Assembly: GCF_025060375.1 (NCBI RefSeq)
Contig: NZ_JANXCG010000020.1
Coordinates: forward strand, 1 to 61,908
Origin: Meiothermus sp.
Lineage (GTDB): Bacteria; Deinococcota; Deinococci; Deinococcales; Thermaceae
Direction of reading: 5' to 3'
Length of the DNA: 61,908 bases
Below the pieces are notes generated by a model. That model saw nothing but the letters and a program-made list of their open reading frames with translations. It ran no database searches and had not been told where the DNA came from. This document shows, in pieces, positions 1 to 61,908 of this stretch. Made by a program: the position numbers and the translations under genes. The stretch's first letter is position 1. Each line of letters begins with the position of its first letter.

Positions 1-255
1 GCTCTCGGGGTCGTAGATTTCCAGCCGCACCCGGGCGTTGGCGAAGTCCACCAGCAGCTGGGTCCCGATACGGCTCTCCTCCCTGCCGGCGGGGGTGTGG
101 TTGGTGGGTAGGGTGTCCTCCCGGTAGGTTCTGAGGTTGGCCAGGGCCGCCCCGCCCAAAGCGTTCCGGGCCCGCTCGAGCCACTGGGCGGCCTCCGGGG
201 AGACCTGGGCCAGGGCTACAGGGAGGAGCAGGGCAGCAGCAAGGGTTCGCCGCAT
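1..255 (-). CDS. Secreted protein of unknown function (N-terminal 85 codons only)
   Basis: The frame starts with ATG at 255 and is still open at the left edge of the window, so only the first 85 residues are visible. It begins with two arginines followed by an Ala/Leu-rich stretch ending in an ALA-Q site near residue 17, a typical Sec signal peptide. The mature start (ALGG, then a Leu/Arg-rich strand with alternating charged residues) faintly recalls LolA-like periplasmic beta proteins, but that is only an impression. A TATACA box at 262-267 lies six bases before the ATG, matching the leaderless promoter pattern of other genes here. It diverges from the M24 peptidase. The function cannot be assigned from this fragment. 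Confidence 0.7.
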   Translation of the reverse strand, partial: MRRTLAAALLLPVALAQVSPEAAQWLERARNALGGAALANLRTYREDTLPTNHTPAGREESRIGTQLLVDFANARVRLEIYDPES

Positions 256-370
256 ACCTCTTGTATAGCACAGCGGGGTGAGGGGGACTTTTTGTGCTTT
301 ATTTCACTATAAGTTCAGCTCGTGAAAAAAATCTGCGCAATCCCTCAGCCTAATTGGGTAAAGTCTTGCC

Positions 371-1414
371 GTGGACTTCGCCAAGCTCCTTGAAAACCTC
401 TCGGTGGACGTGCTGTACGTATCCAACCCCTACAACGTGCGCTACGTATCGGGTTTTGTGGAGGGAAAAGACGCCAAGCTGGTCATCACACCCAGTGGCC
501 CCGTCCTCATCACGGACGGGCGCTACCTGGTGGAGGCCTCAGAGCAACCCTTCCCCTACCGCATCCTCCAAAGACGAAACGAGCTGGCAAAGCTGCTTGC
601 GGAATTCTTCCACGGGCGGGTGGGTTTTGAGGCCGAGCACCTGAGCGTAGCCGCACTGGAATCGCTCAAGGAGGAGTTCCCCGGGCTCGAGTTCGTCCCC
701 ACCCGAGGGGTCTTTGAGGGGATGCGGCGACGCAAAAACCCAGAGGAACTGGAACACATCCGCAAGGCCGCCGCCCTGGCTGACCGCGGTTTCCAGCACA
801 TCCTAGGCTACCTGAGGCCCGGCGTGCGGGAAATTGAGATAGCCCTGGAGCTGGAGTTCTTCCTGCGCAGGGAGGGCTCAGAGGGTGTGGCCTTTGGCAT
901 CACGGTGGCCTCGGGCGAGCGGGGGGCCCAGCCCCACGGAGGGGCCACGCCAAAAATCATCCAGGCCGGTGAGCTGGTTACCCTCGACTTTGGCGCCGTG
1001 GTGGGCGGCTACCGCTCGGATATGACCCGCACGGTAGCGGTGGGCCAGCCTTCCGAGGAGCTGCGCGGGCTCTACCAAGCCGTACTGGAGGCCCAGCAAA
1101 GGGCCCTGGAAGCGGTCGCTCCGGGACGCAAAGGGGCCGAGCTGGACGCGTTGGCCCGCGGGCACCTAGAGCAGAAGGGGTACGGCGCACACTTCACCCA
1201 CAGCCTGGGGCATGGAGTGGGGCTTTGCATCCACGAGGGACCGAGCCTCGGCCAGACCTCTGAGGACGTCCTGGAGCCCGACCAGGTCATCACCATTGAA
1301 CCCGGGGTCTACATTCCAGGCAAAGGTGGGTGCCGGATTGAAGACCTAGTGCGGGTTACGGAAGGGGGTTTTGAGTTGCTGTCGCAAAGCCCCAAGGAGC
1401 TGATTGTGCTATGA
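371..1414 (+). CDS. M24 family Xaa-Pro peptidase (prolidase/aminopeptidase P type)
   Basis: This is a cytoplasmic metallopeptidase expected to cleave Xaa-Pro bonds. Residues 1-115 form a creatinase-like N-terminal domain and about 120-345 the pita-bread catalytic domain. The M24 metal ligands are visible: Asp in LDFGAV, Asp in SDMTRT, His in GHGVGL, Glu in TIEPGVY and Glu in CRIEDLV; HGG before them matches the substrate-binding His. At 347 residues it has normal length for the short bacterial prolidases. It starts with GTG at 371; TAAAGT at 359-364 lies exactly six bases upstream, so the mRNA is probably leaderless, and no Shine-Dalgarno is seen. It overlaps rlpA by four bases (ATGA). Prolidase versus aminopeptidase P cannot be decided by eye. 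Confidence 0.92.
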   Translation: MDFAKLLENLSVDVLYVSNPYNVRYVSGFVEGKDAKLVITPSGPVLITDGRYLVEASEQPFPYRILQRRNELAKLLAEFFHGRVGFEAEHLSVAALESLKEEFPGLEFVPTRGVFEGMRRRKNPEELEHIRKAAALADRGFQHILGYLRPGVREIEIALELEFFLRREGSEGVAFGITVASGERGAQPHGGATPKIIQAGELVTLDFGAVVGGYRSDMTRTVAVGQPSEELRGLYQAVLEAQQRALEAVAPGRKGAELDALARGHLEQKGYGAHFTHSLGHGVGLCIHEGPSLGQTSEDVLEPDQVITIEPGVYIPGKGGCRIEDLVRVTEGGFELLSQSPKELIVL

Positions 1415-2019
1415 AGCGGTGGTTTGCTCTGGCACTGCTGGGAGGGATGGGCCTGGGGCAGGGCTACGTGGTGCAGCCGGGCGACACCCTGGAGCGCATC
1501 GCCCGGCTTTTTCAGGTGCCCGTCGCCGAACTGATGCTGGCCAACGGCCTCATTGAAGACCCACTGCCCGCCGGGCTCGAGCTCACCATACCCCCTTCCG
1601 AGTGGAACCCCATGAACCTCGAGGTTCTGCCCCTTCCAGACCCCCCCCAGCCCAAGCCTCCACCCTGGGTCTTTCTGCGCCTCCCCCCTGCGCCCAAGGA
1701 ACCCCGGGCCCGCAGCGTGCAGGAAGGGCTGGCTTCGTGGTACGGCGGGCGCTTTCACGGTCGGCGCACAGCAAGCGGGGAGCGCTTCGACAAGTTCCAG
1801 CTAACCGCTGCCCACCGCAACCTGCCCTTTGGCACGTGGGTGCGGGTGGTCAACCCACGCAGCGGCCGCAGCGTTGTGGTTCGCATCAACGACCGGGGCC
1901 CCCACACGAGGGGCCGGATTATTGACCTCTCCTATGGGGCGGCCCTGCGGCTTGGCATGGAGCGGCAGGGAATTCTTTGGGTCAGGCTGGAGATACTGGA
2001 CCGCCGGCCTCAACCCTAG
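1411..2019 (+). CDS. rlpA: RlpA-like septal ring lytic transglycosylase with N-terminal LysM
   Basis: This is an exported cell-wall protein. Residues 1-17 form a signal peptide; a LysM peptidoglycan-binding repeat follows at about 18-62 (YVVQPGDTLERIA start), then a Pro-rich linker at 62-100, then the RlpA double-psi beta-barrel at about 105-197. The barrel shows the family signature: GLASWYGGRFHGRRTASGE, AHRNLPFGTWVRV and INDRGPHTRGRIIDLS, including the catalytic Asp of NDRG. RlpA enzymes cleave glycan strands, usually ones lacking stem peptides, near the septum. There is no SPOR domain; LysM takes the targeting role. The ATG overlaps the stop of the M24 peptidase, so the pair is translationally coupled, and nfo follows after seven bases. 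Confidence 0.9.
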   Translation: MKRWFALALLGGMGLGQGYVVQPGDTLERIARLFQVPVAELMLANGLIEDPLPAGLELTIPPSEWNPMNLEVLPLPDPPQPKPPPWVFLRLPPAPKEPRARSVQEGLASWYGGRFHGRRTASGERFDKFQLTAAHRNLPFGTWVRVVNPRSGRSVVVRINDRGPHTRGRIIDLSYGAALRLGMERQGILWVRLEILDRRPQP

Positions 2020-2026
2020 GGGAGCT

Positions 2027-2833
2027 ATGAAGTACGGCCTTCACCTATCCATCGCAGGCAAGCGGGGCATCGCGGGGGCCGCTGAGGAGGCAGAGCTGCT
2101 GGGCCTAAGCGCGCTCCAGATCTTCGCCAAAAGCCCAAGGAGCTGGAAAACCCGCCCTCTCAGACCCGGCGAGGTAGAGGGCTTCCGGGCCCGTCAGGAA
2201 AACCTGGGGGGGCTGCCTACGGTCATCCACGCCTCCTACCTGGTGAACCTGGCCGCGGAGGGTGAGCTGGGGGAAAGAAGCGTCTTTAGCCTGGCCGACG
2301 ACCTGGCCAAGGCCCAGGCCCTGGGGGCCTCCTACGTGGTGGTGCACCCCGGTTCGGGTGAGCTCACAAGGGCCAGATCAAACGCGCTGAGGGCGCTATC
2401 CTTCGCTGGGCTCGAGCCGCACCGACGAGGTCCTAGGCTGCTCATTGAGAACACCGCCGGCGGGGGCGAGAAGCTGGGGGCGCTGATGGAGGAGCTGGCC
2501 GAACTGGTGGCGGACACCCCCTTTGGGGTCTGCTTGGACACTTGCCATGCCTTCGCCGCTGGTTACGACCCTCTACGTGCCCTGGATGAGCTGGAGAGGT
2601 ACGTGGGGCTGGAGCGGCTTGGCGTGGTCCACCTCAACGACTCCGTAGGGGATAGGGGTAGCCACGTGGACCACCACGCCAACCTTCTGGAGGGGAAAAT
2701 GGGGTCAAAGCTCAAGGAGGTGTTCCTCGAGCCGCGGCTAAGGGAAAAAATCTTTATCCTGGAAACCCCCCGCAGCCCCCAAGAGGACGCCCACAACCTC
2801 CGGGTACTTCGAGGGTGGCTGCGGGGCGAATAG
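2027..2833 (+). CDS. nfo: Endonuclease IV (AP endonuclease)
   Basis: This is a zinc-dependent apurinic/apyrimidinic endonuclease of base excision repair, 268 residues, normal for the family. The start is the ATG at 2027, preceded by GGGGAG and fitting the family N-terminus (YGLHLSIAG); an in-frame extension upstream lies inside rlpA and has no homology-like content. The TIM-barrel metal sites are intact: His in VIHASYL, His in VVHPGSG, Glu in LIENTAGGGEK, Asp and His in CLDTCHAF, His in VHLNDS, Asp and His in HVDHHANLLEG, and Glu in FILETP near the C-terminus. It is the last gene of the peptidase-rlpA-nfo run and converges on potD, with ten bases between the stops. Confidence 0.95.
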   Translation: MKYGLHLSIAGKRGIAGAAEEAELLGLSALQIFAKSPRSWKTRPLRPGEVEGFRARQENLGGLPTVIHASYLVNLAAEGELGERSVFSLADDLAKAQALGASYVVVHPGSGELTRARSNALRALSFAGLEPHRRGPRLLIENTAGGGEKLGALMEELAELVADTPFGVCLDTCHAFAAGYDPLRALDELERYVGLERLGVVHLNDSVGDRGSHVDHHANLLEGKMGSKLKEVFLEPRLREKIFILETPRSPQEDAHNLRVLRGWLRGE

Positions 2834-2843
2834 GAAAGCACGC

Positions 2844-3866
2844 TCAGCGCGATTTCACCTCAGCCCAAACCCGGTTAAAGGCCTCCGCTCCCTCCCCTAG
2901 GTCGGCCAGGAGTTCCAGGCGCTGACGGATTTCCGGAGAGGGATAGATGAGGGGGTTGTCCTTCTGCTCAATCTTGTCCATGGCCGCCGCTACTGGAGTA
3001 GCGTAGCCGATGGAATTGGAGATCCGAGCGGCAATTTCAGGTTCCAGCAGGAAGTTGATGAACCTGTAGGCCAGCTCGTGGTTGGGGCTCTTCTTGAGGA
3101 CCACCAGGCAGTCGGCCCAGAGGGTGGCGCCCTCCTTCGGGATCACGTACTTCAGCTGCGGGTTTTCCTCCTGAGCGGCCAGGATGTCGCCCGAGTAGGC
3201 CGGCCCTACCGCGATGTCCCCCCCAATCAGACGGTCGCGGATGCTGGTACCTCCAGCAAAGCCCTGGGAGCGCCGCTTGGCCTCGAGCAAAAGGGCCTGA
3301 GCCTCTGCCAGCTTGGCAGGGTCGGTGGTGTTGACCGATTGGCCCCTGTATTTGAGGGCTGCGCCCACCATCTCCCGCATCTCATCCAAAAGCAGGAAGC
3401 TCCCCACCTGCTGTTGTGGGTCGAAGATGACCGCCCAACTTTCCACCGGCCCCTTTACCAAGTCTTCGCGGTAGGCAAGCCCAGTAGTACCCCACTGGTA
3501 GGCTACGCTGTAACGGGCCCCAGGGTCGTAGGCGGGGTCGGCAAACTGGGGGTCGAGGTTAGCCAGGTTGGGAATCTTGGACTTGTCCAGCTCCTGCAGG
3601 GTTCCTGCCCGGGCTAGGGCACCCACGGTGTAGTCAGGGGTGATCAGCACGTCGTACTCGCTGTCCCCTCCGGCTTGCAGCTTGGAGAGCATAGCCTCAG
3701 GGGAGTCGTAGGTGTCCTCCACCACCCGTACCCCCTCTCGCTTCTCAAACTCCTGGAGCACCTCCTTGGGCATGTAGTCCGACCAGTTCAGCAAGCGCAG
3801 CTCCTTTTTCTCCTGTCCGCAGCCTGCCAGGAAAACCACCAACAAAGGCCACCAGAATCCTCTCAC
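2844..3866 (-). CDS. potD: Spermidine/putrescine ABC transporter substrate-binding lipoprotein
   Basis: This is the extracytoplasmic binding component of the polyamine importer encoded by the operon. The N-terminus is a lipoprotein signal with lipobox LAGC at residues 12-15. The mature part begins with the PotD-like RLLNWSDYMP motif, followed by EFEKREGVRV, DTYDSPEAMLSKL, YDVLITPDY and, near the C-terminus, ANSIGYATP-like and ALIYP-like stretches (here SNSIGYATP and NPLIYPS) typical of PotD/PotF. It has 340 residues. It is the last gene of a four-gene minus-strand operon potA-B-C-D, ten bases after potC. Whether it prefers spermidine or putrescine cannot be read from the sequence. Confidence 0.93.
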   Translation of the reverse strand: MRGFWWPLLVVFLAGCGQEKKELRLLNWSDYMPKEVLQEFEKREGVRVVEDTYDSPEAMLSKLQAGGDSEYDVLITPDYTVGALARAGTLQELDKSKIPNLANLDPQFADPAYDPGARYSVAYQWGTTGLAYREDLVKGPVESWAVIFDPQQQVGSFLLLDEMREMVGAALKYRGQSVNTTDPAKLAEAQALLLEAKRRSQGFAGGTSIRDRLIGGDIAVGPAYSGDILAAQEENPQLKYVIPKEGATLWADCLVVLKKSPNHELAYRFINFLLEPEIAARISNSIGYATPVAAAMDKIEQKDNPLIYPSPEIRQRLELLADLGEGAEAFNRVWAEVKSR

Positions 3867-3876
3867 GTCCGCCTCC

Positions 3877-4653
3877 TTACCGCTTTTTCCAAAAGAGCAC
3901 GCCCAGCAAGATGACCAAAATCGTAGCCCCGACCATCAGGGTAGAAAGGGCATGTATCTCCGGCCGGATGCCCAGTTTAACCGAGGAGTAGATGTACAGG
4001 GGCAAGGTGGTTGAACCCGAACCGGCAGTGAAAAAGGTGATTACGAAGTCATCCAGCGAAAGGCTGAAGGCCAGAAGCGCCCCTGCCACAACCCCGGGCA
4101 TGATAAGGGGTAGCGTCACCTCGCGAAAGGTCTGCCAGGAAGTAGCCCCCAGGTCCTTGGCCGCCTCCTCCAGGGTCGGGTCCAGGAGGACCAGCCGGGC
4201 CCGCACCACTAGGGTTACATAGGCAATCTGGAAGCTGATGTGAGCCAAAATTATGGTGAAAAGGGAAAGCCTGGGCCAGCCAATAGCGTCCCGCACCACA
4301 TCAAAAAGGAGCAGCAGGGAAATACCCATCACCACATCAGGAACCACCACCGGCACGTAGAGCAAGTACCGAAGGGCACTCTTCAAGCGAAACTCGTAGC
4401 GCACCAGCCCCACCGCCAGCAGGGTGCCCAGCAGGGTGGAAACCGCTGTCGAAACCACCGCCACAATCAGGGTGTTGGTCAGGTACTCCAGGATGCGCTC
4501 GTTGCTGAAAAGCCGCGCGTACCACTCCAGGGTAAACCCGGTAAACCGCACCCCGAAGCGGCTTTGGTTGAAGGAGAGGGCCACGATGACCAGAATGGGC
4601 AGGTACAAAAAAGCAAAGACCAGCCCGGCGTGAAGGGATAGCAACCGCTTCAT
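3877..4653 (-). CDS. potC: Spermidine/putrescine ABC transporter permease PotC
   Basis: This is an inner-membrane permease of the polyamine importer, 258 residues with about six predicted membrane helices. The N-terminal helix (AGLVFAFLYLPILVIVALSF) carries the PotC-like FLYLP and SFN. The cytoplasmic coupling loop has the EAA consensus EEAAKDLGATSWQTFREVTLPLI, and LSLDDFVITFFTAGSG follows, a signature of PotC/PotI proteins. The start overlaps the potB stop by four bases (ATGA), so the two permeases are translationally coupled and probably form a heterodimer. Confidence 0.94.
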   Translation of the reverse strand: MKRLLSLHAGLVFAFLYLPILVIVALSFNQSRFGVRFTGFTLEWYARLFSNERILEYLTNTLIVAVVSTAVSTLLGTLLAVGLVRYEFRLKSALRYLLYVPVVVPDVVMGISLLLLFDVVRDAIGWPRLSLFTIILAHISFQIAYVTLVVRARLVLLDPTLEEAAKDLGATSWQTFREVTLPLIMPGVVAGALLAFSLSLDDFVITFFTAGSGSTTLPLYIYSSVKLGIRPEIHALSTLMVGATILVILLGVLFWKKR

Positions 4654-5513
4654 ACCAACCGGTCCAGACCCCTCTCACCCTGGGTGCGGGCGTACAGCCA
4701 AAGGCCTAAAAGAACCATGGCCATCAGGACCATGCTCGCGGCGCTGCCAAAGGCCCAGTTCTGTGCTGAGCCGAACTGGAGCTGGATCAGGTTGCCCACC
4801 AACGTAACCTTCCCCCCACCCAGGAGATCAGCAATCACAAAGGTACCCACCGCCGGAATGAAGACCAGGAGAAAGCCGGCCAAAAGCCCCGGCAGAGTCT
4901 GGGGAAAGATTGCCTCAAAAAAGGCCCGAACAGGCCTAGCCCCCAGGTCGTAGGCGGCCTCGAGCAGGCTCCAGTCAATCCGCTCCACGGCGGCGTAAAG
5001 GGGCAGCACAAAAAAGGGCAGGTACGTGTAAACCGTGGCCACATACACCGCCAGGGTAGAGGGCAAAAACTCCCCCGGGGGCAGGCCAAATGCGGTTATA
5101 AGAGCGTTCAGTAGGCCCTCTTTCTGGAACACCACAATCCAGGCATAGACCCTGATCAGAAAGTTGGTGAAAAAAGGGATGACCACCAGGAGCAGAAGCA
5201 CCTCTTTGTAGCGGCTTTGAGCGATGTAAAAGGCCAGCGGGTAGCCCAGCAGCATCACCAGAAGGGTAGACCAAAAACCAATCCAAAGGCTCCGGCCGAT
5301 GATCTCCAAAAACAGGGGGTCAGAGAAGAAGCGCACGTAGTTGTGCAACCCGAAAGGAGGCACCGGCTGGCCAAGGCTACCCCGGCTCATCAGCGAAACC
5401 ACCAGGACGATAAGGGTGGGCACGAGAACAAAGAGCACCAGCCAGAATGCCCCTGGCCCCACCGTCAGAAGCACCCGGCGCAAGCGCTGAGCAGGGGTTG
5501 CAGCCTCACGCAT
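4650..5513 (-). CDS. potB: Spermidine/putrescine ABC transporter permease PotB
   Basis: This is the second membrane subunit of the polyamine importer, 287 residues with about six helices. The N-terminal cytoplasmic segment (residues 1-15) precedes a long hydrophobic helix. The EAA loop reads EAAYDLGARPVRAFFEAIFPQTLPG, and the PotB-typical IRVYAWIVVFQKEGLLN and LLGGGKVTLVGNLI blocks are present. Its start lies eight bases inside the end of potA, and its stop overlaps the potC start, giving uninterrupted coupling through the operon. Confidence 0.94.
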   Translation of the reverse strand: MREAATPAQRLRRVLLTVGPGAFWLVLFVLVPTLIVLVVSLMSRGSLGQPVPPFGLHNYVRFFSDPLFLEIIGRSLWIGFWSTLLVMLLGYPLAFYIAQSRYKEVLLLLVVIPFFTNFLIRVYAWIVVFQKEGLLNALITAFGLPPGEFLPSTLAVYVATVYTYLPFFVLPLYAAVERIDWSLLEAAYDLGARPVRAFFEAIFPQTLPGLLAGFLLVFIPAVGTFVIADLLGGGKVTLVGNLIQLQFGSAQNWAFGSAASMVLMAMVLLGLWLYARTQGERGLDRLV

Positions 5514-6624
5514 CGGCCTCCTCCTGAATGACCACCAGCTTCTCTGGGGTCAGGGCCACCCATATCTCCTCGTCGTAGTCGAACTCCTCATGGCCTGGCT
5601 CCTGGATGTCGTGGTTCAGGGTCTCGCACATCAAGCGCTGCCCATCGGCCAGCAAGATGTAGAGGTTCTCTGAGCCGGTGTAGATGATGTCGTCTACCTT
5701 GGCCCTGAACACATTGGGCAGGTTGGGCCGCTCGCGGAAAAGGCGTATCTTCTCCGGCCGGATCGAAAGCAGCACCTCCTGACCCGGAACCAGCGCATCG
5801 TCTTCATCCAAAACGAATTCCCCCAAGGGCGTGCGCACCCTACGGGGTTCCAAGACCTTGGCTGGAATCAGGTTGGAGTCGCCGATAAAGCGGGCCACAA
5901 AGGCGGTCTTGGGCAGCTCGTAGATCTCCTCGGTAGGCCCAAGCTGCTCAATCCGGCCCTTGTTCATCACCGCAATCCGGTCCGACATGACCAGCGCCTC
6001 CTCCTGGTCGTGGGTCACGAAGATAAAGGTGATCCCCAGCTGTTCCTGAAGGTTCATTAGGTCAACCCTGAGCTCCTGGCGTAGCTTCAAATCGAGAGCC
6101 GAGAGCGGCTCATCCAAAAGCAACACCTCGGGCTCGTTGACCAAAGCGCGGGCCAGGGCCACCCGCTGGCGCTGGCCACCCGACATCTGGTCAGGGCGGC
6201 GCTTTTCAAAACCGGAAAGGTTAACGAGTTCCAAGGCCCACGCCACCCGCCGAGCAATCTCCTCCTTGGGCATCCGCTTCATGCGCAACCCAAAGGCAAT
6301 GTTCTGCTCAACGTTCATGTGAGGAAAGAGGGCATAACTCTGGAAAACCGTATTGACCGGGCGCAGGTAGGGGGGCACCCCGGTCATGTCCCTGCCCCCA
6401 ATCAGAATGCGGCCCTCATCAGGGGTATCGAAGCCCGCTATCATGCGCAGCAAGGTGGTTTTGCCGCACCCTGAGGGCCCTAAGAGGCTGAAAAACTCCC
6501 CATCGCGCACCTCGAGGCTCACATTGTCCACCGCCCGCACATCTCCAAAGCGCTTGGTAACCCCCTCGAGCCGCACCGCAACGCTGTCCCCCAGCTTCCG
6601 CTCCCGCCTTCCGCGAAACAGCAT
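5506..6624 (-). CDS. potA: Spermidine/putrescine ABC transporter ATP-binding protein PotA
   Basis: This is the ATPase of the polyamine importer. Walker A is GPSGCGKTT, the Q-loop sits in VFQSYALFPHM, the signature is MSGGQRQRVALARAL, Walker B is VLLLDEPLSALD, and the switch His is in VTHDQEEAL. A TOBE-type C-terminal domain occupies about the last 110 residues. I chose ATG at 6624 (372 residues) because a promoter (-35 at 6661-6666, -10 at 6638-6643) lies just upstream, so a longer in-frame start at 6684 would precede the transcript. A GTG at 6576 with GGGGGA ahead of it is an alternative. First gene of potA-B-C-D. Confidence 0.93.
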   Translation of the reverse strand: MLFRGRRERKLGDSVAVRLEGVTKRFGDVRAVDNVSLEVRDGEFFSLLGPSGCGKTTLLRMIAGFDTPDEGRILIGGRDMTGVPPYLRPVNTVFQSYALFPHMNVEQNIAFGLRMKRMPKEEIARRVAWALELVNLSGFEKRRPDQMSGGQRQRVALARALVNEPEVLLLDEPLSALDLKLRQELRVDLMNLQEQLGITFIFVTHDQEEALVMSDRIAVMNKGRIEQLGPTEEIYELPKTAFVARFIGDSNLIPAKVLEPRRVRTPLGEFVLDEDDALVPGQEVLLSIRPEKIRLFRERPNLPNVFRAKVDDIIYTGSENLYILLADGQRLMCETLNHDIQEPGHEEFDYDEEIWVALTPEKLVVIQEEADA

Positions 6625-6637
6625 CTCCACAGGGCAA

Positions 6638-6666
6638 AGTCTACGGGCTACCGCCACTGGCGGCAA
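6638..6666 (-). promoter_or_regulatory. Promoter of the potABCD operon
   Basis: Read on the minus strand, TTGCCG (6666-6661) and TAGACT (6643-6638) are separated by 17 bases. The -10 ends 13 bases before the chosen potA ATG, giving a leader of about six bases. It diverges from the tRNA-Leu promoter. Confidence 0.6.
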
Positions 6667-6698
6667 CTTCTGCCCAAAGCCCAACCTTCCAACCCCAC

Positions 6699-6727
6699 TT
6701 GACGGGAAGGGGTGCTTTGGCTAGTAT
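6699..6727 (+). promoter_or_regulatory. Promoter of tRNA-Leu
   Basis: TTGACG at 6699-6704 and TAGTAT at 6722-6727 are separated by exactly 17 bases. The -10 ends 15 bases before the mature 5' end of the tRNA. It is one of the strongest sigma-70-type matches in the window. Confidence 0.75.
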
Positions 6728-6742
6728 TTGCCTTGGCCCTGA

Positions 6743-6829
6743 GCCGGGATGGCGGAATTGGTAGACGCGCATGATTCAGGGTCATGTGCCCGCAAGGGCG
6801 TGCAGGTTCAAGTCCTGTTCCCGGCACCA
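6743..6829 (+). tRNA. tRNA-Leu (anticodon CAG), CCA encoded
   Basis: The 87-nt gene folds as a class II tRNA. The acceptor stem is GCCGGGA with TCCCGGC, the anticodon stem CATGA/TCATG has loop TTCAGGG (anticodon CAG at 6777-6779), the long variable arm is formed by GCCC/GGGC, and the T-loop is TTCAAGT. The discriminator A and the encoded CCA end at 6829. It reads CUG, a very frequent codon in this GC-rich genome. It is a monocistronic unit between its own promoter and an intrinsic terminator. Confidence 0.97.
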
Positions 6830-6834
6830 AGCCA

Positions 6835-6859
6835 CCCCCCGCAAGGGGGGTTTTCTTTT
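6835..6859 (+). terminator. Intrinsic terminator after tRNA-Leu
   Basis: A perfect C6/G6 stem (6835-6840 with 6845-6850) closes a GCAA tetraloop and is followed by TTTTCTTTT. It isolates the tRNA from the rimP promoter just downstream. Confidence 0.85.
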
Positions 6860-6870
6860 CGGGGTGTGTC

Positions 6871-6899
6871 TTTACCCTCTCACCAAAGGGTGGTAGACT
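6871..6899 (+). promoter_or_regulatory. Promoter of the rimP-nusA-infB operon
   Basis: TTTACC at 6871-6876 and TAGACT at 6894-6899 are spaced by 17 bases. Transcription would start near 6906, giving a leader of about 75 nt that contains a strong hairpin. Confidence 0.6.
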
Positions 6900-6927
6900 G
6901 AAACCCGACAGGGCTCCCGGGACACCA

Positions 6928-6954
6928 GGGGGGTGGGTCGCAAACCCACCCCCC
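6928..6954 (+). promoter_or_regulatory. Stable leader hairpin in the rimP mRNA
   Basis: An 11-bp perfect stem (6928-6938 with 6944-6954, GGGGGGTGGGT and its complement) closes a CGCAA loop within the 5' leader of rimP, about 15 bases before the GAGGAGGTGAGG ribosome-binding region. No T-run follows, so it is unlikely to be a terminator itself. A role in mRNA stability or autoregulation is a guess. Confidence 0.55.
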
Positions 6955-6979
6955 TCGCTTGGGAACGAGGAGGTGAGGC

Positions 6980-7435
6980 GTGGAGCAGGACTACTCCCTC
7001 GAGCAAATTGTGGCGGAGGCGCTCCACCCGCTGGGCTACGAGGTGCTGGAAGTGGGGCTTAGGCCCTCGGGGCGTTCGCGGGTGCTTCTGGTAAAAATTG
7101 AGCGCCGGGACGAGGCCCCCATCACAGTAGCCGACCTCGAGCGGGCCAGCCAAAGCCTCTCGAGCCACCTGGACCGGTACGACCCCATTGCGGGTAGATA
7201 CCTCCTGCAGGTCGAGTCGCCCGGCCCCCAACGCCCCCTGCTCACCGCCCGCCACTTCGAGCGCTTTGCAGGGCTCAAGGTCCGGGTGCGCAGCCCCGAG
7301 GGCAGCTTTACCGCCCGGGTCGTAGGGGTGCAGGAGGACCAGGTGGAGTTTGAGCTGGACAACCGGGAGACCCGCCGGCTGAAGGTCGGCAGCTTCAAGG
7401 CCAACCTGGCCGAGTGGCCCGAACAACCCAGATAA
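6980..7435 (+). CDS. rimP: Ribosome maturation factor RimP
   Basis: This 151-residue protein is the 30S maturation factor that acts before S12/S13 assembly. The two-domain RimP layout is seen: an alpha/beta N-terminal domain (EQIVAEALHPLGYEVLEVGL, then ERASQSLSSHLD and a YLLQVESPGPQRPL block that matches the family LEVSSPGxxRPL) and an Sm-like C-terminal barrel (FTARVVGVQEDQVEFEL). The GTG start follows a strong GAGGAGGTGAGG. It is the first gene of the classic rimP-nusA-ylxR-infB operon, nine bases before nusA. Confidence 0.93.
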   Translation: MEQDYSLEQIVAEALHPLGYEVLEVGLRPSGRSRVLLVKIERRDEAPITVADLERASQSLSSHLDRYDPIAGRYLLQVESPGPQRPLLTARHFERFAGLKVRVRSPEGSFTARVVGVQEDQVEFELDNRETRRLKVGSFKANLAEWPEQPR

Positions 7436-7444
7436 GGAGGAAAC

Positions 7445-8626
7445 GTGAACAAGGAATTTGTAGACGCCCTAGCCCAGGTGGCCCACGAGCGGGGGGTCAC
7501 CGCCGAGGAACTTATCCAAAACTTCGAGGAGGCTCTGCGGCTCGCCTACCTGAGGCAAAAGGGGTACCGCACCAGGAGGGACAGCGAGGAAGAGGGCAAA
7601 GGCCCCATTGTGGAGGTTCACCTGGACCCCCAGATGGGGACCTTGGAGGTGCTCGAGGTCAAGCGGGTGGTCGAGAAGGTCCAGGACCCTGAGAAGGAGA
7701 TTGACCTGGAAACTGCCAGGCAGTACGACCCCGAGGTCTCCGTAGGCGAGGAGATGGAATTCCCGATAGACCCCGAGGAGTTCAGCCGCATCGCCATCCA
7801 AATCGCCAAGCAGGTGCTCACCCAAAGGCTCAAGGAAGCCGAACGAACCCGTGTCCACAACGAGTACAAGGACAAAGAAGGCGAGGTAGTCACCGGCACC
7901 GTGGCCCGGGTGGACAACCGCGGCAACGTCTACGTGGAACTGGGTCGGGGCGAGGCGCTTATGCCCCCTAAGGAGCAGATTCCCACCGAGCGCTACTACC
8001 CAGGCCAGCGCCTCAAGGTCTACCTCAAGCAGGTGCAGCGCTCCTCCAAGGGCCCCAGCCTGCTGGTCTCCCGAGCCCACGAGGAACTGCTGCGTTACCT
8101 GCTGCGCCAAGAGGTCCCTGAGATTGCCGAGGGCATCGTGGAAGTCAAGGCCATCGCCCGCGAGCCGGGAAGCCGAAGCAAGGTGGCGGTGATGAGCCAC
8201 AATCCCAACGTGGACCCCATCGGGGCCTGCATCGGCCACAAGGGACAGCGCATCCAGTCGGTATCGGCCGAGCTGGGCCGCGAGCGGGTGGACATCATCC
8301 AGTGGAGCTCCAACCCCAAGGAGTTCATCCGCAACGCGCTTTCCCCGGCAACGGTCGGCGAGATTACCTTGGAAACCCGCGAGGATGGGAAGAATCGGGC
8401 TCGAGTGGTGGTTGCCAAGGACCAACACTCCCTCGCCATCGGAAAATCGGGGCAGAACGTGCGGCTGGCCTCCAAGCTCACCGGCTACGAGATTGACTTT
8501 GAGGAAGCCGAGGAGATCACCGACCTGGATGCGGCCATCCTGAAAGCAGCTGAAAAGGAGGAAGCCCTCCGGGCCTCCCAAAGCGCCAAAGAGCGGTTTG
8601 ATAGCCTGTTCAAAAACGGCGAGTAG
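7445..8626 (+). CDS. nusA: Transcription termination/antitermination protein NusA
   Basis: NusA binds RNA polymerase and nascent RNA and modulates pausing, termination and antitermination. The 393-residue protein has the N-terminal polymerase-binding domain (residues 1-125, with many acidic and basic residues), an S1 domain at about 135-200 (GEVVTGTVARVDNRGNVYVEL) and two KH domains at about 225-345 (ACIGHKGQRIQSVSAELGRE; AIGKSGQNVRLASKLTGYEI). There are no C-terminal acidic repeats, as is usual outside proteobacteria. It starts with GTG after AAGGAGG. It sits between rimP and the ylxR gene. Confidence 0.96.
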   Translation: MNKEFVDALAQVAHERGVTAEELIQNFEEALRLAYLRQKGYRTRRDSEEEGKGPIVEVHLDPQMGTLEVLEVKRVVEKVQDPEKEIDLETARQYDPEVSVGEEMEFPIDPEEFSRIAIQIAKQVLTQRLKEAERTRVHNEYKDKEGEVVTGTVARVDNRGNVYVELGRGEALMPPKEQIPTERYYPGQRLKVYLKQVQRSSKGPSLLVSRAHEELLRYLLRQEVPEIAEGIVEVKAIAREPGSRSKVAVMSHNPNVDPIGACIGHKGQRIQSVSAELGRERVDIIQWSSNPKEFIRNALSPATVGEITLETREDGKNRARVVVAKDQHSLAIGKSGQNVRLASKLTGYEIDFEEAEEITDLDAAILKAAEKEEALRASQSAKERFDSLFKNGE

Positions 8627-8629
8627 CCC

Positions 8630-8896
8630 ATGCCCAGCAAGCACGTCCCCGTTCGCCAGTGTGTGGCCTGCCGAACCCGCAGGCCTAAGCGCGAACTTTT
8701 GCGAATTGTGCTGGGCGAAGCAGGACCGATCATTGACCCCACCGGACGGCGCCCTGGCCGCGGGGCCTACGTCTGCCCGGACAACCCCGACTGCTGGAGT
8801 GAGAAAAAGCTACGCCGCTTTGCTGGGGCCAAAGCCGCCGAGCTCTCCCAGGCCCTGCGGATGCTTCTAGAAGGCCTTCTCCCCAAACCCTCATAG
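8630..8896 (+). CDS. YlxR/RnpM family RNA-binding protein (DUF448)
   Basis: This 88-residue basic protein has the YlxR signature RQCVACRTRRPKRELLRIV followed by DPTGRRPGRGAYVCP and a C-terminal helix. The two Cys of CVAC and a third in YVC are conserved in many members. In Firmicutes the homologue binds and modulates RNase P RNA; here that role is only inferred from family membership. The gene sits between nusA and infB, its most common location, three bases after the nusA stop. Confidence 0.92.
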   Translation: MPSKHVPVRQCVACRTRRPKRELLRIVLGEAGPIIDPTGRRPGRGAYVCPDNPDCWSEKKLRRFAGAKAAELSQALRMLLEGLLPKPS

Positions 8897-8910
8897 ACCA
8901 GGAGGTTTGC

Positions 8911-10626
<1,716 letters not shown>

Positions 10627-10627
10627 G

Positions 10628-10936
10628 ATGCTTACGCGTGGGCTTGCCCTGGCAGCACTGGCCCTTATGGGCCTGGGGCCAGGGCTTTTTTGGTCCCCCG
10701 GAAGCCCTAGGGAGGTCGGTCTATCCCAGGGTTTCAGCCCAGCTCCCCTACCTCAGCCCCTCCTGGAGGTCAAGGCCAAGCCGGTTCCAAAGGGCCTGGG
10801 GGTTCCAAGCGTCTATGGACAGGCCCTAGGCCCAGCCCAGCCCACCCCCCCTCCCTGCCTGGTCATGGCCCGGACCATGAGTTGGCCTGGGCGGCTTTAC
10901 CTGGTCTACGGCCGGCTCCAGACCGATGGCGGCTAG
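10628..10936 (+). CDS. Possible small secreted protein between infB and secDF (unknown)
   Basis: This frame of 102 codons starts two bases after the infB stop. It begins with a plausible export signal (LALAALALMGLGPG) and continues as a Pro/Gly-rich sequence of low complexity with one Cys. No domain is recognisable. No good ribosome-binding site precedes the ATG, except for GGCTAGG from the end of infB, so it would depend on coupling. It is in the same direction as its neighbours, in a spot otherwise empty. High-GC sequence produces such frames easily, so it may be spurious. Confidence 0.4.
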   Translation: MLTRGLALAALALMGLGPGLFWSPGSPREVGLSQGFSPAPLPQPLLEVKAKPVPKGLGVPSVYGQALGPAQPTPPPCLVMARTMSWPGRLYLVYGRLQTDGG

Positions 10937-10984
10937 GCACCCCACCTCTACCCCAGAACCGCAGGTTATTCGGCCGTAAGGACG

Positions 10985-10998
10985 CCGCCAATCGGCGG
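10985..10998 (+). promoter_or_regulatory. Small hairpin in the secDF leader
   Basis: CCGCC (10985-10989) and GGCGG (10994-10998) form a 5-bp stem with an AATC loop, about 20 bases before the secDF ATG. No T-run follows. Its role is unknown and it could be incidental. Confidence 0.3.
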
Positions 10999-11020
10999 TT
11001 AGCTCCAAAGTAGGGAAATT

Positions 11021-13294
11021 ATGACCAACCGTCAGTGGAAAGCTCTCCTTCTAATAACCCTGTTCGTAGCGGCCCTGGTGAGCATATTCCGACCCTGGGA
11101 GCCGCGTGACCCCAAAAACGCCCTCCTGCCCCGCGATGGGCTCATCCGGCTGGGCCTAGACCTTCAAGGAGGCCTGCGAATCACCCTGCAAGCGGTGGGC
11201 CAAAGCGCCGATGCTCAGACCGCCCGCAGCGAAATTGAGGTGGCCCGCACAGTCATTGAAAACCGGGTTAACGCCATCGGGGTAGCCGAGCCGCTGGTGC
11301 AGATTCAGGGCAACGACCGGATCATCGTGGAGCTTCCGGGTCTGAGGCAGGACCAGCAACAGCGGGCCCTGGACCTGATCGGGCAGACCGCAAAGCTCGA
11401 GTTTCGCATCGTAAACCCCGGGGCTACTGGCCTCACCGTGGCCCAGATCAACGACCAGCTCAGGAACTCGGGGCTTTCCGGGCGCGAGCTGGCCGCCCGC
11501 CGAGCCGAGCTAGAGAAGAGCCTGTACAAGCTGGAGGACCTCGGCCCGCCCCTCCTCACCGGAACCGACCTGCGCACGGCCAGCGCCACTTTTGACCAGT
11601 TTGGCCGGCCCCAGGTTTCCATGGAGTTCACCCCGGAAGGGGCCAGGAAGTTTGAAGAGGTCACCCGCGCCAACATCAACCGACAGCTTGCGGTGGTGCT
11701 GGACGACAAGGTCTACACCGCACCGGTCATCCGCAGTGCCATTCCCGGAGGTCAGGCGGTAATCGAGGGGTTGTCCAGCGTACAGGAGGCCTCGGACATT
11801 GCCCTGGTGCTGCGATCAGGCTCGTTGCCGGTGAAGCTCGAGGTGGCCGAGACCCGCGCCATTGGCCCTACCCTTGGCCAGGACGCCATTGCAGCTGGCA
11901 TAAGGGCCGGGATTATTGGGGCGGTGCTTCTCTTCGCGCTGCTTTTCGCCTACTACGGCTTCTGGATGGGGCTGGTGGCCGCAATGGGCCTCCTCTACAC
12001 CGCCGTGCTGCTCCTGGCCTCCATCTCCCTGCTCCAGGCCACCCTCACCCTGCCGGGCATCGCCGGGCTCATCCTCACCCTAGGGGCCGCCGTGGACGGC
12101 AACGTGCTCTCCTTTGAGCGCATCAAGGAAGAGCTCAAGCTGGGCAAAAAGTTCCGCCAGGCCATCCCGGGAGGCTTCTCCCACTCCATCATCACCATCC
12201 TGGACGTGAACATGTGCCACCTGCTGGCCGCCGCGGCCCTCTACCAGTACAGCACTGGGCCAGTGCGGGGTTTTGCGGTGATGCTGGCCCTAGGCGTGGT
12301 AACCTCGGTGTTCTCCAACCTGGTCTTCAGCCGCTGGCTTCTGGAGACCATTGCCGACAGGCGGGAGGTGCGCCCCCCCTACTGGCTTTGGGGGACCCGG
12401 ATTGACTTCCTCAAGGCCGCTCGCTACGTGACTGCGACCTCGCTGGGGCTGGCAGCGGTGGCTGCTGGGGTCGTCCTTTTCAAGGGCTTCAACTACGGCA
12501 TTGACTTCACTGGGGGCACTGCTTTCACCATCCGAGTACCAGAGAACATCCGGGCTGAGCAGATCCGAAACTTCCTAGATGGGGCTGGGATCGCCGAGGT
12601 GAAGGGGGCTGAGTCGGTGATCACCTCGCTCTCCAGCGTGGCGGGCAGCGAGTATTCCGTCCGGGTACGCCAGATAGGCGAGGCCGAGCGAATTGAGCTC
12701 GAGCGCAAATTCCGAGAGAGCCTGGGGGCCACCGTGCTGCAGTCTGAAACCGTGGGTCCAGCCATCGGGGCTGAGCTGCGGCGAAACACCATCTACGCGG
12801 TGCTGATTGGGCTGGCCCTTATCCTGATTTACGTGGCCTTCCGCTTTGACTGGGTGTTCGGGGTGGCCAGCGTGATTGCGGTGGGGCACGATGTGGCCAT
12901 CGTGGCCGGGATGTACAGCCTACTGGGGCTCGAGTTCTCCATCCCCACCGTGGCGGTACTGCTCACCATCGTAGGCTTCTCCATCAACGACTCGGTGATC
13001 ATCTCCGACCGCATCCGGGAAAACCTCAAGCTCATGCGGGGCAAGAGCTACTACGAGGTGGTGAACGCCTCCATCAACCAAACCCTCTCCCGCACCCTTA
13101 TGACCTCCCTCTCCACCATGCTGCCCATTCTGGCCCTTCTGTTCCTCGGTGGCCCGGTGTTGCGGGACTTTTCCCTAGCCATCTTCGTAGGCTTTATCGT
13201 GGGCACCTACTCCTCCATCTATGTGGTCTCAGCGCTGGTGGTCTGGTACAAATCCCGCGAGCAGTCCCGAAAAACCCGCCCCAAAGTGGCCTGA
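11021..13294 (+). CDS. secDF: Fused protein-export membrane protein SecDF
   Basis: SecD and SecF form the proton-driven module that pulls preproteins out of the SecYEG channel. Here both are one 757-residue chain with about 12 membrane helices. The SecD half covers about 1-440: first helix at 8-25, the large periplasmic P1 domain, and GLDLQGGLRITLQ. The SecF half covers about 465-757: GINYGIDFTGG-like start (here GFNYGIDFTGGTAF), then YSVRVRQIGE and NDSVIISDRIRENL. The SecD motif AAVDGNVLSFERIKEEL and the SecF counterpart are intact. Such a fusion is known from Thermus. RBS AGGGAAATT precedes the ATG, and a terminator follows. Confidence 0.96.
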   Translation: MTNRQWKALLLITLFVAALVSIFRPWEPRDPKNALLPRDGLIRLGLDLQGGLRITLQAVGQSADAQTARSEIEVARTVIENRVNAIGVAEPLVQIQGNDRIIVELPGLRQDQQQRALDLIGQTAKLEFRIVNPGATGLTVAQINDQLRNSGLSGRELAARRAELEKSLYKLEDLGPPLLTGTDLRTASATFDQFGRPQVSMEFTPEGARKFEEVTRANINRQLAVVLDDKVYTAPVIRSAIPGGQAVIEGLSSVQEASDIALVLRSGSLPVKLEVAETRAIGPTLGQDAIAAGIRAGIIGAVLLFALLFAYYGFWMGLVAAMGLLYTAVLLLASISLLQATLTLPGIAGLILTLGAAVDGNVLSFERIKEELKLGKKFRQAIPGGFSHSIITILDVNMCHLLAAAALYQYSTGPVRGFAVMLALGVVTSVFSNLVFSRWLLETIADRREVRPPYWLWGTRIDFLKAARYVTATSLGLAAVAAGVVLFKGFNYGIDFTGGTAFTIRVPENIRAEQIRNFLDGAGIAEVKGAESVITSLSSVAGSEYSVRVRQIGEAERIELERKFRESLGATVLQSETVGPAIGAELRRNTIYAVLIGLALILIYVAFRFDWVFGVASVIAVGHDVAIVAGMYSLLGLEFSIPTVAVLLTIVGFSINDSVIISDRIRENLKLMRGKSYYEVVNASINQTLSRTLMTSLSTMLPILALLFLGGPVLRDFSLAIFVGFIVGTYSSIYVVSALVVWYKSREQSRKTRPKVA

Positions 13295-13309
13295 TGGGGC
13301 ACCTGCCTG

Positions 13310-13335
13310 CCCCCTCCTCAAAGGAGGGGGTTTTG
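13310..13335 (+). terminator. Intrinsic terminator after secDF
   Basis: A perfect 9-bp stem (CCCCCTCCT at 13310-13318 and AGGAGGGGG at 13322-13330) with a CAA loop is followed by TTTTG. It closes the secDF transcript before cdd. Confidence 0.8.
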
Positions 13336-13393
13336 CCCAGGGGTAGATACCGAAGGTGAAAAGGGTTCTAAACGACAGGCTGGAGGAAAAGCC

Positions 13394-13807
13394 ATGCCGG
13401 AAACGCCCCAGGAAGTGCTCGAGCTGCTGCAAACCCTCCTACAACGGGCCTATGCTCCCTACTCCCGCTACCCCGTGGCCGCGGTGGTCAGGTCCAGAAG
13501 CGGCCGGCTCTACGGCGGGGTCAACGTGGAGAACGCGGCCTACCCCCTCTCCCGCTGCGCCGAGCAGTCGGCGGTCTTGCAGATGGTCTCCGCCGGCGAG
13601 CGGGAAATCGCAGAGGTTTGGGTGATGAGCCGGGGAAAGCAGCCCGCCACCCCCTGCGGGGGCTGCCGCCAGGTTCTCATGGAGTTCGCCCCGCCTTCCC
13701 TGCCGGTGCACTGTCTGAGCAGCGAGGGCAGCGCCTTGCACACTACCCTGGGGGAGCTACTGCCCCATGGTTTTAGCAGAAGCCACCTGAACCCCAAGGA
13801 GGGCTAG
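13394..13807 (+). CDS. cdd: Cytidine deaminase
   Basis: This is a pyrimidine-salvage enzyme that converts cytidine and deoxycytidine to uridine and deoxyuridine. The 137-residue homotetrameric-type protein has the zinc motifs RCAEQSA (Cys ligand and catalytic Glu) and PCGGCRQVLMEF (two Cys ligands), plus APYSRYPVAA and GVNVENAAYP for substrate binding. The ATG at 13394 is preceded by TGGAGGAAAAGCC, a clear ribosome-binding site. Its stop overlaps that of the convergent binding-protein gene: the four bases CTAG at 13804-13807 hold both stop codons. Confidence 0.95.
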   Translation: MPETPQEVLELLQTLLQRAYAPYSRYPVAAVVRSRSGRLYGGVNVENAAYPLSRCAEQSAVLQMVSAGEREIAEVWVMSRGKQPATPCGGCRQVLMEFAPPSLPVHCLSSEGSALHTTLGELLPHGFSRSHLNPKEG

Positions 13808-14904
13808 CGCTTATCGGGAACCACGATCCGCCCGGCGATGATGGCCTGGCGAACGGCCTCCAGTTCGCGCCGCAGGCTCTCAGGGATAAGGGCCTGGTTG
13901 TAGAGATCAAGCGCATAGCCCAGACCATTCTCCTTCAGACCGAGGCTAACCAGCCCGCCCCGAAAAGTACCGCGGGCCACCGCCTCTACCGCCATCTGCG
14001 CGGCCACGTCCACCCGCTTGAGCATGCAGGTGAGGCCGTGGTTGAGGGTAGCGGGGTTGCTGTCGGTATCCCCCAGAAAGTTTAGGTTGCCGTCCCCACC
14101 GATGAAAAACATGGGGCGCGTCTCCCCTGCGCACTCCCGGTTGTAGGCCTCGTACTTGGGAACCCGGGCAAAAGGGTTGCTGCGGAAGCGCAGACCTCGA
14201 GGCAGCTCACTGGCCTTGAGGCACTTGACCTGCTTCACGTAGTCAAAAACCCCCAGGCCTGAGGCCCCAGCTGCGGCGTAGATGATGTCGGCCCCCTGCG
14301 AACGCTGAAAGGCCGCAATCTCCTTGGCCTTAGCCGGGTCAGAGAAGGCCGCAGGAGTGTTGCCCACGTAGCTGACCACCACCCGGCAGGCCGGACAGGC
14401 CCGCCGTACCCCCTCGCGGTACCCCACCTCGAATTTGTGAATAAGGGGGATGTCCATCCCGCCCACAAACCCCACCACGCCGGTCTGGCTCAGACGGCCG
14501 GCGATGTACCCGACCAAGAAGGTGCCCTCGTTCTCACGAAACACATAGGAGGCCACGTTGGGGGCTTCTGTGGCGGTGTCTATCAGGGCGAACCGCTGTT
14601 CGCGAAACTCCCGTGCGGCCGCGGCCACGCCCGGCTCAGTGGCGAAGCCCAATCCGATAATGAGGTCAAAGCGCTCAGCGGCAAAACGCCGCACCGCTTC
14701 GGGAATTTGCGAGGGGTTGGTGGGTTCAAAGTCAAAGAGCCGGCCTCCGAACTGCTGCACCGCGCGCAGGGCCCCACCGTAGGCAACGCCGTTGAAGGTC
14801 GGGTCGGTCTTGGCCCCCTCGCTAAAGACCATAGCCACATTACCTAGGGGTTGGGCCAGCCCCAGGCCCAACCCCAGCAAGACCGTGTAGAGGGCTTTTT
14901 TCAT
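13804..14904 (-). CDS. BMP family (Med/PnrA-like) ABC transporter substrate-binding protein
   Basis: This is an exported solute-binding protein of the basic membrane protein family, whose characterised members bind nucleosides. The start at 14904 (366 residues) gives a Sec signal (KKALYTVLLGLGLGLAQ) without a lipobox. Family blocks follow: AMVFSEGAKTDPTFNGVAYGG, FDLIIGLGF, NVASYVFRENEGTFLVGYIAG, VVGFVGGMDIPLIHKFEVGYREGVR (split by motif boundaries), and ADIIYAAAGASGLGVFD. No permease or ATPase is adjacent, so its partners are elsewhere. The gene has a promoter with the -10 seven bases before the ATG, so it is leaderless. Proximity to cytidine deaminase fits nucleoside uptake but does not prove it. 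Confidence 0.85.
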   Translation of the reverse strand: MKKALYTVLLGLGLGLAQPLGNVAMVFSEGAKTDPTFNGVAYGGALRAVQQFGGRLFDFEPTNPSQIPEAVRRFAAERFDLIIGLGFATEPGVAAAAREFREQRFALIDTATEAPNVASYVFRENEGTFLVGYIAGRLSQTGVVGFVGGMDIPLIHKFEVGYREGVRRACPACRVVVSYVGNTPAAFSDPAKAKEIAAFQRSQGADIIYAAAGASGLGVFDYVKQVKCLKASELPRGLRFRSNPFARVPKYEAYNRECAGETRPMFFIGGDGNLNFLGDTDSNPATLNHGLTCMLKRVDVAAQMAVEAVARGTFRGGLVSLGLKENGLGYALDLYNQALIPESLRRELEAVRQAIIAGRIVVPDKR

Positions 14905-14911
14905 GAGGGGA

Positions 14912-14940
14912 AGGTTAGCACAAACCCGCAGGGAGCGCAA
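14912..14940 (-). promoter_or_regulatory. Leaderless promoter of the BMP-type binding protein
   Basis: On the minus strand TTGCGC (14940-14935) and TAACCT (14917-14912) are 17 bases apart, and the ATG starts seven bases after the -10. No Shine-Dalgarno is present. Confidence 0.6.
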
Positions 14941-14954
14941 CCAGAAGCCCGCTG

Positions 14955-15413
14955 CTACCCCGGCCAGGCCCCCTCAAAGCGCAGGAGCCACTCCTTGACC
15001 CCCTCCCGGCCAGCAAAACCCCCAAGCCGCCCGTCGGCGTGGATAACCCGCTGGGCTGGGACCACCAGAAAGAAGGGATTTACCCGCAAAGCCGCACCCA
15101 CCGCGCGGGGGGTGAGGCCTAAAAGGTAGGCCATCTCGGCGTAGCTTCGGGTCTGCCCGACAGGGATGCGCCGTACCGCCTCGTAGACGGATACCCGGCG
15201 GGCCTCGAGGCCTTCGTAATCAAGGGGCAGGTCGCAAAAGGTCTCCCTCTGGCCATCAAAATAGCGCTCAATCCGGCGGGCCAGCTCGAGGAGTTCCCGA
15301 TTGGGGCGTCCCTCCCCTTCCTCTAGAAGCCGGAGCTCTACCCGCCGGATACCCCTCGGCCCAGCTCGAGCCAGGACAAGACCAACGGGGGTAGGGATGG
15401 AGAGGGTGTGCAC
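14955..15413 (-). CDS. Alkyltransferase-like (ATL) DNA-binding protein lacking the active-site Cys
   Basis: The 152-residue protein has the fold of O6-alkylguanine-DNA alkyltransferases: a short N-terminal domain, then VYEAVRRIPVGQTRSYAEMA and AVGAALRVNP with the Arg finger and the helix-turn-helix. The active motif PCHR is replaced by PAQR at 119-122, so the alkyl-accepting Cys is Ala120. Such ATL proteins bind O6-alkylguanine, flip it, and recruit nucleotide excision repair; Thermus thermophilus has a well-known Ala-type ATL. Unlike most ATLs it retains an N-terminal domain. The start is GTG, overlapping the upstream TetR gene stop by one base, so both are probably one transcript. Confidence 0.88.
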   Translation of the reverse strand: MHTLSIPTPVGLVLARAGPRGIRRVELRLLEEGEGRPNRELLELARRIERYFDGQRETFCDLPLDYEGLEARRVSVYEAVRRIPVGQTRSYAEMAYLLGLTPRAVGAALRVNPFFLVVPAQRVIHADGRLGGFAGREGVKEWLLRFEGAWPG

Positions 15414-16042
15414 TAGGAACCGCTCGCCTTCTGTTGGTGGGGCACCTCACGGGCCAATGCACCTTCCAGCATCAGGCTCAAGAACTTGTTCATCTCGTCC
15501 TTGAGCTCCCTCTCCGGGGTGTAAGCCGCCCAGCGCAGGGCCGAAAGCAAGTAGACATCGGCGATGGACCGGGAGATGCGCTCCAGCGACATGTCGCCTC
15601 TGAGCTTGCCCTTCGCCCTCAGCGGGCGCAGGATGTCGGCGATTAGGTCCCCCAGGGGCAGGGCCTCGAAGGCCGCTTTGGCCCGGGAGGGGTCGGGGTT
15701 CAGGAGCTCGTAGGCCAGGGGTGAGAGCAGGCTGCGCTCCCGCTCGCTGACCTCGGCCAGGCGCTCCCACAACCGGCGCAAAACCTCCAGCGGCGGCTCG
15801 CCCTGCTGCAGCTCAGCCATGGCCTGCTGGCGCATCTCGCTGAGGAGCTGGGCCCCAAATTCAAGCAGCACGGCCTCCTTGTAGGCGTAGTAGTTGAAAA
15901 AGGTGCCGCGGGAAACGTGGGAGGCCTTGGCTATATCCGTTGCCGTAGTCTGATGAAAGCCCTTCTCACGAAAGAGGTTGATGGCAGTGCGGAAGATGCG
16001 ATCGCGACGGCGCAGCTTCTGCCTTTCCCGAAGACTGAGCAT
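15413..16042 (-). CDS. TetR family transcriptional regulator
   Basis: Residues 12-58 form the TetR helix-turn-helix (RIFRTAINLFREKGF, TTATDIAKASHVSRGTFFNYY, YKEAVL), and residues 60-209 a helical ligand-binding domain that I cannot place in a known subfamily. The ATG at 16042 has TACAAT six bases upstream (16049-16054), a leaderless arrangement. It is followed without a gap by the alkyltransferase-like gene, so it may control that gene or act elsewhere; the effector is unknown. Confidence 0.9.
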   Translation of the reverse strand: MLSLRERQKLRRRDRIFRTAINLFREKGFHQTTATDIAKASHVSRGTFFNYYAYKEAVLLEFGAQLLSEMRQQAMAELQQGEPPLEVLRRLWERLAEVSERERSLLSPLAYELLNPDPSRAKAAFEALPLGDLIADILRPLRAKGKLRGDMSLERISRSIADVYLLSALRWAAYTPERELKDEMNKFLSLMLEGALAREVPHQQKASGS

Positions 16043-16066
16043 GGTGAGATTGTACCCGAGTCTAAT

Positions 16067-16088
16067 AAACCGCGCCAGCGGTTTTTTC
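16067..16088. terminator. Bidirectional-type hairpin between tetR and the exonuclease gene
   Basis: AAACCGC (16067-16073) and GCGGTTT (16078-16084) form a 7-bp stem with a GCCA loop, and a T-run extends to 16087 on the plus strand. On the minus strand the same hairpin lies just after the exonuclease stop and is followed by TATTAG, so it probably ends that transcript. Confidence 0.5.
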
Positions 16089-16093
16089 TGTTC

Positions 16094-16714
16094 TCAAAAG
16101 AGTTGCCTCAGGCTCCGAAGGCCCAGCCTCTCCCTCAGAACCAGAAAGAGCTCAGCGGTGGCCAAGGCATCCCACAGGGCGTGGTGCTCCAGGTGGGGGG
16201 GCAGCCCCAGGGCTGCTCGAGCCGCCCCCAGGCTCGAGGGCAGCGGCTGGGCGTAGGGCTCGAGGCAAGCCTGGTGGCGGTTGAGACGGGCCAATAGGAC
16301 CGCTGTGTCCACCACACGGAGATGGGGCCAGGGCTGACGCAGCTCCCTGCAGGCCCGCCTCAAAAACCCCAGGTCGACCTGCGCAAAGTGCAACAGCAGC
16401 ACCCCCTGGGCCACGCGGCGGAGCACCTCCGGCAAAACCTCCTCCAACGGGGGGGCATCCCTCAACTCCGCGGGGAGGATGTGGTGAGCCCGCACCCCCT
16501 CAGGGGACAAAGCTTCGGGTCGCCGCGGGCGCACCAGGCTGTAGTAGTGCGCGCCGTAGACAATTGCACCCCTCTGGATGGGCAGCAGGCCCACCGAGAG
16601 AATTTGGTCGGAAGGGGTAAGGCCGCTGGTCTCTAGGTCCAAGGCCCAGTAGGTCGCTTCCCACCAGGCCAGACCCTCAGGATGGCGAAAGGGGGTTTTC
16701 AGCACAGCAAACAT
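16094..16714 (-). CDS. DnaQ-like (DEDDh) 3'-5' exonuclease
   Basis: The 206-residue protein carries the exonuclease core: ExoI ALDLETSG (Asp26, Glu28), ExoII LLHFAQVDLGFL with its Asp, and ExoIII HHALWDALATAELF with His and Asp, the DEDDh arrangement. It lacks polymerase or BRCT parts, so it is a free-standing proofreading-type exonuclease. It follows the cNMP/CBS/DUF294 gene with five bases between them. An exonuclease beside a DUF294 protein and an ActP-type symporter recurs in other bacteria, which suggests a link to that module; the biochemical reason is unknown. Confidence 0.85.
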   Translation of the reverse strand: MFAVLKTPFRHPEGLAWWEATYWALDLETSGLTPSDQILSVGLLPIQRGAIVYGAHYYSLVRPRRPEALSPEGVRAHHILPAELRDAPPLEEVLPEVLRRVAQGVLLLHFAQVDLGFLRRACRELRQPWPHLRVVDTAVLLARLNRHQACLEPYAQPLPSSLGAARAALGLPPHLEHHALWDALATAELFLVLRERLGLRSLRQLF

Positions 16715-16719
16715 GCTCC

Positions 16720-18543
16720 CTAACCCAATCGGTCGGTCTGATAGCGCGCGCCCAGGGACTCCTGCAGCTGACGGATGTGCAGGAAGGCCTCCTTCAGATG
16801 ACGGCGCTCCAAGGGCGAAAGCCGCTCCAGGGCCACCTTGTTGCTGGGCTGCTCCCCCCGGCTCAGTTGAGCGAGCTGTTCCCGCAGGCGCAGGCGCATG
16901 AGAAAAGCAAAGGCCTCCTCGAGGGTCTCGGCCGCCTCACGGCTGAGCCCACCCGCTCGAGCCGCCGCCCTCAGGCGCTCCACGGTGGCCTTGGCTAGGC
17001 TCCCTACCTCCAGGGCGTGGACTCGAGCCAGGGACACAATCGGGGCAATCCCCCCCTTCTTCAGGTCCACCCCACCGTCCTCGGCCCTTATCTGCCGGAA
17101 AAAGCCCAAAGGGGGGCGGAACTGAAGGGAGGCCCGGGCAAGGTGGGCCAGGAATATACCCTGCTGAGCGGTACGGGCCACCACCGCGTCCAGGGATTCT
17201 AGGGATAGGGCACCATACACCTTGCGGTAGTCAAAGAAAATCTGGGCCTCCAACACCTCCTGGGGGGAGGGGCGCTCCACCCAACCCCGGAAAAGCCGCA
17301 ACCACTCCGCCAGCGGCTTGTGCCAGGAGGTGGCCATGTAACCCCCAGGGCAGGGCGGAAAGCCAGCCTGAATCAGCCCGTTTACTGCAAACTCGGCCAT
17401 TCGGGAGAAGTATTCCTCGGCCTCCGGGGTCCTCTCCTCAAACACCAGGGCGTTGTCCTGGTCGGTGAGAAGGGTCTGTTCCATCCGGCCCTCAGAACCA
17501 AGCACCACCCAAGCGTAGGCGCAAGGCGGCGGGCCGTTTTGCGCTTCAAAAAGCCCGAGCAACGTGCGAACCAGCTGGTCGTTGAGGGCGCTCACGCTGC
17601 GGCCAATCTCGCTGGGACCCAGCCCCCCTGCAAGGAGCCCTTCCGTCACCCCCAAGAGCTCCCGGCTGTAGCCCCGAAGGTCGGCCAGGTCCCTGGTACG
17701 CTCGAGCCGCCGCAACAGGTGCAGGGGACTTCTGGCCTGCCGCCGCATGAAAACCGTGTCCGTGACCACCCCCACAATCCGACCGTCCTGCTCCAGGGGA
17801 AGGTGGTGGATCCCCTGGCGCACCATGAAGTTCAGCGCCTCAAACAGGGGCGTGGAGGCGGGCTGGGTTTTGGCGGGAGCGCTCATGACCTGCAACACCG
17901 GGGTCTCCGGCCCCCGCCCCTCGGCCAACACCCGGTTGCGCAGGTCGCGGTCTGTGAGAATACCCAGCGGCTCTCCCTCCACGAGAACCGAACTCACCTG
18001 TTGGGCCCGCATCAGCCGTGCGGCCTCCCCCACCGTAGCGTCGCGGGGCACAAAAACCGGCGGACGGCTCACGAGCTCCCCCACTGGAAGGGACAGGTCC
18101 AACCCGAGCAACGCCCCCTCGAGGCGGTTGGAAAACCGCAACCGCTCTGCCAGCCCCCGGGTAAAGAAGGCGGCGAACTCGGGGTAGCCCATAAGCTGCT
18201 GGAAGACCCGCTCCCCCCAGCGGTAGACCAAGAGGTCCTCCTCCGCCACCACATCAAAGGCCGGGGCTTCCTGGGACAGGAGGGAAGGGTAGCCAAACAC
18301 CTCCCCCTCCTCCAGATGCAGCACTGGCTGGCCCTCCCGCTCTAGCCGCACTGCGCCCTTGCGAATCAGGTAGAGGTGGTGGCTCCTGCTCCCCCCCTGC
18401 TCCAGCACCTTGCTGCCCTTTGGGTAGAAGGTTATTTCGAGGCCTTGGGCCACCTTCTGCATGGCCTCCTCTGGCAACAGGTGGAAGGGGGCTTGCTGGC
18501 GGACAAACTCGAGAGGATTCACAGCCCTATTTTCTCCGCTCAC
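16720..18543 (-). CDS. cNMP-binding/CBS/DUF294 putative nucleotidyltransferase
   Basis: This is a multidomain cytoplasmic protein of 607 residues. Domains in order: a cyclic-nucleotide-binding-like domain (about 13-128), two CBS motifs (about 158-268), a DUF294 nucleotidyltransferase core with GSEGRMEQTLLTDQDNA at about 349, and a helical C-terminal DUF294 domain (about 440-590). The GSxGRxExTLxTDQDN motif is that of GlnD-like nucleotidyltransferases. It likely senses nucleotides and modifies or regulates a partner, perhaps the nearby symporter. I use GTG at 18543, with GGAGAG upstream; a GTG at 18522 preceded by GGAG is also possible. Either start lies at the end of the upstream membrane gene. 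Confidence 0.85.
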   Translation of the reverse strand: MSGENRAVNPLEFVRQQAPFHLLPEEAMQKVAQGLEITFYPKGSKVLEQGGSRSHHLYLIRKGAVRLEREGQPVLHLEEGEVFGYPSLLSQEAPAFDVVAEEDLLVYRWGERVFQQLMGYPEFAAFFTRGLAERLRFSNRLEGALLGLDLSLPVGELVSRPPVFVPRDATVGEAARLMRAQQVSSVLVEGEPLGILTDRDLRNRVLAEGRGPETPVLQVMSAPAKTQPASTPLFEALNFMVRQGIHHLPLEQDGRIVGVVTDTVFMRRQARSPLHLLRRLERTRDLADLRGYSRELLGVTEGLLAGGLGPSEIGRSVSALNDQLVRTLLGLFEAQNGPPPCAYAWVVLGSEGRMEQTLLTDQDNALVFEERTPEAEEYFSRMAEFAVNGLIQAGFPPCPGGYMATSWHKPLAEWLRLFRGWVERPSPQEVLEAQIFFDYRKVYGALSLESLDAVVARTAQQGIFLAHLARASLQFRPPLGFFRQIRAEDGGVDLKKGGIAPIVSLARVHALEVGSLAKATVERLRAAARAGGLSREAAETLEEAFAFLMRLRLREQLAQLSRGEQPSNKVALERLSPLERRHLKEAFLHIRQLQESLGARYQTDRLG

Positions 18544-18958
18544 CGGGGCTGCTCTCCTGCGGCAACCGGACAATAAGCCCAGAGGACAGCCAGGCCGAGA
18601 TCGGGACAATCAAGCTCAAGGCTTGGTTGGCGGAAAGGAGGAGCTGCAAACCGTAGCCCAACACCAAAGCCGGCAGCAGCAGGAAGAAAATTCGGAAGAC
18701 GCGCTCAAAACCGGGCTGAGGGGGCAGAGGCCAGAAACGGGAAAAGACCAGACCCATAACCCCTCCCACCAGCACCGCTGAGGCAATGCGCAATAGGTCG
18801 AGGGGGGTTGGAAAAGGCCAGCCGGTCAGGTAGTGGCCCACCGTATAGAATAGAAACAAAAAGGCCGATATACCCAGCAAAAGCCGCAACAACCGCAGGG
18901 CCAGATTGGGCGGCACGTAGACCGAAGGGGACTGGGATTCAGAACCTCGCACAGCCAT
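18527..18958 (-). CDS. Small integral membrane protein in the symporter module (unknown)
   Basis: This is a 143-residue protein with about four hydrophobic helices (roughly residues 20-42, 55-72, 88-108 and 112-130) between a polar N-terminus and a charged tail. I recognise no family. It lies between the ActP-like symporter and the DUF294 protein in the same direction and overlaps the latter, so it is likely part of the same operon. A GC-rich hairpin (GGGGCGG with CCGCCCC on the minus strand) sits between it and the symporter gene and may attenuate transcription. Confidence 0.7.
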   Translation of the reverse strand: MAVRGSESQSPSVYVPPNLALRLLRLLLGISAFLFLFYTVGHYLTGWPFPTPLDLLRIASAVLVGGVMGLVFSRFWPLPPQPGFERVFRIFFLLLPALVLGYGLQLLLSANQALSLIVPISAWLSSGLIVRLPQESSPGERRK

Positions 18959-19012
18959 AGCCTAAAATCCAGGGCCGGGGCGGACCAAGCCCGCCCCAGG
19001 CCAGGGTAGAGA

Positions 19013-20740
19013 CTAGTGGTAGTGGGCCTCCTTGGCCCCGCGGGGAATCCGCACAGACTCCACCAGATCCTGCACCTCTTTGGGAGGTTCGGGGGTCAAG
19101 CGAGAAACCACATAGGTAATAACAAGGTTGAGCACCATTCCCACCGTGCCGATGCCCTCCGGGCTCACACCAAAGAACCATCGGGGCATGCCGAAGTAGC
19201 TGGTGCCGATGATGTAGCTGGCGGTGAAGATCAGCCCCACCACCATCCCCGCGATGGCCCCCTCACGGGTGGTGCGTTTGTCAAAAATACCCAGCAGAAT
19301 GGCTGGGAAGAAACTACTGGCGGCCAGCCCAAAGGCAAAGGCCACCAGCTGGGCGATGAAGCCCGGGGGGTTTTGCCCGAAGTAACCGGCCACCAGCACC
19401 GCCAGGAGAATGCCGATGCGGGCGATGAGCAGGCGCTGGGCCTCGGTGGCCCGGGGGTTGACGATGCGATAGTAGAGGTCGTGGGAGAGCGCCGAGGAGA
19501 TAACGATGAGCAGCCCCGATGCAGTGGACAGCGCCGCAGCCAGGCCACCCGCAGCCACCAGCGCGATGATGATGGGGGCCAGCTTGGCCACCTCTGGGGT
19601 AGCCAGCACGATGATGTCGTTGTTGATGAACACCTCGTTTTTGGAGTTGGGGTTAGGGTTGTTGAAGTCGGGGCGGTTGGTGCCCGGAATCAGGTTGAAA
19701 GCCCGCCCCGGAGCGATGGTGATCTTGCCATCGCCATCCTTGTCCACAAAGCGGAGCAGACCGGTCTTCTCCCACTTGGCCACCCAGTCAATCTGCTTCA
19801 CCTCCTCGATGCTCTTGCCGTTTAGGGTGTTGATGAGGTTGTAGCGGGCGAAGACCGCGATGGCCGGCGCGGTGGTGTAGAGCAGGGCGATGAAAAGCAG
19901 AGCCCAGCCCGCCGAGGCCCGTGCGTCCTTTACTGTGGGCACGGTGTAGAAGCGGATGATCACGTGGGGCAGACCCGCCGTTCCGAACATCAAGCAGGCC
20001 GTGATGAGCAGGATGTTGAGCATGTCAAAGCTCTGGAACGGCTGGGTGTACTGGGTAAAGCCCAGGTCTACCTGGATCTGGTTGAGCCGGGTGGTGATGT
20101 CGGAGAAGGTCAGGGCCAGCTGGGGAATGGGGTTTCCGGTCAGGATGCTGGCGATAGCGAAGCCGGGGATCAGGTAGGCGATGATGAGCACGGTGTACTG
20201 GGCCACCTGGGTCCAGGTGATGCCCTTCATTCCCCCCAGCACCGCGAACAGGGCGGTTACGGCCACCCCGATCCACAGACCGGTGATGCTGGGCACCCCC
20301 AGGTAGCGGGCGAAGACCGTGCCCACCCCCACGAGCTGGGGGATCACGTAGGTAAACGAGACGAAGATGGCCGCTATCACCGCCACCACGCGCGCGGTCT
20401 GGGAGTAGTAGCGGTCCCCCACAAAGTCGGGCACGGTGAACTTACCGAACTTGCGCAGGTAGGGGGCCAGGAGTAGGGCCAGCAGCACATACCCCCCGGT
20501 CCAGCCCATCAGGTAGATGGCGCCGTCGTAACCCAGGGTGGAGATGAGCCCAGCCATGGAGATGAAGCTAGCCGCGCTCATCCAGTCGGCAGCCGTGGCC
20601 ATCCCATTGGCCACCGCGGGCACCCCGCGCCCGGCCACGTAAAAGCCCTCGGTCTCGCGCACCCGGGCCCAGATGCCGATGCCGATGTAGAGCCCGAAGG
20701 TAAGAAAAACCACAATCCAGGTCCACAGCTCAACGCTCAT
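19013..20740 (-). CDS. Sodium:solute symporter, ActP/VC_2705 type (acetate or other monocarboxylate)
   Basis: The 575-residue integral membrane protein of the SSS family has about 13 helices. The N-terminal block is typical of the large subunit that pairs with DUF4212 proteins: RETEGFYVAGRGVPAVANGMATAADWMSAASF. It is followed by ALLLAPYLRKFGKFTVPDFVGDRYYS and the Na+-site region GGMKGITWTQVAQYTVLI. A soluble insert at about 330-375 (DKDGDGKITIAPG) is Asp-rich and resembles an EF-hand-like calcium loop. Related transporters move acetate, propionate or pyruvate. It starts 11 bases after the DUF4212 gene stop. Confidence 0.9.
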   Translation of the reverse strand: MSVELWTWIVVFLTFGLYIGIGIWARVRETEGFYVAGRGVPAVANGMATAADWMSAASFISMAGLISTLGYDGAIYLMGWTGGYVLLALLLAPYLRKFGKFTVPDFVGDRYYSQTARVVAVIAAIFVSFTYVIPQLVGVGTVFARYLGVPSITGLWIGVAVTALFAVLGGMKGITWTQVAQYTVLIIAYLIPGFAIASILTGNPIPQLALTFSDITTRLNQIQVDLGFTQYTQPFQSFDMLNILLITACLMFGTAGLPHVIIRFYTVPTVKDARASAGWALLFIALLYTTAPAIAVFARYNLINTLNGKSIEEVKQIDWVAKWEKTGLLRFVDKDGDGKITIAPGRAFNLIPGTNRPDFNNPNPNSKNEVFINNDIIVLATPEVAKLAPIIIALVAAGGLAAALSTASGLLIVISSALSHDLYYRIVNPRATEAQRLLIARIGILLAVLVAGYFGQNPPGFIAQLVAFAFGLAASSFFPAILLGIFDKRTTREGAIAGMVVGLIFTASYIIGTSYFGMPRWFFGVSPEGIGTVGMVLNLVITYVVSRLTPEPPKEVQDLVESVRIPRGAKEAHYH

Positions 20741-20751
20741 CAGGCCGCCTC

Positions 20752-21006
20752 CTACTCGTGCACGTCAAACTGCTGGTCGATCTTGTTCATCTGCGCAGCG
20801 TAGATGAAGATCAGGATCACGAAGATGATGATGGCCCCCTGATGGGCAAACCAGAAGCCCAGGGGAAGCGCCCCCAGCTTGATGTTGTTGAGCAGACTCA
20901 CCAACACGATCCCAAAGCCATACGAGACCACTGCCCAGACGATGAGCAGGTTCCGGATAAGGGTCGTATTGGCCCTCCAGTAAGCCTCTGCCTTCGCTTT
21001 ATCCAT
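20752..21006 (-). CDS. DUF4212 small subunit of the sodium/substrate symporter
   Basis: This is an 84-residue protein with two membrane helices (about 20-40 and 50-72) and the family blocks YWRANTTLIRNLLIVW, FWFAHQGAIIIFV and IYAAQMNKIDQQFDV. DUF4212 proteins are always encoded next to an ActP-like large subunit and are considered its small partner. The ATG is preceded by GGAGGTCTGGC. A promoter lies at 21082-21110, so this is the first gene of the module. Confidence 0.92.
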   Translation of the reverse strand: MDKAKAEAYWRANTTLIRNLLIVWAVVSYGFGIVLVSLLNNIKLGALPLGFWFAHQGAIIIFVILIFIYAAQMNKIDQQFDVHE

Positions 21007-21081
21007 GCCAGACCTCCAGCTAACACAAGTCCGCCCGCCCTGATGGGGGGTCGCGTCGGCGCATTTCAGACTTGCGCCATG

Positions 21082-21110
21082 AATCTAGCACCGGAATTGT
21101 GGTCTGGCAA
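21082..21110 (-). promoter_or_regulatory. Promoter of the DUF4212/ActP symporter module
   Basis: On the minus strand TTGCCA (21110-21105) and TAGATT (21087-21082) are 17 bases apart. The leader would be about 70 nt and ends with a good GGAGGT site. Confidence 0.55.
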
Positions 21111-21167
21111 GTTATCTGCGGTTTTTGGAAATACGCGAAAGCCAATTATTTTTTGATGAGAAGAAGG

Positions 21168-23042
21168 CTAGCCCTGGCCTGTGGGTGAGGGCCGGGCGGG
21201 GGCAACCTGCAGGGCTTCAGCCACAAGGGCGTAGATCAACCCCAGCAACAAGCCCACCGCCAGCGCAGCCAGCAGGATGAGGGCCCGCCTGGGCGAGGTT
21301 TCCTGGTACACCGGGTAGGCCCTGACCAAAAGCTGGGCCGTGTTCTGCGAGGCTGCGGCCTGGATCTCCAGGTCCGTTTTCTTCTGCACCAGGGCAAGGT
21401 AGACATCCTTGCTCACCCCTAGGGCCTGCTCGGCGTTTTCCTGCTCGAGCTGGGCCTGGGCCACCCGGCCGCGCAGGAAGGCCACCCGGCCATCCACCCA
21501 GGCCAGACGCTTCTCCAGCTGCAGCAGCCGGCTTTGCTGCGCCGCCTGCTCTGCCTCAGCCTCCCAAAAGGCACTCCTCAGGCGCAGGTACTCGGGGTTA
21601 GGGCTGTCGAAGGAAACCTCCTGTGAGGAAAGCTGGGAGAGTTGCTCATAGCGCTGCCGCAGCGCTTCGTAGGCTGCCTTGCGGGCGGCAAACTCCAGGC
21701 CAAGGCGCTCTCGCTCGCGCAGCTGCGAGGCCAGAAGCGAGCGGGCAGCATCCAGTCTCCTCTGCACCTGCGCCGCCTCCTCCCGCAAGGCTCGCTCGCT
21801 GGATTCAAGACCCTCCAGCCCAGCCCTGAGCGAGACCACCTGCGCGAACAGGGTCTGGTAGGCTGGGTTAACCTCTTGCACCCTAAGCCGCAAGGACTCC
21901 AGGGCGGGCCAGTTGCCCTGGCCTACCGCCATCGCCACCACGGGGTCCACCACCACCTCCCGCATAACCTCGAGCAAGCGCGGCTCTCGGGCCATCAGGG
22001 ACTCCAGCTCCCGCAGCTCGGCCTGCTTGCTGGCCTTTTCCGTGGCGATGGAGCCCAGGCGCACCGCGATCTCGCCCAAACGCGCAGCGAAGCGGTCAAG
22101 TTGAAGCTGAAGCTCGGCGATGCGCTCCCGCCTGCGAAAGGCCTCCTGCTCCATGGCCGCTTGCTCGAACGAGCGGCGCAGGCGCTCGGTCTCCTGCCGC
22201 AGGCTCTCCCGCGCGGCCTCAAATGAGCGGTTGACCAGGGCAATCTGCTCCGGGGGAGCGTTGCTGGCCAGCTGCACCCTCTGGCTCTGCAAGGCCTCCT
22301 GGTAGGCCCGCAGGCGCGCGCGGGTCCCCGCCAGATCGGCCCGAAGAGAGGCGATGGACTGGCCCAGGCGCACCCGCTCCTGAACAAGCTGCTCCAGCTC
22401 TATTTTATCGGCGCTGAGCGAGGATTTCCGGCTTACCTCGAGCCAGCGGGCCTGGGCAGCCTGGTACTTTTCCTGGGCTTCCTGTAGACTCCTCTGCAGG
22501 TAGGCCAGGCTGCCATCCATCCACCGGTAGGGTACGCGGTTAATGACCCCTACCACCTCCTCAGCCCAGAGGTTCGCCGTCCGGCTGGCCAGAGCAGGCG
22601 ATGGGGCACGCACGCTCATCTGCACGATCAAAACCTGGTTGTCGCTGTTCGTGCCCCTACGCGTTGCCTCCTTGATGTCGAAGTAGCGAACCATCCGCTC
22701 GAACCCCTGGGCCACATCGGAATCCCGCCAGGCGGGCGGAAGAAGCCCCTCCCGGTCTAGGGCCTGCCACACCCCCCCCACCACCTCCTCTGAAAAGGCT
22801 ATGGCCCGCACGGCCTCAAAGGGCAGCAGGTTGTTCTGCTGAAGCTGTATGCGCTCCTCCAGCTGAGCCTGAATTCGCTCACCGGAGAGGCTTAGGGTAG
22901 CTTGGGAGGTGTACTCCTTGTCCGCAATGAGAAAAGCGTACACAGCGGCCAGCAATACAGCCCCCAGCGGCAGGCCTACCAACGCCTTCCGCTGCCTCCT
23001 GAGCATCAGGAGAACCTCGCGCAGGGTAATTTCGTCCTGCAT
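21168..23042 (-). CDS. Wzz/GumC-like polysaccharide co-polymerase (chain-length determinant)
   Basis: The 624-residue protein has the layout of a polysaccharide co-polymerase: a short cytoplasmic N-terminus (EITLREVLLMLRRQRKAL), a first membrane helix (about 20-40), a Wzz-type beta start (YTSQATLSLSG), a very long Gln/Glu/Arg/Leu coiled coil through most of the middle, and a C-terminal membrane helix at about 590-612. There is no kinase domain. Such proteins set O-antigen or exopolysaccharide length in the inner membrane. Start ATG 23042, with GGGGGTGG upstream, removes an implausible N-terminal extension. No other polysaccharide gene is nearby. An extended -10 (TGGTATAGT) lies about 20 bases upstream. 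Confidence 0.78.
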   Translation of the reverse strand: MQDEITLREVLLMLRRQRKALVGLPLGAVLLAAVYAFLIADKEYTSQATLSLSGERIQAQLEERIQLQQNNLLPFEAVRAIAFSEEVVGGVWQALDREGLLPPAWRDSDVAQGFERMVRYFDIKEATRRGTNSDNQVLIVQMSVRAPSPALASRTANLWAEEVVGVINRVPYRWMDGSLAYLQRSLQEAQEKYQAAQARWLEVSRKSSLSADKIELEQLVQERVRLGQSIASLRADLAGTRARLRAYQEALQSQRVQLASNAPPEQIALVNRSFEAARESLRQETERLRRSFEQAAMEQEAFRRRERIAELQLQLDRFAARLGEIAVRLGSIATEKASKQAELRELESLMAREPRLLEVMREVVVDPVVAMAVGQGNWPALESLRLRVQEVNPAYQTLFAQVVSLRAGLEGLESSERALREEAAQVQRRLDAARSLLASQLRERERLGLEFAARKAAYEALRQRYEQLSQLSSQEVSFDSPNPEYLRLRSAFWEAEAEQAAQQSRLLQLEKRLAWVDGRVAFLRGRVAQAQLEQENAEQALGVSKDVYLALVQKKTDLEIQAAASQNTAQLLVRAYPVYQETSPRRALILLAALAVGLLLGLIYALVAEALQVAPARPSPTGQG

Positions 23043-23188
23043 TTTCCACCCCCGTTTTCGGTTAACTATACCAAGGCCGCATCCACGCTTCATCAAAACC
23101 CGCAAAGGTTGACCCCAGTCATCAGGAAACCTTAGCCCTTCGTGGTCAGGGTAGGCACCCACCTCGCCACAGGGCCCCCGCACCGCTA

Positions 23189-23217
23189 TTGGCGCTCAGA
23201 GCACAGCGTGATAGCAT
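23189..23217 (+). promoter_or_regulatory. Promoter of lysC
   Basis: TTGGCG at 23189-23194 and TAGCAT at 23212-23217 are 17 bases apart. The ATG follows 12 bases after the -10, so the leader would be only about six bases. Confidence 0.5.
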
Positions 23218-23229
23218 GCACTGCTAGCT

Positions 23230-24453
23230 ATGGCGCTTATCGTTCAGAAATACGGTGGGACCAGCGTAGGCGACCTGGACCGCATCCATAAGGTGGCCCA
23301 GCGGATTGGCCACTACCGCGAGAGGGGCCACCGACTGGCCGTAGTGGTCTCCGCCATGGGGCGCACCACCGATGAGCTCATCGCCTTGGCCAAAAGGGTC
23401 AACAGACGTCCGCCCCAGCGGGAGCTGGACATGCTCACCACCATCGGGGAGCAGCAATCTGTAGCGCTCCTCTCCATGCAACTCAACGCCATGGGCATTC
23501 CAGCCCGGGGATTCACCCAACACCAGATTGGCATCACCACCGACGGTCGCTACGGGGACGCCCGCATTCTACGGGTGGAGCCTACCCTGATAGAGCAGTC
23601 CCTCGAGCGGGGCGAAGTAGCGGTCATAGCAGGCTTCATGGGCACAACCCCAGAGGGCGAACTGACCACCTTGGGGCGGGGTGGCTCCGACACCACCGCA
23701 GTGGCCATTGCAGCAGCCCTGGGGGCTGAAGAGTGCGAGATTTTCACCGATACCGAGGGGGTCTACACCACCGACCCCCACACCATCCCTGAGGCGCAAA
23801 AGCTCCCCAAGATTGGCTACGACCAGATGCTCGAGATGGCCGCCCTGGGCGCGCGGGTTCTGCATCCCCGGGCGGTTTACTACGGAAAGCGCTACAAGGT
23901 GAGAATCCACGTGAGAAGCAGTTTTTCCTACAACCCTGGAACCCTGGTGACGGAGGACGGCATGGAACTTGATCGGCCAGTGACGGGTGTGGCCCTCGAC
24001 GACGAAATTGCCCAGATTGGCCTGGTGGGCATCCCCGACCGGCCGGGGATCGCCGCACGGGTCTTTGAGGCCCTAGGGCGGAAGGGGGTGGCGGTGGACA
24101 TGATCATCCAGGGGGTTCCCGGACATGAGCCCAGCCGCACCCAGATGGCCTTCACGGTCAACCAGGACTTCGCCGAGGAAGCCATGGAGGCGCTCGAGCC
24201 GGTGCTCGCCGAGATAGGTGGGGAGGCCCAGCTCCGGCGGGACGTGTGCAAGATCTCCATCGTGGGGGTAGCCCTGGCCTCTACCCCGGGCATCCCAGCC
24301 CGGATGTTCCAGGCCCTGGCCAGCGTAGGGGCCAACATAGAGATGATTGCCACCAGCGAGGTGCGCATCTCCGCCATCATCCCCTCCCAGTACGCCGAGG
24401 CTGCGCTCCGAGCGGTGCACAGCGCTTTCGAGTTGGACAAGCCCATAGGCTAG
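23230..24453 (+). CDS. lysC: Aspartate kinase (alpha subunit; beta subunit from an internal start)
   Basis: This enzyme catalyses the first step of the aspartate pathway (Lys, Met, Thr): phosphorylation of aspartate. The catalytic domain at about 1-240 has KYGGTSVGD, the Ser/Thr-rich TLGRGGSDTTAVA and FTDTEGVYTTDP; two ACT domains follow at about 262-400 (IGLVGIPDRPGIAARVFEAL; ISIVGVALASTPGIPARMFQAL) and carry feedback control. At 407 residues it is the bacterial alpha2beta2 type. An in-frame ATG at 23962 (residue 245) with GGAGGA four bases before it would give the 163-residue regulatory beta subunit, as documented for Thermus and Bacillus aspartokinases. Confidence 0.96.
   Translation: MALIVQKYGGTSVGDLDRIHKVAQRIGHYRERGHRLAVVVSAMGRTTDELIALAKRVNRRPPQRELDMLTTIGEQQSVALLSMQLNAMGIPARGFTQHQIGITTDGRYGDARILRVEPTLIEQSLERGEVAVIAGFMGTTPEGELTTLGRGGSDTTAVAIAAALGAEECEIFTDTEGVYTTDPHTIPEAQKLPKIGYDQMLEMAALGARVLHPRAVYYGKRYKVRIHVRSSFSYNPGTLVTEDGMELDRPVTGVALDDEIAQIGLVGIPDRPGIAARVFEALGRKGVAVDMIIQGVPGHEPSRTQMAFTVNQDFAEEAMEALEPVLAEIGGEAQLRRDVCKISIVGVALASTPGIPARMFQALASVGANIEMIATSEVRISAIIPSQYAEAALRAVHSAFELDKPIG
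23962..24453 (+). CDS. Putative aspartokinase beta subunit from an internal in-frame start in lysC
   Basis: ATG 23962 lies in frame within lysC, preceded by CGGAGGACGGC, a strong internal ribosome-binding site. The product of 163 residues would contain only the two ACT domains. In Thermus flavus and Bacillus subtilis the smaller subunit is made this way and forms the regulatory half of an alpha2beta2 enzyme. The site position just before the first ACT domain fits. Expression is inferred. Confidence 0.6.
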   Translation: MELDRPVTGVALDDEIAQIGLVGIPDRPGIAARVFEALGRKGVAVDMIIQGVPGHEPSRTQMAFTVNQDFAEEAMEALEPVLAEIGGEAQLRRDVCKISIVGVALASTPGIPARMFQALASVGANIEMIATSEVRISAIIPSQYAEAALRAVHSAFELDKPIG

Positions 24454-24459
24454 GTAGTT

Positions 24460-24975
24460 ATGAGCGAGGCCCAGGAGTACGCAGGCAAGCTGTACCTGAC
24501 CTGGCAGGACATTACCCAGCTCGTCTCGAGGCTTCTAGGCCAGGTCAACCCCCGTGAGTTCGACTGCATCCTGGCCATCACCCGCGGGGGGATGATACCG
24601 GCCTGCCTGATCTCGGAGGCCACCGACCAGCGCAACATCCTCACCGCTGCGGTGATGTTCTACACCGATGTGGGCGAAACCATCCAGGACCCGGTCTTCC
24701 TCCAGTTTCCCTCCGACCACCTGCTTTACGGAAAGCGGGTTCTTGTAGTAGACGACGTCTGGGACTCCGGAAAAACCGCCGTAGCGGTGCGGGAGCGGAT
24801 CAGGCTGGCAGGAGGAAGGGCTCAGATTGCGGTGCTCCACTACAAGCCCAAGAAGAACCGCTACCCCGGCGAAGCCCCAGACTACTACGCCGCCGAGACC
24901 GACGCTTGGATTGTCTATCCCTGGGACCCCGCCCAGGGCTGGACCACCCCGGGTCAAGAGGCGGGCCAGGCCTAG
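24460..24975 (+). CDS. Phosphoribosyltransferase (purine-type, Gpt-like)
   Basis: This is a 171-residue type I phosphoribosyltransferase. The PRPP-binding motif is VLVVDDVWDSGKTA with two acidic residues followed by a Gly-Lys-Thr turn, and the ITRGGMIPACLIS block forms the PPi loop. The hood (YKPKKNRYPGEAPDYYAAE) is like that of xanthine/hypoxanthine-guanine enzymes, where Lys and aromatic residues bind the base; ATDAWIVYPWD closes the fold. It is six bases downstream of lysC and probably co-transcribed. The exact base (xanthine, guanine or hypoxanthine) is not evident. Confidence 0.85.
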   Translation: MSEAQEYAGKLYLTWQDITQLVSRLLGQVNPREFDCILAITRGGMIPACLISEATDQRNILTAAVMFYTDVGETIQDPVFLQFPSDHLLYGKRVLVVDDVWDSGKTAVAVRERIRLAGGRAQIAVLHYKPKKNRYPGEAPDYYAAETDAWIVYPWDPAQGWTTPGQEAGQA

Positions 24976-25074
24976 TCTGGGAGGGCGGCACTCCCCCGGC
25001 ATACATCCGTGGGGAGACCCCTCAGGTTTCGAGAGGGGGGCTCTTCAGCGCCAAACAACCGCCTCAGAACCGCC

Positions 25075-25236
25075 TCAGAAAAGGAGGTTGAACAACAGCA
25101 GGGCCAGGGCCGCCACGCCAAAAATCAGGAGCAGAGGGGGAAGCAGGAGAGAGTAAGCCGCTATTACCAGGGCCACAAAGTCCTTCCAGTCGGGCTTCAG
25201 CTCCCCCCGGGGGGGAAGGTCTTCTGGAGGGCGCAT
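25075..25236 (-). CDS. 53-residue single/double-helix membrane microprotein at the end of the haem operon
   Basis: This short gene starts with ATG at 25236, ten bases after the hemG stop, and stops at 25075. The first 18 residues are polar (Pro, Glu, Lys, Asp, ending KPDWKDF); then an uninterrupted Ala/Leu/Val/Ile run (about 19-53) forms one long or two hairpin membrane helices with a PP break in the middle. It has TAGAAT (25243-25248) exactly six bases before the ATG, the leaderless signature used elsewhere, and this box overlaps the hemG stop codon. I do not recognise it. Possible roles are haem-enzyme anchoring or regulation, which is speculation. Confidence 0.6.
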   Translation of the reverse strand: MRPPEDLPPRGELKPDWKDFVALVIAAYSLLLPPLLLIFGVAALALLLFNLLF

Positions 25237-25245
25237 ACCCCCATT

Positions 25246-26622
25246 CTACAGCCACGAGGAGGCCGCAGGCCCAGCCTGCAAAAACCGCACTGCCCGGACA
25301 GCCACTGCCTGCCCCATCCGAACCACCTCAGGCAGTCCCACCCCCTGGTAGGCAGCGCCAGCCAGAAAGAGACCGGGCAGCTCCTCAGCTCGCATGGCCT
25401 GGGCCACGCGTTCCTGATGGCCCAGGGTGTAGCGGGGAAGCCCCTGGGACCAGCGAAAAACCCAGGTTCGCAGCGGCGAAGGTACCCGTCCCCAAAGACG
25501 CTCGAGGTCGCGCCGGGCCAGAGCCACCAGCTCCTCCTCGCTGGCTTCCAACCCCGAAAAGTAGGCCCGCACCAGCCCCACGCCCTCCGGGGCCCGGCCA
25601 GGCCACTTCTGGTCGGTCCAGGTGAAACCCCGGGCCGCAAAGCCACTTCCCGCCGCCAAGAGCAGGCCGTGACCCACCCGGGGCGGCAGATGGCGTTGCT
25701 CAAAGGCTAGGGTCACCGTGGCGGAAGGGCCATAGGGAATCTGGCGCAAGGCCCGGGCCGCCTCGGGGTGAAGGGCCTCCAGCAACCGCCCGCTCACCCC
25801 TGCTGGGGTAGCCAGCACCACCGCATCCGCAAGGAAGGAACCCTCAGGGGTGTGTACCCGCCATCCCTGCCGGTGCTCGAGCCCACTCACCTCTACCCCA
25901 AGCCGGAGCTCCACCCCTTCCAACCGAGCCCTAAGCGCCTCCACCACCGCCCCAAGCCCCCCCCTCAGGGAAGCAAAGAGTTGGCCTCCCTCACGGGTAC
26001 CCCGCTCCCTGCGCTGGCGCATGGCCCCCCGAATCAGGCTCCCGTGGGCCGCTTCCAAAGCCTTGAGCTGGGGAAAGGCGGCCAAGGTGGAAAGCTCCGC
26101 GGGGTCCCCGCCGTAGATGCCCCCGGAAAGCGGGGCCGCCAGACGCTCCCAAACCTGCTGGCCCAACCGCCGCCTGATGAAGGCGCCAAAGGCCTCATCC
26201 CCAGGGGGGCCCTTGGGCAAAAACAGGTCAAGGAGGGCTCGAGCCTTTCCCAAAGGGCTCAGAAGAGGGCTTCGGGCCAGGGCCACCAGGTCGCCCGGCA
26301 CCACCATCTGCAAGCCCGCCGGAATCGGCAAGGCCCGCCGACCATCGTGGATCAGGGCCGAGGGCCGGGCTGGGAGGGTGCCCACTATCTCGGCCTCCAG
26401 GCCCAACTCGCGCATCAACGCCAGGGCCCAGGGCTTGTAGCGCACCACCGCGTCAGGCCCCCCCTCAACCACAAAGCCATCCTCCCGCAGGGTAGCCACC
26501 TTGCCCCCCAGGCGAAGGTCGGCCTCGAGCAGGGTAATCTGGAGCTCAGGAGCAGCCTGACGGGCGTAGTGAACCACAGAAAGCCCGGCTACCCCACCTC
26601 CCACCACCAGCAGCCGGGCCAT
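25246..26622 (-). CDS. hemG: Coproporphyrinogen III oxidase (HemG/HemY/CgoX type)
   Basis: This FAD enzyme oxidises the porphyrinogen to porphyrin. In bacteria with HemQ the substrate is coproporphyrinogen III. The start at 26622 gives 458 residues and the nucleotide fold LLVVGGGVAGLSV right at the N-terminus; a further upstream in-frame start is not needed. Other blocks: GGKVATLREDGFVVEGGPDAVV, LSGGIYGGDPAELS, and the C-terminal FAD motif LFLAGAAYQGVGLPEVVRMGQ. The ATG overlaps the hemH stop by one base (TGATG). Order hemQ-hemH-hemG with no hemF or hemN between fits the coproporphyrin branch. Confidence 0.93.
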   Translation of the reverse strand: MARLLVVGGGVAGLSVVHYARQAAPELQITLLEADLRLGGKVATLREDGFVVEGGPDAVVRYKPWALALMRELGLEAEIVGTLPARPSALIHDGRRALPIPAGLQMVVPGDLVALARSPLLSPLGKARALLDLFLPKGPPGDEAFGAFIRRRLGQQVWERLAAPLSGGIYGGDPAELSTLAAFPQLKALEAAHGSLIRGAMRQRRERGTREGGQLFASLRGGLGAVVEALRARLEGVELRLGVEVSGLEHRQGWRVHTPEGSFLADAVVLATPAGVSGRLLEALHPEAARALRQIPYGPSATVTLAFEQRHLPPRVGHGLLLAAGSGFAARGFTWTDQKWPGRAPEGVGLVRAYFSGLEASEEELVALARRDLERLWGRVPSPLRTWVFRWSQGLPRYTLGHQERVAQAMRAEELPGLFLAGAAYQGVGLPEVVRMGQAVAVRAVRFLQAGPAASSWL

Positions 26623-27593
26623 CAGGGCGATCGCTCCAGAGCCGGGAACAAGGCCCACTCCCGCAGCACCAGGTCTCGCAACACCCCGATGTAGTCGGGG
26701 TCTGCATTCAAGCTACGGGTGCGCAAGAGGCGCAGGCCAAGCCGAGCGGCAGTGTTCTGGGCCTCGTAATCAAGGTCGTAGAAGACCTCAAGGTGGTCCG
26801 AGGGAAACCCCACCGCGGTCACCACCACCTCGCTGAAGCCCTGGCTCGCGGCCCTCTCCAACCGCTCGTTCACATCTGGGCCAATCCAGGGCTCCGGTGT
26901 GCGGCCGGCCGACTGCCAAGCCACATCCCAGTGGAGGAGGCCCAGCCTTCTGGCCACCTGCTCGGCAGTGGCGCGCACCTGGGCTTGGTAAACCCCATCC
27001 TGCGCCGACTTCTCGGGGATGGAGTGGGCGGTAAAGAGAAAGAGGGCCGCTCCGGGCTCGCGCAGCCGCCAAAGCTGCTCCAGGACCCGGTTGGCCAGGG
27101 CCTCGACGTAGCCTGGGTGGTCGGGGTAAGCCTCCACCAGGCGAAACTCGAAGGGCCACCCCAGACCGGCCAGGGCCTCCTCCACCTTTTGGCGGTACTC
27201 GGCGATGCTGCGGCTGGAGAAGTGTGGGGCGGCCACAACCCCCACCGCCCGCTTCACCCCGTCCTCGGCCATGGCCCGCACCGCCTCGGCGATGAAGGGA
27301 TGCCAGTGCTTGGTGCCCACGTAGACACGGGCTGGGCCCCGCACCCTGGGGCCGGGGGAGGCCCGCAAGGGCTCCGGGAAGAGGGGCATGGCGGCGTTCA
27401 GGGCAGCCTCAAGCCGAATCGCCTGAGCAAAGGTAATCTCGCTCAGGGGACTACGGCCAATTTGGTGGTAGCGCTCCTCGAGCTCAGCCAAAAGCTCCCG
27501 GCTGGGGGGCCGCCCCCGGCGGATATCGGTGTAGTAGGGCTCGATTTCCTCACGGCGGTAAGGGGTTCCGTAGGCCATCAAAAGCACGTTCAT
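26622..27593 (-). CDS. hemH: Coproporphyrin III ferrochelatase (HemH/CpfC)
   Basis: This 323-residue cytoplasmic enzyme inserts Fe2+ into coproporphyrin III (protoporphyrin IX in the classical route). Recognisable blocks are LLMAYGTPYRREEIEPYYTDIRRG, the catalytic His region VVAAPHFSSRSIAEY, LFTAHSIPEKS and PSDHLEVFYDLDYEA, where the His and Glu near the C-terminus contact the metal path. No 2Fe-2S C-terminal Cys cluster is seen, as in Firmicute CpfC. It lies 13 bases after hemQ and overlaps hemG by one base. Confidence 0.94.
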   Translation of the reverse strand: MNVLLMAYGTPYRREEIEPYYTDIRRGRPPSRELLAELEERYHQIGRSPLSEITFAQAIRLEAALNAAMPLFPEPLRASPGPRVRGPARVYVGTKHWHPFIAEAVRAMAEDGVKRAVGVVAAPHFSSRSIAEYRQKVEEALAGLGWPFEFRLVEAYPDHPGYVEALANRVLEQLWRLREPGAALFLFTAHSIPEKSAQDGVYQAQVRATAEQVARRLGLLHWDVAWQSAGRTPEPWIGPDVNERLERAASQGFSEVVVTAVGFPSDHLEVFYDLDYEAQNTAARLGLRLLRTRSLNADPDYIGVLRDLVLREWALFPALERSP

Positions 27594-27606
27594 GGAAACC
27601 TCGTCC

Positions 27607-28389
27607 CTAGGCCAGGTCGTCCAGCACCTCGCGAATGTCCTTCTTCAGGCAAGTGAACATCGGGGTATCCCGAAGGGTGTACTGGCTGGCCTCGGTAAAG
27701 CGCAGCCGGTGGACCAGATCGAGGAACTCCTGGGGATAGTTGGAGTCGAAGGCCACCACAAACTCCTGGTCGTCGATGCCGTATGAATACGAGGTGTTGA
27801 GGGTCACACCGGTAAAGGGGGCCGAAACGTAGATGTGTTCGTCCATCATGCCCTGCCGGGCCTGCGGGGAGAGGTCGTACCAGGCCCGGGTCTTGATGAA
27901 GGGGTAGACGAACAGGTACTGCCCCTGTCCTGGCAAAAGCTGCACCCCTTCCCCCTCGGGGTTGAAGCGGTCCACGTAGATGGAGCGCTTCTGCATGGAG
28001 AGGAACGAGTAGGGCTGGCTCAGGTAACCGGCCAGGGCGGTGCGGTTCAGCTCGCGCTGCATGGCCTGAAAATCGGGAACATGGAAGCTGATGCGCCAGA
28101 GCATGAAGTCCACATCGGCCCGCAACCCCACCAGGCTGTAGGTCCGCAGGATAAAGCCCTCTCCACGCCCTGCCCAGCGCTCGCAAACCTCGGCAAATTC
28201 AGCCTTGGCCGCCTCAACAAACTCTCGGCTCTGCCGGCGAAAGGCCGGGTCTAGCTTGAAGAAAGCGTAGTTCATGAACTGCCGCTTGGCCCGGTCGGGG
28301 GCCTTGCGGCTCACCAGGCCCGCCGGGTCCAGGTCCACCATGCGCCGGGTTTCCTTCTCCTTGTACTCACGGGTTTCGTTTTCACTCAT
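27607..28389 (-). CDS. hemQ: Coproheme decarboxylase HemQ (ChdC, chlorite dismutase fold)
   Basis: HemQ decarboxylates coproheme twice to haem b and is the hallmark of the coproporphyrin-dependent pathway. The 260-residue protein has a chlorite dismutase-like double ferredoxin fold (FMNYAFFKLDP; VDFMLWRISFHVPDFQAM). The conserved loop YPFIKTRAWY at 162-171 contains the catalytic Tyr162 and the Lys; DEHIYVSAPF gives the likely proximal His185. It lacks the distal Arg context of true chlorite dismutases. The start overlaps the hemE stop by four bases. The first 30 residues are charged and probably flexible. Confidence 0.93.
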   Translation of the reverse strand: MSENETREYKEKETRRMVDLDPAGLVSRKAPDRAKRQFMNYAFFKLDPAFRRQSREFVEAAKAEFAEVCERWAGRGEGFILRTYSLVGLRADVDFMLWRISFHVPDFQAMQRELNRTALAGYLSQPYSFLSMQKRSIYVDRFNPEGEGVQLLPGQGQYLFVYPFIKTRAWYDLSPQARQGMMDEHIYVSAPFTGVTLNTSYSYGIDDQEFVVAFDSNYPQEFLDLVHRLRFTEASQYTLRDTPMFTCLKKDIREVLDDLA

Positions 28390-29444
28390 AGGGATTCCTC
28401 GCCGTGTCGGTCAAACTGGTGCGCCACTTCCACCAGGTAGGCCACGTGCTCCGGGGGGGTGGTACGGATCACCCCGTGGCCTAGGTTGAAGATGTGTGGG
28501 CCGCCCCGCCCGGCCCGGAGCACCTCCCGGGCCTCCCGGGCGATGACCTCCGGCGGGGCCAGGAGCACCGCCGGGTCAAGGTTGCCCTGCAGAGCGCGGT
28601 TTGGGAAAAAGGACCGAACCTGGGCCAGGCTCATCCGCCAGTCCACGCTGACCACCTCGCAGGGCAGCTCGGCGATGAGGGGGTAGAGGTGGCTGGCCCC
28701 TACCGCCAGGTAGATGCGGGGCACCCCCAGGCCGCCCAGCCCCTCGAGGACCCACCGGTTGTAGGGCAGACCAAAGGTGCGGTAGGTCTGGGGATCGTGA
28801 AGCCCAGCCCAGGAGTCGAAGAGCTGAATGGCCTGGGCCCCGGCCTCTACCTGCATCCGCAGGTAGCGGAGGGTAACCTCGGCCAGCTTTTCCAGCAGGC
28901 GGTGGGCCAGGGCAGGCTCCTGGCGCAAAAAGGCCCGGAACACCTCGTAGTCCTTGGAGCCAGCCCCTTGCACCAGGTAGGTGGCCAGGGTCAGCGGGGC
29001 CCCACCAAAACCGATGAGGGCGGCCTCTCGGCCCTGGAGCTCCCGTCGCACCAGCCGGATGGCCTCGGCCACGAAAGGGGCCAGCTCGGCCACCTCGGGT
29101 AGCCGCAGAGCCTCAATCTGGGCCGGGCTTCGCAGCGGCTCAGCCACCACCGGGCCGGGGCTGAACTCCACCGCCACGCCCATCGCGGGCAGGGGGGTCA
29201 TGATGTCGCTGAAGAGGATGGCCGCGTCCAGCGGGAAACGCCTCAACGGCTGGAGGGTAACCTCGGCGGCCAGCTCGGGGGTGCGCACCATCTCCCAGAA
29301 GCTGGCCCGGGCTTTGATGGCCCGGTACTCGGGCAGGTAGCGCCCGGCCTGCCGCATCAGCCAGAGGGGGGCCCGGGTGGTGTCCTCTCCCCAGGCAGCG
29401 CGCAGGAAAAGGGAGGGGGTGGTCCGGGTCGGGCTTGGGTTCAC
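28386..29444 (-). CDS. hemE: Uroporphyrinogen decarboxylase
   Basis: HemE removes four carboxyls from uroporphyrinogen III to give coproporphyrinogen III and so commits the precursor to haem rather than siroheme. The 352-residue TIM barrel shows the N-terminal signature PLWLMRQAGRYLPEYR (Arg residues for substrate), ILFSDIMTPLPAMG with the essential Asp, LFDSWAGLHDPQTY (Tyr/Asp region) and FNLGHGVIRTTPPEHV near the C-terminus. Its start overlaps the response-regulator stop by four bases and its stop overlaps the hemQ start. Confidence 0.96.
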   Translation of the reverse strand: MNPSPTRTTPSLFLRAAWGEDTTRAPLWLMRQAGRYLPEYRAIKARASFWEMVRTPELAAEVTLQPLRRFPLDAAILFSDIMTPLPAMGVAVEFSPGPVVAEPLRSPAQIEALRLPEVAELAPFVAEAIRLVRRELQGREAALIGFGGAPLTLATYLVQGAGSKDYEVFRAFLRQEPALAHRLLEKLAEVTLRYLRMQVEAGAQAIQLFDSWAGLHDPQTYRTFGLPYNRWVLEGLGGLGVPRIYLAVGASHLYPLIAELPCEVVSVDWRMSLAQVRSFFPNRALQGNLDPAVLLAPPEVIAREAREVLRAGRGGPHIFNLGHGVIRTTPPEHVAYLVEVAHQFDRHGEESL

Positions 29445-30145
29445 GGCTGCTCCTTGGGCTCGGGCTCAGGGGTGAAGCGGTAGCCCACCCCCCAGACGGT
29501 GTGAAAGTGCACGGGGTTTTGCGGGTCGGGCTCAAACAGGCGGCGCAGGCGCACCACGAAGTTGTCAATGGTGCGGCTGCTGGGAAAGACCTCCTGGCCC
29601 CAGACCCGGTCCAGGATCTCGTCCCGGCTCACCACCTCGCCGGCCCGCTCCACCAGAAGCCGCAGAATGGCCACCTCCCGCTCGCCCAGGAACTCCTTGC
29701 GCCCACCTTTCAGGTAGACGGTCCAGGCCCGGAAGTCAATGCGATGACCAGCGAAGGTGTAGACCTGGGCCGGGGTCTCGGCTCGGCGGCGCAGCAGGTT
29801 CCTGACCCGCAGCAGAAACTCGGGCAGGTGGAAGGGCTTGGCCAGGTAGTCGTCGCCCCCCACCCGCAGGCCCTCCACCCGCTCCTCTGGGGCCCCTTTG
29901 GCCGAGAGGAAGAGCACCGGGGTGGAAAAACCCTCGCTCCGCATCTGGCGGCAGACCTGAAGCCCGTCCAAGCGGGGCAGCATCACGTCCAGCACCACCA
30001 GGTCGGGGTTGAACGCCCTCCAGCGCTCCAGGGCGGTCTGGCCGTCGGGAACCACCTCCACCGCATAGCCCTCGCCCTCGAGGTTGTCCTGCAGGGCCGC
30101 GGCCAGCGCGGGCTCGTCCTCCACCAGCATCACCCGGGGCCTCAT
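29441..30145 (-). CDS. OmpR-type response regulator embedded in the haem operon
   Basis: Residues 1-120 form the receiver domain: acidic pocket EDE near residues 8-10, phospho-acceptor Asp in LVVLDVMLPRLDGLQ, Ser in LFLSAKG and Lys in GGDDYLAKPF. Residues 130-230 form a winged-helix DNA-binding domain (FLGEREVAILRLL, EVVSRDEILDRVWG, SSRTIDNFVVRLRRLFE, GVGYRF). The start overlaps the kinase stop and the stop overlaps hemE, so it is tightly coupled to both. Control of haem synthesis or of a haem/iron response is likely by position; targets are unknown. Confidence 0.93.
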   Translation of the reverse strand: MRPRVMLVEDEPALAAALQDNLEGEGYAVEVVPDGQTALERWRAFNPDLVVLDVMLPRLDGLQVCRQMRSEGFSTPVLFLSAKGAPEERVEGLRVGGDDYLAKPFHLPEFLLRVRNLLRRRAETPAQVYTFAGHRIDFRAWTVYLKGGRKEFLGEREVAILRLLVERAGEVVSRDEILDRVWGQEVFPSSRTIDNFVVRLRRLFEPDPQNPVHFHTVWGVGYRFTPEPEPKEQP

Positions 30146-31326
30146 GCGGGCCTCCTTTCAGGCTGGAGGGCTGGGGCTTCCGATAGGGGAAAGGTGAGCA
30201 CAAAGCGGCTGCCTTTGGGCAAGGCCTCGGCCCAAACCCGGCCCCCCATCAGCTCGGTGATGCTCCTCACCAGGTAAAGCCCCAGGCCCAGCCCCCGGGT
30301 GTGGCGGGTCTGCTCATCGCCTACCCGGTAGAAGGGCTCAAAGATGCTCCCCAGCTCGGCCCTAGGCAGCCCTACCCCGCGGTCTTCAACCTCGAGCAAG
30401 GCCCGCCCTCCTTCAGCCCGAAGCCGCACCCAGACCGGCTTCTGCTCGCCCGGGCTGTACTTGACGGCGTTGTCCAGGAGGTTAGAGAGGACCAGGCCAA
30501 ACGCCTCGGGGTCGATTTCCACGGGTAGCGGGCCAGGAAAGGGCTCAAAATAGAGGGTCGCCCCCCGGGCCTTCAGGCTGGCCTGGTGGCGGGCCAGGCA
30601 GCGGCCAGCGGCCTGGTTCAGGTCCTGGGGCTCCGGCCTGACCTGCCCTAGCCCCTGGGCCAGCCTCGAGGTGGCCAGCAGCCGCTCGGTGAGGTCCTCC
30701 AGGCGGGCCACCTCCTGGGCCATGTGGCCCAGGTAGGCGAGCTGCTTTTCCCTGGGCAGCTCGCGCAGCTCGAGGGTCTGCACCAGAAGGCGCAGGGTGC
30801 TGAGGGGGGTTCGGAACTCGTGGGTAGCGGCCATCAAGAAGTTCTGCTGGCGCCGCTTGAGCTCCTGCTCGCTCCTGAGGCTGCGGGCGATGATGTAGAG
30901 CCCCAGGAGCATCACCAGCAAGAACACCGGCCCCTCAAAGGCGAACATCCGCAGGTAGCGCACCTGCTCGGCCCGGTAGGCCGCCAGCCGCTCGGGGTTC
31001 ACATAGACCCGCTCCCCCTCAACCTCGAGGTGGGGAAAAGCCTCCTTGAGCTCAGCCCGCAAGGCGGCGCGCTTCTCAGGCGCAGTGGCGGCCCAAAGCT
31101 GCTGGACCAAAGCAGCCTCCTGAAGCCAGGCGGTTTCGGCGTACTCGATGTTTTGCTGGATGTAGTTGCGCTGGAAAACGAGCCACCAGCCCACCTGGGC
31201 CAGAAGAAAACCCACCACCAGCCCGAAGGCCACCCAGACCCAGCGCACCCGCTGGAGCCAGGGCCACCTTCCCCAGTTCTTAGAGGGCACCCGCCTACTC
31301 AGGATCTGACCGAGCATACCCCTCAC
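30142..31326 (-). CDS. Membrane sensor histidine kinase embedded in the haem operon
   Basis: The 394-residue kinase has helix 1 at about 30-50, an extracytoplasmic domain of about 95 residues rich in Glu, Gln, Trp and Ala, and helix 2 at about 145-165. It then has a HisKA domain (FLMAATHEFRTPLSTLRLL, His phospho-acceptor) and a HATPase_c domain (SNLLDNAVKYSPG, VEDRGVGLP, RGLGLGLYLV). The sensor domain shows no CxxCH or obvious haem motif. It starts one base before hemB ends on the minus strand and overlaps the regulator gene, so its expression is tied to haem synthesis genes. Confidence 0.92.
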   Translation of the reverse strand: MRGMLGQILSRRVPSKNWGRWPWLQRVRWVWVAFGLVVGFLLAQVGWWLVFQRNYIQQNIEYAETAWLQEAALVQQLWAATAPEKRAALRAELKEAFPHLEVEGERVYVNPERLAAYRAEQVRYLRMFAFEGPVFLLVMLLGLYIIARSLRSEQELKRRQQNFLMAATHEFRTPLSTLRLLVQTLELRELPREKQLAYLGHMAQEVARLEDLTERLLATSRLAQGLGQVRPEPQDLNQAAGRCLARHQASLKARGATLYFEPFPGPLPVEIDPEAFGLVLSNLLDNAVKYSPGEQKPVWVRLRAEGGRALLEVEDRGVGLPRAELGSIFEPFYRVGDEQTRHTRGLGLGLYLVRSITELMGGRVWAEALPKGSRFVLTFPLSEAPALQPERRPA

Positions 31327-32364
31327 CTAAAGCCATCCCCCCTCGAGCGCCTCCAGGGCGTGGTAGCTCACGATTAGGTCGGCCCCTGCTCGCTTGATGG
31401 CCAAAAGCGCCTCCCGCACCGCCCTGGCCTCGTCCAGCACCCCGGCCTGGGCAGCGGCCTTGAGCATGGCGTACTCCCCGCTGACGTTGTAGGCCACCAG
31501 GGGCAGCGAGGTGCTGGGGCGCAGGCGGGCGAGGATATCCAGGTAGGCCAGGGCCGGCTTGACCATGAGCATATCGGCCCCCTCCGCCTCGTCCAAAGCA
31601 GCCTCGCGCAGGGCTTCACGGGCGTTGCGCACATCCATCTGGTAGCTGGCCCGGTCGCCAAAGCTGGGGGCGCTCTTGGCCGCCTCGCGGAAAGGACCGT
31701 AGAAAGCGCTGGCGTACTTGACGGCGTAGGAGAGAACCCCCACCTCGGCAAAGCCCGCCTCGTCCAAAGCCCGGCGGATGTAGCCCACGCGACCGTCCAT
31801 CATGTCCGAGGGGGCCACAAAGTCGGCCCCGGCTTCGGCGTGCGCAAGCGCCATGGCCGCAAGCTGACGGAGTGAGCGGTCGTTGTCTATGCGCAGGCCC
31901 CGAGGGGTTTCCTTCAGCACCCCACAGTGACCATGGGAGGTGTGGGCACAGAGGCAGACATCGGTGAAAATGACCACTTCCTCCCCGAAGGCCTTGCGGG
32001 CCGCGCGAATGGCCTGGGGAACCGGCCCCTCAGGGTCAGCGCTGCTCTGGCCCAGGGGGTCTTTGGCCTCCTCGGGCATCACCCCAAAGAGGAGCAGGGA
32101 GCGCACCCCCAGGCCCAAAGCCCGCTCCACCTCCCGCAAAAACCCGTCCAGGCCGTGGCGGTAGACCCCAGGCAGGGCCGCGATGGGCTCAGAAGGACCC
32201 CGCCCAGGCACCACAAAGAAGGGTGCGATGAAGTCCGCGGGGTGGAGGTGGGTCTCCGCCACGCTGTCCCGCAAAGCCGCCGTGGCCCGCAGGCGCCGGG
32301 GCCGCTGAACCAGCCGAAAGGCGGCGTCCACTGGTAGGGTGGTTGGACTCTTCAAGTCGAGCAC
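31327..32364 (-). CDS. hemB: Porphobilinogen synthase (delta-aminolevulinate dehydratase)
   Basis: HemB condenses two 5-aminolevulinates to porphobilinogen. The 345-residue TIM barrel has the Cys-rich zinc site DVCLCAHTSHGHCG (three Cys, the Zn-dependent type), the first active-site Lys in SYAVKYASAFYGPF and the Schiff-base Lys in MLMVKPALAYLDIL. FVAPSDMMDGRVG and SGEYAMLKAAAQAG complete the family pattern. The start is GTG 32364, which overlaps the end of hemD by 13 bases. It is followed directly by the sensor kinase. Confidence 0.95.
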   Translation of the reverse strand: MLDLKSPTTLPVDAAFRLVQRPRRLRATAALRDSVAETHLHPADFIAPFFVVPGRGPSEPIAALPGVYRHGLDGFLREVERALGLGVRSLLLFGVMPEEAKDPLGQSSADPEGPVPQAIRAARKAFGEEVVIFTDVCLCAHTSHGHCGVLKETPRGLRIDNDRSLRQLAAMALAHAEAGADFVAPSDMMDGRVGYIRRALDEAGFAEVGVLSYAVKYASAFYGPFREAAKSAPSFGDRASYQMDVRNAREALREAALDEAEGADMLMVKPALAYLDILARLRPSTSLPLVAYNVSGEYAMLKAAAQAGVLDEARAVREALLAIKRAGADLIVSYHALEALEGGWL

Positions 32365-33032
32365 GGTTCACCTCGGATGTCCTGGATGGCCTTCAAAACA
32401 GCTTCCACACTGGGGCTGGCCAGAAGGGTGTGGGGCCAGCCCCGCTCTTCCAAAGCCGCCGCAGTGCTTGGGCCCAAGGCCAGGCTGTGGGCCCTCTCCC
32501 CCACCGCATCGGGCAGGGCTTCCACCGCAGAGGGGCTGGCCAGCAGGATCAGCTCGGGGGCCTCCAGCCCCTGGGGCCAGGGACAGGTCAGGGTTTCATA
32601 GACCGTCACCACCTCCACGGTGTAGCCCGCCTCCCGCAGGCGCCGGGCCAGGTGGGGCTGGGCCCGGTTGCCTTGGGGCAGGCCCACAAAACCGAAGGGC
32701 CGCCGGGCCAGAAAAGCCTCGGCCAGGCTCAGGGCATGTCCCTCCGGGGCCACCACCTCCACGGCTCCTCCGGCCTCCTCCAAGGCCCGCCGGGTCGCAG
32801 GGCCCACCGCGCCGAGCCTTCGCCCCTCGAGCCTGGCCCCCAAGGCCCGCACCGCCTGCACGGCCGTGACGCTGGTGAAAAGCCACCAGCGGCAGTCCTG
32901 AATGGGGGTTAGGTCGGCGGGCAGGAAACGGGTCTGGACCAAGGGAACCCGCCAGACCTCGAGGCCCATGGCCTCTAAAGCCTCTTGCAAACCTGCCAAA
33001 CGGCCTTCAGACTGGGTCAGGGCAATCCGCAT
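32352..33032 (-). CDS. hemD: Uroporphyrinogen-III synthase
   Basis: HemD closes and inverts ring D of hydroxymethylbilane to form uroporphyrinogen III, the branch point to haem and siroheme. Sequence conservation in this family is low; the 226-residue length, N-terminal IALTQSEGRLAGLQEAL, the WWLFTSVTAVQAVRALGA block, and the C-terminal LLASPSAVEALPDAVGERA plus ALGPSTAAALEERGW are characteristic. Position between hemC and hemB supports it. It overlaps hemC by 16 bases and hemB by 13. Confidence 0.9.
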   Translation of the reverse strand: MRIALTQSEGRLAGLQEALEAMGLEVWRVPLVQTRFLPADLTPIQDCRWWLFTSVTAVQAVRALGARLEGRRLGAVGPATRRALEEAGGAVEVVAPEGHALSLAEAFLARRPFGFVGLPQGNRAQPHLARRLREAGYTVEVVTVYETLTCPWPQGLEAPELILLASPSAVEALPDAVGERAHSLALGPSTAAALEERGWPHTLLASPSVEAVLKAIQDIRGEPCST

Positions 33033-33919
33033 GCCACCTCCGGGTGCTCGGCGCGAATGTCCTTGAAGGCCACCTCCACCACCGCCTCAGGGTCCGGCCC
33101 CCGGGCCTGGTAGACCCGACCCCCGTACCAGGCCAGGAGACGCAGCCCCTCCGGTGTCTCCTGGGCCAGCGCCCCCAGGGCAAGCTGGCAACCCCCGGCC
33201 AAGCGAGCCATAAGACCGCGCTCCGCCGCAACAGCGCGCCGTGCGGAGGGGTCGTCCAAAGGCTCCAGCAAGGCTTTTAGGCGCCTGTCGTCCTCACGGC
33301 ACTCCAGGGCCAGCGCCCCCTGGGCCGGAGCCGGCACCAATAGCGTAGGCGGAAGCACCTGCCAGTAGAAGGGACTTAAGTCCAGCCCCAGCCGCCGCAC
33401 CCCTGCATAGGCCAGAAGAACCGCATCGTACTCACCTTGCCGCAGCTTATCCACCCGCGTAGGCACATTGCCCCGCAACTCCATAAGGGCGAGGTCGGGC
33501 CGCAGGTGGGCAAGCTGCGCCTGCCGCCGGGCTGCGCTGCTACCCACCCGCGCCCCAGCCCGCAGAGGCAGGTTGGGGGCTGTTTGATCCACGGCCTCGA
33601 GCCGCGCCAACAGAAGCTCGCGGGGGTCTTCTCGAGGCGGCACCGCAGCGATCTCCAGGCCTGCCGGACGGGCACTTGGAAGGTCTTTGTAGGAGTGCAC
33701 CGCCAGGTCAGCACGGCCTTCCAGCACCGCCTCCTGTACCGCTTTGGTAAAAAACCCCTGGCCCTCCATCTGGGCAAAGGGGCGCCTCTCGCGGTCGCCC
33801 TGGGTCTCCACAACCACCAGCTCCACCTCGGCCCCCTGGCGAGCGAGCTGCCCGGCTACCCACTCGGCCTGCCACAGGGCCAGGCGGCTTCCCCGGGTAG
33901 CCAGGCGCACCCTAGCCAC
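33017..33919 (-). CDS. hemC: Porphobilinogen deaminase (hydroxymethylbilane synthase)
   Basis: HemC polymerises four porphobilinogens. The 300-residue protein begins with LATRGSRLALWQAEWVA, has the substrate Arg region VGSSAARRQAQLAHLRPDL (catalytic-site SSxRR) and the ELRGNVPTRVDKL block. The cofactor Cys is in LAGGCQLALGAL, where it anchors the dipyrromethane. VHSYKDLPSARPAGLEIAAV is the catalytic Asp loop variant (SYKD, usual HSxKD). It overlaps hemA by eight bases at the start. Confidence 0.95.
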   Translation of the reverse strand: MARVRLATRGSRLALWQAEWVAGQLARQGAEVELVVVETQGDRERRPFAQMEGQGFFTKAVQEAVLEGRADLAVHSYKDLPSARPAGLEIAAVPPREDPRELLLARLEAVDQTAPNLPLRAGARVGSSAARRQAQLAHLRPDLALMELRGNVPTRVDKLRQGEYDAVLLAYAGVRRLGLDLSPFYWQVLPPTLLVPAPAQGALALECREDDRRLKALLEPLDDPSARRAVAAERGLMARLAGGCQLALGALAQETPEGLRLLAWYGGRVYQARGPDPEAVVEVAFKDIRAEHPEVACGLP

Positions 33920-35081
33920 GCCCCGCCTCCCACAACCCGGCCTCTACCAGAAATGTCCGGGCCACCTCGGCCCCGTGCCGCCGGGCCAGCCCCCTCAGGC
34001 CCTTGAGTGGAAAGTGGACAAAACGCCGAGCCAGCCGCTCTATCGTCTCCGGAGTCACCAGATCGCCCACCAACTCCTCCAGGGTGCGGCGGTAAGCCTC
34101 ACGCATTTGGGCAATGGCGGGGGCCATCGAACGCTCCGTCCACTCCACCACCGCCTGCTCCACCTCTTCCAGCACAATCTGCTCGGCCCTCGCTAGGTCG
34201 GCGCGCAAACGCGCACGGCGCTCTTCTCCAAGCCGCTGGAGATACTCCAGGTCAAAAAGCACCGCGCCGCCCACCGCCTCGGCCACCACGTTTTTGGGCA
34301 TCCCCAGGTCCACCACCGCCACCAGCCTGCGCTGCTTTCGGAAAAAGGCCGGCCCCAGAAGGCCCGCTACGGGCGTGGCCGTCACCACCGCGTCTAGGGC
34401 TGGGGGACTGGCCAAGAACTCGTCCAGCCCCAAAGCCCTGGCCCCCAGCTTCTCGGCCAGGGCAATAGCTTTGGCCAGGCTGCGGTTGACCACCCACAGC
34501 TCCAGGCCTTCCACGCTAGCCAGGCTACGGGCGGCCAGGCTCCCCATCTTCCCCGCGCCCACCACCGCCACCCGGGCAGGGCGGGGCAGCATGGCCTCCA
34601 AGGCTGGGCGGGCCAGGCTGAAGAGCGAGGTCTGGGCCGGGGCCAGCGGCACCTCACGGCGCACCCGCTTGGCGATGCGCAGGGCATTCTGAAAGGCAAA
34701 GCTGGTGGTGGGGCCCACCGTACCGGCAGCCAAGGCCGCCTCAAAAGCCGCCCTGACCTGCTGCATAATTTGGTCCTCACCGGGGTTAACCGAGTCCAAG
34801 GAGGCCGCCACGCGGGCCAGGTGCTCCAAAGCGGCCTCTCCGGAAAAAGCGTAGCCGCGGGGCAGATGGGGAGGGACCATCTGCCGGCGGAGCTGCTCGA
34901 GCTCCACCCCCTCACCCAAAGCCAGCACCAGCTCGCTCCGGTTGCAGGTTAGAAGGGTCACCCACTCCCGCACCAGCCCCGGCGGCGGCTCGAGCCGGGT
35001 CTGCAGCCAGGCGTTCCAGGCCTGTAAAGCCGCGCTTCCCCCTCGCCGCTGAGAGACCCCGATGAGCGCCAACCGCTCCAT
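33912..35081 (-). CDS. hemA: Glutamyl-tRNA reductase
   Basis: HemA starts tetrapyrrole synthesis by reducing Glu-tRNA to glutamate-1-semialdehyde. I place the start at ATG 35081 (389 residues), because the family begins about five residues before LIGVSQRR; the frame upstream is non-homologous. The catalytic Cys lies in LLTCNRSELV; SVNPGEDQIMQQVRAAFEAA, the NADPH fold VAVVGAGKMGSLAARSL and LVAVVDLGMPKNV are visible, and a C-terminal dimerisation helix follows. GATAAT lies nine bases before the ATG. It is the first gene of the haem operon. Confidence 0.94.
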   Translation of the reverse strand: MERLALIGVSQRRGGSAALQAWNAWLQTRLEPPPGLVREWVTLLTCNRSELVLALGEGVELEQLRRQMVPPHLPRGYAFSGEAALEHLARVAASLDSVNPGEDQIMQQVRAAFEAALAAGTVGPTTSFAFQNALRIAKRVRREVPLAPAQTSLFSLARPALEAMLPRPARVAVVGAGKMGSLAARSLASVEGLELWVVNRSLAKAIALAEKLGARALGLDEFLASPPALDAVVTATPVAGLLGPAFFRKQRRLVAVVDLGMPKNVVAEAVGGAVLFDLEYLQRLGEERRARLRADLARAEQIVLEEVEQAVVEWTERSMAPAIAQMREAYRRTLEELVGDLVTPETIERLARRFVHFPLKGLRGLARRHGAEVARTFLVEAGLWEAGRG

Positions 35082-35118
35082 ACGAGACTGATTATCGGTA
35101 GCAAATGCCCCAAAAAGT

Positions 35119-35135
35119 GTCACAAAATCGTCACA
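35119..35135. repeat. GTCACA direct repeat upstream of hemA
   Basis: GTCACA occurs at 35119-35124 and again at 35130-35135, an 11-base period (one helical turn), about 40-55 bases upstream of the hemA ATG. Such spacing is typical of a response-regulator binding site. Binding is not shown. Confidence 0.35.
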
Positions 35136-35173
35136 CCACGGAAGAGCAAAGCCAGCAGGCCCCAAAAGCCGTA

Positions 35174-35208
35174 CCCCGTGCCGGTGGGGGCTGGGCTCCA
35201 GCACGGGG
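35174..35208 (-). terminator. Probable terminator after the tRNA-Pro/tRNA-Gly unit
   Basis: On the minus strand CCCCGTGC (35208-35201) pairs with GCACGGGG (35181-35174), an 8-bp stem, followed by TACGGCTTTTGG. It lies between tRNA-Gly and hemA and probably separates the two units, although the loop is long (19 nt). Confidence 0.5.
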
Positions 35209-35264
35209 TGGCGCACACCAGCGCCGCTGCTTCTCTTTTGGGCCGTGGGCAATTTTGGAAATCC

Positions 35265-35340
35265 TGGAGCGGGAGACGGGATTCGAACCCGCGACATTCA
35301 GCTTGGAAGGCTGACGCTCTGCCAACTGAGCTACTCCCGC
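35265..35340 (-). tRNA. tRNA-Gly (anticodon TCC), CCA encoded
   Basis: The 76-nt gene has acceptor stem GCGGGAG with CTCCCGC, D-arm AGCTCAGTTGGCAGAGC, anticodon loop CTTCCAA (TCC at 35307-35305), T-loop TTCGAAT and an encoded TCCA 3' end. It lies 12 bases downstream of tRNA-Pro on the same strand. Confidence 0.97.
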
Positions 35341-35352
35341 ACGAACGCGGTT

Positions 35353-35429
35353 TGGTCGGGGAGACTGGATTCGAACCAGCGACCCTCTGCTCCCAAAGCA
35401 GATGCGCTACCAGACTGCGCTACTCCCCG
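35353..35429 (-). tRNA. tRNA-Pro (anticodon TGG), CCA encoded
   Basis: The 77-nt gene has acceptor stem CGGGGAG with CTCCCCG, the C1-G pairing expected of tRNA-Pro, anticodon loop TTTGGGA (TGG at 35395-35393), T-loop TTCGAAT and an encoded ACCA end. A promoter with a -10 at 35456-35451 lies upstream. Confidence 0.97.
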
Positions 35430-35450
35430 GCGTCATGCAGCGCAGGTTCA

Positions 35451-35480
35451 AAAATACCACGGCGAAGCCAGATTGGTCAA
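35451..35480 (-). promoter_or_regulatory. Promoter of the tRNA-Pro/tRNA-Gly unit
   Basis: On the minus strand TTGACC (35480-35475) and TATTTT (35456-35451) are 18 bases apart. The -35 is part of a 24-bp tandem repeat, whose second copy places another TTGACC at 35504-35499. Confidence 0.6.
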
Positions 35481-35505
35481 ACACGGCGGAGCCAGATTGG
35501 TCAAA
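35458..35505. repeat. Two 24-bp tandem repeats overlapping the tRNA promoter
   Basis: Copies at 35458-35481 and 35482-35505 are identical except for one base (GCGAAGCC versus GCGGAGCC). Each ends in GGTCAAA, the complement of a TTGACC -35. No coding frame explains them. They end eight bases before the cysC operator palindrome. Confidence 0.9.
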
Positions 35506-35513
35506 GGGTAAAT

Positions 35514-35532
35514 GTTTACAAATTTTGTAAAC
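35514..35532. promoter_or_regulatory. Perfect 19-bp palindrome (operator) at the cysC promoter
   Basis: GTTTACAAA and TTTGTAAAC flank a single T. The core can be read as TTACAA-N3-TTGTAA, and the same core recurs at 37037-37051 at the start of sat. It covers the -35 (TTTACA, 35515-35520) and part of the spacer of the cysC promoter, the expected place for a repressor. The regulator is unknown. Confidence 0.65.
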
Positions 35533-35543
35533 TATGCTAATCT
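35515..35543 (+). promoter_or_regulatory. Promoter of the cysC leader
   Basis: TTTACA at 35515-35520 and TAATCT at 35538-35543 are spaced by 17 bases. Transcription would start near 35550, just ahead of a 7-bp hairpin (35553-35569, CTGGGCC with GGCCCAG) that begins the leader. Confidence 0.5.
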
Positions 35544-35582
35544 ACCCATCGTCTGGGCCCAAGGCCCAGAAAAAGATCCCAA

Positions 35583-35720
35583 CCTTTCCAAAGCAGCTGA
35601 GGGAACAGCCCGAAAACGCTGCGGCAACCCGCCTGGGGGTTTCACGGCCAAACCCGCTGGGCTTGGTACCGAGTACGCCCCGAGTTCCGCCGGAAGCCGC
35701 CCAGGTAAAGATAAGGGAGG
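35583..35720 (+). ncRNA. SAM riboswitch (SAM-I/S-box type) upstream of the sulfate assimilation genes
   Basis: The leader has the S-box core. P2 stem GCAGC (35593-35597) with GCTGC (35618-35622) encloses TGAGGGAACAGCCCGAAAAC, matching the conserved GAGGGAC-GCCC-GA asymmetric loop, and is followed directly by GGCAACCC, the most conserved SAM-I box. A P3 arm (GGGTTT with AAACCC), a TTGGTACCGA segment like the family GGUGCCAA, and a 3' AAAGATAAGG strand able to close P1 with CCTTTCC follow. The 3' strand abuts GGGAGG, the ribosome-binding site of a short ORF, so control is probably at translation. High SAM would reduce sulfur assimilation. Subclass is uncertain. Confidence 0.7.
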
Positions 35721-35726
35721 AAACGG

Positions 35727-35777
35727 ATGCGACCTGTAAACTTGGTTTTTACTGAGCTCAAAGGGGGATGGGGATGA
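35727..35777 (+). CDS. 16-codon leader ORF between the riboswitch and cysC
   Basis: ATG 35727 has an excellent AAGGGAGGAAACGG site in front and encodes [16 protein letters not shown] before TGA at 35775-35777. That stop overlaps the second ATG of cysC (35774) as ATGA. It is too short for a normal protein. It may serve to couple the riboswitch-controlled ribosome-binding site to cysC translation. It contains no Met or Cys run that would suggest attenuation. Confidence 0.45.
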
Positions 35778-36322
35778 GGCTGAACCCTCAAGGGCTGCTG
35801 GTCTGGTTCACCGGTCTCTCCGGTGCTGGTAAAACCACCCTGGCCCGGGCCCTGCAATTGCGCCTCGAGGCGGCTGGATATGCCACCGAGCTTCTAGACG
35901 GGGACGCGGTACGAGAGCACCTTTCCAAAGGTCTGGGTTTTAGCCGGGAAGATCGCGACACCAACGTACGACGCATCGGCTATGTGGCCAACCTGCTGGC
36001 CAAGCACGGGGTCATTGTGCTGGTCAGCGCCATCAGCCCATACCGGGCTACCCGCGAGGAGGTGCTGGCGCAGGCCCCGCGGAAGCTCGAGGTCTTCGTG
36101 GACGCTCCGCTGGAGGTGGTGGCCCAGAGGGACGTAAAAGGCCTCTACGCCCGGGCTTTCCGAGGCGAGATTCCCCAATTCACAGGGGTTAGCGACCCCT
36201 ATGAGCCTCCCCTTCAACCCGACCTGCACCTCCGCACCGACCGAGAAACCCTACCCCAGTGCCTAAAGCGGCTGGAGAAGGCCTTAGAAGCCTTTGGCAT
36301 CCAGTTGGAGGTGCCCGCATGA
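35768..36322 (+). CDS. cysC: Adenylylsulfate (APS) kinase
   Basis: CysC phosphorylates APS to PAPS. The 184-residue P-loop kinase has Walker [14 protein letters not shown] at about 16-23 and the family blocks [23 protein letters not shown] (split by the phosphate-binding residues), [21 protein letters not shown] and [11 protein letters not shown]. The lid region [25 protein letters not shown] and the end DRETLPQ are typical. Two starts are possible, ATG 35768 and ATG 35774; the second overlaps the leader ORF stop. It overlaps cysH by four bases. Confidence 0.95.
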
Positions 36323-36981
36323 CCCCCTCTTGGAGTGAGGCAACTCACCCCCAGGAAATCATCGCCTGGGCGCTGGAGACCTACCCCAATCTTCTCCTGC
36401 CCAGTGCCTTCAACCTGAACGGAACGGTGCTGATTGACCTGGCCTACAGAACTGGCTACCGGGGAGAGGTGGTCTTTGTGGACACCGGATACCACTTTCC
36501 GGAAACCCTGCAAACCCGAGACCGGCTGGCCGAGCGTTATCCGGACCTCCACTTTGTCACCCTTGAAGCAGGCCTGGAGCCCGAGCCGTGGGGTCAGGAG
36601 CGCTACCGAACCGACCCCGATGGTTGCTGCGCTGCGCGCAAGGTAGCCCCCCTCAGAAGCTACATAGAAAAGAAAAACCCCCCGGCCCTGCTCAATGCCC
36701 GCAGCCGCGACCAGGCCCCTACCCGGGCCCACCTGGGCTTTTTAGAGCTAGGCGAGCGGATACGCATCAATCCGCTCGCCTACTGGACGCGCGAGCGGCT
36801 GGAGGCCTACGCCAAAGCCCACGACCTGCCCGTCAATCCCCTCTACTGGGTGGGGTTTCTGAGCATCGGCTGCTGGCCCTGCACCCGCGCGGTGCAGCCT
36901 GGGGAGGCGGCTCGAGCCGGCCGCTGGGCCGGGCGCGGCAAGACCGAGTGCGGGCTTTGGGTAGGCAAAGAAGCCCTCTAG
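36319..36981 (+). CDS. cysH: Assimilatory APS/PAPS reductase (4Fe-4S type)
   Basis: CysH reduces adenylylated sulfate to sulfite with thioredoxin. Start ATG 36319 overlaps the cysC stop (ATGA); a longer in-frame start inside cysC is not needed. The 220-residue protein has [11 protein letters not shown], the cluster Cys pairs C103-C104 ([11 protein letters not shown]) and C185/C188 (SIGCWPCTR), and catalytic C211 in KTECGLW, where most relatives have His after GL. Two Cys pairs mark the 4Fe-4S class that usually accepts APS, so the presence of CysC raises the question which nucleotide is used. Confidence 0.93.
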
Positions 36982-36992
36982 GAAGGGGAGGC

Positions 36993-36998
36993 TAAAAT
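36993..36998 (+). promoter_or_regulatory. Possible -10 of a sat promoter
   Basis: TAAAAT lies 28 bases before the sat ATG, between cysH and sat. No -35 match is seen at the right distance. A GGTGAGG site at 37011-37017 follows. Confidence 0.35.
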
Positions 36999-37026
36999 CC
37001 AAACCCCAGTGGTGAGGTTTTTTGCG

Positions 37027-38192
<1,166 letters not shown>

Positions 38193-38205
<13 letters not shown>

Positions 38206-38930
38206 TCGGCTTCTTTATTGCAGTGGCCATCGGCCTCTCGGGGGTAGGTGGGGGCACCCTAACCGCGCCTGTGCTGCTCCTCTTTCTGGAGGTACCGGTC
38301 GAGGTGGCGGTGGGCACCTCCTTGCTCTATGCCTTCTTCGCCAAGATACCGGCCGGGCTGGTCTACCTCCGGCAGGGCCTGGTGGACCGACGTACCCTTG
38401 GGCTCTTGCTGCTGGGGGGTGTTCCGGCCGCCGCGATGGGCAGCCTGGCGCTGGGGGCACTCAAGTCGCAGCGCGAGCTGGTTCTGCTGGTCATAGGGGC
38501 CACGGTGCTTCTGTGTGCGCTAGCCAATCTTTACCTGACCTTTCGCAAGGACTTCCGCCCCAAGGTGCTGCACCCGGTCTGGCTGGTGCTGGGAGCGGCC
38601 TTCATTGGGCTGGAGATGGGCTTCTCCTCTGCCGGGGCTGGTGCGCTGGGCACCCTTCTCCTACTCAGCGGAACCCGCCTTGGCCCCAAAACCGTGGTGG
38701 GAACCGACATCTGGTTCGGCCTGGGGCTGGGGCTGGTGGGCGGCGGTCTGCATGCTGCGTTGGGACAGGTGGACCCAGGGCTTCTCCTCAAGCTCGGCCT
38801 GGGCGGGTTCTTAGGCTCCCTCACCGGGGCCCTGCTGGCCCAACACGTGGCCCAGCGGCCTTTCCGTGTGGGTCTTCTGTTTTGGCTCATCTTCATAGGC
38901 TCGCACCTGGTGCTCAAGGGGGTCCGTTAG
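38193..38930 (+). CDS. TauE/SafE family sulfite/sulfate transport permease
   Basis: This is a 245-residue membrane protein with about seven to eight helices and two internal repeats, each starting with a Gly-rich helix: [18 protein letters not shown] and [20 protein letters not shown]. The polar repeats [16 protein letters not shown] and [16 protein letters not shown] are characteristic. TauE proteins move sulfite, sulfoacetate or other organosulfur anions. Here, among sulfate assimilation genes, a sulfate importer or a sulfite exporter is plausible; no other sulfate permease is in the window. It overlaps sat by 13 bases. Confidence 0.88.
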
Positions 38931-39614
38931 ATGTTCTTTCCGGTTATGCTGAATTTGCAGGGCAAGCCGGTGCTTTTCGTAGGGGGAGGGCCCGAGACCG
39001 CACTCAAGGTGGAGCGCCTCGTGCAGGCAGGGGCGCAGGTGGTGCTGGTTTCTCCGTTTTCCCATCCTGAACTGGAAAAGCTTGCGGAGCAAGGGAGCAT
39101 CACCTGGTATCGCCGAGGGTTCCTTCCGAGCGACCTGGAAGGGGTCTGGCTGTGCGTGGCCCACCCCGCGGGGCGCTGGATCAATGCCCTGGTGGCCCAG
39201 GCGGCCCAAGCCCGGCGGGTTTGGCTCAACGCGGTGGATGACCCGGCCCACTGCGACTTCATCCTGCCCGCGGTGCACCGGCAAGGCGACCTCATCCTGG
39301 CCGTCTCCACCAGCGGCGCAGCCCCCGCGCTGGGGGTGCGCATCAAAGAGCGCCTGGCGGGCGAGTACGGCCCGGCCTACGCCACCTACCTCGAGCTCCT
39401 GCGCTCCTTCCGACCCCTGGTTCAGCAGGCCTACCCCCACGACTTTGAGGCCCGCAAGGCGGCCTGGTACCGCTTGGTGGACAGCGCGGCTTTGGACCTG
39501 GTGATGCTAGGCGAACTGGAGCGGGCTAAAGCGGCCCTCTGGCAGGCCCTCTACGCCCAAACGCAAAGCCCCATCCCCACCTCCTTTCCAGAGACCCACC
39601 TGGAGGCGGTATGA
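38931..39614 (+). CDS. Precorrin-2 dehydrogenase/sirohydrochlorin ferrochelatase (CysG-N/SirC-like)
   Basis: This 227-residue protein is like the N-terminal half of CysG and like Met8: an NAD-binding fold at the N-terminus (LNLQGKPVLFVGGGPETALKVERLVQ, split by the Gly turn), then VWLNAVDDPAHCDFILPAVHRQGDLILAVSTSGAAPAL with the conserved Asp and Ser/Thr, and a helical C-terminal domain. It oxidises precorrin-2 to sirohydrochlorin and may also insert iron. Together with CobA downstream it makes siroheme for the sulfite reductase. It overlaps cobA by four bases. Confidence 0.92.
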   Translation: MFFPVMLNLQGKPVLFVGGGPETALKVERLVQAGAQVVLVSPFSHPELEKLAEQGSITWYRRGFLPSDLEGVWLCVAHPAGRWINALVAQAAQARRVWLNAVDDPAHCDFILPAVHRQGDLILAVSTSGAAPALGVRIKERLAGEYGPAYATYLELLRSFRPLVQQAYPHDFEARKAAWYRLVDSAALDLVMLGELERAKAALWQALYAQTQSPIPTSFPETHLEAV

Positions 39615-40363
39615 GGGGGAAGGTTTACCTGGTAGGGGCCGGCCCCGGCGACCCTGAGCTGCTGACCCTCCGGGCCTATCGGGTCTTGCAGGAGGCCCAG
39701 GTGGTGCTCTACGACCGGCTGGTCTCGCCCGACGTGCTCGAGCTGGTTAATCCCAAAGCCCACCGCATCTACGTGGGCAAAACGCGAGGAACCCAAACCC
39801 AAGCGCAGGAGAAAATCCTAAGCCTCCTATTGGCCTACGCCCGAAGCAACCGGCAGGTGGTGCGGCTCAAAGGAGGCGACCCCATGGTGTACGGGCGCGG
39901 AGCGGAGGAGTGGGCCTTTCTGGCCCAGCACCAAATTGAGGTGGAGGTGGTGCCCGGGGTGAGCTCGGCTCTGGCCGCGCCCGCCCTGGCCGGAATCCCC
40001 CTTACCCTGCGGGGGGTGGCCCACAGCTTCGCAGTGGTCAGCGGCCAGATCGCAGGAGGCCTCTACCCTTCGCTGGAACGGGTGGCCCAAGCCGAAACCC
40101 TGGTGATCCTGATGGGGGTGGAGCGGCGGGTAGAGCTAGCCCACGCCCTTATCAGGCTGGGCCGCAAACCTGAGGAACCGGTGGCTTTCGTAGAGAGAAG
40201 CACGACCCCTCATGAGCGGATCATCGTCTCAACCCTGGCCGAGGTGGCCGCAGGGGGAGCGGCGGTGGAGGCTCCGGCGGTCTGGGTGCTGGGCGAGGTG
40301 GTGGCCCACCGCCTGCCGACCGGCGCAAAAGGGCACCGAGCAATTCAGACGCTCGCCTTTTAG
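39611..40363 (+). CDS. cobA: Uroporphyrinogen-III C-methyltransferase
   Basis: CobA (SUMT) methylates uroporphyrinogen III twice with SAM to precorrin-2. The 250-residue protein has both family signatures: VYLVGAGPGDPELLTLRA at the N-terminus and RLKGGDPMVYGRGAEEWAF further in, plus VVPGVSSALAAPALAGIPLT and FVERSTTPHERI-type TTP region. It diverts uroporphyrinogen III from the hemE branch to siroheme. It overlaps the SirC-like gene and precedes the sulfite reductase by eight bases. Confidence 0.95.
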   Translation: MRGKVYLVGAGPGDPELLTLRAYRVLQEAQVVLYDRLVSPDVLELVNPKAHRIYVGKTRGTQTQAQEKILSLLLAYARSNRQVVRLKGGDPMVYGRGAEEWAFLAQHQIEVEVVPGVSSALAAPALAGIPLTLRGVAHSFAVVSGQIAGGLYPSLERVAQAETLVILMGVERRVELAHALIRLGRKPEEPVAFVERSTTPHERIIVSTLAEVAAGGAAVEAPAVWVLGEVVAHRLPTGAKGHRAIQTLAF

Positions 40364-40371
40364 GAGGACGC

Positions 40372-42066
40372 ATGCCGGAAAAGCTGTCCAAGGTAGAAGA
40401 GATTAAGCTAAAAAGCCAACGGTTGCGCGGACCGGTTGACCAGGAGCTGGGAAACGGGCTAGACCACTTCAGCGAGGAGGGCTACCAGATTCTCAAGTTT
40501 CACGGCATCTATCAGCAAGACGACAGGGACCTCCGCAAAGCCCGAAAAGCCCAGGGGCTGGGCCCGGCCTACAGCTTCATGATCCGGGTGGCCATCCCCG
40601 GTGGGGCGCTCACCCCTCAGCAGTACCTGGCTTTGGACGACCTGGCCGACCGGCTGGGCAACGCCACCTTGCGCATCACCACTCGGCAGGCCATCCAGTA
40701 CCACGGGGTACACAAGGGCGGGCTCAAGCCCCTCATCCAAACCCTGCACCGACACCTGCTCACCACCCTCTCGGCCTGCGGCGATGTGGTGCGGAATGTG
40801 GTAGCCTGCCCAGCGCCCTTCGCCGACGGGGTGCGGGCCGAGGTGCTGGCCTACGCCCAGGCCCTCTCCCAAAGGCTCAAACCCCGCACCCGGGCCTACT
40901 ACGAAATCTGGCTGGATGGGGAAAAAGCGGTCAGCGCCGAGGAAAGCGAACCGCTTTACGGCGACACGTACCTGCCGCGCAAGTTCAAAATCGCCTTTGC
41001 GGCTCCGGGGGACAACTGCGTGGATGTCTACACCCAAGACATCGGCATTGTACCGGTGGTGGGGCAGGGTCTAGAAGGATTTACCCTGCTGGTAGGGGGC
41101 GGGCTGGGGCAGAGCCATGGGCTGAAGGACACCCGACCCATCCTGGCCAAACCCCTCACCACCATCCCTAAGGCACAGCTTTTTGAAGTAGTGGAGGCCA
41201 TCGTGCGGGTTCAGCGCGACCACGGCCGGCGTGATGAGCGCAAGTACAGCCGCATGAAGTACCTGGTGGAGGCCTGGGGGCTGGAACGCTTTAGGGGCAC
41301 AGTGGAGGCTTACTTGGGAGCCTCTCTTCCCCCCGCCGAGCCTGTTGACTGGCTTTCAGCCGACGACCACCTGGGCTGGCATGAGCAGGGCGATGGACGC
41401 CTCTTTCTGGGCTTGTTCGTGGAGAACGGGCGGCTCAGGGATGAGTTGCGCCACGGCATAAGAACAGCGGTGGAGCAACTGGGCCTCGAGGTTCGACTCA
41501 CCCCGCAGCAGAACCTGCTCTTCATCAACGTTCAACCTGAGCAAAAAGGTGAGCTCGAGGCCCTCCTGCAGGCCCATAGGATACCCATCCCCTTCCGAGG
41601 GCAGATTCCTCTGGTGGTGCAGCAGGCCATGGCCTGCCCGGCCCTACCCACCTGCGGCCTGGCCATCACCGAGGCCGAACGAGCCATGCCTGCAGTAATT
41701 CGCGAGATTGACAGCTTGCTCACCCAGCTTGGGCTGCAAGGAGGCCCCGTTCCTCACATCCGCATGACCGGCTGCCCCAACGGTTGCGCCCGGCCCTACA
41801 GCGCCGAGGTGGGGCTTGTGGGGCGCAGCCTCAACAGCTACACCCTCTACCTGGGAGGAAGCCCCCTGGGCACTCGGCTAGGAGAGCCCTTTCTGGACAA
41901 TCTGAAACGTGAAGAAATCGCCTCCGTGCTAGGACCTCTGCTGGCCTTTTACAAGGAAGCTCGGCTCGAGAGGGAAGCCTTTGGCGACTTTTGCCAGAGG
42001 GTAGGGCTGGAAGCCCTTAGGGAGCGCCTTCATGCAACCCAAACCTCAGGCAACCCCCGTTCCTAA
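40372..42066 (+). CDS. Sulfite reductase, siroheme [4Fe-4S] hemoprotein (CysI/Sir type)
   Basis: The enzyme reduces sulfite to sulfide with six electrons. The 564-residue protein has the CysI-like N-terminus ILKFHGIYQQDDRDLRKAR, ferredoxin-like repeats (LRITTRQAIQYHGV with the substrate Arg/Lys residues) and the cluster/siroheme Cys motifs CPALPTC and GCPNGCARP (C-x5-C, C-x3-C) near residues 420-465. The CysI style of the N-terminus and the position behind cysC-cysH-sat favour sulfite over nitrite. No CysJ flavoprotein is present, so electrons probably come from ferredoxin or another donor. Confidence 0.92.
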   Translation: MPEKLSKVEEIKLKSQRLRGPVDQELGNGLDHFSEEGYQILKFHGIYQQDDRDLRKARKAQGLGPAYSFMIRVAIPGGALTPQQYLALDDLADRLGNATLRITTRQAIQYHGVHKGGLKPLIQTLHRHLLTTLSACGDVVRNVVACPAPFADGVRAEVLAYAQALSQRLKPRTRAYYEIWLDGEKAVSAEESEPLYGDTYLPRKFKIAFAAPGDNCVDVYTQDIGIVPVVGQGLEGFTLLVGGGLGQSHGLKDTRPILAKPLTTIPKAQLFEVVEAIVRVQRDHGRRDERKYSRMKYLVEAWGLERFRGTVEAYLGASLPPAEPVDWLSADDHLGWHEQGDGRLFLGLFVENGRLRDELRHGIRTAVEQLGLEVRLTPQQNLLFINVQPEQKGELEALLQAHRIPIPFRGQIPLVVQQAMACPALPTCGLAITEAERAMPAVIREIDSLLTQLGLQGGPVPHIRMTGCPNGCARPYSAEVGLVGRSLNSYTLYLGGSPLGTRLGEPFLDNLKREEIASVLGPLLAFYKEARLEREAFGDFCQRVGLEALRERLHATQTSGNPRS

Positions 42067-42265
42067 GACCCCGCCGCGCCAAGGGCTGCTCTTCCCGTGC
42101 GGTCTCTCGGTTCCGTTTGGAGTGGCCGAGAAACGGGGCAAAGAAGCGTCCCTGGGACCGCTGAGCCGCCATGCGGTGATCCCAACGGCCTCGTCTGGGA
42201 GGGTGCCAGGAGCGCAGCAGAAGCCCTCGAGCCCTCAGAGAAACGGCCCAAAAGGACCAGCCTTG

Positions 42266-42294
42266 TTGCCTCAAACCCTCTGGGGTGCTAACTT
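42266..42294 (+). promoter_or_regulatory. Leaderless promoter of hemL
   Basis: TTGCCT at 42266-42271 and TAACTT at 42289-42294 are 17 bases apart, and the ATG follows six bases after the -10. The 200 bases upstream (42067-42265) hold no gene or clear terminator that I can see, only a 6-bp inverted repeat at 42113-42136. Confidence 0.6.
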
Positions 42295-42300
42295 CGGGGC

Positions 42301-43611
42301 ATGAAGACCCAGCGTTCGGCAGAGCTTTTCGCCCAAGCCCAGCAGGTCATCCCCGGAGGGGTCAACTCCCCGGTGCGGGCCTTCAAGGCCGTAGGGGGCA
42401 CCCCCCGCTTCATCGCCCGGGCTCAGGGAGCCTACCTGTGGGATGCGGACGGAAACCGGCTTCTAGACTACGTGGGCTCCTGGGGGCCGATGATTTTGGG
42501 GCACAGCCACCCCGCAGTGGTGGAGGCCCTTCGGGAGGCCCTGGAGGAGGGCTTGAGCTACGGGGCCCCCACCGAGCGCGAGGTGCGCCTGGCCGAGCTG
42601 GTGCGGGAAGCCTACCCGATGGTTGAACTGGTGCGCTTCGTAAGCAGCGGCACCGAGGCCACCATGAGCGCCCTGCGGTTGGCTCGAGGCTACACCGGGC
42701 GCGACCTCATCGTGAAGTTCCGCGGCAACTACCACGGCCACGCCGACAGCCTGCTGGTGCAGGCTGGCTCGGGGCTGCTCACGGGGGGTGGGGGTACGGC
42801 CAAAAGCGCCCCCTCGAGCGCGGGGGTTCCCCAGGCCTTTGCCGAGCTAACCCTAGTGGCCGACTACAACGACCCCGAAGGGCTAAAAGCCCTGTTCGCC
42901 CAGCAGGGCGATCGGATAGCGGCGGTGATTTTCGAGCCGGTGGTGGGCAACGCGGGGGTGCTCATCCCCACCGAGGAATTCCTGGACACCCTGCACCGCC
43001 TCACCCGGGAACACGGCGCCCTACTCATCGCCGACGAGGTGATGACCGGCTTCCGCCTGGCCAAAGGGGGCGCTGTGGAACTCCTGGGGCTCAAGCCCGA
43101 CCTGGTGTGTCTGGGGAAAATCCTGGGCGGGGGGCTGCCGGTGGGGGCCTACGGGGGCCGGGCCGAGATCATGCAGCAAGTAGCACCCTTGGGTCCGGTT
43201 TACCAGGCCGGCACCCTAAGCGGCAATCCCCTGGCTATGGCTGCAGGCATCGCTACCCTGAAAACGCTCTTTCAAGACCCGCCCTACAAGCGGCTAGAAA
43301 CCTACGGAAAGGCCCTTCGAGCAGGGCTGGAGGACGTCTTCACCCAGGCCGGCCTACCTGCCACCATCAACCAGGTGGGCTCCATGGTCACGGTCTTCTT
43401 CCGTGAAGGGCCGGTGCGCACCTACGCCGAGGCGGTAGCCTCGGACACTGGGCGGTTCAAAACCTTCTTTCACGGCCTCCTGGAGGCAGGTGTCTACTGG
43501 CCCCCCAGCCAGTTCGAGGCGGCGTTCTTCTCCACCGCCCACGGCGAGGCAGAGCTAGAACAGACCCTAAAGGCAGCCCGGACCGCGATAACTCGGATGC
43601 CTGCTCGCTAA
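42301..43611 (+). CDS. hemL: Glutamate-1-semialdehyde 2,1-aminomutase
   Basis: HemL converts glutamate-1-semialdehyde to 5-aminolevulinate, the step between HemA and HemB and the only one missing from the operon at 25246-35081. The 436-residue PLP enzyme has VIPGGVNSPVRAFKAVGGTP (split after PGGVNSP), FVSSGTEATMSALRLARGYTG, KFRGNYHGHAD, the PLP-Lys in LGKILGGGLPVGAYGGR and YQAGTLSGNPLAMAAG. Leaderless promoter upstream. It follows the siroheme-dependent sulfite reductase but has its own promoter and a hairpin after it. Confidence 0.96.
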   Translation: MKTQRSAELFAQAQQVIPGGVNSPVRAFKAVGGTPRFIARAQGAYLWDADGNRLLDYVGSWGPMILGHSHPAVVEALREALEEGLSYGAPTEREVRLAELVREAYPMVELVRFVSSGTEATMSALRLARGYTGRDLIVKFRGNYHGHADSLLVQAGSGLLTGGGGTAKSAPSSAGVPQAFAELTLVADYNDPEGLKALFAQQGDRIAAVIFEPVVGNAGVLIPTEEFLDTLHRLTREHGALLIADEVMTGFRLAKGGAVELLGLKPDLVCLGKILGGGLPVGAYGGRAEIMQQVAPLGPVYQAGTLSGNPLAMAAGIATLKTLFQDPPYKRLETYGKALRAGLEDVFTQAGLPATINQVGSMVTVFFREGPVRTYAEAVASDTGRFKTFFHGLLEAGVYWPPSQFEAAFFSTAHGEAELEQTLKAARTAITRMPAR

Positions 43612-43624
43612 AGGGCCAAAACAG

Positions 43625-43663
43625 CGCGCAGCCCCGGCCTGGCATCCGGGGCGCGTGAATTTT
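43625..43663 (+). terminator. Possible terminator after hemL
   Basis: CCCCGG (43632-43637) and CCGGGG (43646-43651), extended by CGCG on both sides with a CAG bulge, form a GC-rich stem followed by TGAATTTTG. The T-run is short, so confidence is moderate. From here to 43834 there is AT-rich sequence without a gene. Confidence 0.45.
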
Positions 43664-43834
43664 GTCCAACACCCTGCCGTTCTCAGACAGCCTGCACAGG
43701 CCTACCCCTCCGCCTCCGGCAAGATGTCAGAAAAAAAGCGATCAAAATTCAGATTTTTGTATAACGATTAGCAGAAAATTCCCTGCACCTGACCAAAACG
43801 TTGAATCAGGAGACCCAACAAACCGGAACAACAA

Positions 43835-43864
43835 TTGACACCATGCCATCCGCATCCCTATACT
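43835..43864 (+). promoter_or_regulatory. Strong promoter of the NMT1-type transporter/urate cluster
   Basis: TTGACA at 43835-43840 and TATACT at 43859-43864, spaced 18 bases, are the best consensus match in the window. An unusually AT-rich stretch (43725-43800) lies upstream and could be an UP-like or operator region. AAGGAGGT at 43888-43895 precedes the ATG at 43901. Confidence 0.75.
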
Positions 43865-43900
43865 CAGCCCAGGTGTCTTGGCACCGTAAGGAGGTTTGCT

Positions 43901-44917
43901 ATGTGGACCCGAGGTCTGCTCCTTGCCCTTTTTTTCCTAATCAGCCTGGGCCTGGCCCAACCCCGCAGCCTGCGCTTCACCCTCGACTTCGCCTTCCAGG
44001 GCCCCACCGCACCCTTCCTGCTCGCCCAGGACAAGGGCTACTACAGTGCCGAGGGGCTCAACGTGAGCATTGACCGGGGTTTTGGCTCGGCTGATGCCAT
44101 TAGCAAGATCGCTGCAGGCAACTACGATATGGGCTTTGCGGACTTCAACTCGCTCATCGAGTTCAACACCCGCAACCCCAACAACCAGCTCCTGGCCGTC
44201 TTCATGGTCTACAACACCACCCCTGCCGCGGTTTTCACCCTCAGGGGCAGGGGCATCGCCCGGCCTACCGACCTGGTGGGCAGGACCCTAGCCGCCCCTG
44301 CCGGAGACGCAGGCCGCCGACTCTTCCCGGTCTTCGCCGAGGCGGTGGGTATTGACCCCGCTCGGGTTAACTTCATCAACGTGGACGTGCCTCTGCGCGA
44401 GCCTACCCTGGCCCGGGGCCAAGCCGACGGCATTACCGGCTTCTACTTCACCTCCTTCCTCAACCTGCGCAACATCGGGGTCAGACCCGAGGATATGGTG
44501 ATTTTCAAGTACAGCGACTACACCCAAGACCTCTACGGCAACGCGGTAGTGGTGCGCCGCGACTTCGCCCAGGCCAACCCCCAAGCGGTCTCAGCGTTCT
44601 TACGCGCGCTGGTCAAGGGCTTCAAGGACGTCATCGCCAACCCTGACGAGGGCATTGCTGCGGTCAAGCGGCGCGACGGGCTCATCAACGACGCCTTGGA
44701 GCGCGAGCGGCTACTTCTAGCCCTCAACACCCACGTGCTCACCCCGGACAGCCGGGCCTTCGGCTTGGGCTCGGTGCGGCGCGAACGGGTGGAGCGGAAC
44801 ATCCGAGCAGTGGCCAAAGCCTTTGAGCTGCCCAGCGTGCTTCGGGTTGAGCAGGTCTGGACAGACCGCTTCCTGCCCCCCATCGCTGAGCGGCGGGTCA
44901 CCGGCTCGGCCCGCTGA
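43901..44917 (+). CDS. NMT1/SsuA-like ABC transporter substrate-binding protein
   Basis: This is a periplasmic binding protein of the NMT1/THI5-SsuA family. ATG 43901 with AAGGAGGT gives 338 residues and a Sec signal (TRGLLLALFFLISLGLAQ); no lipobox Cys. The mature part has FTLDFAFQGPTAPFLLAQDKGYYSAEGL, the family start (ligand-side GP, then the KGYY helix), DRGFGSADAISKIAAGNYDMGFADF and LVGRTLAAPAGDAGRRLFPVF. Relatives bind aliphatic sulfonates, pyrimidine precursors or similar rings. The urate cluster that follows suggests a purine catabolite such as urate or allantoin, but the ligand is unknown. Confidence 0.88.
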   Translation: MWTRGLLLALFFLISLGLAQPRSLRFTLDFAFQGPTAPFLLAQDKGYYSAEGLNVSIDRGFGSADAISKIAAGNYDMGFADFNSLIEFNTRNPNNQLLAVFMVYNTTPAAVFTLRGRGIARPTDLVGRTLAAPAGDAGRRLFPVFAEAVGIDPARVNFINVDVPLREPTLARGQADGITGFYFTSFLNLRNIGVRPEDMVIFKYSDYTQDLYGNAVVVRRDFAQANPQAVSAFLRALVKGFKDVIANPDEGIAAVKRRDGLINDALERERLLLALNTHVLTPDSRAFGLGSVRRERVERNIRAVAKAFELPSVLRVEQVWTDRFLPPIAERRVTGSAR

Positions 44918-44920
44918 GCT

Positions 44921-44950
44921 TTGACCCAAATGGGCCTCAGGCGCTAGACT
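44921..44950 (+). promoter_or_regulatory. Promoter upstream of the transporter ATPase gene
   Basis: TTGACC at 44921-44926 and TAGACT at 44945-44950 are 18 bases apart, starting directly after the binding-protein gene. It could give the ATPase and the catabolic operon a second transcript independent of the binding protein. Confidence 0.55.
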
Positions 44951-44962
44951 CGGGGTACTACC

Positions 44963-45766
44963 ATGCCCTTCATTGAGCTGCGCAATGTCAGCCTGCGTTA
45001 CGACAACGGCTACCTGGCGGTAGAAGGGATTAACCTCTCCATAGAGGAGGGGGAGTTCGTGGCCTTGGTAGGCCCCTCGGGCTGCGGCAAGTCCACCCTG
45101 CTGCGGGTCATCTCCGGCCTCCGCCCCCCCAGCACGGGCAAGGCCACCGTTCGCGGCCAACCGGTAGGCGGTACCCCGGTGAGCATTGGGATGGCCTTCC
45201 AGAACCCCACCCTGATGCCCTGGCGCACCGTGCTGCAGAACATCCTGCTGCCCCTCGAGGTCTCCCCCAAGCACAAGCACCACTACCGCCAAAACCCCAA
45301 GCCCTACGTTGAGGCTGCCCGCGAGCTGATGGCCTCGGTAGGGCTTTCCGGCTTTGAGAACGCCCACGTATGGGAGCTCTCGGGGGGCATGCAGCAGCGC
45401 GCCAGCCTGTGTCGGGCCCTCATCCACCAGCCCGAAATCCTGATGCTGGACGAGCCCTTCTCGGCGCTGGACGCCTTCACCCGCGAAGAACTCTGGCAGG
45501 CCATGCAGGTGCTCTACCTGAACCGCAGGCCCACCGTCATCCTGGTCACCCACGACCTGCGCGAGGCGGTCTACCTGTCCGACACCATCTACACCATGAG
45601 TTCTCGTCCCGGCAGAATCGCCCATATGCGCAAGGTGGGGTTCGCCCGACCCAGGGCCCTCGAGCTCACCTACCAGGATGAGTTTGCCCACATCGTGCGG
45701 GAGCTTCGGGAGCAGATTGGAGGCATGCGCAGCCAAATTACCGGCCTCAAGGGGGTAGGGGCATGA
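44963..45766 (+). CDS. ABC transporter ATP-binding protein (SsuB/TauB-like)
   Basis: This is the 267-residue ATPase of the importer. Walker A is VGPSGCGKST, the Q-loop is MAFQNPTLMPWRTV (characteristic of nitrate/sulfonate/taurine-type ATPases), the signature is ELSGGMQQRASLCRAL, Walker B is ILMLDEPFSALD and the switch His is in LVTHDLREAV. The C-terminal tail is short, without a regulatory domain. It overlaps the permease gene by four bases. Confidence 0.93.
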   Translation: MPFIELRNVSLRYDNGYLAVEGINLSIEEGEFVALVGPSGCGKSTLLRVISGLRPPSTGKATVRGQPVGGTPVSIGMAFQNPTLMPWRTVLQNILLPLEVSPKHKHHYRQNPKPYVEAARELMASVGLSGFENAHVWELSGGMQQRASLCRALIHQPEILMLDEPFSALDAFTREELWQAMQVLYLNRRPTVILVTHDLREAVYLSDTIYTMSSRPGRIAHMRKVGFARPRALELTYQDEFAHIVRELREQIGGMRSQITGLKGVGA

Positions 45767-46524
45767 GCCTGCGCAAGGATACCCTGGTCGCAGCGCTGGC
45801 CGTGGTGGGGCTGTTCGCGCTTTGGGAGGCCTCGGTGCGGCTTTTTGGGATTCCCCCCTTCGTGCTGCCCTCCCCCTCCCAAGCCGTCCTATCCCTGGTC
45901 CCGGTCTGGGGGGTGGTGGTGGGACATGCCTGGCAGACCCTCTGGACGACCCTGGCAGGGTTTGGGCTGGCGGTGGCAACGGGGGTGCTCCTGGGGGCAG
46001 CGGTGGGCACCTCCCGGCCCCTCAACCTGGCCCTCTACCCCCTCCTGGTGGGCTTCAACAGCGTGCCCAAGGCGGCTTTGGTGCCGGTGCTGGTGTTGTG
46101 GTTTGGCATCGGGACAGTGCCGGCCATCCTAACCGCTTTCCTGATCTCGTTTTTCCCCATCGTGGTCAACGTGGCCACCGGTCTGGCGGCGGTACCCCCG
46201 GAACTGCGGGAGGTGCTCAGGGTGTTGGGCTCGAGCCGGCTGGAGGCCTTCACCCGGGTCTCCATCCCCTTCTCCATGCCTTACTTCTTCGCCTCGCTCA
46301 AAGTGGCCATCACGCTGGCTTTTGTGGGGGCAGTTATCTCCGAAATTGCCGCCTCCCAGAAGGGCATCGGCTACATGATGACCTCAGCCAGCTCGCAGTT
46401 CAATGTTCCCTTGGTCTTTGGTGGGCTCCTGGTCATCGCGGCCATGGGCATCCTGCTCTACGCTGTTTTTGCCCTGCTCGAGCGCCGCTTGGTGGGCTGG
46501 GCTTACCGCAATCAAAGCGCCTGA
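45763..46524 (+). CDS. ABC transporter permease (SsuC/TauC-like)
   Basis: This is a 253-residue inner-membrane protein with about six helices. Features of the family: LWEASVRLFGIPPFVLPSPSQ near the N-terminus (with the LPSP turn), GFNSVPKAALVPVLVLWFG, and the EAA loop ELREVLRVLGSSRLEAFTRVSIPFSMPYFFASLKVA in two parts. The mature complex would be a homodimer of this permease with two ATPases. The stop TGA at 46522-46524 is followed at once by uraD (46526), linking transport and urate degradation. Confidence 0.92.
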   Translation: MSLRKDTLVAALAVVGLFALWEASVRLFGIPPFVLPSPSQAVLSLVPVWGVVVGHAWQTLWTTLAGFGLAVATGVLLGAAVGTSRPLNLALYPLLVGFNSVPKAALVPVLVLWFGIGTVPAILTAFLISFFPIVVNVATGLAAVPPELREVLRVLGSSRLEAFTRVSIPFSMPYFFASLKVAITLAFVGAVISEIAASQKGIGYMMTSASSQFNVPLVFGGLLVIAAMGILLYAVFALLERRLVGWAYRNQSA

Positions 46525-46525
46525 T

Positions 46526-47023
46526 ATGACCCTGGACGAACTCAACCGGCTTCCCCTCGAGGACTTCGTGGAAAAGGTGGGTTGGGTCTTCGAGGGCTCC
46601 CCTTGGATTGCCCAGGCGGCCTGGGAGAGCCGCCCCTGGGCGAGCCTGGAGGCCCTCCACCAAAGCCTGGTAAGGGTGGTGCAAAGGGCCCCTCGGGAAG
46701 CGCAGCTCGCCCTGATTCGAGCCCACCCCGACCTGGGCAGCCGCACCCGCATGGCCGAGGCCTCCCAGGCTGAACAGAGGGGGGCGGGCCTGGACACCCT
46801 CACCCCCGCCGAATACGAACGCATTCAGGTCCTGAACCGGGCCTACACCGAGAGGTTCGGCTTTCCCTTCATTCTGGCGGTGCGCGGGAAGGGCAAAGCC
46901 GAGGTCTTCCGGGCTATGGAGGCCAGGCTCGAGAGCGACCCAGAAACCGAGTTCCAGACGGCCCTCTCGGAGGTCTACAAAATCGCCTACTTTCGCCTTG
47001 CTGACCTGCTCGAGCGGGCTTAG
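46526..47023 (+). CDS. uraD: OHCU decarboxylase (third enzyme from urate to S-allantoin)
   Basis: UraD decarboxylates 2-oxo-4-hydroxy-4-carboxy-5-ureidoimidazoline to S-(+)-allantoin. Start ATG 46526 gives 165 residues, normal for the family; a longer frame overlaps the permease. The all-helical protein has the catalytic motif AHPDLGSR with His67, and NRAYTERFGFPFILAVRGK, the conserved FGFxFIxxxxGK block. It follows the permease by one base and puuD follows after 14, so it is in the middle of the transport-catabolism operon. Confidence 0.94.
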   Translation: MTLDELNRLPLEDFVEKVGWVFEGSPWIAQAAWESRPWASLEALHQSLVRVVQRAPREAQLALIRAHPDLGSRTRMAEASQAEQRGAGLDTLTPAEYERIQVLNRAYTERFGFPFILAVRGKGKAEVFRAMEARLESDPETEFQTALSEVYKIAYFRLADLLERA

Positions 47024-47037
47024 ACTGCCTACAGAGT

Positions 47038-48351
47038 ATGGACATCCTCAACCAAGACCGCCTGCGCCTGATCAAGTGGCCCTGGCTGCTGGCCCTTCTG
47101 GCCCTCTTCGGCCTGGGGCTGGCCCTGACCCTGGTCCACGGCTGGCAGGCCCACGCCCGAGAATGGCTCAACCTGGTGGTGCGCTGGCTGCACATCATTT
47201 ACGGTATCGCCTGGATTGGGGCCAGCTTCTACTTCATCTTTCTGGAAAACGCCCTGGAACGCCACGGGGTGCGGGCCGAGCTCTCAGGCAACCTCTGGGC
47301 CATCCACGGGGGAGGCATCTACTACCTGGAAAAGTACAAGACCGCCCCAGCCCAGCTCCCCAAGCACCTGCACTGGTTCAAGTGGGACGCCTACCTCACC
47401 TGGGTCACGGGGTTCTTGCTCCTGGTCATCGTCTACTACGCCGACCCCAGGGCCATCCTGCTACCCCCCAACAGCCCCCTCCCCAGCTGGGCGGCTGTGG
47501 CCATCGCGGTGGCCAGCCTCCCAGCCGCCTGGCTGGTCTACGCTGCCCTCTCCAGCACCCAGCTGCTCTACCGCCCAGCCCTCTTCCTGCTGGTGGGCGG
47601 TGCGCTGGTCGCCCTGGCCGCGTATCTGCTTGGCCAGGTGTTCAGCGGGCGGGGTGTCTTCATGCACATCGGGGCCATGCTGGGCACCATCATGGCGGCC
47701 AACGTCTTCTTCGTTATCATCCCCTCCCAGAAAAAGCTGGTGCGGGCCGCGCAGAAGGGTGAAGCCCTAGACCCGGGGTTTGTGGCCTGGGTGCAGCTCC
47801 GTTCCCGGCACAACAACTACCTTACCCTGCCCGTGCTCTTCACCATGATTGCCCACCACTTTCCCTTTACCTACACCCACGGGGCAAACTGGCTCATCCT
47901 GATCCTGCTCTTCGTGGCCGGGGTGGCGGTGCGGCACTTCATCAACGTAACCGAGAAGGAGCACAAGAGAACCCTCGTGGAGGGCGGGGCCATGCCCTAC
48001 CTGCTGGTGGGGGCTGCGGCCTCGGTTCTGGTGGCCTTCTACCTAACCGCCCCCCGCACCCCAACCGCCCAGGTAGACGCCCCGGTCCCCTTCGCCGAGG
48101 TAGAGGCAATGGTCCGACAACACTGCCACATGTGCCACGCCGCGAGGCCCACCCAGCCCGGTTTTGCCTCGGCCCCCGCTGGGGTAATGTTTGACACGCC
48201 CGAGCAGATCGTGGCCCAGGCAGACAAGATCAAGCGAACCGCAGTGGACACCACCTACATGCCCCTTCTGCTGCCCGGGGTGCCCCCGCTGACCCAGGAG
48301 CAGCGGGCCAGGCTTGGGGCCTGGGTGGCCCAGGGGGCCCGGGGGCCCTAG
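47038..48351 (+). CDS. puuD: Membrane-bound urate oxidase PuuD with C-terminal cytochrome c domain
   Basis: PuuD oxidises urate to 5-hydroxyisourate and passes electrons to a cytochrome instead of O2, so it makes no H2O2. The 437-residue protein has about eight or nine membrane helices ([36 protein letters not shown] and [16 protein letters not shown] are typical). A cytochrome c domain in the last 80 residues has CHMCH at 363-367 and a candidate axial Met at about 408 (TTYMPLLLP). Haem must be exported and attached by a Ccm/Ccs system encoded elsewhere. It lies between uraD and uraH. Confidence 0.9.
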
Positions 48352-48361
48352 GAGGTCAGGT

Positions 48362-48718
48362 ATGGCCCGGCTATCCACCCATGTTCTGGACACCACCCAC
48401 GGCCGCCCCGCGGCAGGGATGCGGCTCGAGCTATACCGCTTCGAGGAAGGCGGTGCCCGCACCCTGGTCGCCTCTGCCACCACCAACGCCGACGGCCGGA
48501 CCGACACCCCCCTCCTCTCCGGGGAAACCCTGCCCACCGGGGTCTACGAGCTGGTCTTCTACGTAGCGGAATACTTCGCCGCCCAGGGGGTGCACCTCCC
48601 CAACCCGCCCTTCTTGGGCTCAGTGCCCATCCGTTTTGGCATTGCCGAGCCTCAGGGTCACTACCACGTCCCCCTGCTGGTCTCCCCCTTTGGCTACAGC
48701 ACCTACCGTGGAAGCTAG
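48362..48718 (+). CDS. uraH: 5-hydroxyisourate hydrolase (transthyretin-like)
   Basis: This enzyme opens 5-hydroxyisourate to OHCU, the step between PuuD and UraD. The 118-residue transthyretin-like protein has [16 protein letters not shown] (catalytic His at the N-terminus), TTNADGRT with the catalytic Arg, [19 protein letters not shown] ending in the YRGS tetrapeptide that separates these hydrolases from true transthyretin. AGGAGGT precedes ATG 48362. No signal peptide, so it acts in the cytoplasm. Confidence 0.96.
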
Positions 48719-48723
48719 GGCCC

Positions 48724-49950
48724 ATGGAAGCGCTTAGGACCCTGGCCCAAAAGGCCGTTGAGCGGTGCCAGGTTTTAGCCCACCTCTCTGAGGAGGAGGG
48801 CCGTCTAACCCGTACCTTCCTCTCCCCCCCCATGCGCGAGGTGCATCGGGTGCTGGCCGGCTGGATGGAGGCCTTGGGCATGAACGTGCGGTTGGACGCG
48901 GTGGGCAACCTGATCGGCCACTACCCGGCCCAAAAACCCGATGCCCCTCTGTTCCTGCTCGGTTCCCACGTAGACACCGTGCGGGACGCCGGGCCCTACG
49001 ACGGGGTGCTGGGGGTGGTGCTGGCCCTGGCCCTGGTGGAAGCCCTGGAGGGCGAGCGGCTCCCTTGGGCCCTGGAGGTCATCGCTTTCTCCGAGGAGGA
49101 AGGGGTGCGCTTTGGGGTGCCCTTTTTGGGGAGCAAAGCGGCGGTGGGGCGCTTTGAGACGGAGCTCCTACAGCGCAAGGACGTCCAAGGTCAAAGCCTG
49201 GCCGAGGCCATACGGGCTTTTGGACTTGATCCCGAGCGAATTCCCCAGGCCGCCTACGAACCCGGTCGGGTTAGCGGCTACCTGGAGTTCCACATCGAGC
49301 AGGGACCGGTTCTGGAGAACCTGGGATACCCACTGGGGGTGGTGGAGGCAATCGCCGGGCAGAGCCGGCTCGAGCTCACCTTCATCGGCCAGGCGGGCCA
49401 CGCCGGCACCACCCCCATGCCCTTGCGGCGCGATGCCCTGGCGGGGGCAGCCGAGTGGATGACCTGGGTAGAGCGGGAGGCTCGAAGAACACCGGGGCTG
49501 GTGGCTACGGTGGGCCGAATCGCAGCCCTGCCCGGTGCGGCCAACGTAATCCCGGGTGAGGCACGGCTCAGCCTGGACGTGCGGCACGCTGAAGACGAGG
49601 TAAGGGCCCACGCAGTAGCCCACCTGGTCGGGCGGGCCCAGCAAATTGCACTTCGGCGGGGGCTGGAGCTGGCCTACCAAACCCTGCACGAGCAGCCCGC
49701 AGTGCCTTGCGACCCCTACCTGCGCGAGGCGCTGGCTCAGGCAGTGGAGGCCCAGGGCTACCCCGTGCACCGGATGGTCTCCGGGGCCGGCCACGATGCC
49801 ATGATCATGGCCTCGTTATGCCCCGTGGCCATGCTCTTCCTGCGCAGCCCAAAGGGGCTCTCGCACCACCCTGAGGAGTCGGTGTGGCCCCAGGACGTCG
49901 AGGCCGCCCTGCGGGTGGGGCTCCACTTTCTACGGCAATTGGCGAGGTGA
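48724..49950 (+). CDS. allC: Allantoate amidohydrolase (M20 family)
   Basis: AllC releases CO2 and ammonia from allantoate to give S-ureidoglycine. The 408-residue di-metal M20 enzyme has GSHVDTVRDAGPYDGVLGV (His82, Asp93 ligands) and FSEEEGVRFG (Glu124-126, catalytic and ligand), then HIEQGPVLE and GQAGHAGTTPMPLRRDAL for the dimerisation domain and substrate Arg/His. VSGAGHDAMIMA and GLSHHPEE near the end complete the pattern. The DAGPYDG block is closer to allantoate enzymes than to the second M20 gene at 52049, which differs clearly. Confidence 0.88.
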   Translation: MEALRTLAQKAVERCQVLAHLSEEEGRLTRTFLSPPMREVHRVLAGWMEALGMNVRLDAVGNLIGHYPAQKPDAPLFLLGSHVDTVRDAGPYDGVLGVVLALALVEALEGERLPWALEVIAFSEEEGVRFGVPFLGSKAAVGRFETELLQRKDVQGQSLAEAIRAFGLDPERIPQAAYEPGRVSGYLEFHIEQGPVLENLGYPLGVVEAIAGQSRLELTFIGQAGHAGTTPMPLRRDALAGAAEWMTWVEREARRTPGLVATVGRIAALPGAANVIPGEARLSLDVRHAEDEVRAHAVAHLVGRAQQIALRRGLELAYQTLHEQPAVPCDPYLREALAQAVEAQGYPVHRMVSGAGHDAMIMASLCPVAMLFLRSPKGLSHHPEESVWPQDVEAALRVGLHFLRQLAR

Positions 49951-49952
49951 GA

Positions 49953-51296
49953 ATGCTTGACCTCATCGTACGCGGTGGCACTCTGGTCACCCCCGAGGGG
50001 CTGCAGCGGGCCGACCTGGGGGTAGAGGGTGGGCAAGTAGCGGTCATCGCCCCGGAAATCGCCGAACCGGCCCGACGGGAGGTGTCCGCCCAGGGGCTTT
50101 ACGTCTTCCCCGGCCTGATAGATGTCCACGTCCACTTCAACGAGCCCGGCCAGGCCCACTGGGAAGGCATTGCCACCGGCAGCGCAGCCCTGGCTGCAGG
50201 GGGGGGCACCGCCTTTTTTGACATGCCCCTCAACTCACTGCCCTGCACCCTGGACGGCCCTTCCTTCGACCTCAAGCTCTCAGCCATGAGGGCCCAGTCG
50301 CACACCGACTTTGCGCTGTGGGGTGGCCTGACCCCAAAGAACCTCGAGCGCCTGCCTGAGCTGGCTGAGCGAGGGGTCATCGGTTTCAAGGCCTTCATGT
50401 GCAACTCGGGCCTCCCCGAGTTCCCCGCCTGCGACGACGCTACCCTCTACGAGGGTATGCGCACAGCAGCCCAGCTTGGACTGCCGGTGGCGGTGCACGC
50501 CGAGTCCGAGGCCCTCACCGCCCATCTCACCCAAAAAGCCCGGGCCCTGGGCACCTCCTGGCGGGAGTACCTGGCCTCAAGGCCGGTCTTCACCGAGCTT
50601 GAGGCCATCGGACGGGCCCTCTTGCTGGCCCAGGAGACCGGTTGCAAGCTGCACATCGTACACATCAGCTCAGGCTCAGGGGTAGCCCTGGCTGCCGAGG
50701 CCCGGGCCAAAGGGGTGGACGTGAGCCTGGAGACCTGCCCCCACTACCTGGCCTTCACCGAGGACGACCTGGAGCGGCTGGGGGCGGTGGGCAAGTGCGC
50801 TCCCCCCTTGCGGGCTAGGGCCGAGCAGGAAGGGCTCTGGTCCCATGTTCTGAAGGGAAGCGTGGACATCATCGGTTCCGACCACTCCCCAAGCCCGCCG
50901 GAGATGAAGCGGGGAGAGGACTTCTTCGCCCTTTGGGGAGGCATCGCCGGGGTGCAGTCGACCCTGGCGGTGCTGCTGACCGAGGGCTGGCAGGGACGGG
51001 GCCTACCCCTGGAGCGGCTCGCGGCCCTCCTGGCCCAGGGCCCCGCCCAGCGGTTCGGCCTGACCCGAAAGGGCCGGCTCGAGCCAGGCTGCGACGCCGA
51101 CTTCACCTTGGTCAACCTGGAGCGCGAGCATACCCTGACCTCCCAAGACCTCCGCTACCGCCACGCCATCTCCCCTTACCTAAACCGAACCTTCCGAGGC
51201 ATAGTGGAAAGCACCTGGCTGCGGGGCGAGCCCATCTACGCCGAGGGTAAGATAAGAAAGCCCAGCAGCGTATGCCTGCTCACGAGGGAAGCATGA
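49953..51296 (+). CDS. allB: Allantoinase
   Basis: AllB hydrolyses allantoin to allantoate. The 447-residue amidohydrolase has the metal site DVHVHFNEPG (His59, His61), the carbamylated Lys in GVIGFKAFMCNSG (Lys146), VAVHAES and LHIVHISSG for the next His ligands, and IIGSDHSPSPPEMK with the catalytic Asp. The HFNEPG and KAFMCNSG blocks separate allantoinase from dihydropyrimidinase and dihydroorotase. ATG 49953 is preceded by GCGAGGTGAGA; the longer frame overlaps allC. It overlaps the next gene by four bases. Confidence 0.93.
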   Translation: MLDLIVRGGTLVTPEGLQRADLGVEGGQVAVIAPEIAEPARREVSAQGLYVFPGLIDVHVHFNEPGQAHWEGIATGSAALAAGGGTAFFDMPLNSLPCTLDGPSFDLKLSAMRAQSHTDFALWGGLTPKNLERLPELAERGVIGFKAFMCNSGLPEFPACDDATLYEGMRTAAQLGLPVAVHAESEALTAHLTQKARALGTSWREYLASRPVFTELEAIGRALLLAQETGCKLHIVHISSGSGVALAAEARAKGVDVSLETCPHYLAFTEDDLERLGAVGKCAPPLRARAEQEGLWSHVLKGSVDIIGSDHSPSPPEMKRGEDFFALWGGIAGVQSTLAVLLTEGWQGRGLPLERLAALLAQGPAQRFGLTRKGRLEPGCDADFTLVNLEREHTLTSQDLRYRHAISPYLNRTFRGIVESTWLRGEPIYAEGKIRKPSSVCLLTREA

Positions 51297-52039
51297 GCCT
51301 GACCGGATTCACCCGCACCCATGTAGCCCCCGACCACGCCCTTCTGACCCCCGACACCTTTATCCGGGCCCCCCTGCCGGGCTGGACGAACACCCTCTGC
51401 ATTGTGCACATCTCGCCGGAGCTAGGGGCCCGCTTCAAGATGTACACGGCGGAGATGCAGCCCGGAGGCAGCGGGGAGATGACCCTGCTGGACATCCAGC
51501 GCTTTGCCTATGTCCTTTCGGGACGGGTGGGGCTCGAGGTGGCTGGAGCCCAGCACACCCTAGAACCCCACCGCTACGCCTATCTGCCGGCCAACACCCC
51601 CCACCGCTTCACCGCCTACACGGAAAGCCGGATGGTGGTCTTTGAAAAGCCCTATCAAGCCCTGGCCGGCGCCGAAGCGCCCAGCCTGGTGTTGGGCTTT
51701 GAACCGGAGGTAGCCGCTACTCCCCTGATGGGCGACGAGGCCCTACAGGTGCGCCTCCTGCTCCCAGACCACCCTTCCTTTGACCTGGCGGTCAACACCA
51801 TGACCTTCGAGCCAGGGGCCCACCTGCCCATGGTGGAGACCCACGTCATGGAGCACGGCCTGCTCTTCCTCCAAGGGGGTGGGGTCTACCGTCTGGGGGA
51901 GCGATGGTACCCGGTGCAAACCGGGGATGTGATCTGGATGGCCTCCTACTGTCCCCAGTGGTTTGGCGCCCTGGGCAAGGGCCCGAGCAAGTACCTTATC
52001 TACAAAGACGTCAACCGGCATTCATTGGAACTTCTCTAA
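51293..52039 (+). CDS. allE: (S)-ureidoglycine aminohydrolase (bicupin)
   Basis: This enzyme releases ammonia from S-ureidoglycine to form S-ureidoglycolate; the homologue in E. coli is YlbA/AllE. The 248-residue protein contains two cupin domains (about 45-120 and 165-240). The metal-binding residues of the C-terminal cupin are in place: VETHVMEHG gives Glu182, His184 and His188, and CPQWFG gives Gln222. ATG 51293 overlaps the allB stop (ATGA). It fits exactly between allantoate amidohydrolase and ureidoglycolate amidohydrolase in the pathway. Confidence 0.92.
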   Translation: MSLTGFTRTHVAPDHALLTPDTFIRAPLPGWTNTLCIVHISPELGARFKMYTAEMQPGGSGEMTLLDIQRFAYVLSGRVGLEVAGAQHTLEPHRYAYLPANTPHRFTAYTESRMVVFEKPYQALAGAEAPSLVLGFEPEVAATPLMGDEALQVRLLLPDHPSFDLAVNTMTFEPGAHLPMVETHVMEHGLLFLQGGGVYRLGERWYPVQTGDVIWMASYCPQWFGALGKGPSKYLIYKDVNRHSLELL

Positions 52040-52048
52040 AGAATCACC

Positions 52049-53341
52049 ATGGCGCTAAAACTCCAAATCAACACCGAACGCATTGTGCGGGAGCTCGAGC
52101 AACTGGCCAGCTACTCCGAAACCCCACCGCCAGCCATCACCCGCATCCTCTTTACCCGGCCTGACCTCGAGGCTCGAGCCTACCTAAAGGGGCTGTGCCA
52201 GGAAGCTGGGCTAAAGGTGCGAGAAGACGGCCTGGGCAACCTCTTCGCCCGCTGGGAGGGCAGCGCCCCTGAGCTCCCTGCGGTAGGCACCGGCTCCCAC
52301 ATCGACGCCATTCCCTACGCCGGTATGTACGACGGGACCGTGGGGGTGCTGGGGGGGCTGGAGGCCATCCGAGCGCTAAGGCAAGCTGGCTTCAGGCCGC
52401 GCCGCTCGATAGAGCTTCTGGTCTTCACTGCTGAGGAACCTACCCGCTTTGGCATTGGCTGCCTGGGAAGCCGAGCGCTGAGCGGTACGCTGAATCCGGA
52501 GGCCCTGCGCTTGCTCAGGGACAACGAGGGCAGAAGCCTGGAGGAGGTACGCCAAGCAGCAGGCTACACAGGGCCCCTGGAGGAGGTCCAGCTGCCCGAA
52601 AACTACTACTCTGCCTTCGTAGAGCTACACATTGAGCAAGGGCCGGTGCTGGAGCAGGAGGGGGTGCCGATTGGCGTGGTCACCGCCATTGCTGCTCCAG
52701 CCTCGCTGAGGGTCATCCTAGAGGGCGAAGGAGGCCACGCCGGCACGGTACTGATGCCCGACCGAAAGGACGCCCTCTGCGCGGCTGCGGAGATCATCCT
52801 GGGGGTGGAGGCTTTCGCTCGAGGCAGTGGCAGCATCAACACCGTAGCCACCACCGGGTTTTGCGAGGTCCACCCCAACGCCATCAACAGCGTGCCCAGC
52901 CGGGTCAGGTTGGAGATTGATGTGCGCGACGTGGAGCAAAACCGGCGCGACCAGGTAATCCGGAACATCCTGCAGGGCGTAGAACAGGTCTGTACCAGGC
53001 GCAGCATCCGCTACAGCGTGGAGATTATCAACATGGACCCCCCCGCCAAGTCGGGCTCCGAGGTCCTGAAGGCCCTGGTGGAGGCCTGCGGCGAGGCCTC
53101 GGTGCGCTTCAAGCTAATGGTGAGCCGGGCCTACCACGACTCCTTGTTCATGGCCCGCATCGCCCCTACCGCCATGCTCTTCATCCCCTGCCGGGGAGGG
53201 ATAAGCCACCGTCCGGACGAGTACGCCAGCCCGGAGGACATCGCTCAGGGGGTGCGGGTGCTGGCCCTTGCCCTAGCCAAACTCTCCCAAGCCGAGGAGA
53301 AAACCCCCCCCAAGGATGAGCCCCTCACCCTAAACGACTGA
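52049..53341 (+). CDS. Ureidoglycolate amidohydrolase (plant UAH-like M20 enzyme)
   Basis: This is the second M20-family gene in the cluster, 430 residues, and quite different from allC. It has GTGSHIDAIPYAGMYDGTVGVLG (His84, Asp95) with the DAIPYxGxYDG pattern that I know from plant ureidoglycolate amidohydrolase, plus TAEEPTRFGIGCLGSRAL, FVELHIEQGPVLE, VVTAIAAPASLRV and SRAYHDSLFMARIAP, all close to the plant enzyme. It would convert ureidoglycolate to glyoxylate, CO2 and two ammonia. An N-carbamoyl-amino-acid hydrolase is the alternative. Last gene of the urate run; the C-terminal tail (about 20 residues) is Lys/Glu/Pro-rich. Confidence 0.85.
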   Translation: MALKLQINTERIVRELEQLASYSETPPPAITRILFTRPDLEARAYLKGLCQEAGLKVREDGLGNLFARWEGSAPELPAVGTGSHIDAIPYAGMYDGTVGVLGGLEAIRALRQAGFRPRRSIELLVFTAEEPTRFGIGCLGSRALSGTLNPEALRLLRDNEGRSLEEVRQAAGYTGPLEEVQLPENYYSAFVELHIEQGPVLEQEGVPIGVVTAIAAPASLRVILEGEGGHAGTVLMPDRKDALCAAAEIILGVEAFARGSGSINTVATTGFCEVHPNAINSVPSRVRLEIDVRDVEQNRRDQVIRNILQGVEQVCTRRSIRYSVEIINMDPPAKSGSEVLKALVEACGEASVRFKLMVSRAYHDSLFMARIAPTAMLFIPCRGGISHRPDEYASPEDIAQGVRVLALALAKLSQAEEKTPPKDEPLTLND

Positions 53342-53353
53342 GGGGCCGAAGAG

Positions 53354-53373
53354 CGGGGGTAGAATAGCCCCCG
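53354..53373. promoter_or_regulatory. Inverted repeat around the -10 of the DUF815 gene
   Basis: CGGGGG (53354-53359) and CCCCCG (53368-53373) flank TAGAATAG, so the presumed -10 (TAGAAT, 53360-53365) lies in the loop and the ATG starts immediately after the second arm. It could be an operator or a 5' mRNA structure. Confidence 0.4.
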
Positions 53374-54480
53374 ATGCGCCTCTTCCCACCCCTCCGCGAA
53401 GACCCCCTCGCCGAGCTTTTCCACACCCACCCCCCTGCAGGGGAGCCCTGGGCTTGGGTCCTCTGCCGGCGCATCTGGTATGCCGAAGGCCTGGCCCGAA
53501 GGCTGCTCACCGAGCCCCTCACGCCAGGGCTGAGCGACTGGATTGAGCAGGAACTCTCCACTCTGCGGCATGAACTTGCCCAGCTCAAGCAGCGCTACCC
53601 TTTCGCCGACTTCGGCCAGCGCGGGGCCAGCCCCGCCGAGCAAGCCGCCCTGCGGGTGCTACAGGGCGGCTCGGCCTCCGAGCTACAGGCCCTCTACCGC
53701 ACCTACGGGTACGGGATATACGCAGAGCACACGGCCTTTCTTTACGATCGAGGGATGGTGCCGGTACCCCACCCCGACCCAGCCCGTTTCAGCGACCTGG
53801 TGGGCTACACCCGGCAACTCCAAACCCTAAGGCAGCATGTGGAGGGTTTCCTGGAGGGAAAAGAAGCGGTTCCAGTGCTCCTCTACGGGGCTCGAGGCTC
53901 AGGAAAGTCCACCGCGGTCAAGGCCCTGCGCACCGAGTACAGCCCAAGGGGACTCCGACTGGTGGAGGTACTGCCCGACAGCCTCGATCAACTCCCCGCG
54001 CTCTTGACCCTGCTGGCCCCCCTACCCCACCGCTTCGTGCTCTACCTAGACGACTTGGCCTTCAGCAGCGACGACGAGCGCTTCCACAAGCTCAAAGCCC
54101 TACTGGAAGGAGCCGTCTACGAACGGCCCCCCAACGTGCTGGTGGTGGCCACCTCCAACCGGCGCAACCTGGTGCGCGAGCAGTGGAGCGACCGCCCGGA
54201 GCCCAACGCTCCCGACCCTGCCTCTTGGGACACCCTTCAGGACAAACTGGCCCTAGCCGATCGCTTCGGTCTGGTCCTCACCTTCCCTCCCTTTGACCAG
54301 CCGCTCTACCTAGAAGCGGTGGCCCATATCCTGGGAAGGCCCCTGGACGAGGCCACCCGCCAGGCCGCGCTGCGCTTCGCCCTGGAGGGCCGGGGTTTTT
54401 CAGGCCGTACAGCCCGCCAATTCGCCGCCACTCAAAGCCCCCTCAAACCCGGATGCGCTCCGGGGCAGCGTAAAGGTTGA
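53374..54480 (+). CDS. DUF815 AAA-type ATP-binding protein
   Basis: The 368-residue protein contains a P-loop ATPase of the DUF815 group in its second half: Walker A VLLYGARGSGKSTAVKA, Walker B FVLYLDDLAFSSDDE, then LKALLEGAVYERPPNVLVVATSNRRNLV and DRFGLVLTFPPFDQPLYLEAV (sensor regions and lid). The N-terminal half (1-150) is helical and family-specific. The function of DUF815 proteins is not established. ATG 53374 lies eight bases after a TAGAAT box that sits in the loop of an inverted repeat (53354-53373). It converges with fdhD and overlaps it by 38 bases. Confidence 0.88.
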   Translation: MRLFPPLREDPLAELFHTHPPAGEPWAWVLCRRIWYAEGLARRLLTEPLTPGLSDWIEQELSTLRHELAQLKQRYPFADFGQRGASPAEQAALRVLQGGSASELQALYRTYGYGIYAEHTAFLYDRGMVPVPHPDPARFSDLVGYTRQLQTLRQHVEGFLEGKEAVPVLLYGARGSGKSTAVKALRTEYSPRGLRLVEVLPDSLDQLPALLTLLAPLPHRFVLYLDDLAFSSDDERFHKLKALLEGAVYERPPNVLVVATSNRRNLVREQWSDRPEPNAPDPASWDTLQDKLALADRFGLVLTFPPFDQPLYLEAVAHILGRPLDEATRQAALRFALEGRGFSGRTARQFAATQSPLKPGCAPGQRKG

Positions 54481-55288
54481 AACCTGTCCGCAAAAAACCG
54501 ACCAGCGTGAGGTGGAAGGCCCGGGCCAAGTCCACCGCCAGGCTGCTGGGGGCCGAGAGGGCCACCAGGATGGGCACACCGCCAGCCAAGGCTTTCTGCA
54601 CCAGCTCAAAGCTGGCCCGCCCGCTGACCAGGAGCAGGCACTCGGACAGGGGCAACCGGCCTTCCAGTAGGGCCCAGCCCAAAAGCTTGTCCACAGCGTT
54701 GTGCCGGCCCACATCCTCCCGTAGCGCCAGCAAGACGCCCTCGGGGTCAAAAAGGGCTGCCGCGTGCAGTCCGCCGGTAGCCCCGAAAAGGGCCTGGCGG
54801 GCCAGCAACCTATGGGGCAGGTCCGGCAACAGATGGGCAGACACGATAGGGCCGCCCTGGAGGGGGCGGAAACGGCGGTGTAGACCCTCCAGGCTAGCCC
54901 GCCCACAAACCCCACAGGCCGAGTGGGTGTAGAAGTGACGTTCAAAGGGAGCCAGCTCGGGCAGGCGCGGGGCGTTTAGGACCACACTCACCACGTTATA
55001 CTGCTGGGCCTCGCCCCGCGGCGTACAGTAGCTGATGCGTCGGATTTCCTCCCTGTGGGAGACAATCCCTTCAGCGAACAGGAAGCCCGCGGCGAGCTCG
55101 AAGTCGTGACCCGGGGTGCGCATCGTAACCGCCACGGTGCGCACCTCCCCTCCCTGGGCCACCAGGCGAATCTCCAGCGGCTCCTCGGTGGCCAGGTAGT
55201 CAGACCTCGGATAGGCCCGCTCCCCTTCAACCCGCAGCAGGGTGGTCGGGGTCTTGGCTTTGGGGCGGCTTTTGGTAAACGTGAACAT
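54443..55288 (-). CDS. fdhD: Formate dehydrogenase accessory sulfurtransferase FdhD
   Basis: FdhD transfers sulfur from a cysteine desulfurase to the molybdenum cofactor of formate dehydrogenase-type enzymes. The 281-residue protein has TEEPLEIRL, MRTPGHDFELAAGFLFAEGI, the sulfur-carrying Cys pair in HSACGVCGRAS (C125, C128), LREDVGRHNAVDKLLGWAL and LVSGRASFELVQKAL. Its start lies 62 bases inside the molybdoenzyme gene just upstream, which suggests tight coupling with its client. It overlaps the DUF815 gene tail to tail. Confidence 0.95.
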   Translation of the reverse strand: MFTFTKSRPKAKTPTTLLRVEGERAYPRSDYLATEEPLEIRLVAQGGEVRTVAVTMRTPGHDFELAAGFLFAEGIVSHREEIRRISYCTPRGEAQQYNVVSVVLNAPRLPELAPFERHFYTHSACGVCGRASLEGLHRRFRPLQGGPIVSAHLLPDLPHRLLARQALFGATGGLHAAALFDPEGVLLALREDVGRHNAVDKLLGWALLEGRLPLSECLLLVSGRASFELVQKALAGGVPILVALSAPSSLAVDLARAFHLTLVGFLRTGFNLYAAPERIRV

Positions 55289-57488
55289 ACGCCTCTTTGT
55301 AGGCCGGAATCTTAGCCTTGGGGGAGCGTTCCTGAGGGCTCAGCAGCACGTTGCCTTCCGGCCAGTGCACCTGCAGGCTACCCGGGCGCACCGGGGCCTC
55401 GAAGACCCGGCCCGCAAAGGTACCGAAGCAGTTGTGCAGCCAGATGCGCTGGCCAGGCTTTAGGCCGAGCCTCTCCCGGTCGAAAGGGCTCATCAGCACG
55501 GCATCGCGGGGCGCGCCGTTGACCGGATCGGTAGGCTCGTGAACCATGCTGTTGAACTGCTTGCCCCTTCTTGTAACCAAGCGGAAAGCCCCCTCGGGTA
55601 GGCCCTCCTGTGAAAGGTCTACCGGCCGGAAACGGGCCTTGCCATCGGGAGTGGGACAGAGCCCATCCTTGCAGAGGTGGGGTCCACCGTATTGGAAGGC
55701 GTCCCCCTTAGCCTTGAGGTGCTGGATGCCCTCATAAAGCGGAATCACCCGGGCAATTTCCTCCCGCACAGCCTGGGTGCTCCCAAAGCAAACCTTCTCA
55801 GCCCTTTCAGGCTTGCACATCCGGGCCAGCAGGTCCTGGAAAACCTGCCCCTCCCAGCGGGCCTCCGGGATGCGAGGACCGGGAATCTCCGGGCTGAAGA
55901 TGACCCGCCGCTCGGTGCTGGTCTCGGTGCACCCCCCAGGAATCTCATAGCGGGTGGTGGCAGGCAGCACGAATACCTCCTCAGCCGGCTCCACCAACAT
56001 CTGGGAGGAAAGGACGATGTCCTGGTGCACCCGCAGGGGTATCTGGGCCAGACGGGCCTCGGCCTGGGAGGGGCTGGGCAGGGTTTCCAGGAAATTCCCC
56101 CCTATGCTCCAGAGAACCTCCAGGCCAGCCTCGAGCATCTCCGTAGCGGTGAGACCGGGCTGGTCGGGTACCGGAAAACCCCAAAGGCTAGAGAGGGCCT
56201 GGGCGCTTTGCGGGGTAATGGGCACACCCCCGGGGAAAACCGTGGCGTAGGCCCCCATCTCGGCCCCACCCTGCACCCCAGAGTGACCCCGGATGGGCAT
56301 CAATCCGCAGCCCTCGCGCCCCAGGTAGCCTCGGCTAAGGGCCAGGTTAATAACGGCTTGCACGGCCTCCTCCCCTCGGGTGTGCTGGGTGAGGCCCATA
56401 CTCCAGACCAGCACCGCCCGCTCAGCCTTGGCCAGCAACAGGGCAAACTCGAGCATCTCCCGGCGGCCCACCCCCGAGCGCCGCTCGAGCTCCTCCCACG
56501 CTGTTCCCAAGGCCTGAGCCCGCACCGCCTCAAACCCCGTGGTGTGGGCCTCGATGAAGGGTTCGTTCAGCCAGCCCTGCTCAATAAGGTGGCGTAAAAC
56601 CCCCACTAAAAAGGCCGCATCCCCCCCTGGGGCAACCAGGAAGAATCGGTCCGCCACCTTGGTCCCAAAGAGGGCGCTTTCGAGGTTGGAAGGAACCCAG
56701 TAGCGCTCCATGGCCGGCTCGCGGTAGGGGTTCACGCAAACCACCCGGGTACCGGCCTTCCTAGCGTAGTGCAGGTACTTCATCATCACCGGCTGATTGG
56801 CCGCCGGGTTGGAACCCAAAAACACCACCAGGTCGGTACCAATCAGGTCGCGGTAGCTGCAGGTGGTGGCTGCTACCCCGAGCGACTCCTTCAGGGCCAC
56901 CGTGCTCGGGCTGTGGCAGATGCGGGCCGCATTGTCTATGTTGTTGCAACCCAAGGCCCGCACCGCCTTTTGCACCACGTAGTAGGTCTCGTTGGGCAGG
57001 CCCCGGCTGGTCAGGTAAAAGCCCATTTTCTCCGGGGGGGTCCTGCACATCCGAAGGGCAATCCGGTCCAACGCCTCGTCCCAGCCTATACGGGTAAAGC
57101 CCGGCTCCCCCTTGCGGCGGTACAGGGGGTAAGGTAGGCGGCCTAGGGCCCGCAGCTCGGCGGAACTCCTGGACCGGAGTGCGGCCACATCGGCCAGTAG
57201 GTTGCCGTCCATAGGCCCCATGGTGTTCAACCGGAGAAGCCGGAGCCGAACGTTGCAAAGGTGTATCCCCTCAACCGTCCAGTCCCGCAGGCCGCTTGTT
57301 CCAAGGGCGCAACCATCGCAGACCCCCTGGCTCAGGATGCGCCAGGCATAGGCCAGGTTATCGCGGTTTTCGGCAACGGCCCGAAAGACCTCGGCAAAGT
57401 TGTTGGGCCTTTGCAGGCCCAGACCAAAGGGCCTGAGGCTGGCCCAGGTCTCCGGGCTCCAACCCTTCTTCACTGGCCTTAGCGCCAC
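55227..57488 (-). CDS. YdeP/FdhF-type molybdopterin oxidoreductase (formate dehydrogenase-like)
   Basis: The 753-residue enzyme binds bis-MGD. CDGCALG at C57-C60 is the mark of the YdeP/FdhF-type subfamily, which lacks the N-terminal 4Fe-4S motif of classical formate dehydrogenase. NAARICHSPSTVAL places Cys191 as the probable Mo ligand where FDH-H has Sec; CHSPS and LVVFLGSNPAANQPVMMKYL follow, and the C-terminal beta-barrel (GPRRDAVLMSPFDRERLGLKPGQ in part) binds MGD. It starts with GTG 57488, six bases after TATAAT (leaderless). With fdhD it forms a two-gene unit. True formate oxidation is unproven for this subfamily. Confidence 0.88.
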   Translation of the reverse strand: MALRPVKKGWSPETWASLRPFGLGLQRPNNFAEVFRAVAENRDNLAYAWRILSQGVCDGCALGTSGLRDWTVEGIHLCNVRLRLLRLNTMGPMDGNLLADVAALRSRSSAELRALGRLPYPLYRRKGEPGFTRIGWDEALDRIALRMCRTPPEKMGFYLTSRGLPNETYYVVQKAVRALGCNNIDNAARICHSPSTVALKESLGVAATTCSYRDLIGTDLVVFLGSNPAANQPVMMKYLHYARKAGTRVVCVNPYREPAMERYWVPSNLESALFGTKVADRFFLVAPGGDAAFLVGVLRHLIEQGWLNEPFIEAHTTGFEAVRAQALGTAWEELERRSGVGRREMLEFALLLAKAERAVLVWSMGLTQHTRGEEAVQAVINLALSRGYLGREGCGLMPIRGHSGVQGGAEMGAYATVFPGGVPITPQSAQALSSLWGFPVPDQPGLTATEMLEAGLEVLWSIGGNFLETLPSPSQAEARLAQIPLRVHQDIVLSSQMLVEPAEEVFVLPATTRYEIPGGCTETSTERRVIFSPEIPGPRIPEARWEGQVFQDLLARMCKPERAEKVCFGSTQAVREEIARVIPLYEGIQHLKAKGDAFQYGGPHLCKDGLCPTPDGKARFRPVDLSQEGLPEGAFRLVTRRGKQFNSMVHEPTDPVNGAPRDAVLMSPFDRERLGLKPGQRIWLHNCFGTFAGRVFEAPVRPGSLQVHWPEGNVLLSPQERSPKAKIPAYKEAYVHVYQKPPQSQDPDHPAAG

Positions 57489-57858
57489 AGGACCATTATA
57501 GGCCTAAACCCCCGGGGCGTAGGGTGCGTCCCTATTTTGCGTAGGAAGAAGGGCTGTAAGCGCAGCCCGGTTATGTCCAGATGGCTCTCCCTCAACAGCC
57601 GCCGGCTCCAGCGAACACAAAAGCTGAACCCGCAAGGACCCAGGCAGCTACAGCAAAAGGTTCCAAAAATGCCGCCATCCCCCGGCCCAAAGGCGGTCCA
57701 TCACCTCCAGGGCTTGCCAGTCTGAGAAAAAAGCCCGCCCAGAAAAGGCCAGCCCTCATCCATGAGGGCCAGCACCGAGCATTCCCTCCCCAGCACCCCC
57801 TGGGCGCCACCGGCCGGCCCTCGCCGGCCGATGCGGCGAGGGCTTGGCTGCAAGCCCG
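57489..57858. other. Gene-poor intergenic stretch between the molybdoenzyme and the lipoprotein gene
   Basis: No gene could be supported here. The -10 of the molybdoenzyme lies at 57495-57500. A perfect 8-bp hairpin (57752-57769, GCCCTCAT with ATGAGGGC) followed on the minus strand by TGGCCTTTTC, and a 9-bp stem at 57818-57842, lie downstream of the lipoprotein stop and probably end its transcript. Open frames on both strands are low-complexity and look accidental. Confidence 0.6.
57752..57769 (-). terminator. Probable terminator after the lipoprotein gene
   Basis: On the minus strand GCCCTCAT and ATGAGGGC form a perfect 8-bp stem with a two-base loop, followed by TGGCCTTTTCT and a little later TTTTTT. 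It is about 90 bases past the lipoprotein stop, beyond a second stem at 57818-57842. Confidence 0.45.
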
Positions 57859-58530
57859 CTACGGACCTACGTTGAAACTGGTCTGCCCCAGGGCCAGGTT
57901 GAACTGAGGGGGTACCAGAGGCGGCTCAAAGGCGATGTTGCTGCTGGCCGCGTAAACCTCTGCCCGATAGGCCCCACCAGGACTCAGGTTCAAGCTGCTA
58001 AACGTGGTGCTCAGGGAGGAAACCATACGGCGGGCCACCACAGCGTTGGTGTTCTGATCGACCAAGCGCACCAGATAGGCCTGGGCCCCAGCCACCGCTG
58101 TCCAGGAAACCGCGACGTTCTGAACGCTGGGGTTCGTCACCGTTACGCTGGGAGGGGTCAGCGAGCTGGCCGCATCCACGTTGACCTCAACCTGTTCCGT
58201 TTTCCCATCTAGCACGGTGGTAAAGGTGTAGCTACCGCCCTGCAGGGAATGGGCCGTATCCCATCCGATCTGCCACCAGGCTCCCGAGGCCGAGCGGGAC
58301 TGCGCGCTCTGCAGGAGCAGGTTCTCGCTGTAGCCGTTCGGCCCACTCACCACCACAGTGATGCTCTCAGGCTGTTGCTGGGGCCTGAGGACCAGCACAT
58401 AGGCCCGGCCCAGCACACCCGTCCCCGGGTTGTAGGTGCCAATAGAGGCTTGGAACTTAGGCTGAGGGGCACCCGAGCAGCCCACCAAAAGCCCGAGCGC
58501 GGCAACACCAAAAAGATAAGTCCACTTCAC
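57859..58530 (-). CDS. Lipoprotein with a fibronectin type III-like domain (unknown function)
   Basis: The likely start is GTG 58530, giving 223 residues and a lipoprotein signal with lipobox LVGC (Cys18); the open frame further upstream is antisense to the DUF503 gene. A beta-rich segment (about 25-110, YVLVLRP, SITVVVSGPNGY, GGSYTFTTVLDGK) is followed by an FN3-like domain at about 120-200 with VAVSWTAVAGAQAYLVRL and YRAEVYAASSN. Such proteins sit on the cell envelope and bind partners or sugars; the ligand is unknown. It is divergent from the DUF503 gene. Confidence 0.8.
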   Translation of the reverse strand: MKWTYLFGVAALGLLVGCSGAPQPKFQASIGTYNPGTGVLGRAYVLVLRPQQQPESITVVVSGPNGYSENLLLQSAQSRSASGAWWQIGWDTAHSLQGGSYTFTTVLDGKTEQVEVNVDAASSLTPPSVTVTNPSVQNVAVSWTAVAGAQAYLVRLVDQNTNAVVARRMVSSLSTTFSSLNLSPGGAYRAEVYAASSNIAFEPPLVPPQFNLALGQTSFNVGP

Positions 58531-58581
58531 AGGCCCAAGCCTAACCCGAAAGGATGAGAACTTTTCGCGTAGAATCAGGGC

Positions 58582-58908
58582 ATGAAAGCCTACCTGGGGG
58601 TCTACACCGCCCGCCTGGAAATGCCCTGGGTGAGGAGCCTGAAGGAGAAGCGGGCCCTCGTAAAGCCAGCTATTGAAAGGCTCAGGGCCCGCTTCCCCGT
58701 ATCTGCGGCGCGGCTTGCTGGCCAGGACGACCACGCTTGGGAAGTGGTGGGGTTTAGCCTCATCGGCTACGATGGGGTCTGGGTGGAAAACGTACTGCAC
58801 CAGGCCGCTGAGTTCATCGCGGCGCAGGGCGAGTACCGGGTGGTCCAGGCCCAGTGGAGCGTCGAGGAAGTCAGCCTGGAGGAGCTAATGCCGAGCTGGG
58901 GCATCTAG
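58582..58908 (+). CDS. DUF503 (YlxP-like) family protein
   Basis: This small cytoplasmic protein has 108 residues. DUF503 features are the N-terminal strand LGVYTARLEMP, the loop SLKEKRALVKPAIERLRARFPVS (split by KRA), and the ATRLAGQDDHAW-like segment followed by a strand-helix pair (here AARLAGQDDHAWEVVGF). Family members often sit in the nusA-infB-rbfA operon and have no confirmed function; here it stands alone. TAGAAT (58570-58575) lies exactly six bases before the ATG. Its stop shares the CTAG at 58905-58908 with the convergent thiolase gene. Confidence 0.9.
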   Translation: MKAYLGVYTARLEMPWVRSLKEKRALVKPAIERLRARFPVSAARLAGQDDHAWEVVGFSLIGYDGVWVENVLHQAAEFIAAQGEYRVVQAQWSVEEVSLEELMPSWGI

Positions 58909-60098
58909 GCGACCACCTCTACCGCCAGCGCCGCCGAACCCCCCGTGCCATGGCAGATGGCGGCTAGCCCCCGCGACTTGCTGTGGGTGCGCAGCGCGTG
59001 AATCAGCGTAACCAGGATGCGGGCCCCCGAGGCCCCTATGGGGTGCCCCAGGGCGATGGCCCCGCCGTGCACGTTGAGTCGCTCCATGGGCACCCCCAAA
59101 AGGCGGTGGAAGAGGATGTTGTTGAGGGAAAAGGCCTCGTTGTTCTCAAAGAGGTCAAAGTCGTCGATGGAAAGCCGGAGCTTTTCCAGCAGCTTTTTCA
59201 CTGCGGGAACCGGGGCTTCGGGAAAGCGCCAGGGCTCCCCCGCTGCCCAACTACCCCCTAGAATCCGGGCTAGCGGCCTCAGGCCAAGCCGCTCCACCGC
59301 TTCGGGGCTGGCCAGCAGGAGGGCTGCGGCCCCATCGGAAATCTGGGAAGCATTGCCTGCGGTAAGCACGCCGTCCTTCCGAAAGGCTGGCCGTAGGGCC
59401 GCAAGGGCCTCCAAAGTGGTGTCGGGCCGCACCCCCTCATCCCTGTTCAGCCGCTCCACCCCTTTGCGGGTCTTGACCTCGAGGGGCCGAATTTCCCCGC
59501 TAAACCAGCAGGACTCCTGAGCATGGGCGGCCCGCCGGTGGGACTCCAAGGCCACCTCGTCCAGCTCCGCCCGGCCCACCCCAAAGTCGGCGGCCAGGCG
59601 CTCAGCCTGTTCGCCCATGGCCTCGCCGCTGAAGGGATCGGAAAGCCCGTCGCGCTGAAGGATGTCCTGGAGCTGCTCAGGTGCCCCGGCGAGGTATTTG
59701 TAGCCCCAGCGAGCTCGGCTCGATAGATAGAAGCCTGCCTGAGACATAGACTCCATCCCACCCACCAGCACCAGCTCGGCATCACCCCCCCGGATGGCCA
59801 GGGCTCCGCTGAGCACTGCCTGCATCCCTGAGGCGCACACCATGTCCACCGTGTAGCCGTCCACGGTGTTCGGTATCCCAGCCAGAAGCGCAGCCTGGCG
59901 GGGGGGAAGCTGGCCATGGCCAGCCCGCAAAACCTGGCCGAAGATGTACAGGTCCAGCTCTGCCCCCGATACGCCGGCCTGCTCGAGGGCCCCCTTCATC
60001 GCGTGGGCCCCCAGCTCCACGGGAGAAAAATCCCTAAGCGCTCCCCCACAGCGGCCGATGGGGGTGCGCACCGCCGCCACCACGAAGACATCCCGCAT
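58905..60098 (-). CDS. Thiolase (acetyl-CoA/3-oxoadipyl-CoA thiolase, PcaF-like by context)
   Basis: This is a 397-residue thiolase from ATG 60098 (GGAGGCAGTT upstream). The nucleophile Cys88 is in DMVCASGMQAV, the NEAF block is NNEAFSLN, His352 is in GGAIALGHPIGASGAR, and the second Cys382 is in ICHGTGGSAAL, where most thiolases have CIGGG or CxGGGQG. It follows the fused CoA-transferase at 60133, 34 bases upstream, and a PcaB-like gene, which fits cleavage of 3-oxoadipyl-CoA to succinyl-CoA and acetyl-CoA. Acetoacetyl-CoA thiolase is the alternative. Confidence 0.88.
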   Translation of the reverse strand: MRDVFVVAAVRTPIGRCGGALRDFSPVELGAHAMKGALEQAGVSGAELDLYIFGQVLRAGHGQLPPRQAALLAGIPNTVDGYTVDMVCASGMQAVLSGALAIRGGDAELVLVGGMESMSQAGFYLSSRARWGYKYLAGAPEQLQDILQRDGLSDPFSGEAMGEQAERLAADFGVGRAELDEVALESHRRAAHAQESCWFSGEIRPLEVKTRKGVERLNRDEGVRPDTTLEALAALRPAFRKDGVLTAGNASQISDGAAALLLASPEAVERLGLRPLARILGGSWAAGEPWRFPEAPVPAVKKLLEKLRLSIDDFDLFENNEAFSLNNILFHRLLGVPMERLNVHGGAIALGHPIGASGARILVTLIHALRTHSKSRGLAAICHGTGGSAALAVEVVA

Positions 60099-60132
60099 AA
60101 CTGCCTCCAGCGGCCATCTTAGCACCAAAGGC

Positions 60133-61472
<1,340 letters not shown>

Positions 61473-61476
<4 letters not shown>

Positions 61477-61908
61477 GCTTCCTCCCTAAGCAAATCCCGG
61501 GCCCAGGCCAGCACCCGCGCGGCGAAGTGCGGCCCGGCGCCCAGGTAGGCCTCTTCCCGAAACGAATCCCAAGGGAGGGGTGCCTCAACCCGCTCCCGCA
61601 CCACCTCCAAAAGGTGCCGCCCCTCGGCCCGGGCCACCCGCACCGCCTCGCGCAGGAGGGCCTTGGCCGGCTCCATCCCCAGGTGGGGGGCCAGGGCGAA
61701 CTGCAGGGCCTCGGCCAGCAAGAGCCCCTGGGAAGCGGCCAGGTTGGCCCGCATCCGCGCCTCGTCCACCACCAGCTCCTGGCTCAACTGCTGGGCCTGC
61801 TTCAGGGCGGCGGCGGCGTGGGCGAACATGGAGGGCAGGGTGAGCCACTCGAGCTGCCAGCCATGGGTAGCCCGCTCGTGTTCGGCAATCTGGGCCTGGT
61901 GCATGGCC
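61473..61908 (-). CDS. PcaB-like 3-carboxymuconate cycloisomerase (C-terminal part, cut by window edge)
   Basis: The reading frame is open at the right edge, with the C-terminal 145 or so residues in view. It matches the C-terminal domain of the fumarase/adenylosuccinate lyase superfamily in its cycloisomerase form: [14 protein letters not shown]-type start (here [18 protein letters not shown]), then [19 protein letters not shown] and a helical end [17 protein letters not shown]. The HGWQLEW stretch is typical of PcaB rather than PurB. It overlaps the CoA-transferase gene by four bases (ATGA). Full identification needs the missing N-terminus. Confidence 0.75.

Follow-up and report, generated by a model that had tools for sequence, protein, structure and literature searches.

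The window, a stretch of 61,908 nucleotides that forms contig C33 of a 2.39 Mb, 99.8% complete genome, carries ten intact genes on the + strand between positions 43901 and 53341: those for an NMT1-type binding protein, an ABC ATPase, a permease, UraD, PuuD, UraH, AllC, AllB, AllE and a second M20-family enzyme (UAH), in this order (Table 1). Its PuuD shares 95% identity with the Meiothermus luteus protein and 80–84% with those of most other Meiothermus; we therefore assign the host to Meiothermus, as a close relative of M. luteus. An earlier note on this DNA, made from the letters alone, had described a single-direction run of genes that overlap or are spaced by 14 bases at most. All of the genes were found, intact and in one orientation. 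This spacing applies between the ATPase and UAH genes, with the binding-protein gene lying 45 bases further up; over the ten genes the junctions range from that 45-base gap down to a 4-base overlap: binding protein–ATPase 45, ATPase–permease −4, permease–UraD 1, UraD–PuuD 14, PuuD–UraH 10, UraH–AllC 5, AllC–AllB 2, AllB–AllE −4 and AllE–UAH 9 bases. Three starts were corrected, to ATG 43901 for the binding protein (with AAGGAGG ahead of it), ATG 46526 for UraD and ATG 51293 for AllE; position 43835 was rejected as a start codon, being the TTG of a −35 box.

Table 1. Features of the ureide locus, in window coordinates
Feature	Coordinates	Strand	Evidence
sigma-70 promoter TTGACA-N18-TATACT	43835..43864	+	11/12 consensus bases; kept across Meiothermus
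short leader hairpin GGTG..CACC	43867..43894	+	genus conservation, paired stem change
NMT1/THI5-like ABC substrate-binding protein, apparent secretion signal	43901..44917	+	Pfam PF09084, 134 bits
ABC transporter ATPase, SsuB/TauB/NrtD type	44963..45766	+	Pfam ABC_tran; under the cut-offs of the NCBIfam taurine/nitrate ATPase models
ABC transporter permease	45763..46524	+	Pfam BPD_transp_1
UraD, OHCU decarboxylase	46526..47023	+	TIGR03164 197.7 bits, cut-off 96; RAHPDL motif
PuuD, membrane urate oxidase, C-terminal cytochrome c motif	47038..48351	+	PF06181 361 bits
UraH, 5-hydroxyisourate hydrolase	48362..48718	+	TIGR02962 132 bits, cut-off 87; C-terminal YRGS
AllC-type allantoate amidohydrolase, M20 family	48724..49950	+	NF006775 598 bits, cut-off 479
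AllB, allantoinase	49953..51296	+	NF004839 679 bits (cut-off 631); TIGR03178 557 (cut-off 358)
AllE, (S)-ureidoglycine aminohydrolase, two-cupin	51293..52039	+	TIGR03214 305 bits, cut-off 200
UAH, ureidoglycolate amidohydrolase, M20 family	52049..53341	+	482 bits, 54.5% identity to Arabidopsis UAH 4pxe

The promoter ends 36 bases ahead of the binding-protein start codon, and TTGACA-N17/18-TATACT recurs at a near-equal distance upstream in M. luteus, M. hypogaeus, KatS3mg071 and other Meiothermus genomes, with a weaker −35 box in two loci (L029 and L059). Judged by its match to consensus and its recurrence, this is a strong, conserved sigma-70 promoter from which the whole operon is probably read, and we would therefore predict that the NMT1-type ABC transporter is co-expressed with the enzymes. 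Directly ahead of the AAGGAGG ribosome site, the short hairpin is conserved genus-wide, its stem altered on both sides (GGCGC/GCGCC) in one species (L029 and L059); it may be a leader hairpin or serve as an operator. Its pattern has a single match in the genome and was found neither before xdh nor before uraD in transporter-less genomes, and the folding energy of the window copy was no better than that of shuffles. We rejected it as a regulon-wide operator on account of its single copy, its absence before xdh and its ordinary folding energy.

Downstream, 32 bases past UAH, a DUF815 AAA ATPase gene (53374–54480) lies in the same direction and may be reached by read-through from the operon. Genes for FdhD and an FdhF/YdeP-type molybdopterin oxidoreductase (54443–57488, minus strand) converge on the operon from the other side. 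This formate-dehydrogenase-like gene and FdhD are kept in M. luteus and in no other locus compared, and because they are restricted to the closest relative we rejected them as members of the system.

Profile searches upheld all seven enzyme assignments of the earlier note. UraD, UraH, AllC, AllB and AllE passed the curated NCBIfam equivalog cut-offs; the M20 and cupin proteins were placed in the named families and not in unrelated ones, and for the last M20 enzyme and the cupin, solved structures agreed. AllE matches Deinococcus DR1152 (1sfn) and Arabidopsis ureidoglycine aminohydrolase (4e2q), and its second cupin retains the metal ligands E-H-H-Q. The Urate_ox_N (DUF989) membrane domain of PuuD scored far above the PF06181 cut-off of 26.9 bits, while its cytochrome domain drew no Pfam hit and was recognised by motif only, with CHMCH at residues 363–367 and Met408 about 40 residues on. 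CXXCH and a distal Met have been reported as the haem ligands of the characterised PuuD family (PMC4562309), and C363, C366, H367 and M408 are invariant in 15 sequences, including those of alphaproteobacteria. The predicted PuuD structure, a model of modest confidence, gave no significant fold match in the PDB. UraH and UraD are encoded alongside PuuD, and soluble uricase is absent from the genome by the Pfam Uricase profile, a search confined to this profile as distinct from those of flavin-type HpxO/HpyO.

The second M20 enzyme is placed by NCBIfam only in the broad allantoate amidohydrolase/hydantoinase-carbamoylase models, as might be expected if it were another allantoate amidohydrolase or an N-carbamoyl amino-acid hydrolase and the pathway stopped at ureidoglycolate. 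We consider this highly improbable: its top match among solved structures is Arabidopsis UAH (4pxe; 482 bits, 54.5% identity over 411 residues), as against 279 bits for L-carbamoylase (3n5f) and 213 bits for E. coli AllC; the operon already contains an AllC, a gene that shows no such preference; and the slot behind AllE is conserved, even in a version of the cluster that has uricase (below). The enzyme also keeps the M20 metal-site and catalytic motifs SHID, YDG, EEP, LHIEQG and SHRPDE, aligned to the same motifs in AtUAH. Since Arabidopsis UAH is its closest solved relative, a plant-type, ammonia-only ending of the pathway is well supported at the level of sequence.

By established biochemistry, urate is broken down by way of 5-hydroxyisourate, OHCU, S-allantoin, allantoate, S-ureidoglycine and S-ureidoglycolate to glyoxylate, all four nitrogens leaving as ammonia. 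In the host, membrane-bound PuuD would convert urate to 5-hydroxyisourate and pass the electrons to its own cytochrome c domain, with no hydrogen peroxide formed; UraH and UraD would yield S-allantoin; AllB would open the allantoin ring; and AllC, AllE and the plant-type UAH would then remove the nitrogens, so that each urate yields glyoxylate, CO2 and four ammonia. The absence of urease proposed in the earlier note was borne out genome-wide, searches with working controls finding neither urease nor the urea-releasing ureidoglycolate lyase AllA in the whole genome; a genome search for allantoicase gave no match, its controls being silent as well. Glyoxylate would probably enter metabolism via malate synthase, which is present in the genome; for glyoxylate carboligase, the genome search returned distant homologues only, all under the cut-off.

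Urate can be supplied by the host's own xanthine dehydrogenase. The window itself holds none, just as the earlier note had said, and xdhABC lies on another contig, C41 (L040), where xdhB (994 bits, cut-off 850) and xdhC (244, cut-off 162) pass and xdhA, at 453.5 bits, falls just below its cut-off of 467. The two other MoCoBD_1 hits (L041, L042) were rejected as xanthine dehydrogenases, with 27–33% resemblance to the true enzyme. XdhABC lies directly behind UAH in M. hypogaeus, as does XdhAB in MAG015 and L034, and in Calidithermus UraD is preceded by XdhABC together with a guanine-deaminase-like gene; judged by these adjacencies, xanthine dehydrogenase forms one functional unit with the ureide genes and is set apart from them in the host species. 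About 1.7 kb from xdh, past an HD-GYP-like gene, are an ABC ATPase, two permeases and an apparent BMP-type binding protein (assigned partly by eye).

The order UraD-PuuD-UraH-AllC-AllB-AllE-UAH was seen again in Meiothermus, Calidithermus and Thermaceae loci, and because the enzyme genes keep it in related Meiothermus and Calidithermus loci, the arrangement is, on this comparison, far beyond chance. Local differences occur: in M. granaticius and MAG015 (L035, L032) uraD is immediately preceded by an M24 creatinase/prolidase-like gene, and M. granaticius also has an IclR regulator gene still farther ahead of uraD and, separating puuD from uraH, a gene for a LysE-type exporter. In a genome of the same order and another family (G108; L100, 6063–17717), whose host we take to be probably Truepera, the genes run UraD-Uricase-UraH-AllB-AllE-UAH-XdhABC. 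Here the urate oxidase slot holds a soluble Uricase (PF01014), non-homologous to PuuD, and no AllC was found between UraH and AllB. As uricase fills the same slot in an otherwise similar cluster, the predicted role of PuuD is supported from genome context alone, and the swap likewise lends independent context support to the membership of UAH in the pathway. The two versions of the slot, both found in a single order, clearly exemplify non-homologous replacement. Together, these data make it very likely (probability about 0.9) that the locus is a complete oxidative purine–ureide operon of a Meiothermus species; the gene identities, order, promoter and conservation are read directly from the DNA, and from them we infer the enzyme activities, electron route, co-transcription and transporter substrate.

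While the earlier note had read the locus almost entirely correctly, its suggestion that the transporter takes up urate, allantoin or a precursor was not established: the uraD junction and co-occurrence with UAH speak for it, and the transporter's losses and the neighbours of a distant homologue against it. The binding protein was matched in 11 of the 18 Meiothermus genomes (in G037 as a 118-residue stub) and in the distant genome G005; seven Meiothermus genomes, some of them fragmentary drafts, lack it, the stub marking an eighth, and PuuD and UAH are present in all 18. In G037, a deletion (L063 5911–6380) has fused binding-protein residue ~118 to the last permease residues, the join sitting at a shared GCGGTGTTTGCC-like stretch; some 2 kb of transporter genes are gone, the promoter and ureide genes are kept, and the promoter runs into uraD. 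In M. taiwanensis, uraD comes directly after hemL, and in the Calidithermus locus the NMT1 genes are absent. By these comparisons, the transporter is a dispensable front module. The G037 UAH gene (G037:C1:489452-490723) lies ~35 kb from uraD-allC, and in M. luteus six residues of the binding protein, IEFNTR, are duplicated in frame (L024, about 7095–7115), a duplication absent from the other aligned copies.

Such losses would also fit a transporter that is merely a neighbour with another job, importing for example a pyrimidine, a thiamine precursor, a sulfonate or another nitrogen compound, with the ureide operon starting at uraD. The ureide genes persist where the binding protein is absent or a stub; the G037 deletion leaves the promoter, 118 binding-protein residues and the permease end ahead of uraD; other genes lie upstream of uraD in Calidithermus and M. 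granaticius; and the 56% homologue in G005 adjoins an Mrp-type ATPase and glycine-cleavage genes, which are unrelated. Because of the losses and the G005 neighbours, the substrate may not be a purine. The closest solved relative of the binding protein is ThiY (3ix1), a weak match, as are taurine-binding proteins, and a separate BMP-type transporter lies near xdh. The binding-protein model (pLDDT 37) was too poor to use for ligand inference. To our knowledge, urate, allantoin and xanthine are not known as a substrate class of the NMT1-type family.

Against an unrelated role stands the single base between permease stop and uraD start in the window, and many species keep this adjacency. UAH is present in each of the 12 genomes with a binding-protein match, including distant G005, and in genus g4 the listed genomes are without UAH and without the binding protein alike, both patterns being confounded by kinship. 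Furthermore, no thiamine (TPP) riboswitch was found upstream of the transporter, the Xan_ur_permease search (xanthine/uracil permeases) showed the genome to be without nucleobase permeases of this family, and the probable shared promoter speaks for a purine or ureide role. We regard the neighbour with another job as possible, though less likely than not. The transporter probably imports a purine or ureide, to judge from its genomic setting; that it takes up urate, allantoin or xanthine with high affinity, forming a removable front module of the Meiothermus ureide operon, is a tentative proposal to which we give slightly less than even odds.

The pathway and every one of its enzymes are of known kinds; what is worth noting is that Meiothermus has the full set, that a plant-like UAH lies in a bacterial operon, that uricase and PuuD are exchanged in one slot, and that the transporter is removable. 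Within literature outside the subscription journals, the pathway seems to be undescribed for Meiothermus, since there 'Meiothermus' and 'allantoin' occurred together only in a hot-spring metagenome survey. The operon brings together, in a thermophile genus, the seven enzymes that lead from urate to glyoxylate, a compact source useful for structure work, including a bacterial UAH close to the plant enzyme and a membrane urate oxidase predicted to be peroxide-free.

PuuD biochemistry has been described for proteobacteria, in Agrobacterium fabrum Atu2314 (PMC4562309). Like those systems, the Meiothermus operon has a membrane urate oxidase with CXXCH and a distal Met, and UraH and UraD alongside with soluble uricase absent; unlike them, it belongs to a Deinococcota host, its PuuD is 42–44% identical to alphaproteobacterial copies, and it extends to UAH with an NMT1-type ABC transporter in front. 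With the Arabidopsis ureide pathway (AAH, UGLYAH, UAH) it shares the three-step hydrolytic release of ammonia, and its AllE and UAH are close to the plant enzymes, but its genes lie in one bacterial operon and PuuD, not a soluble uricase, would perform the urate step. The Deinococcota cluster L100 has UraD, UraH, AllB, AllE and UAH in the same order, with XdhABC behind, and differs in having Uricase in place of PuuD and no AllC between UraH and AllB.

Follow-up and report, generated by a model that had tools for sequence, protein, structure and literature searches.

The transporter described here is encoded in a 61,908-nucleotide contig of Meiothermus sp. (NZ_JANXCG010000020.1), referred to in its full length as the window, by three consecutive genes for a substrate-binding protein (SBP), an ATPase and a permease which together head a urate-degradation cluster (Table 1). 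Coordinates and family profiles bear out the gene layout of the original prediction, in which the permease stop codon (TGA, 46522-46524) is separated by a single base from the start codon of uraD (ATG, 46526). The SBP is a member of the PF09084 superfamily (133.8 bits against a gathering cut-off of 20.5), and its AlphaFold2 model (pLDDT 94.9) shows a PF09084-type fold in comparison with 3ix1 (Z 33.5), 2x26 (Z 25.5) and 6ssy (Z 23.2). PuuD contains a C-terminal CxxCH haem motif, spotted by eye, and the second M20-type amidohydrolase possibly acts on ureidoglycolate. A nitrite/sulfite reductase gene is located 1.8 kb upstream of the transporter (40372-42066).

Table 1. Promoters, repeat and genes of the transporter and urate-degradation cluster
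Feature	Position	Strand	Support
Main promoter, TTGACA-18 bases-TATACT	43835..43864	+	11/12 consensus
Imperfect inverted repeat GGTG..CACC, between -10 and RBS	43872..43885	+	aligned upstream regions
SBP, NMT1/SsuA-like, 338 aa, N-terminal signal sequence	43901..44917	+	PF09084 E 1.1e-38; ATG at 43901, stop ends at 44917
Internal promoter candidate, TTGACC-18 bases-TAGACT	44921..44950	+	9/12 consensus
ABC transporter ATPase	44963..45766	+	PF00005 3.5e-33
ABC transporter permease, start overlapping ATPase stop	45763..46524	+	PF00528 5.7e-26
uraD, OHCU decarboxylase	46526..47023	+	TIGR03164 197.7 bits (cut-off 96.25), PF09349
puuD, membrane urate oxidase	47038..48351	+	PF06181 8.7e-108
hiuH, hydroxyisourate hydrolase	48362..48718	+	TIGR02962 131.9 bits
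allC, allantoate amidohydrolase	48724..49950	+	NF006775 597.9 bits (cut-off 479)
allB, allantoinase	49953..51296	+	TIGR03178 556.6 bits (cut-off 357.85)
allE, (S)-ureidoglycine aminohydrolase	51293..52039	+	TIGR03214 304.6 bits (cut-off 200)
Second M20-type amidohydrolase	52049..53341	+	TIGR01879 384.3 bits; NF006771 403.2 bits (cut-off 399)

A comparison of homologous neighbourhoods, which the original prediction had called for, places the transporter directly before uraD in all ten Meiothermus genomes with a complete copy (the window and L061-L069), the gap between permease and uraD in the nine others being 2-11 bases in six and about 200 in three. Each of the 18 genomes searched within the genus carries puuD, and an NCS2 purine permease (PF00860) was found in none of them, which would imply that Meiothermus needs an alternative route for urate. 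The transporter itself is missing from seven of these genomes and reduced to a remnant in one, all of which retain puuD, and the urate pathway is therefore not dependent on it. The genome to which the window belongs also encodes a xanthine dehydrogenase (xdhB, TIGR02965, 994.1 bits) on another contig, beside an ABC importer of the BMP/PnrA type. The cell can thus presumably make urate internally, a point against the import of urate.

In the aligned regions upstream of the ten Meiothermus SBP genes, TATACT of the predicted main promoter is present in all ten and a TTGACA-type box in nine, L069 being without it. The inverted repeat that follows is perfect as GGTGT-N5/6-ACACC in five of the ten regions (L063, L064, L065, L066 and L067), the window keeping the GGTG/CACC core alone, and judging from its sequence may possibly serve as an operator. 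A search for a wider regulon sharing these elements found the exact TATACTNNGCCCAGG once in the same genome, while near-matches were numerous and uninformative. A second promoter had been proposed at 44921-44950, between the SBP and ATPase genes. On its own this site is weak, as a promoter scan of positions 42000-61908 returns three sites, the main promoter and this one among them, where chance alone would give 1.7. Sites of this type (TTGAC, 17-18 bases, TA[AG]ACT) are found in nine of the ten Meiothermus SBP-ATPase spacers, the exception again being L069, and in no more than 1.25% of mononucleotide shuffles of each of those nine; the ten genomes are related and hence do not represent ten independent cases. 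This recurrence bears out the site as a candidate promoter. Single folds of the spacers were also checked for a hairpin in its place, and show a stem over the -10 box in some relatives (e.g. L064 and L065) and none that is common to them, so that a promoter, of predicted activity, is kept as more probable than a hairpin.

The SBP falls within a supported NMT1 clade that spans several phyla (104 of 140 rows, support 99 in FastTree; 38 of 56 rows, support 99 in a quick IQ-TREE run). This purine-linked clade is defined in the present analysis, from trees that leave out ThiY sequences. Every one of the 89 family rows falls inside it, as do the Meiothermus rows and eight riboswitch rows (seven different proteins), but none of the 32 control rows. 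Strict markers of purine catabolism (uraD, puuD, hiuH, allE, puuE and 8-oxoguanine deaminase, within 10 kb) occur at 30 of the 89 family loci versus none of the 40 loci in an NMT1 control set, where one locus (L230) turned out to be a clade member (Fisher 2.7e-6, relatedness ignored). Exclusion of the two Meiothermus loci leaves 28 of 87, and addition of xanthine dehydrogenase gives 35 of 89 versus 0 of 40 (Fisher 2.1e-7, relatedness likewise ignored). Counting against a purine ligand, strict markers were not found within the flanking sequence examined at 59 of the 89 family loci; seven Cupriavidus/Ralstonia loci (L147, L151, L152, L160, L163, L187 and L191), Deinococcus QL22 (L104) and an order-level relative (G005, L059) have none, the last being also without PF06181. 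Another clade member, L107, adjoins amidohydrolase and formamidase genes.

The ligand of TauA is contacted by Gln30, Gly61, Gly79, Glu106, Thr132, Trp176 and Asp205 (PMC6906117). In a MAFFT alignment none of these seven residues is present in the window SBP, and across the clade Thr132 is the only one to recur (6 of 104 rows). Asp81 and Asn214 are invariant in all 104 clade rows; hhalign places gaps at both and does not confirm their MAFFT pairing with Gly79 and Asp205. Together with Asp58, Gly60, Ser63, Tyr75, Glu87, Pro93, Tyr104, Pro108, Tyr212, Glu267 and Arg270 they reach 96-100% in the clade versus 0-21% in the controls, in a pocket comparison made on sequence columns, and all 13 are also found in the riboswitch-linked SBPs shown.

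In the study of Yu and Breaker 2020 (PMC7373994), the RF03054 (NMT1-motif) riboswitch was reported to bind both xanthine and uric acid, xanthine the more tightly (about 3.7 uM versus about 25 uM), and to be unresponsive to thiamin-related compounds; the NMT1/THI5-like and tauA-like genes under its control were argued to serve purine metabolism instead of thiamin, and the motif was placed in Proteobacteria only, and not beside genes for the breakdown of oxidised purines. Seven SBPs of the clade, in seven genomes or records, are encoded immediately after RF03054 in the same orientation. They share 34-39% identity with the window SBP and form their own subclades, which makes them paralogues and not orthologues. 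Two further riboswitch-neighbouring SBPs (L229 and L232) are placed outside the clade, which, like the paralogy, speaks against the purine reading. RF03054 was not found in the window, where a search at gathering thresholds gives three tRNAs only. The genes of the RF03054 regulon thus have the SBP clade and predicted purine transport in common with the present system, which differs in lacking RF03054 in the window, in heading a urate-degradation cluster and in its occurrence in Deinococcota. The original prediction had considered a purine specificity unusual for this family. This is only partly right, as the nearest clade is broadly purine-associated, and the surprise is limited since the idea of NMT1-like genes in purine metabolism was published in 2020 (PMC7373994).

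The purine-derived ligand proposed originally is supported at the sequence level by the position before uraD, the purine neighbours of the clade, the riboswitch-linked relatives and the loss of the TauA residues. From the computed gene order, conservation, clade, neighbours and residues we infer both the ligand and the direction of transport: the system is probably an ATP-driven importer that takes up oxidised purine bases intact, with urate as the likeliest ligand and xanthine as a possible further one. Searches of the openly accessible literature turned up no measured purine ligand for an NMT1-type SBP, nor was a purine-bound homologue found among 14 sequence matches in the PDB or the 50 fold-comparison rows listed.

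It is possible, though rather doubtful, that the importer takes xanthine, hypoxanthine, guanine or 8-oxoguanine in place of urate, and that xanthine dehydrogenase then makes the urate of the cluster. The xdhB gene in the same genome and the preference of RF03054 for xanthine would agree with this, as would the rhodocyclal relatives, which adjoin 8-oxoguanine deaminase and guanine deaminase genes, and the near relatives in Chloroflexota (L128, L136 and L139), where the transporter is followed by xanthine dehydrogenase subunits and xanthine or hypoxanthine fits better than urate. However, the transporter adjoins the urate steps in every one of the ten Meiothermus loci, and the BMP/PnrA-type importer beside xdh is the better candidate for feeding xanthine dehydrogenase. 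Uptake of a ring-opened product such as allantoin, allantoate or a ureide is unlikely. The cluster does contain allantoinase, allantoate amidohydrolase and AllE, and in a relative from Deinococcus aquaticus allE-allB-allC are found some 10 kb off and urea genes adjoining, but the neighbour of the permease is uraD and no allantoin gene, and several members of the clade have a gene for xanthine dehydrogenase, guanine deaminase or 8-oxoguanine deaminase as neighbour, while allantoin markers were not seen there within the sequence examined.

Very improbable is a ThiY-like importer of thiamin-pyrimidine, thiamin or another pyrimidine, placed before uraD by chance. ThiY (3ix1) is the closest solved fold (2.8 A, 295 aligned, 21% identity), thiamin-bound 4nmy follows with Z 31.3, the sequence profile points the same way and a dihydropyrimidinase gene adjoins the clade member L109. 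The likeness to ThiXYZ/ThiY and THI5 comes from fold and profile at about 20% identity, whereas thiamin genes are not recognised beside the transporter, and the conserved position, the purine neighbours and the relatives linked to a riboswitch that ignores thiamin-related compounds (PMC7373994) all argue against it; closeness of fold is by itself no evidence of ligand. An importer of taurine or alkanesulfonate is rejected as the least credible reading, for despite the superfamily, gene types and TauA fold (Z 23.2) shared with TauABC/SsuABC, best NCBIfam matches to SsuA and TauA models and the reductase gene upstream, the scores lie far under the curated cut-offs (TIGR01728, 57 of 163.5; TIGR01729, 48.9 of 304.25), all seven TauA ligand residues differ, tauD/ssuD homologues are absent from the window and present at one of 89 family loci, and the reductase gene is near the transporter in two of ten Meiothermus loci (window and L061) versus ten of ten for uraD.

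For the import of urate favoured here, it is proposed that the periplasmic SBP captures the purine, which the permease and ATPase would then carry into the cytosol. There the membrane urate oxidase PuuD, which has been argued to oxidise urate on the cytosolic side (PMC4562309), would open the pathway, and HiuH, UraD, AllB, AllC, AllE and the second amidohydrolase would yield glyoxylate and ammonia. The main promoter may provide surplus SBP, with transporter and enzymes additionally expressed from the internal one, an arrangement that would suit an SBP-dependent importer. On a wider view, the chances are evenly balanced that this widespread ABC clade is dedicated to high-affinity uptake of oxidised purines, with Asp81 and Asn214 (plus Asp58, Tyr104, Glu267 and Arg270) as a signature of specificity or architecture, and that its Meiothermus member is a urate importer supplying the cytosolic face of PuuD.

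Known purine importers differ from this system. The BMP/PnrA-type nucleoside importers also offer an ABC route for purine compounds but have an unrelated SBP family (PF02608 versus PF09084). The NCS2/NAT permeases for urate and xanthine, among them UacT and PucJ/PucK, share the predicted substrate but are secondary transporters. If the clade does import urate and xanthine, annotations in many genomes as taurine, nitrate or thiamin-precursor transporters would be wrong, and ATP-driven scavenging of purines would be wider than supposed. It would also give the riboswitch-linked NMT1 genes a concrete function and explain the urate supply of those Meiothermus in which puuD, and no NCS2 permease, is found.

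The NMT1/SsuA-type ABC importer of the window, made up of a substrate-binding protein (SBP), an ATPase and a permease, heads the urate gene cluster listed below and is probably an importer of intact oxidised purines. Whether urate is its main ligand in Meiothermus is an evenly balanced judgement, urate being the strongest single candidate. The importer would carry urate to the cytosolic side, which is where PuuD is thought to act according to the available part of one account (PMC4562309). The original prediction was right to link the transporter with purines and to propose the internal promoter. Its suggestion that such a specificity is unusual for the family holds only in part, because work from 2020 had already tied NMT1-like genes to purines. 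The N-terminus of the SBP, read by eye, is a signal sequence without a lipobox cysteine. The DUF815 ATPase gene immediately 3' of the cluster was matched in only two of the nine other complete Meiothermus loci (L061 and L062) with the query used.

Features of the window discussed in the text
Feature	Position	Remark
BMP/PnrA-type SBP gene	13804-14940 (-)	PF02608, 2e-44
Main promoter	43835-43864	
Inverted repeat	43872-43885	imperfect
SBP gene	43901-44917	
Internal promoter site	44921-44950	
ATPase gene	44963-45766	
Permease gene	45763-46524	
uraD	start 46526	single base after permease gene
puuD, hiuH, allantoate amidohydrolase, AllB, AllE, second M20-type amidohydrolase	to 53341	downstream of uraD
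DUF815 ATPase gene	53374-54480	

Across 84,980 species genomes, scanning confirmed at least 569 relatives, the best 80 of which were analysed; this sample is centred on the clade described below, since the scan patterns were drawn from seven family members including Deinococcota. Together with eight plasmid loci and locus L059 they form 89 family loci, whose SBPs are 35-90% identical to that of the window. Unsupervised clustering of neighbouring ORFs recovered puuD, PuuE allantoinase, a uraD-allantoate amidohydrolase fusion, 8-oxoguanine deaminase and xanthine dehydrogenase, representatives of which were named by NCBIfam and Pfam, as well as guanine-deaminase-like proteins and urease genes. 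A further neighbour family that by eye resembles a Tsx-like outer-membrane protein matched nothing in Pfam or NCBIfam with the thresholds applied. Strict markers (uraD, puuD, hiuH, allE, puuE and 8-oxoguanine deaminase) lie within 10 kb at 30 of the 89 family loci versus none of 40 control loci, and with xanthine dehydrogenase added at 35 versus none, some stretches of both kinds being cut by contig ends. The controls surround other NMT1 SBPs: five come from the Meiothermus genome itself and the remaining 35 from 12 genomes of the relatives. One of the 40 (L230) belongs to the clade. Of the 61 family loci that span 20 kb or more, 31 carry at least one of the following: a strict marker, xanthine dehydrogenase, or a gene of the guanine-deaminase cluster.

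The FastTree phylogeny of 140 SBPs places 104 rows in one clade (support 99), namely 89 family, seven Meiothermus and eight riboswitch rows (seven different proteins), and leaves outside 32 control rows, including four paralogues from the window's own genome, as well as TauA and SsuA. A rapid IQ-TREE analysis of 56 rows returned the same grouping (38 rows, 99), and both analyses flag long branches among the outsiders. Clade members from Cupriavidus and Ralstonia (L147, L151, L152, L160, L163, L187 and L191) have a conserved neighbourhood of another kind in common, in which purine markers are lacking, possibly reflecting a change of ligand.

The riboswitch RF03054 is described in the available text as turning genes off and as binding xanthine (about 3.7 uM) and, less tightly, uric acid (about 25 uM) (PMC7373994). 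Its 28 copies are spread over 18 of the 38 genomes or records of relatives, and none was found in the window. Seven copies lie directly 5' of clade SBPs on the same strand (L192, L198, L199, L208, L209, L212 and L213); these SBPs are 34-39% identical to that of the window and are paralogues of the purine-cluster SBPs. That another intact purine is the main ligand, a reading that overlaps with the preferred one, is unlikely though worth keeping in mind. In L145 two further copies (13727-15030) are located 3-4 kb 3' of the family SBP, the first just 5' of a Rieske/VanA-type dioxygenase gene, and this arrangement may merit attention because the published account, in the part available, saw no xanthine riboswitch beside oxidised-purine degradation genes (PMC7373994).

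The enzymes encoded in the cluster of the window cover the pathway from urate as far as its ureide end. A ring-opened ureide as the imported ligand is improbable. The structure model of the SBP (pLDDT 94.9, pTM 0.90) is nearest to ThiY and thiamin/Thi5 structures, SsuA and TauA being less near. These nearest folds are SBPs for flat heterocycles, a resemblance that is at most suggestive. A pyrimidine or thiamin precursor as the ligand is very unlikely. The TauA ligand contacts given in the available text of PMC6906117 (Gln30, Gly61, Gly79, Glu106, Thr132, Asp205 and Trp176) align by MAFFT with Ala31, Ser63, Asp81, Ala109, Ala137, Asn214 and Phe181, respectively; Thr132 is present in six of the 104 clade rows and the other six contacts in none, and a sulfonate ligand is most improbable. 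Asp81 and Asn214 are invariant in the clade (104/104), and their exact pairing with TauA is unsure because an hhalign profile comparison aligns the lobes with gaps opening at both residues. The clade is further marked by Asp58, Gly60, Ser63, Tyr75, Glu87, Pro93, Tyr104, Pro108, Tyr212, Glu267 and Arg270, which are rare in controls and common to the riboswitch SBPs shown. The SBP of L008 (genome G030) has a six-residue tandem duplication, IEFNTR, that no other row shows.

The main promoter is strong and matches the consensus at 11/12 positions. The internal site, predicted to allow expression of the ATPase, permease and enzymes without the SBP, is weak in isolation. A site of the same type is kept in nine of ten Meiothermus SBP-ATPase spacers while the bases between drift, so a second start here is a plausible candidate, as judged from sequence. 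An inverted repeat, GGTGT-N5/6-ACACC, follows the -10 box 5' of the SBP gene and is perfect in five relatives (L063, L064, L065, L066 and L067); it could be the operator of a purine-responsive regulator.

An SBP match (E <=1e-30) was found in 12 of 111 phylum genomes; eleven belong to the genus, and the twelfth (G005) is an order-level relative. Ten of the 11 Meiothermus cases are complete, and the window and the nine others share the order SBP-ATPase-permease-uraD-puuD-hiuH-amidohydrolase together with AllB and AllE (10/10). Between alignment ends, the permease-uraD gap is 2-11 bases in six of these nine and about 200 in three. The eleventh genome, G037, retains the first part only: some 112 initial SBP codons are fused in frame to the last permease codons (L060, 8411-8860), an internal deletion that removed the importer and spared the promoter and the urate catabolic genes. 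All 18 genus genomes searched contain puuD, including the seven in which the transporter was not found. In two of these genomes (G027 and G043) uraD comes immediately after hemL; for three (G036, G041 and G042), whose contigs stop at or close to uraD or puuD, the transporter's absence is that seen by genome-wide search. Since the transporter is missing or deleted in genomes that retain puuD, it is an accessory of the urate pathway and not essential.

No NCS2 permease (PF00860) was found in the 18 genus genomes searched; the same search was positive in 45/111 phylum and 11/14 control genomes. Elsewhere in the Meiothermus genome, on contig C41 (L270, 7174-18216), xdhA-xdhB-xdhC (xdhB: TIGR02965, 994.1 bits, cut-off 849.5) adjoin an oppositely oriented BMP/PnrA-type ABC importer with ATPase, permeases and a PF02608 SBP, and an additional SBP gene of this type lies in the window. 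The C41 locus is a second candidate for purine uptake, and we infer a division of labour in which nucleosides or xanthine would enter via the BMP system and urate via the NMT1 system.
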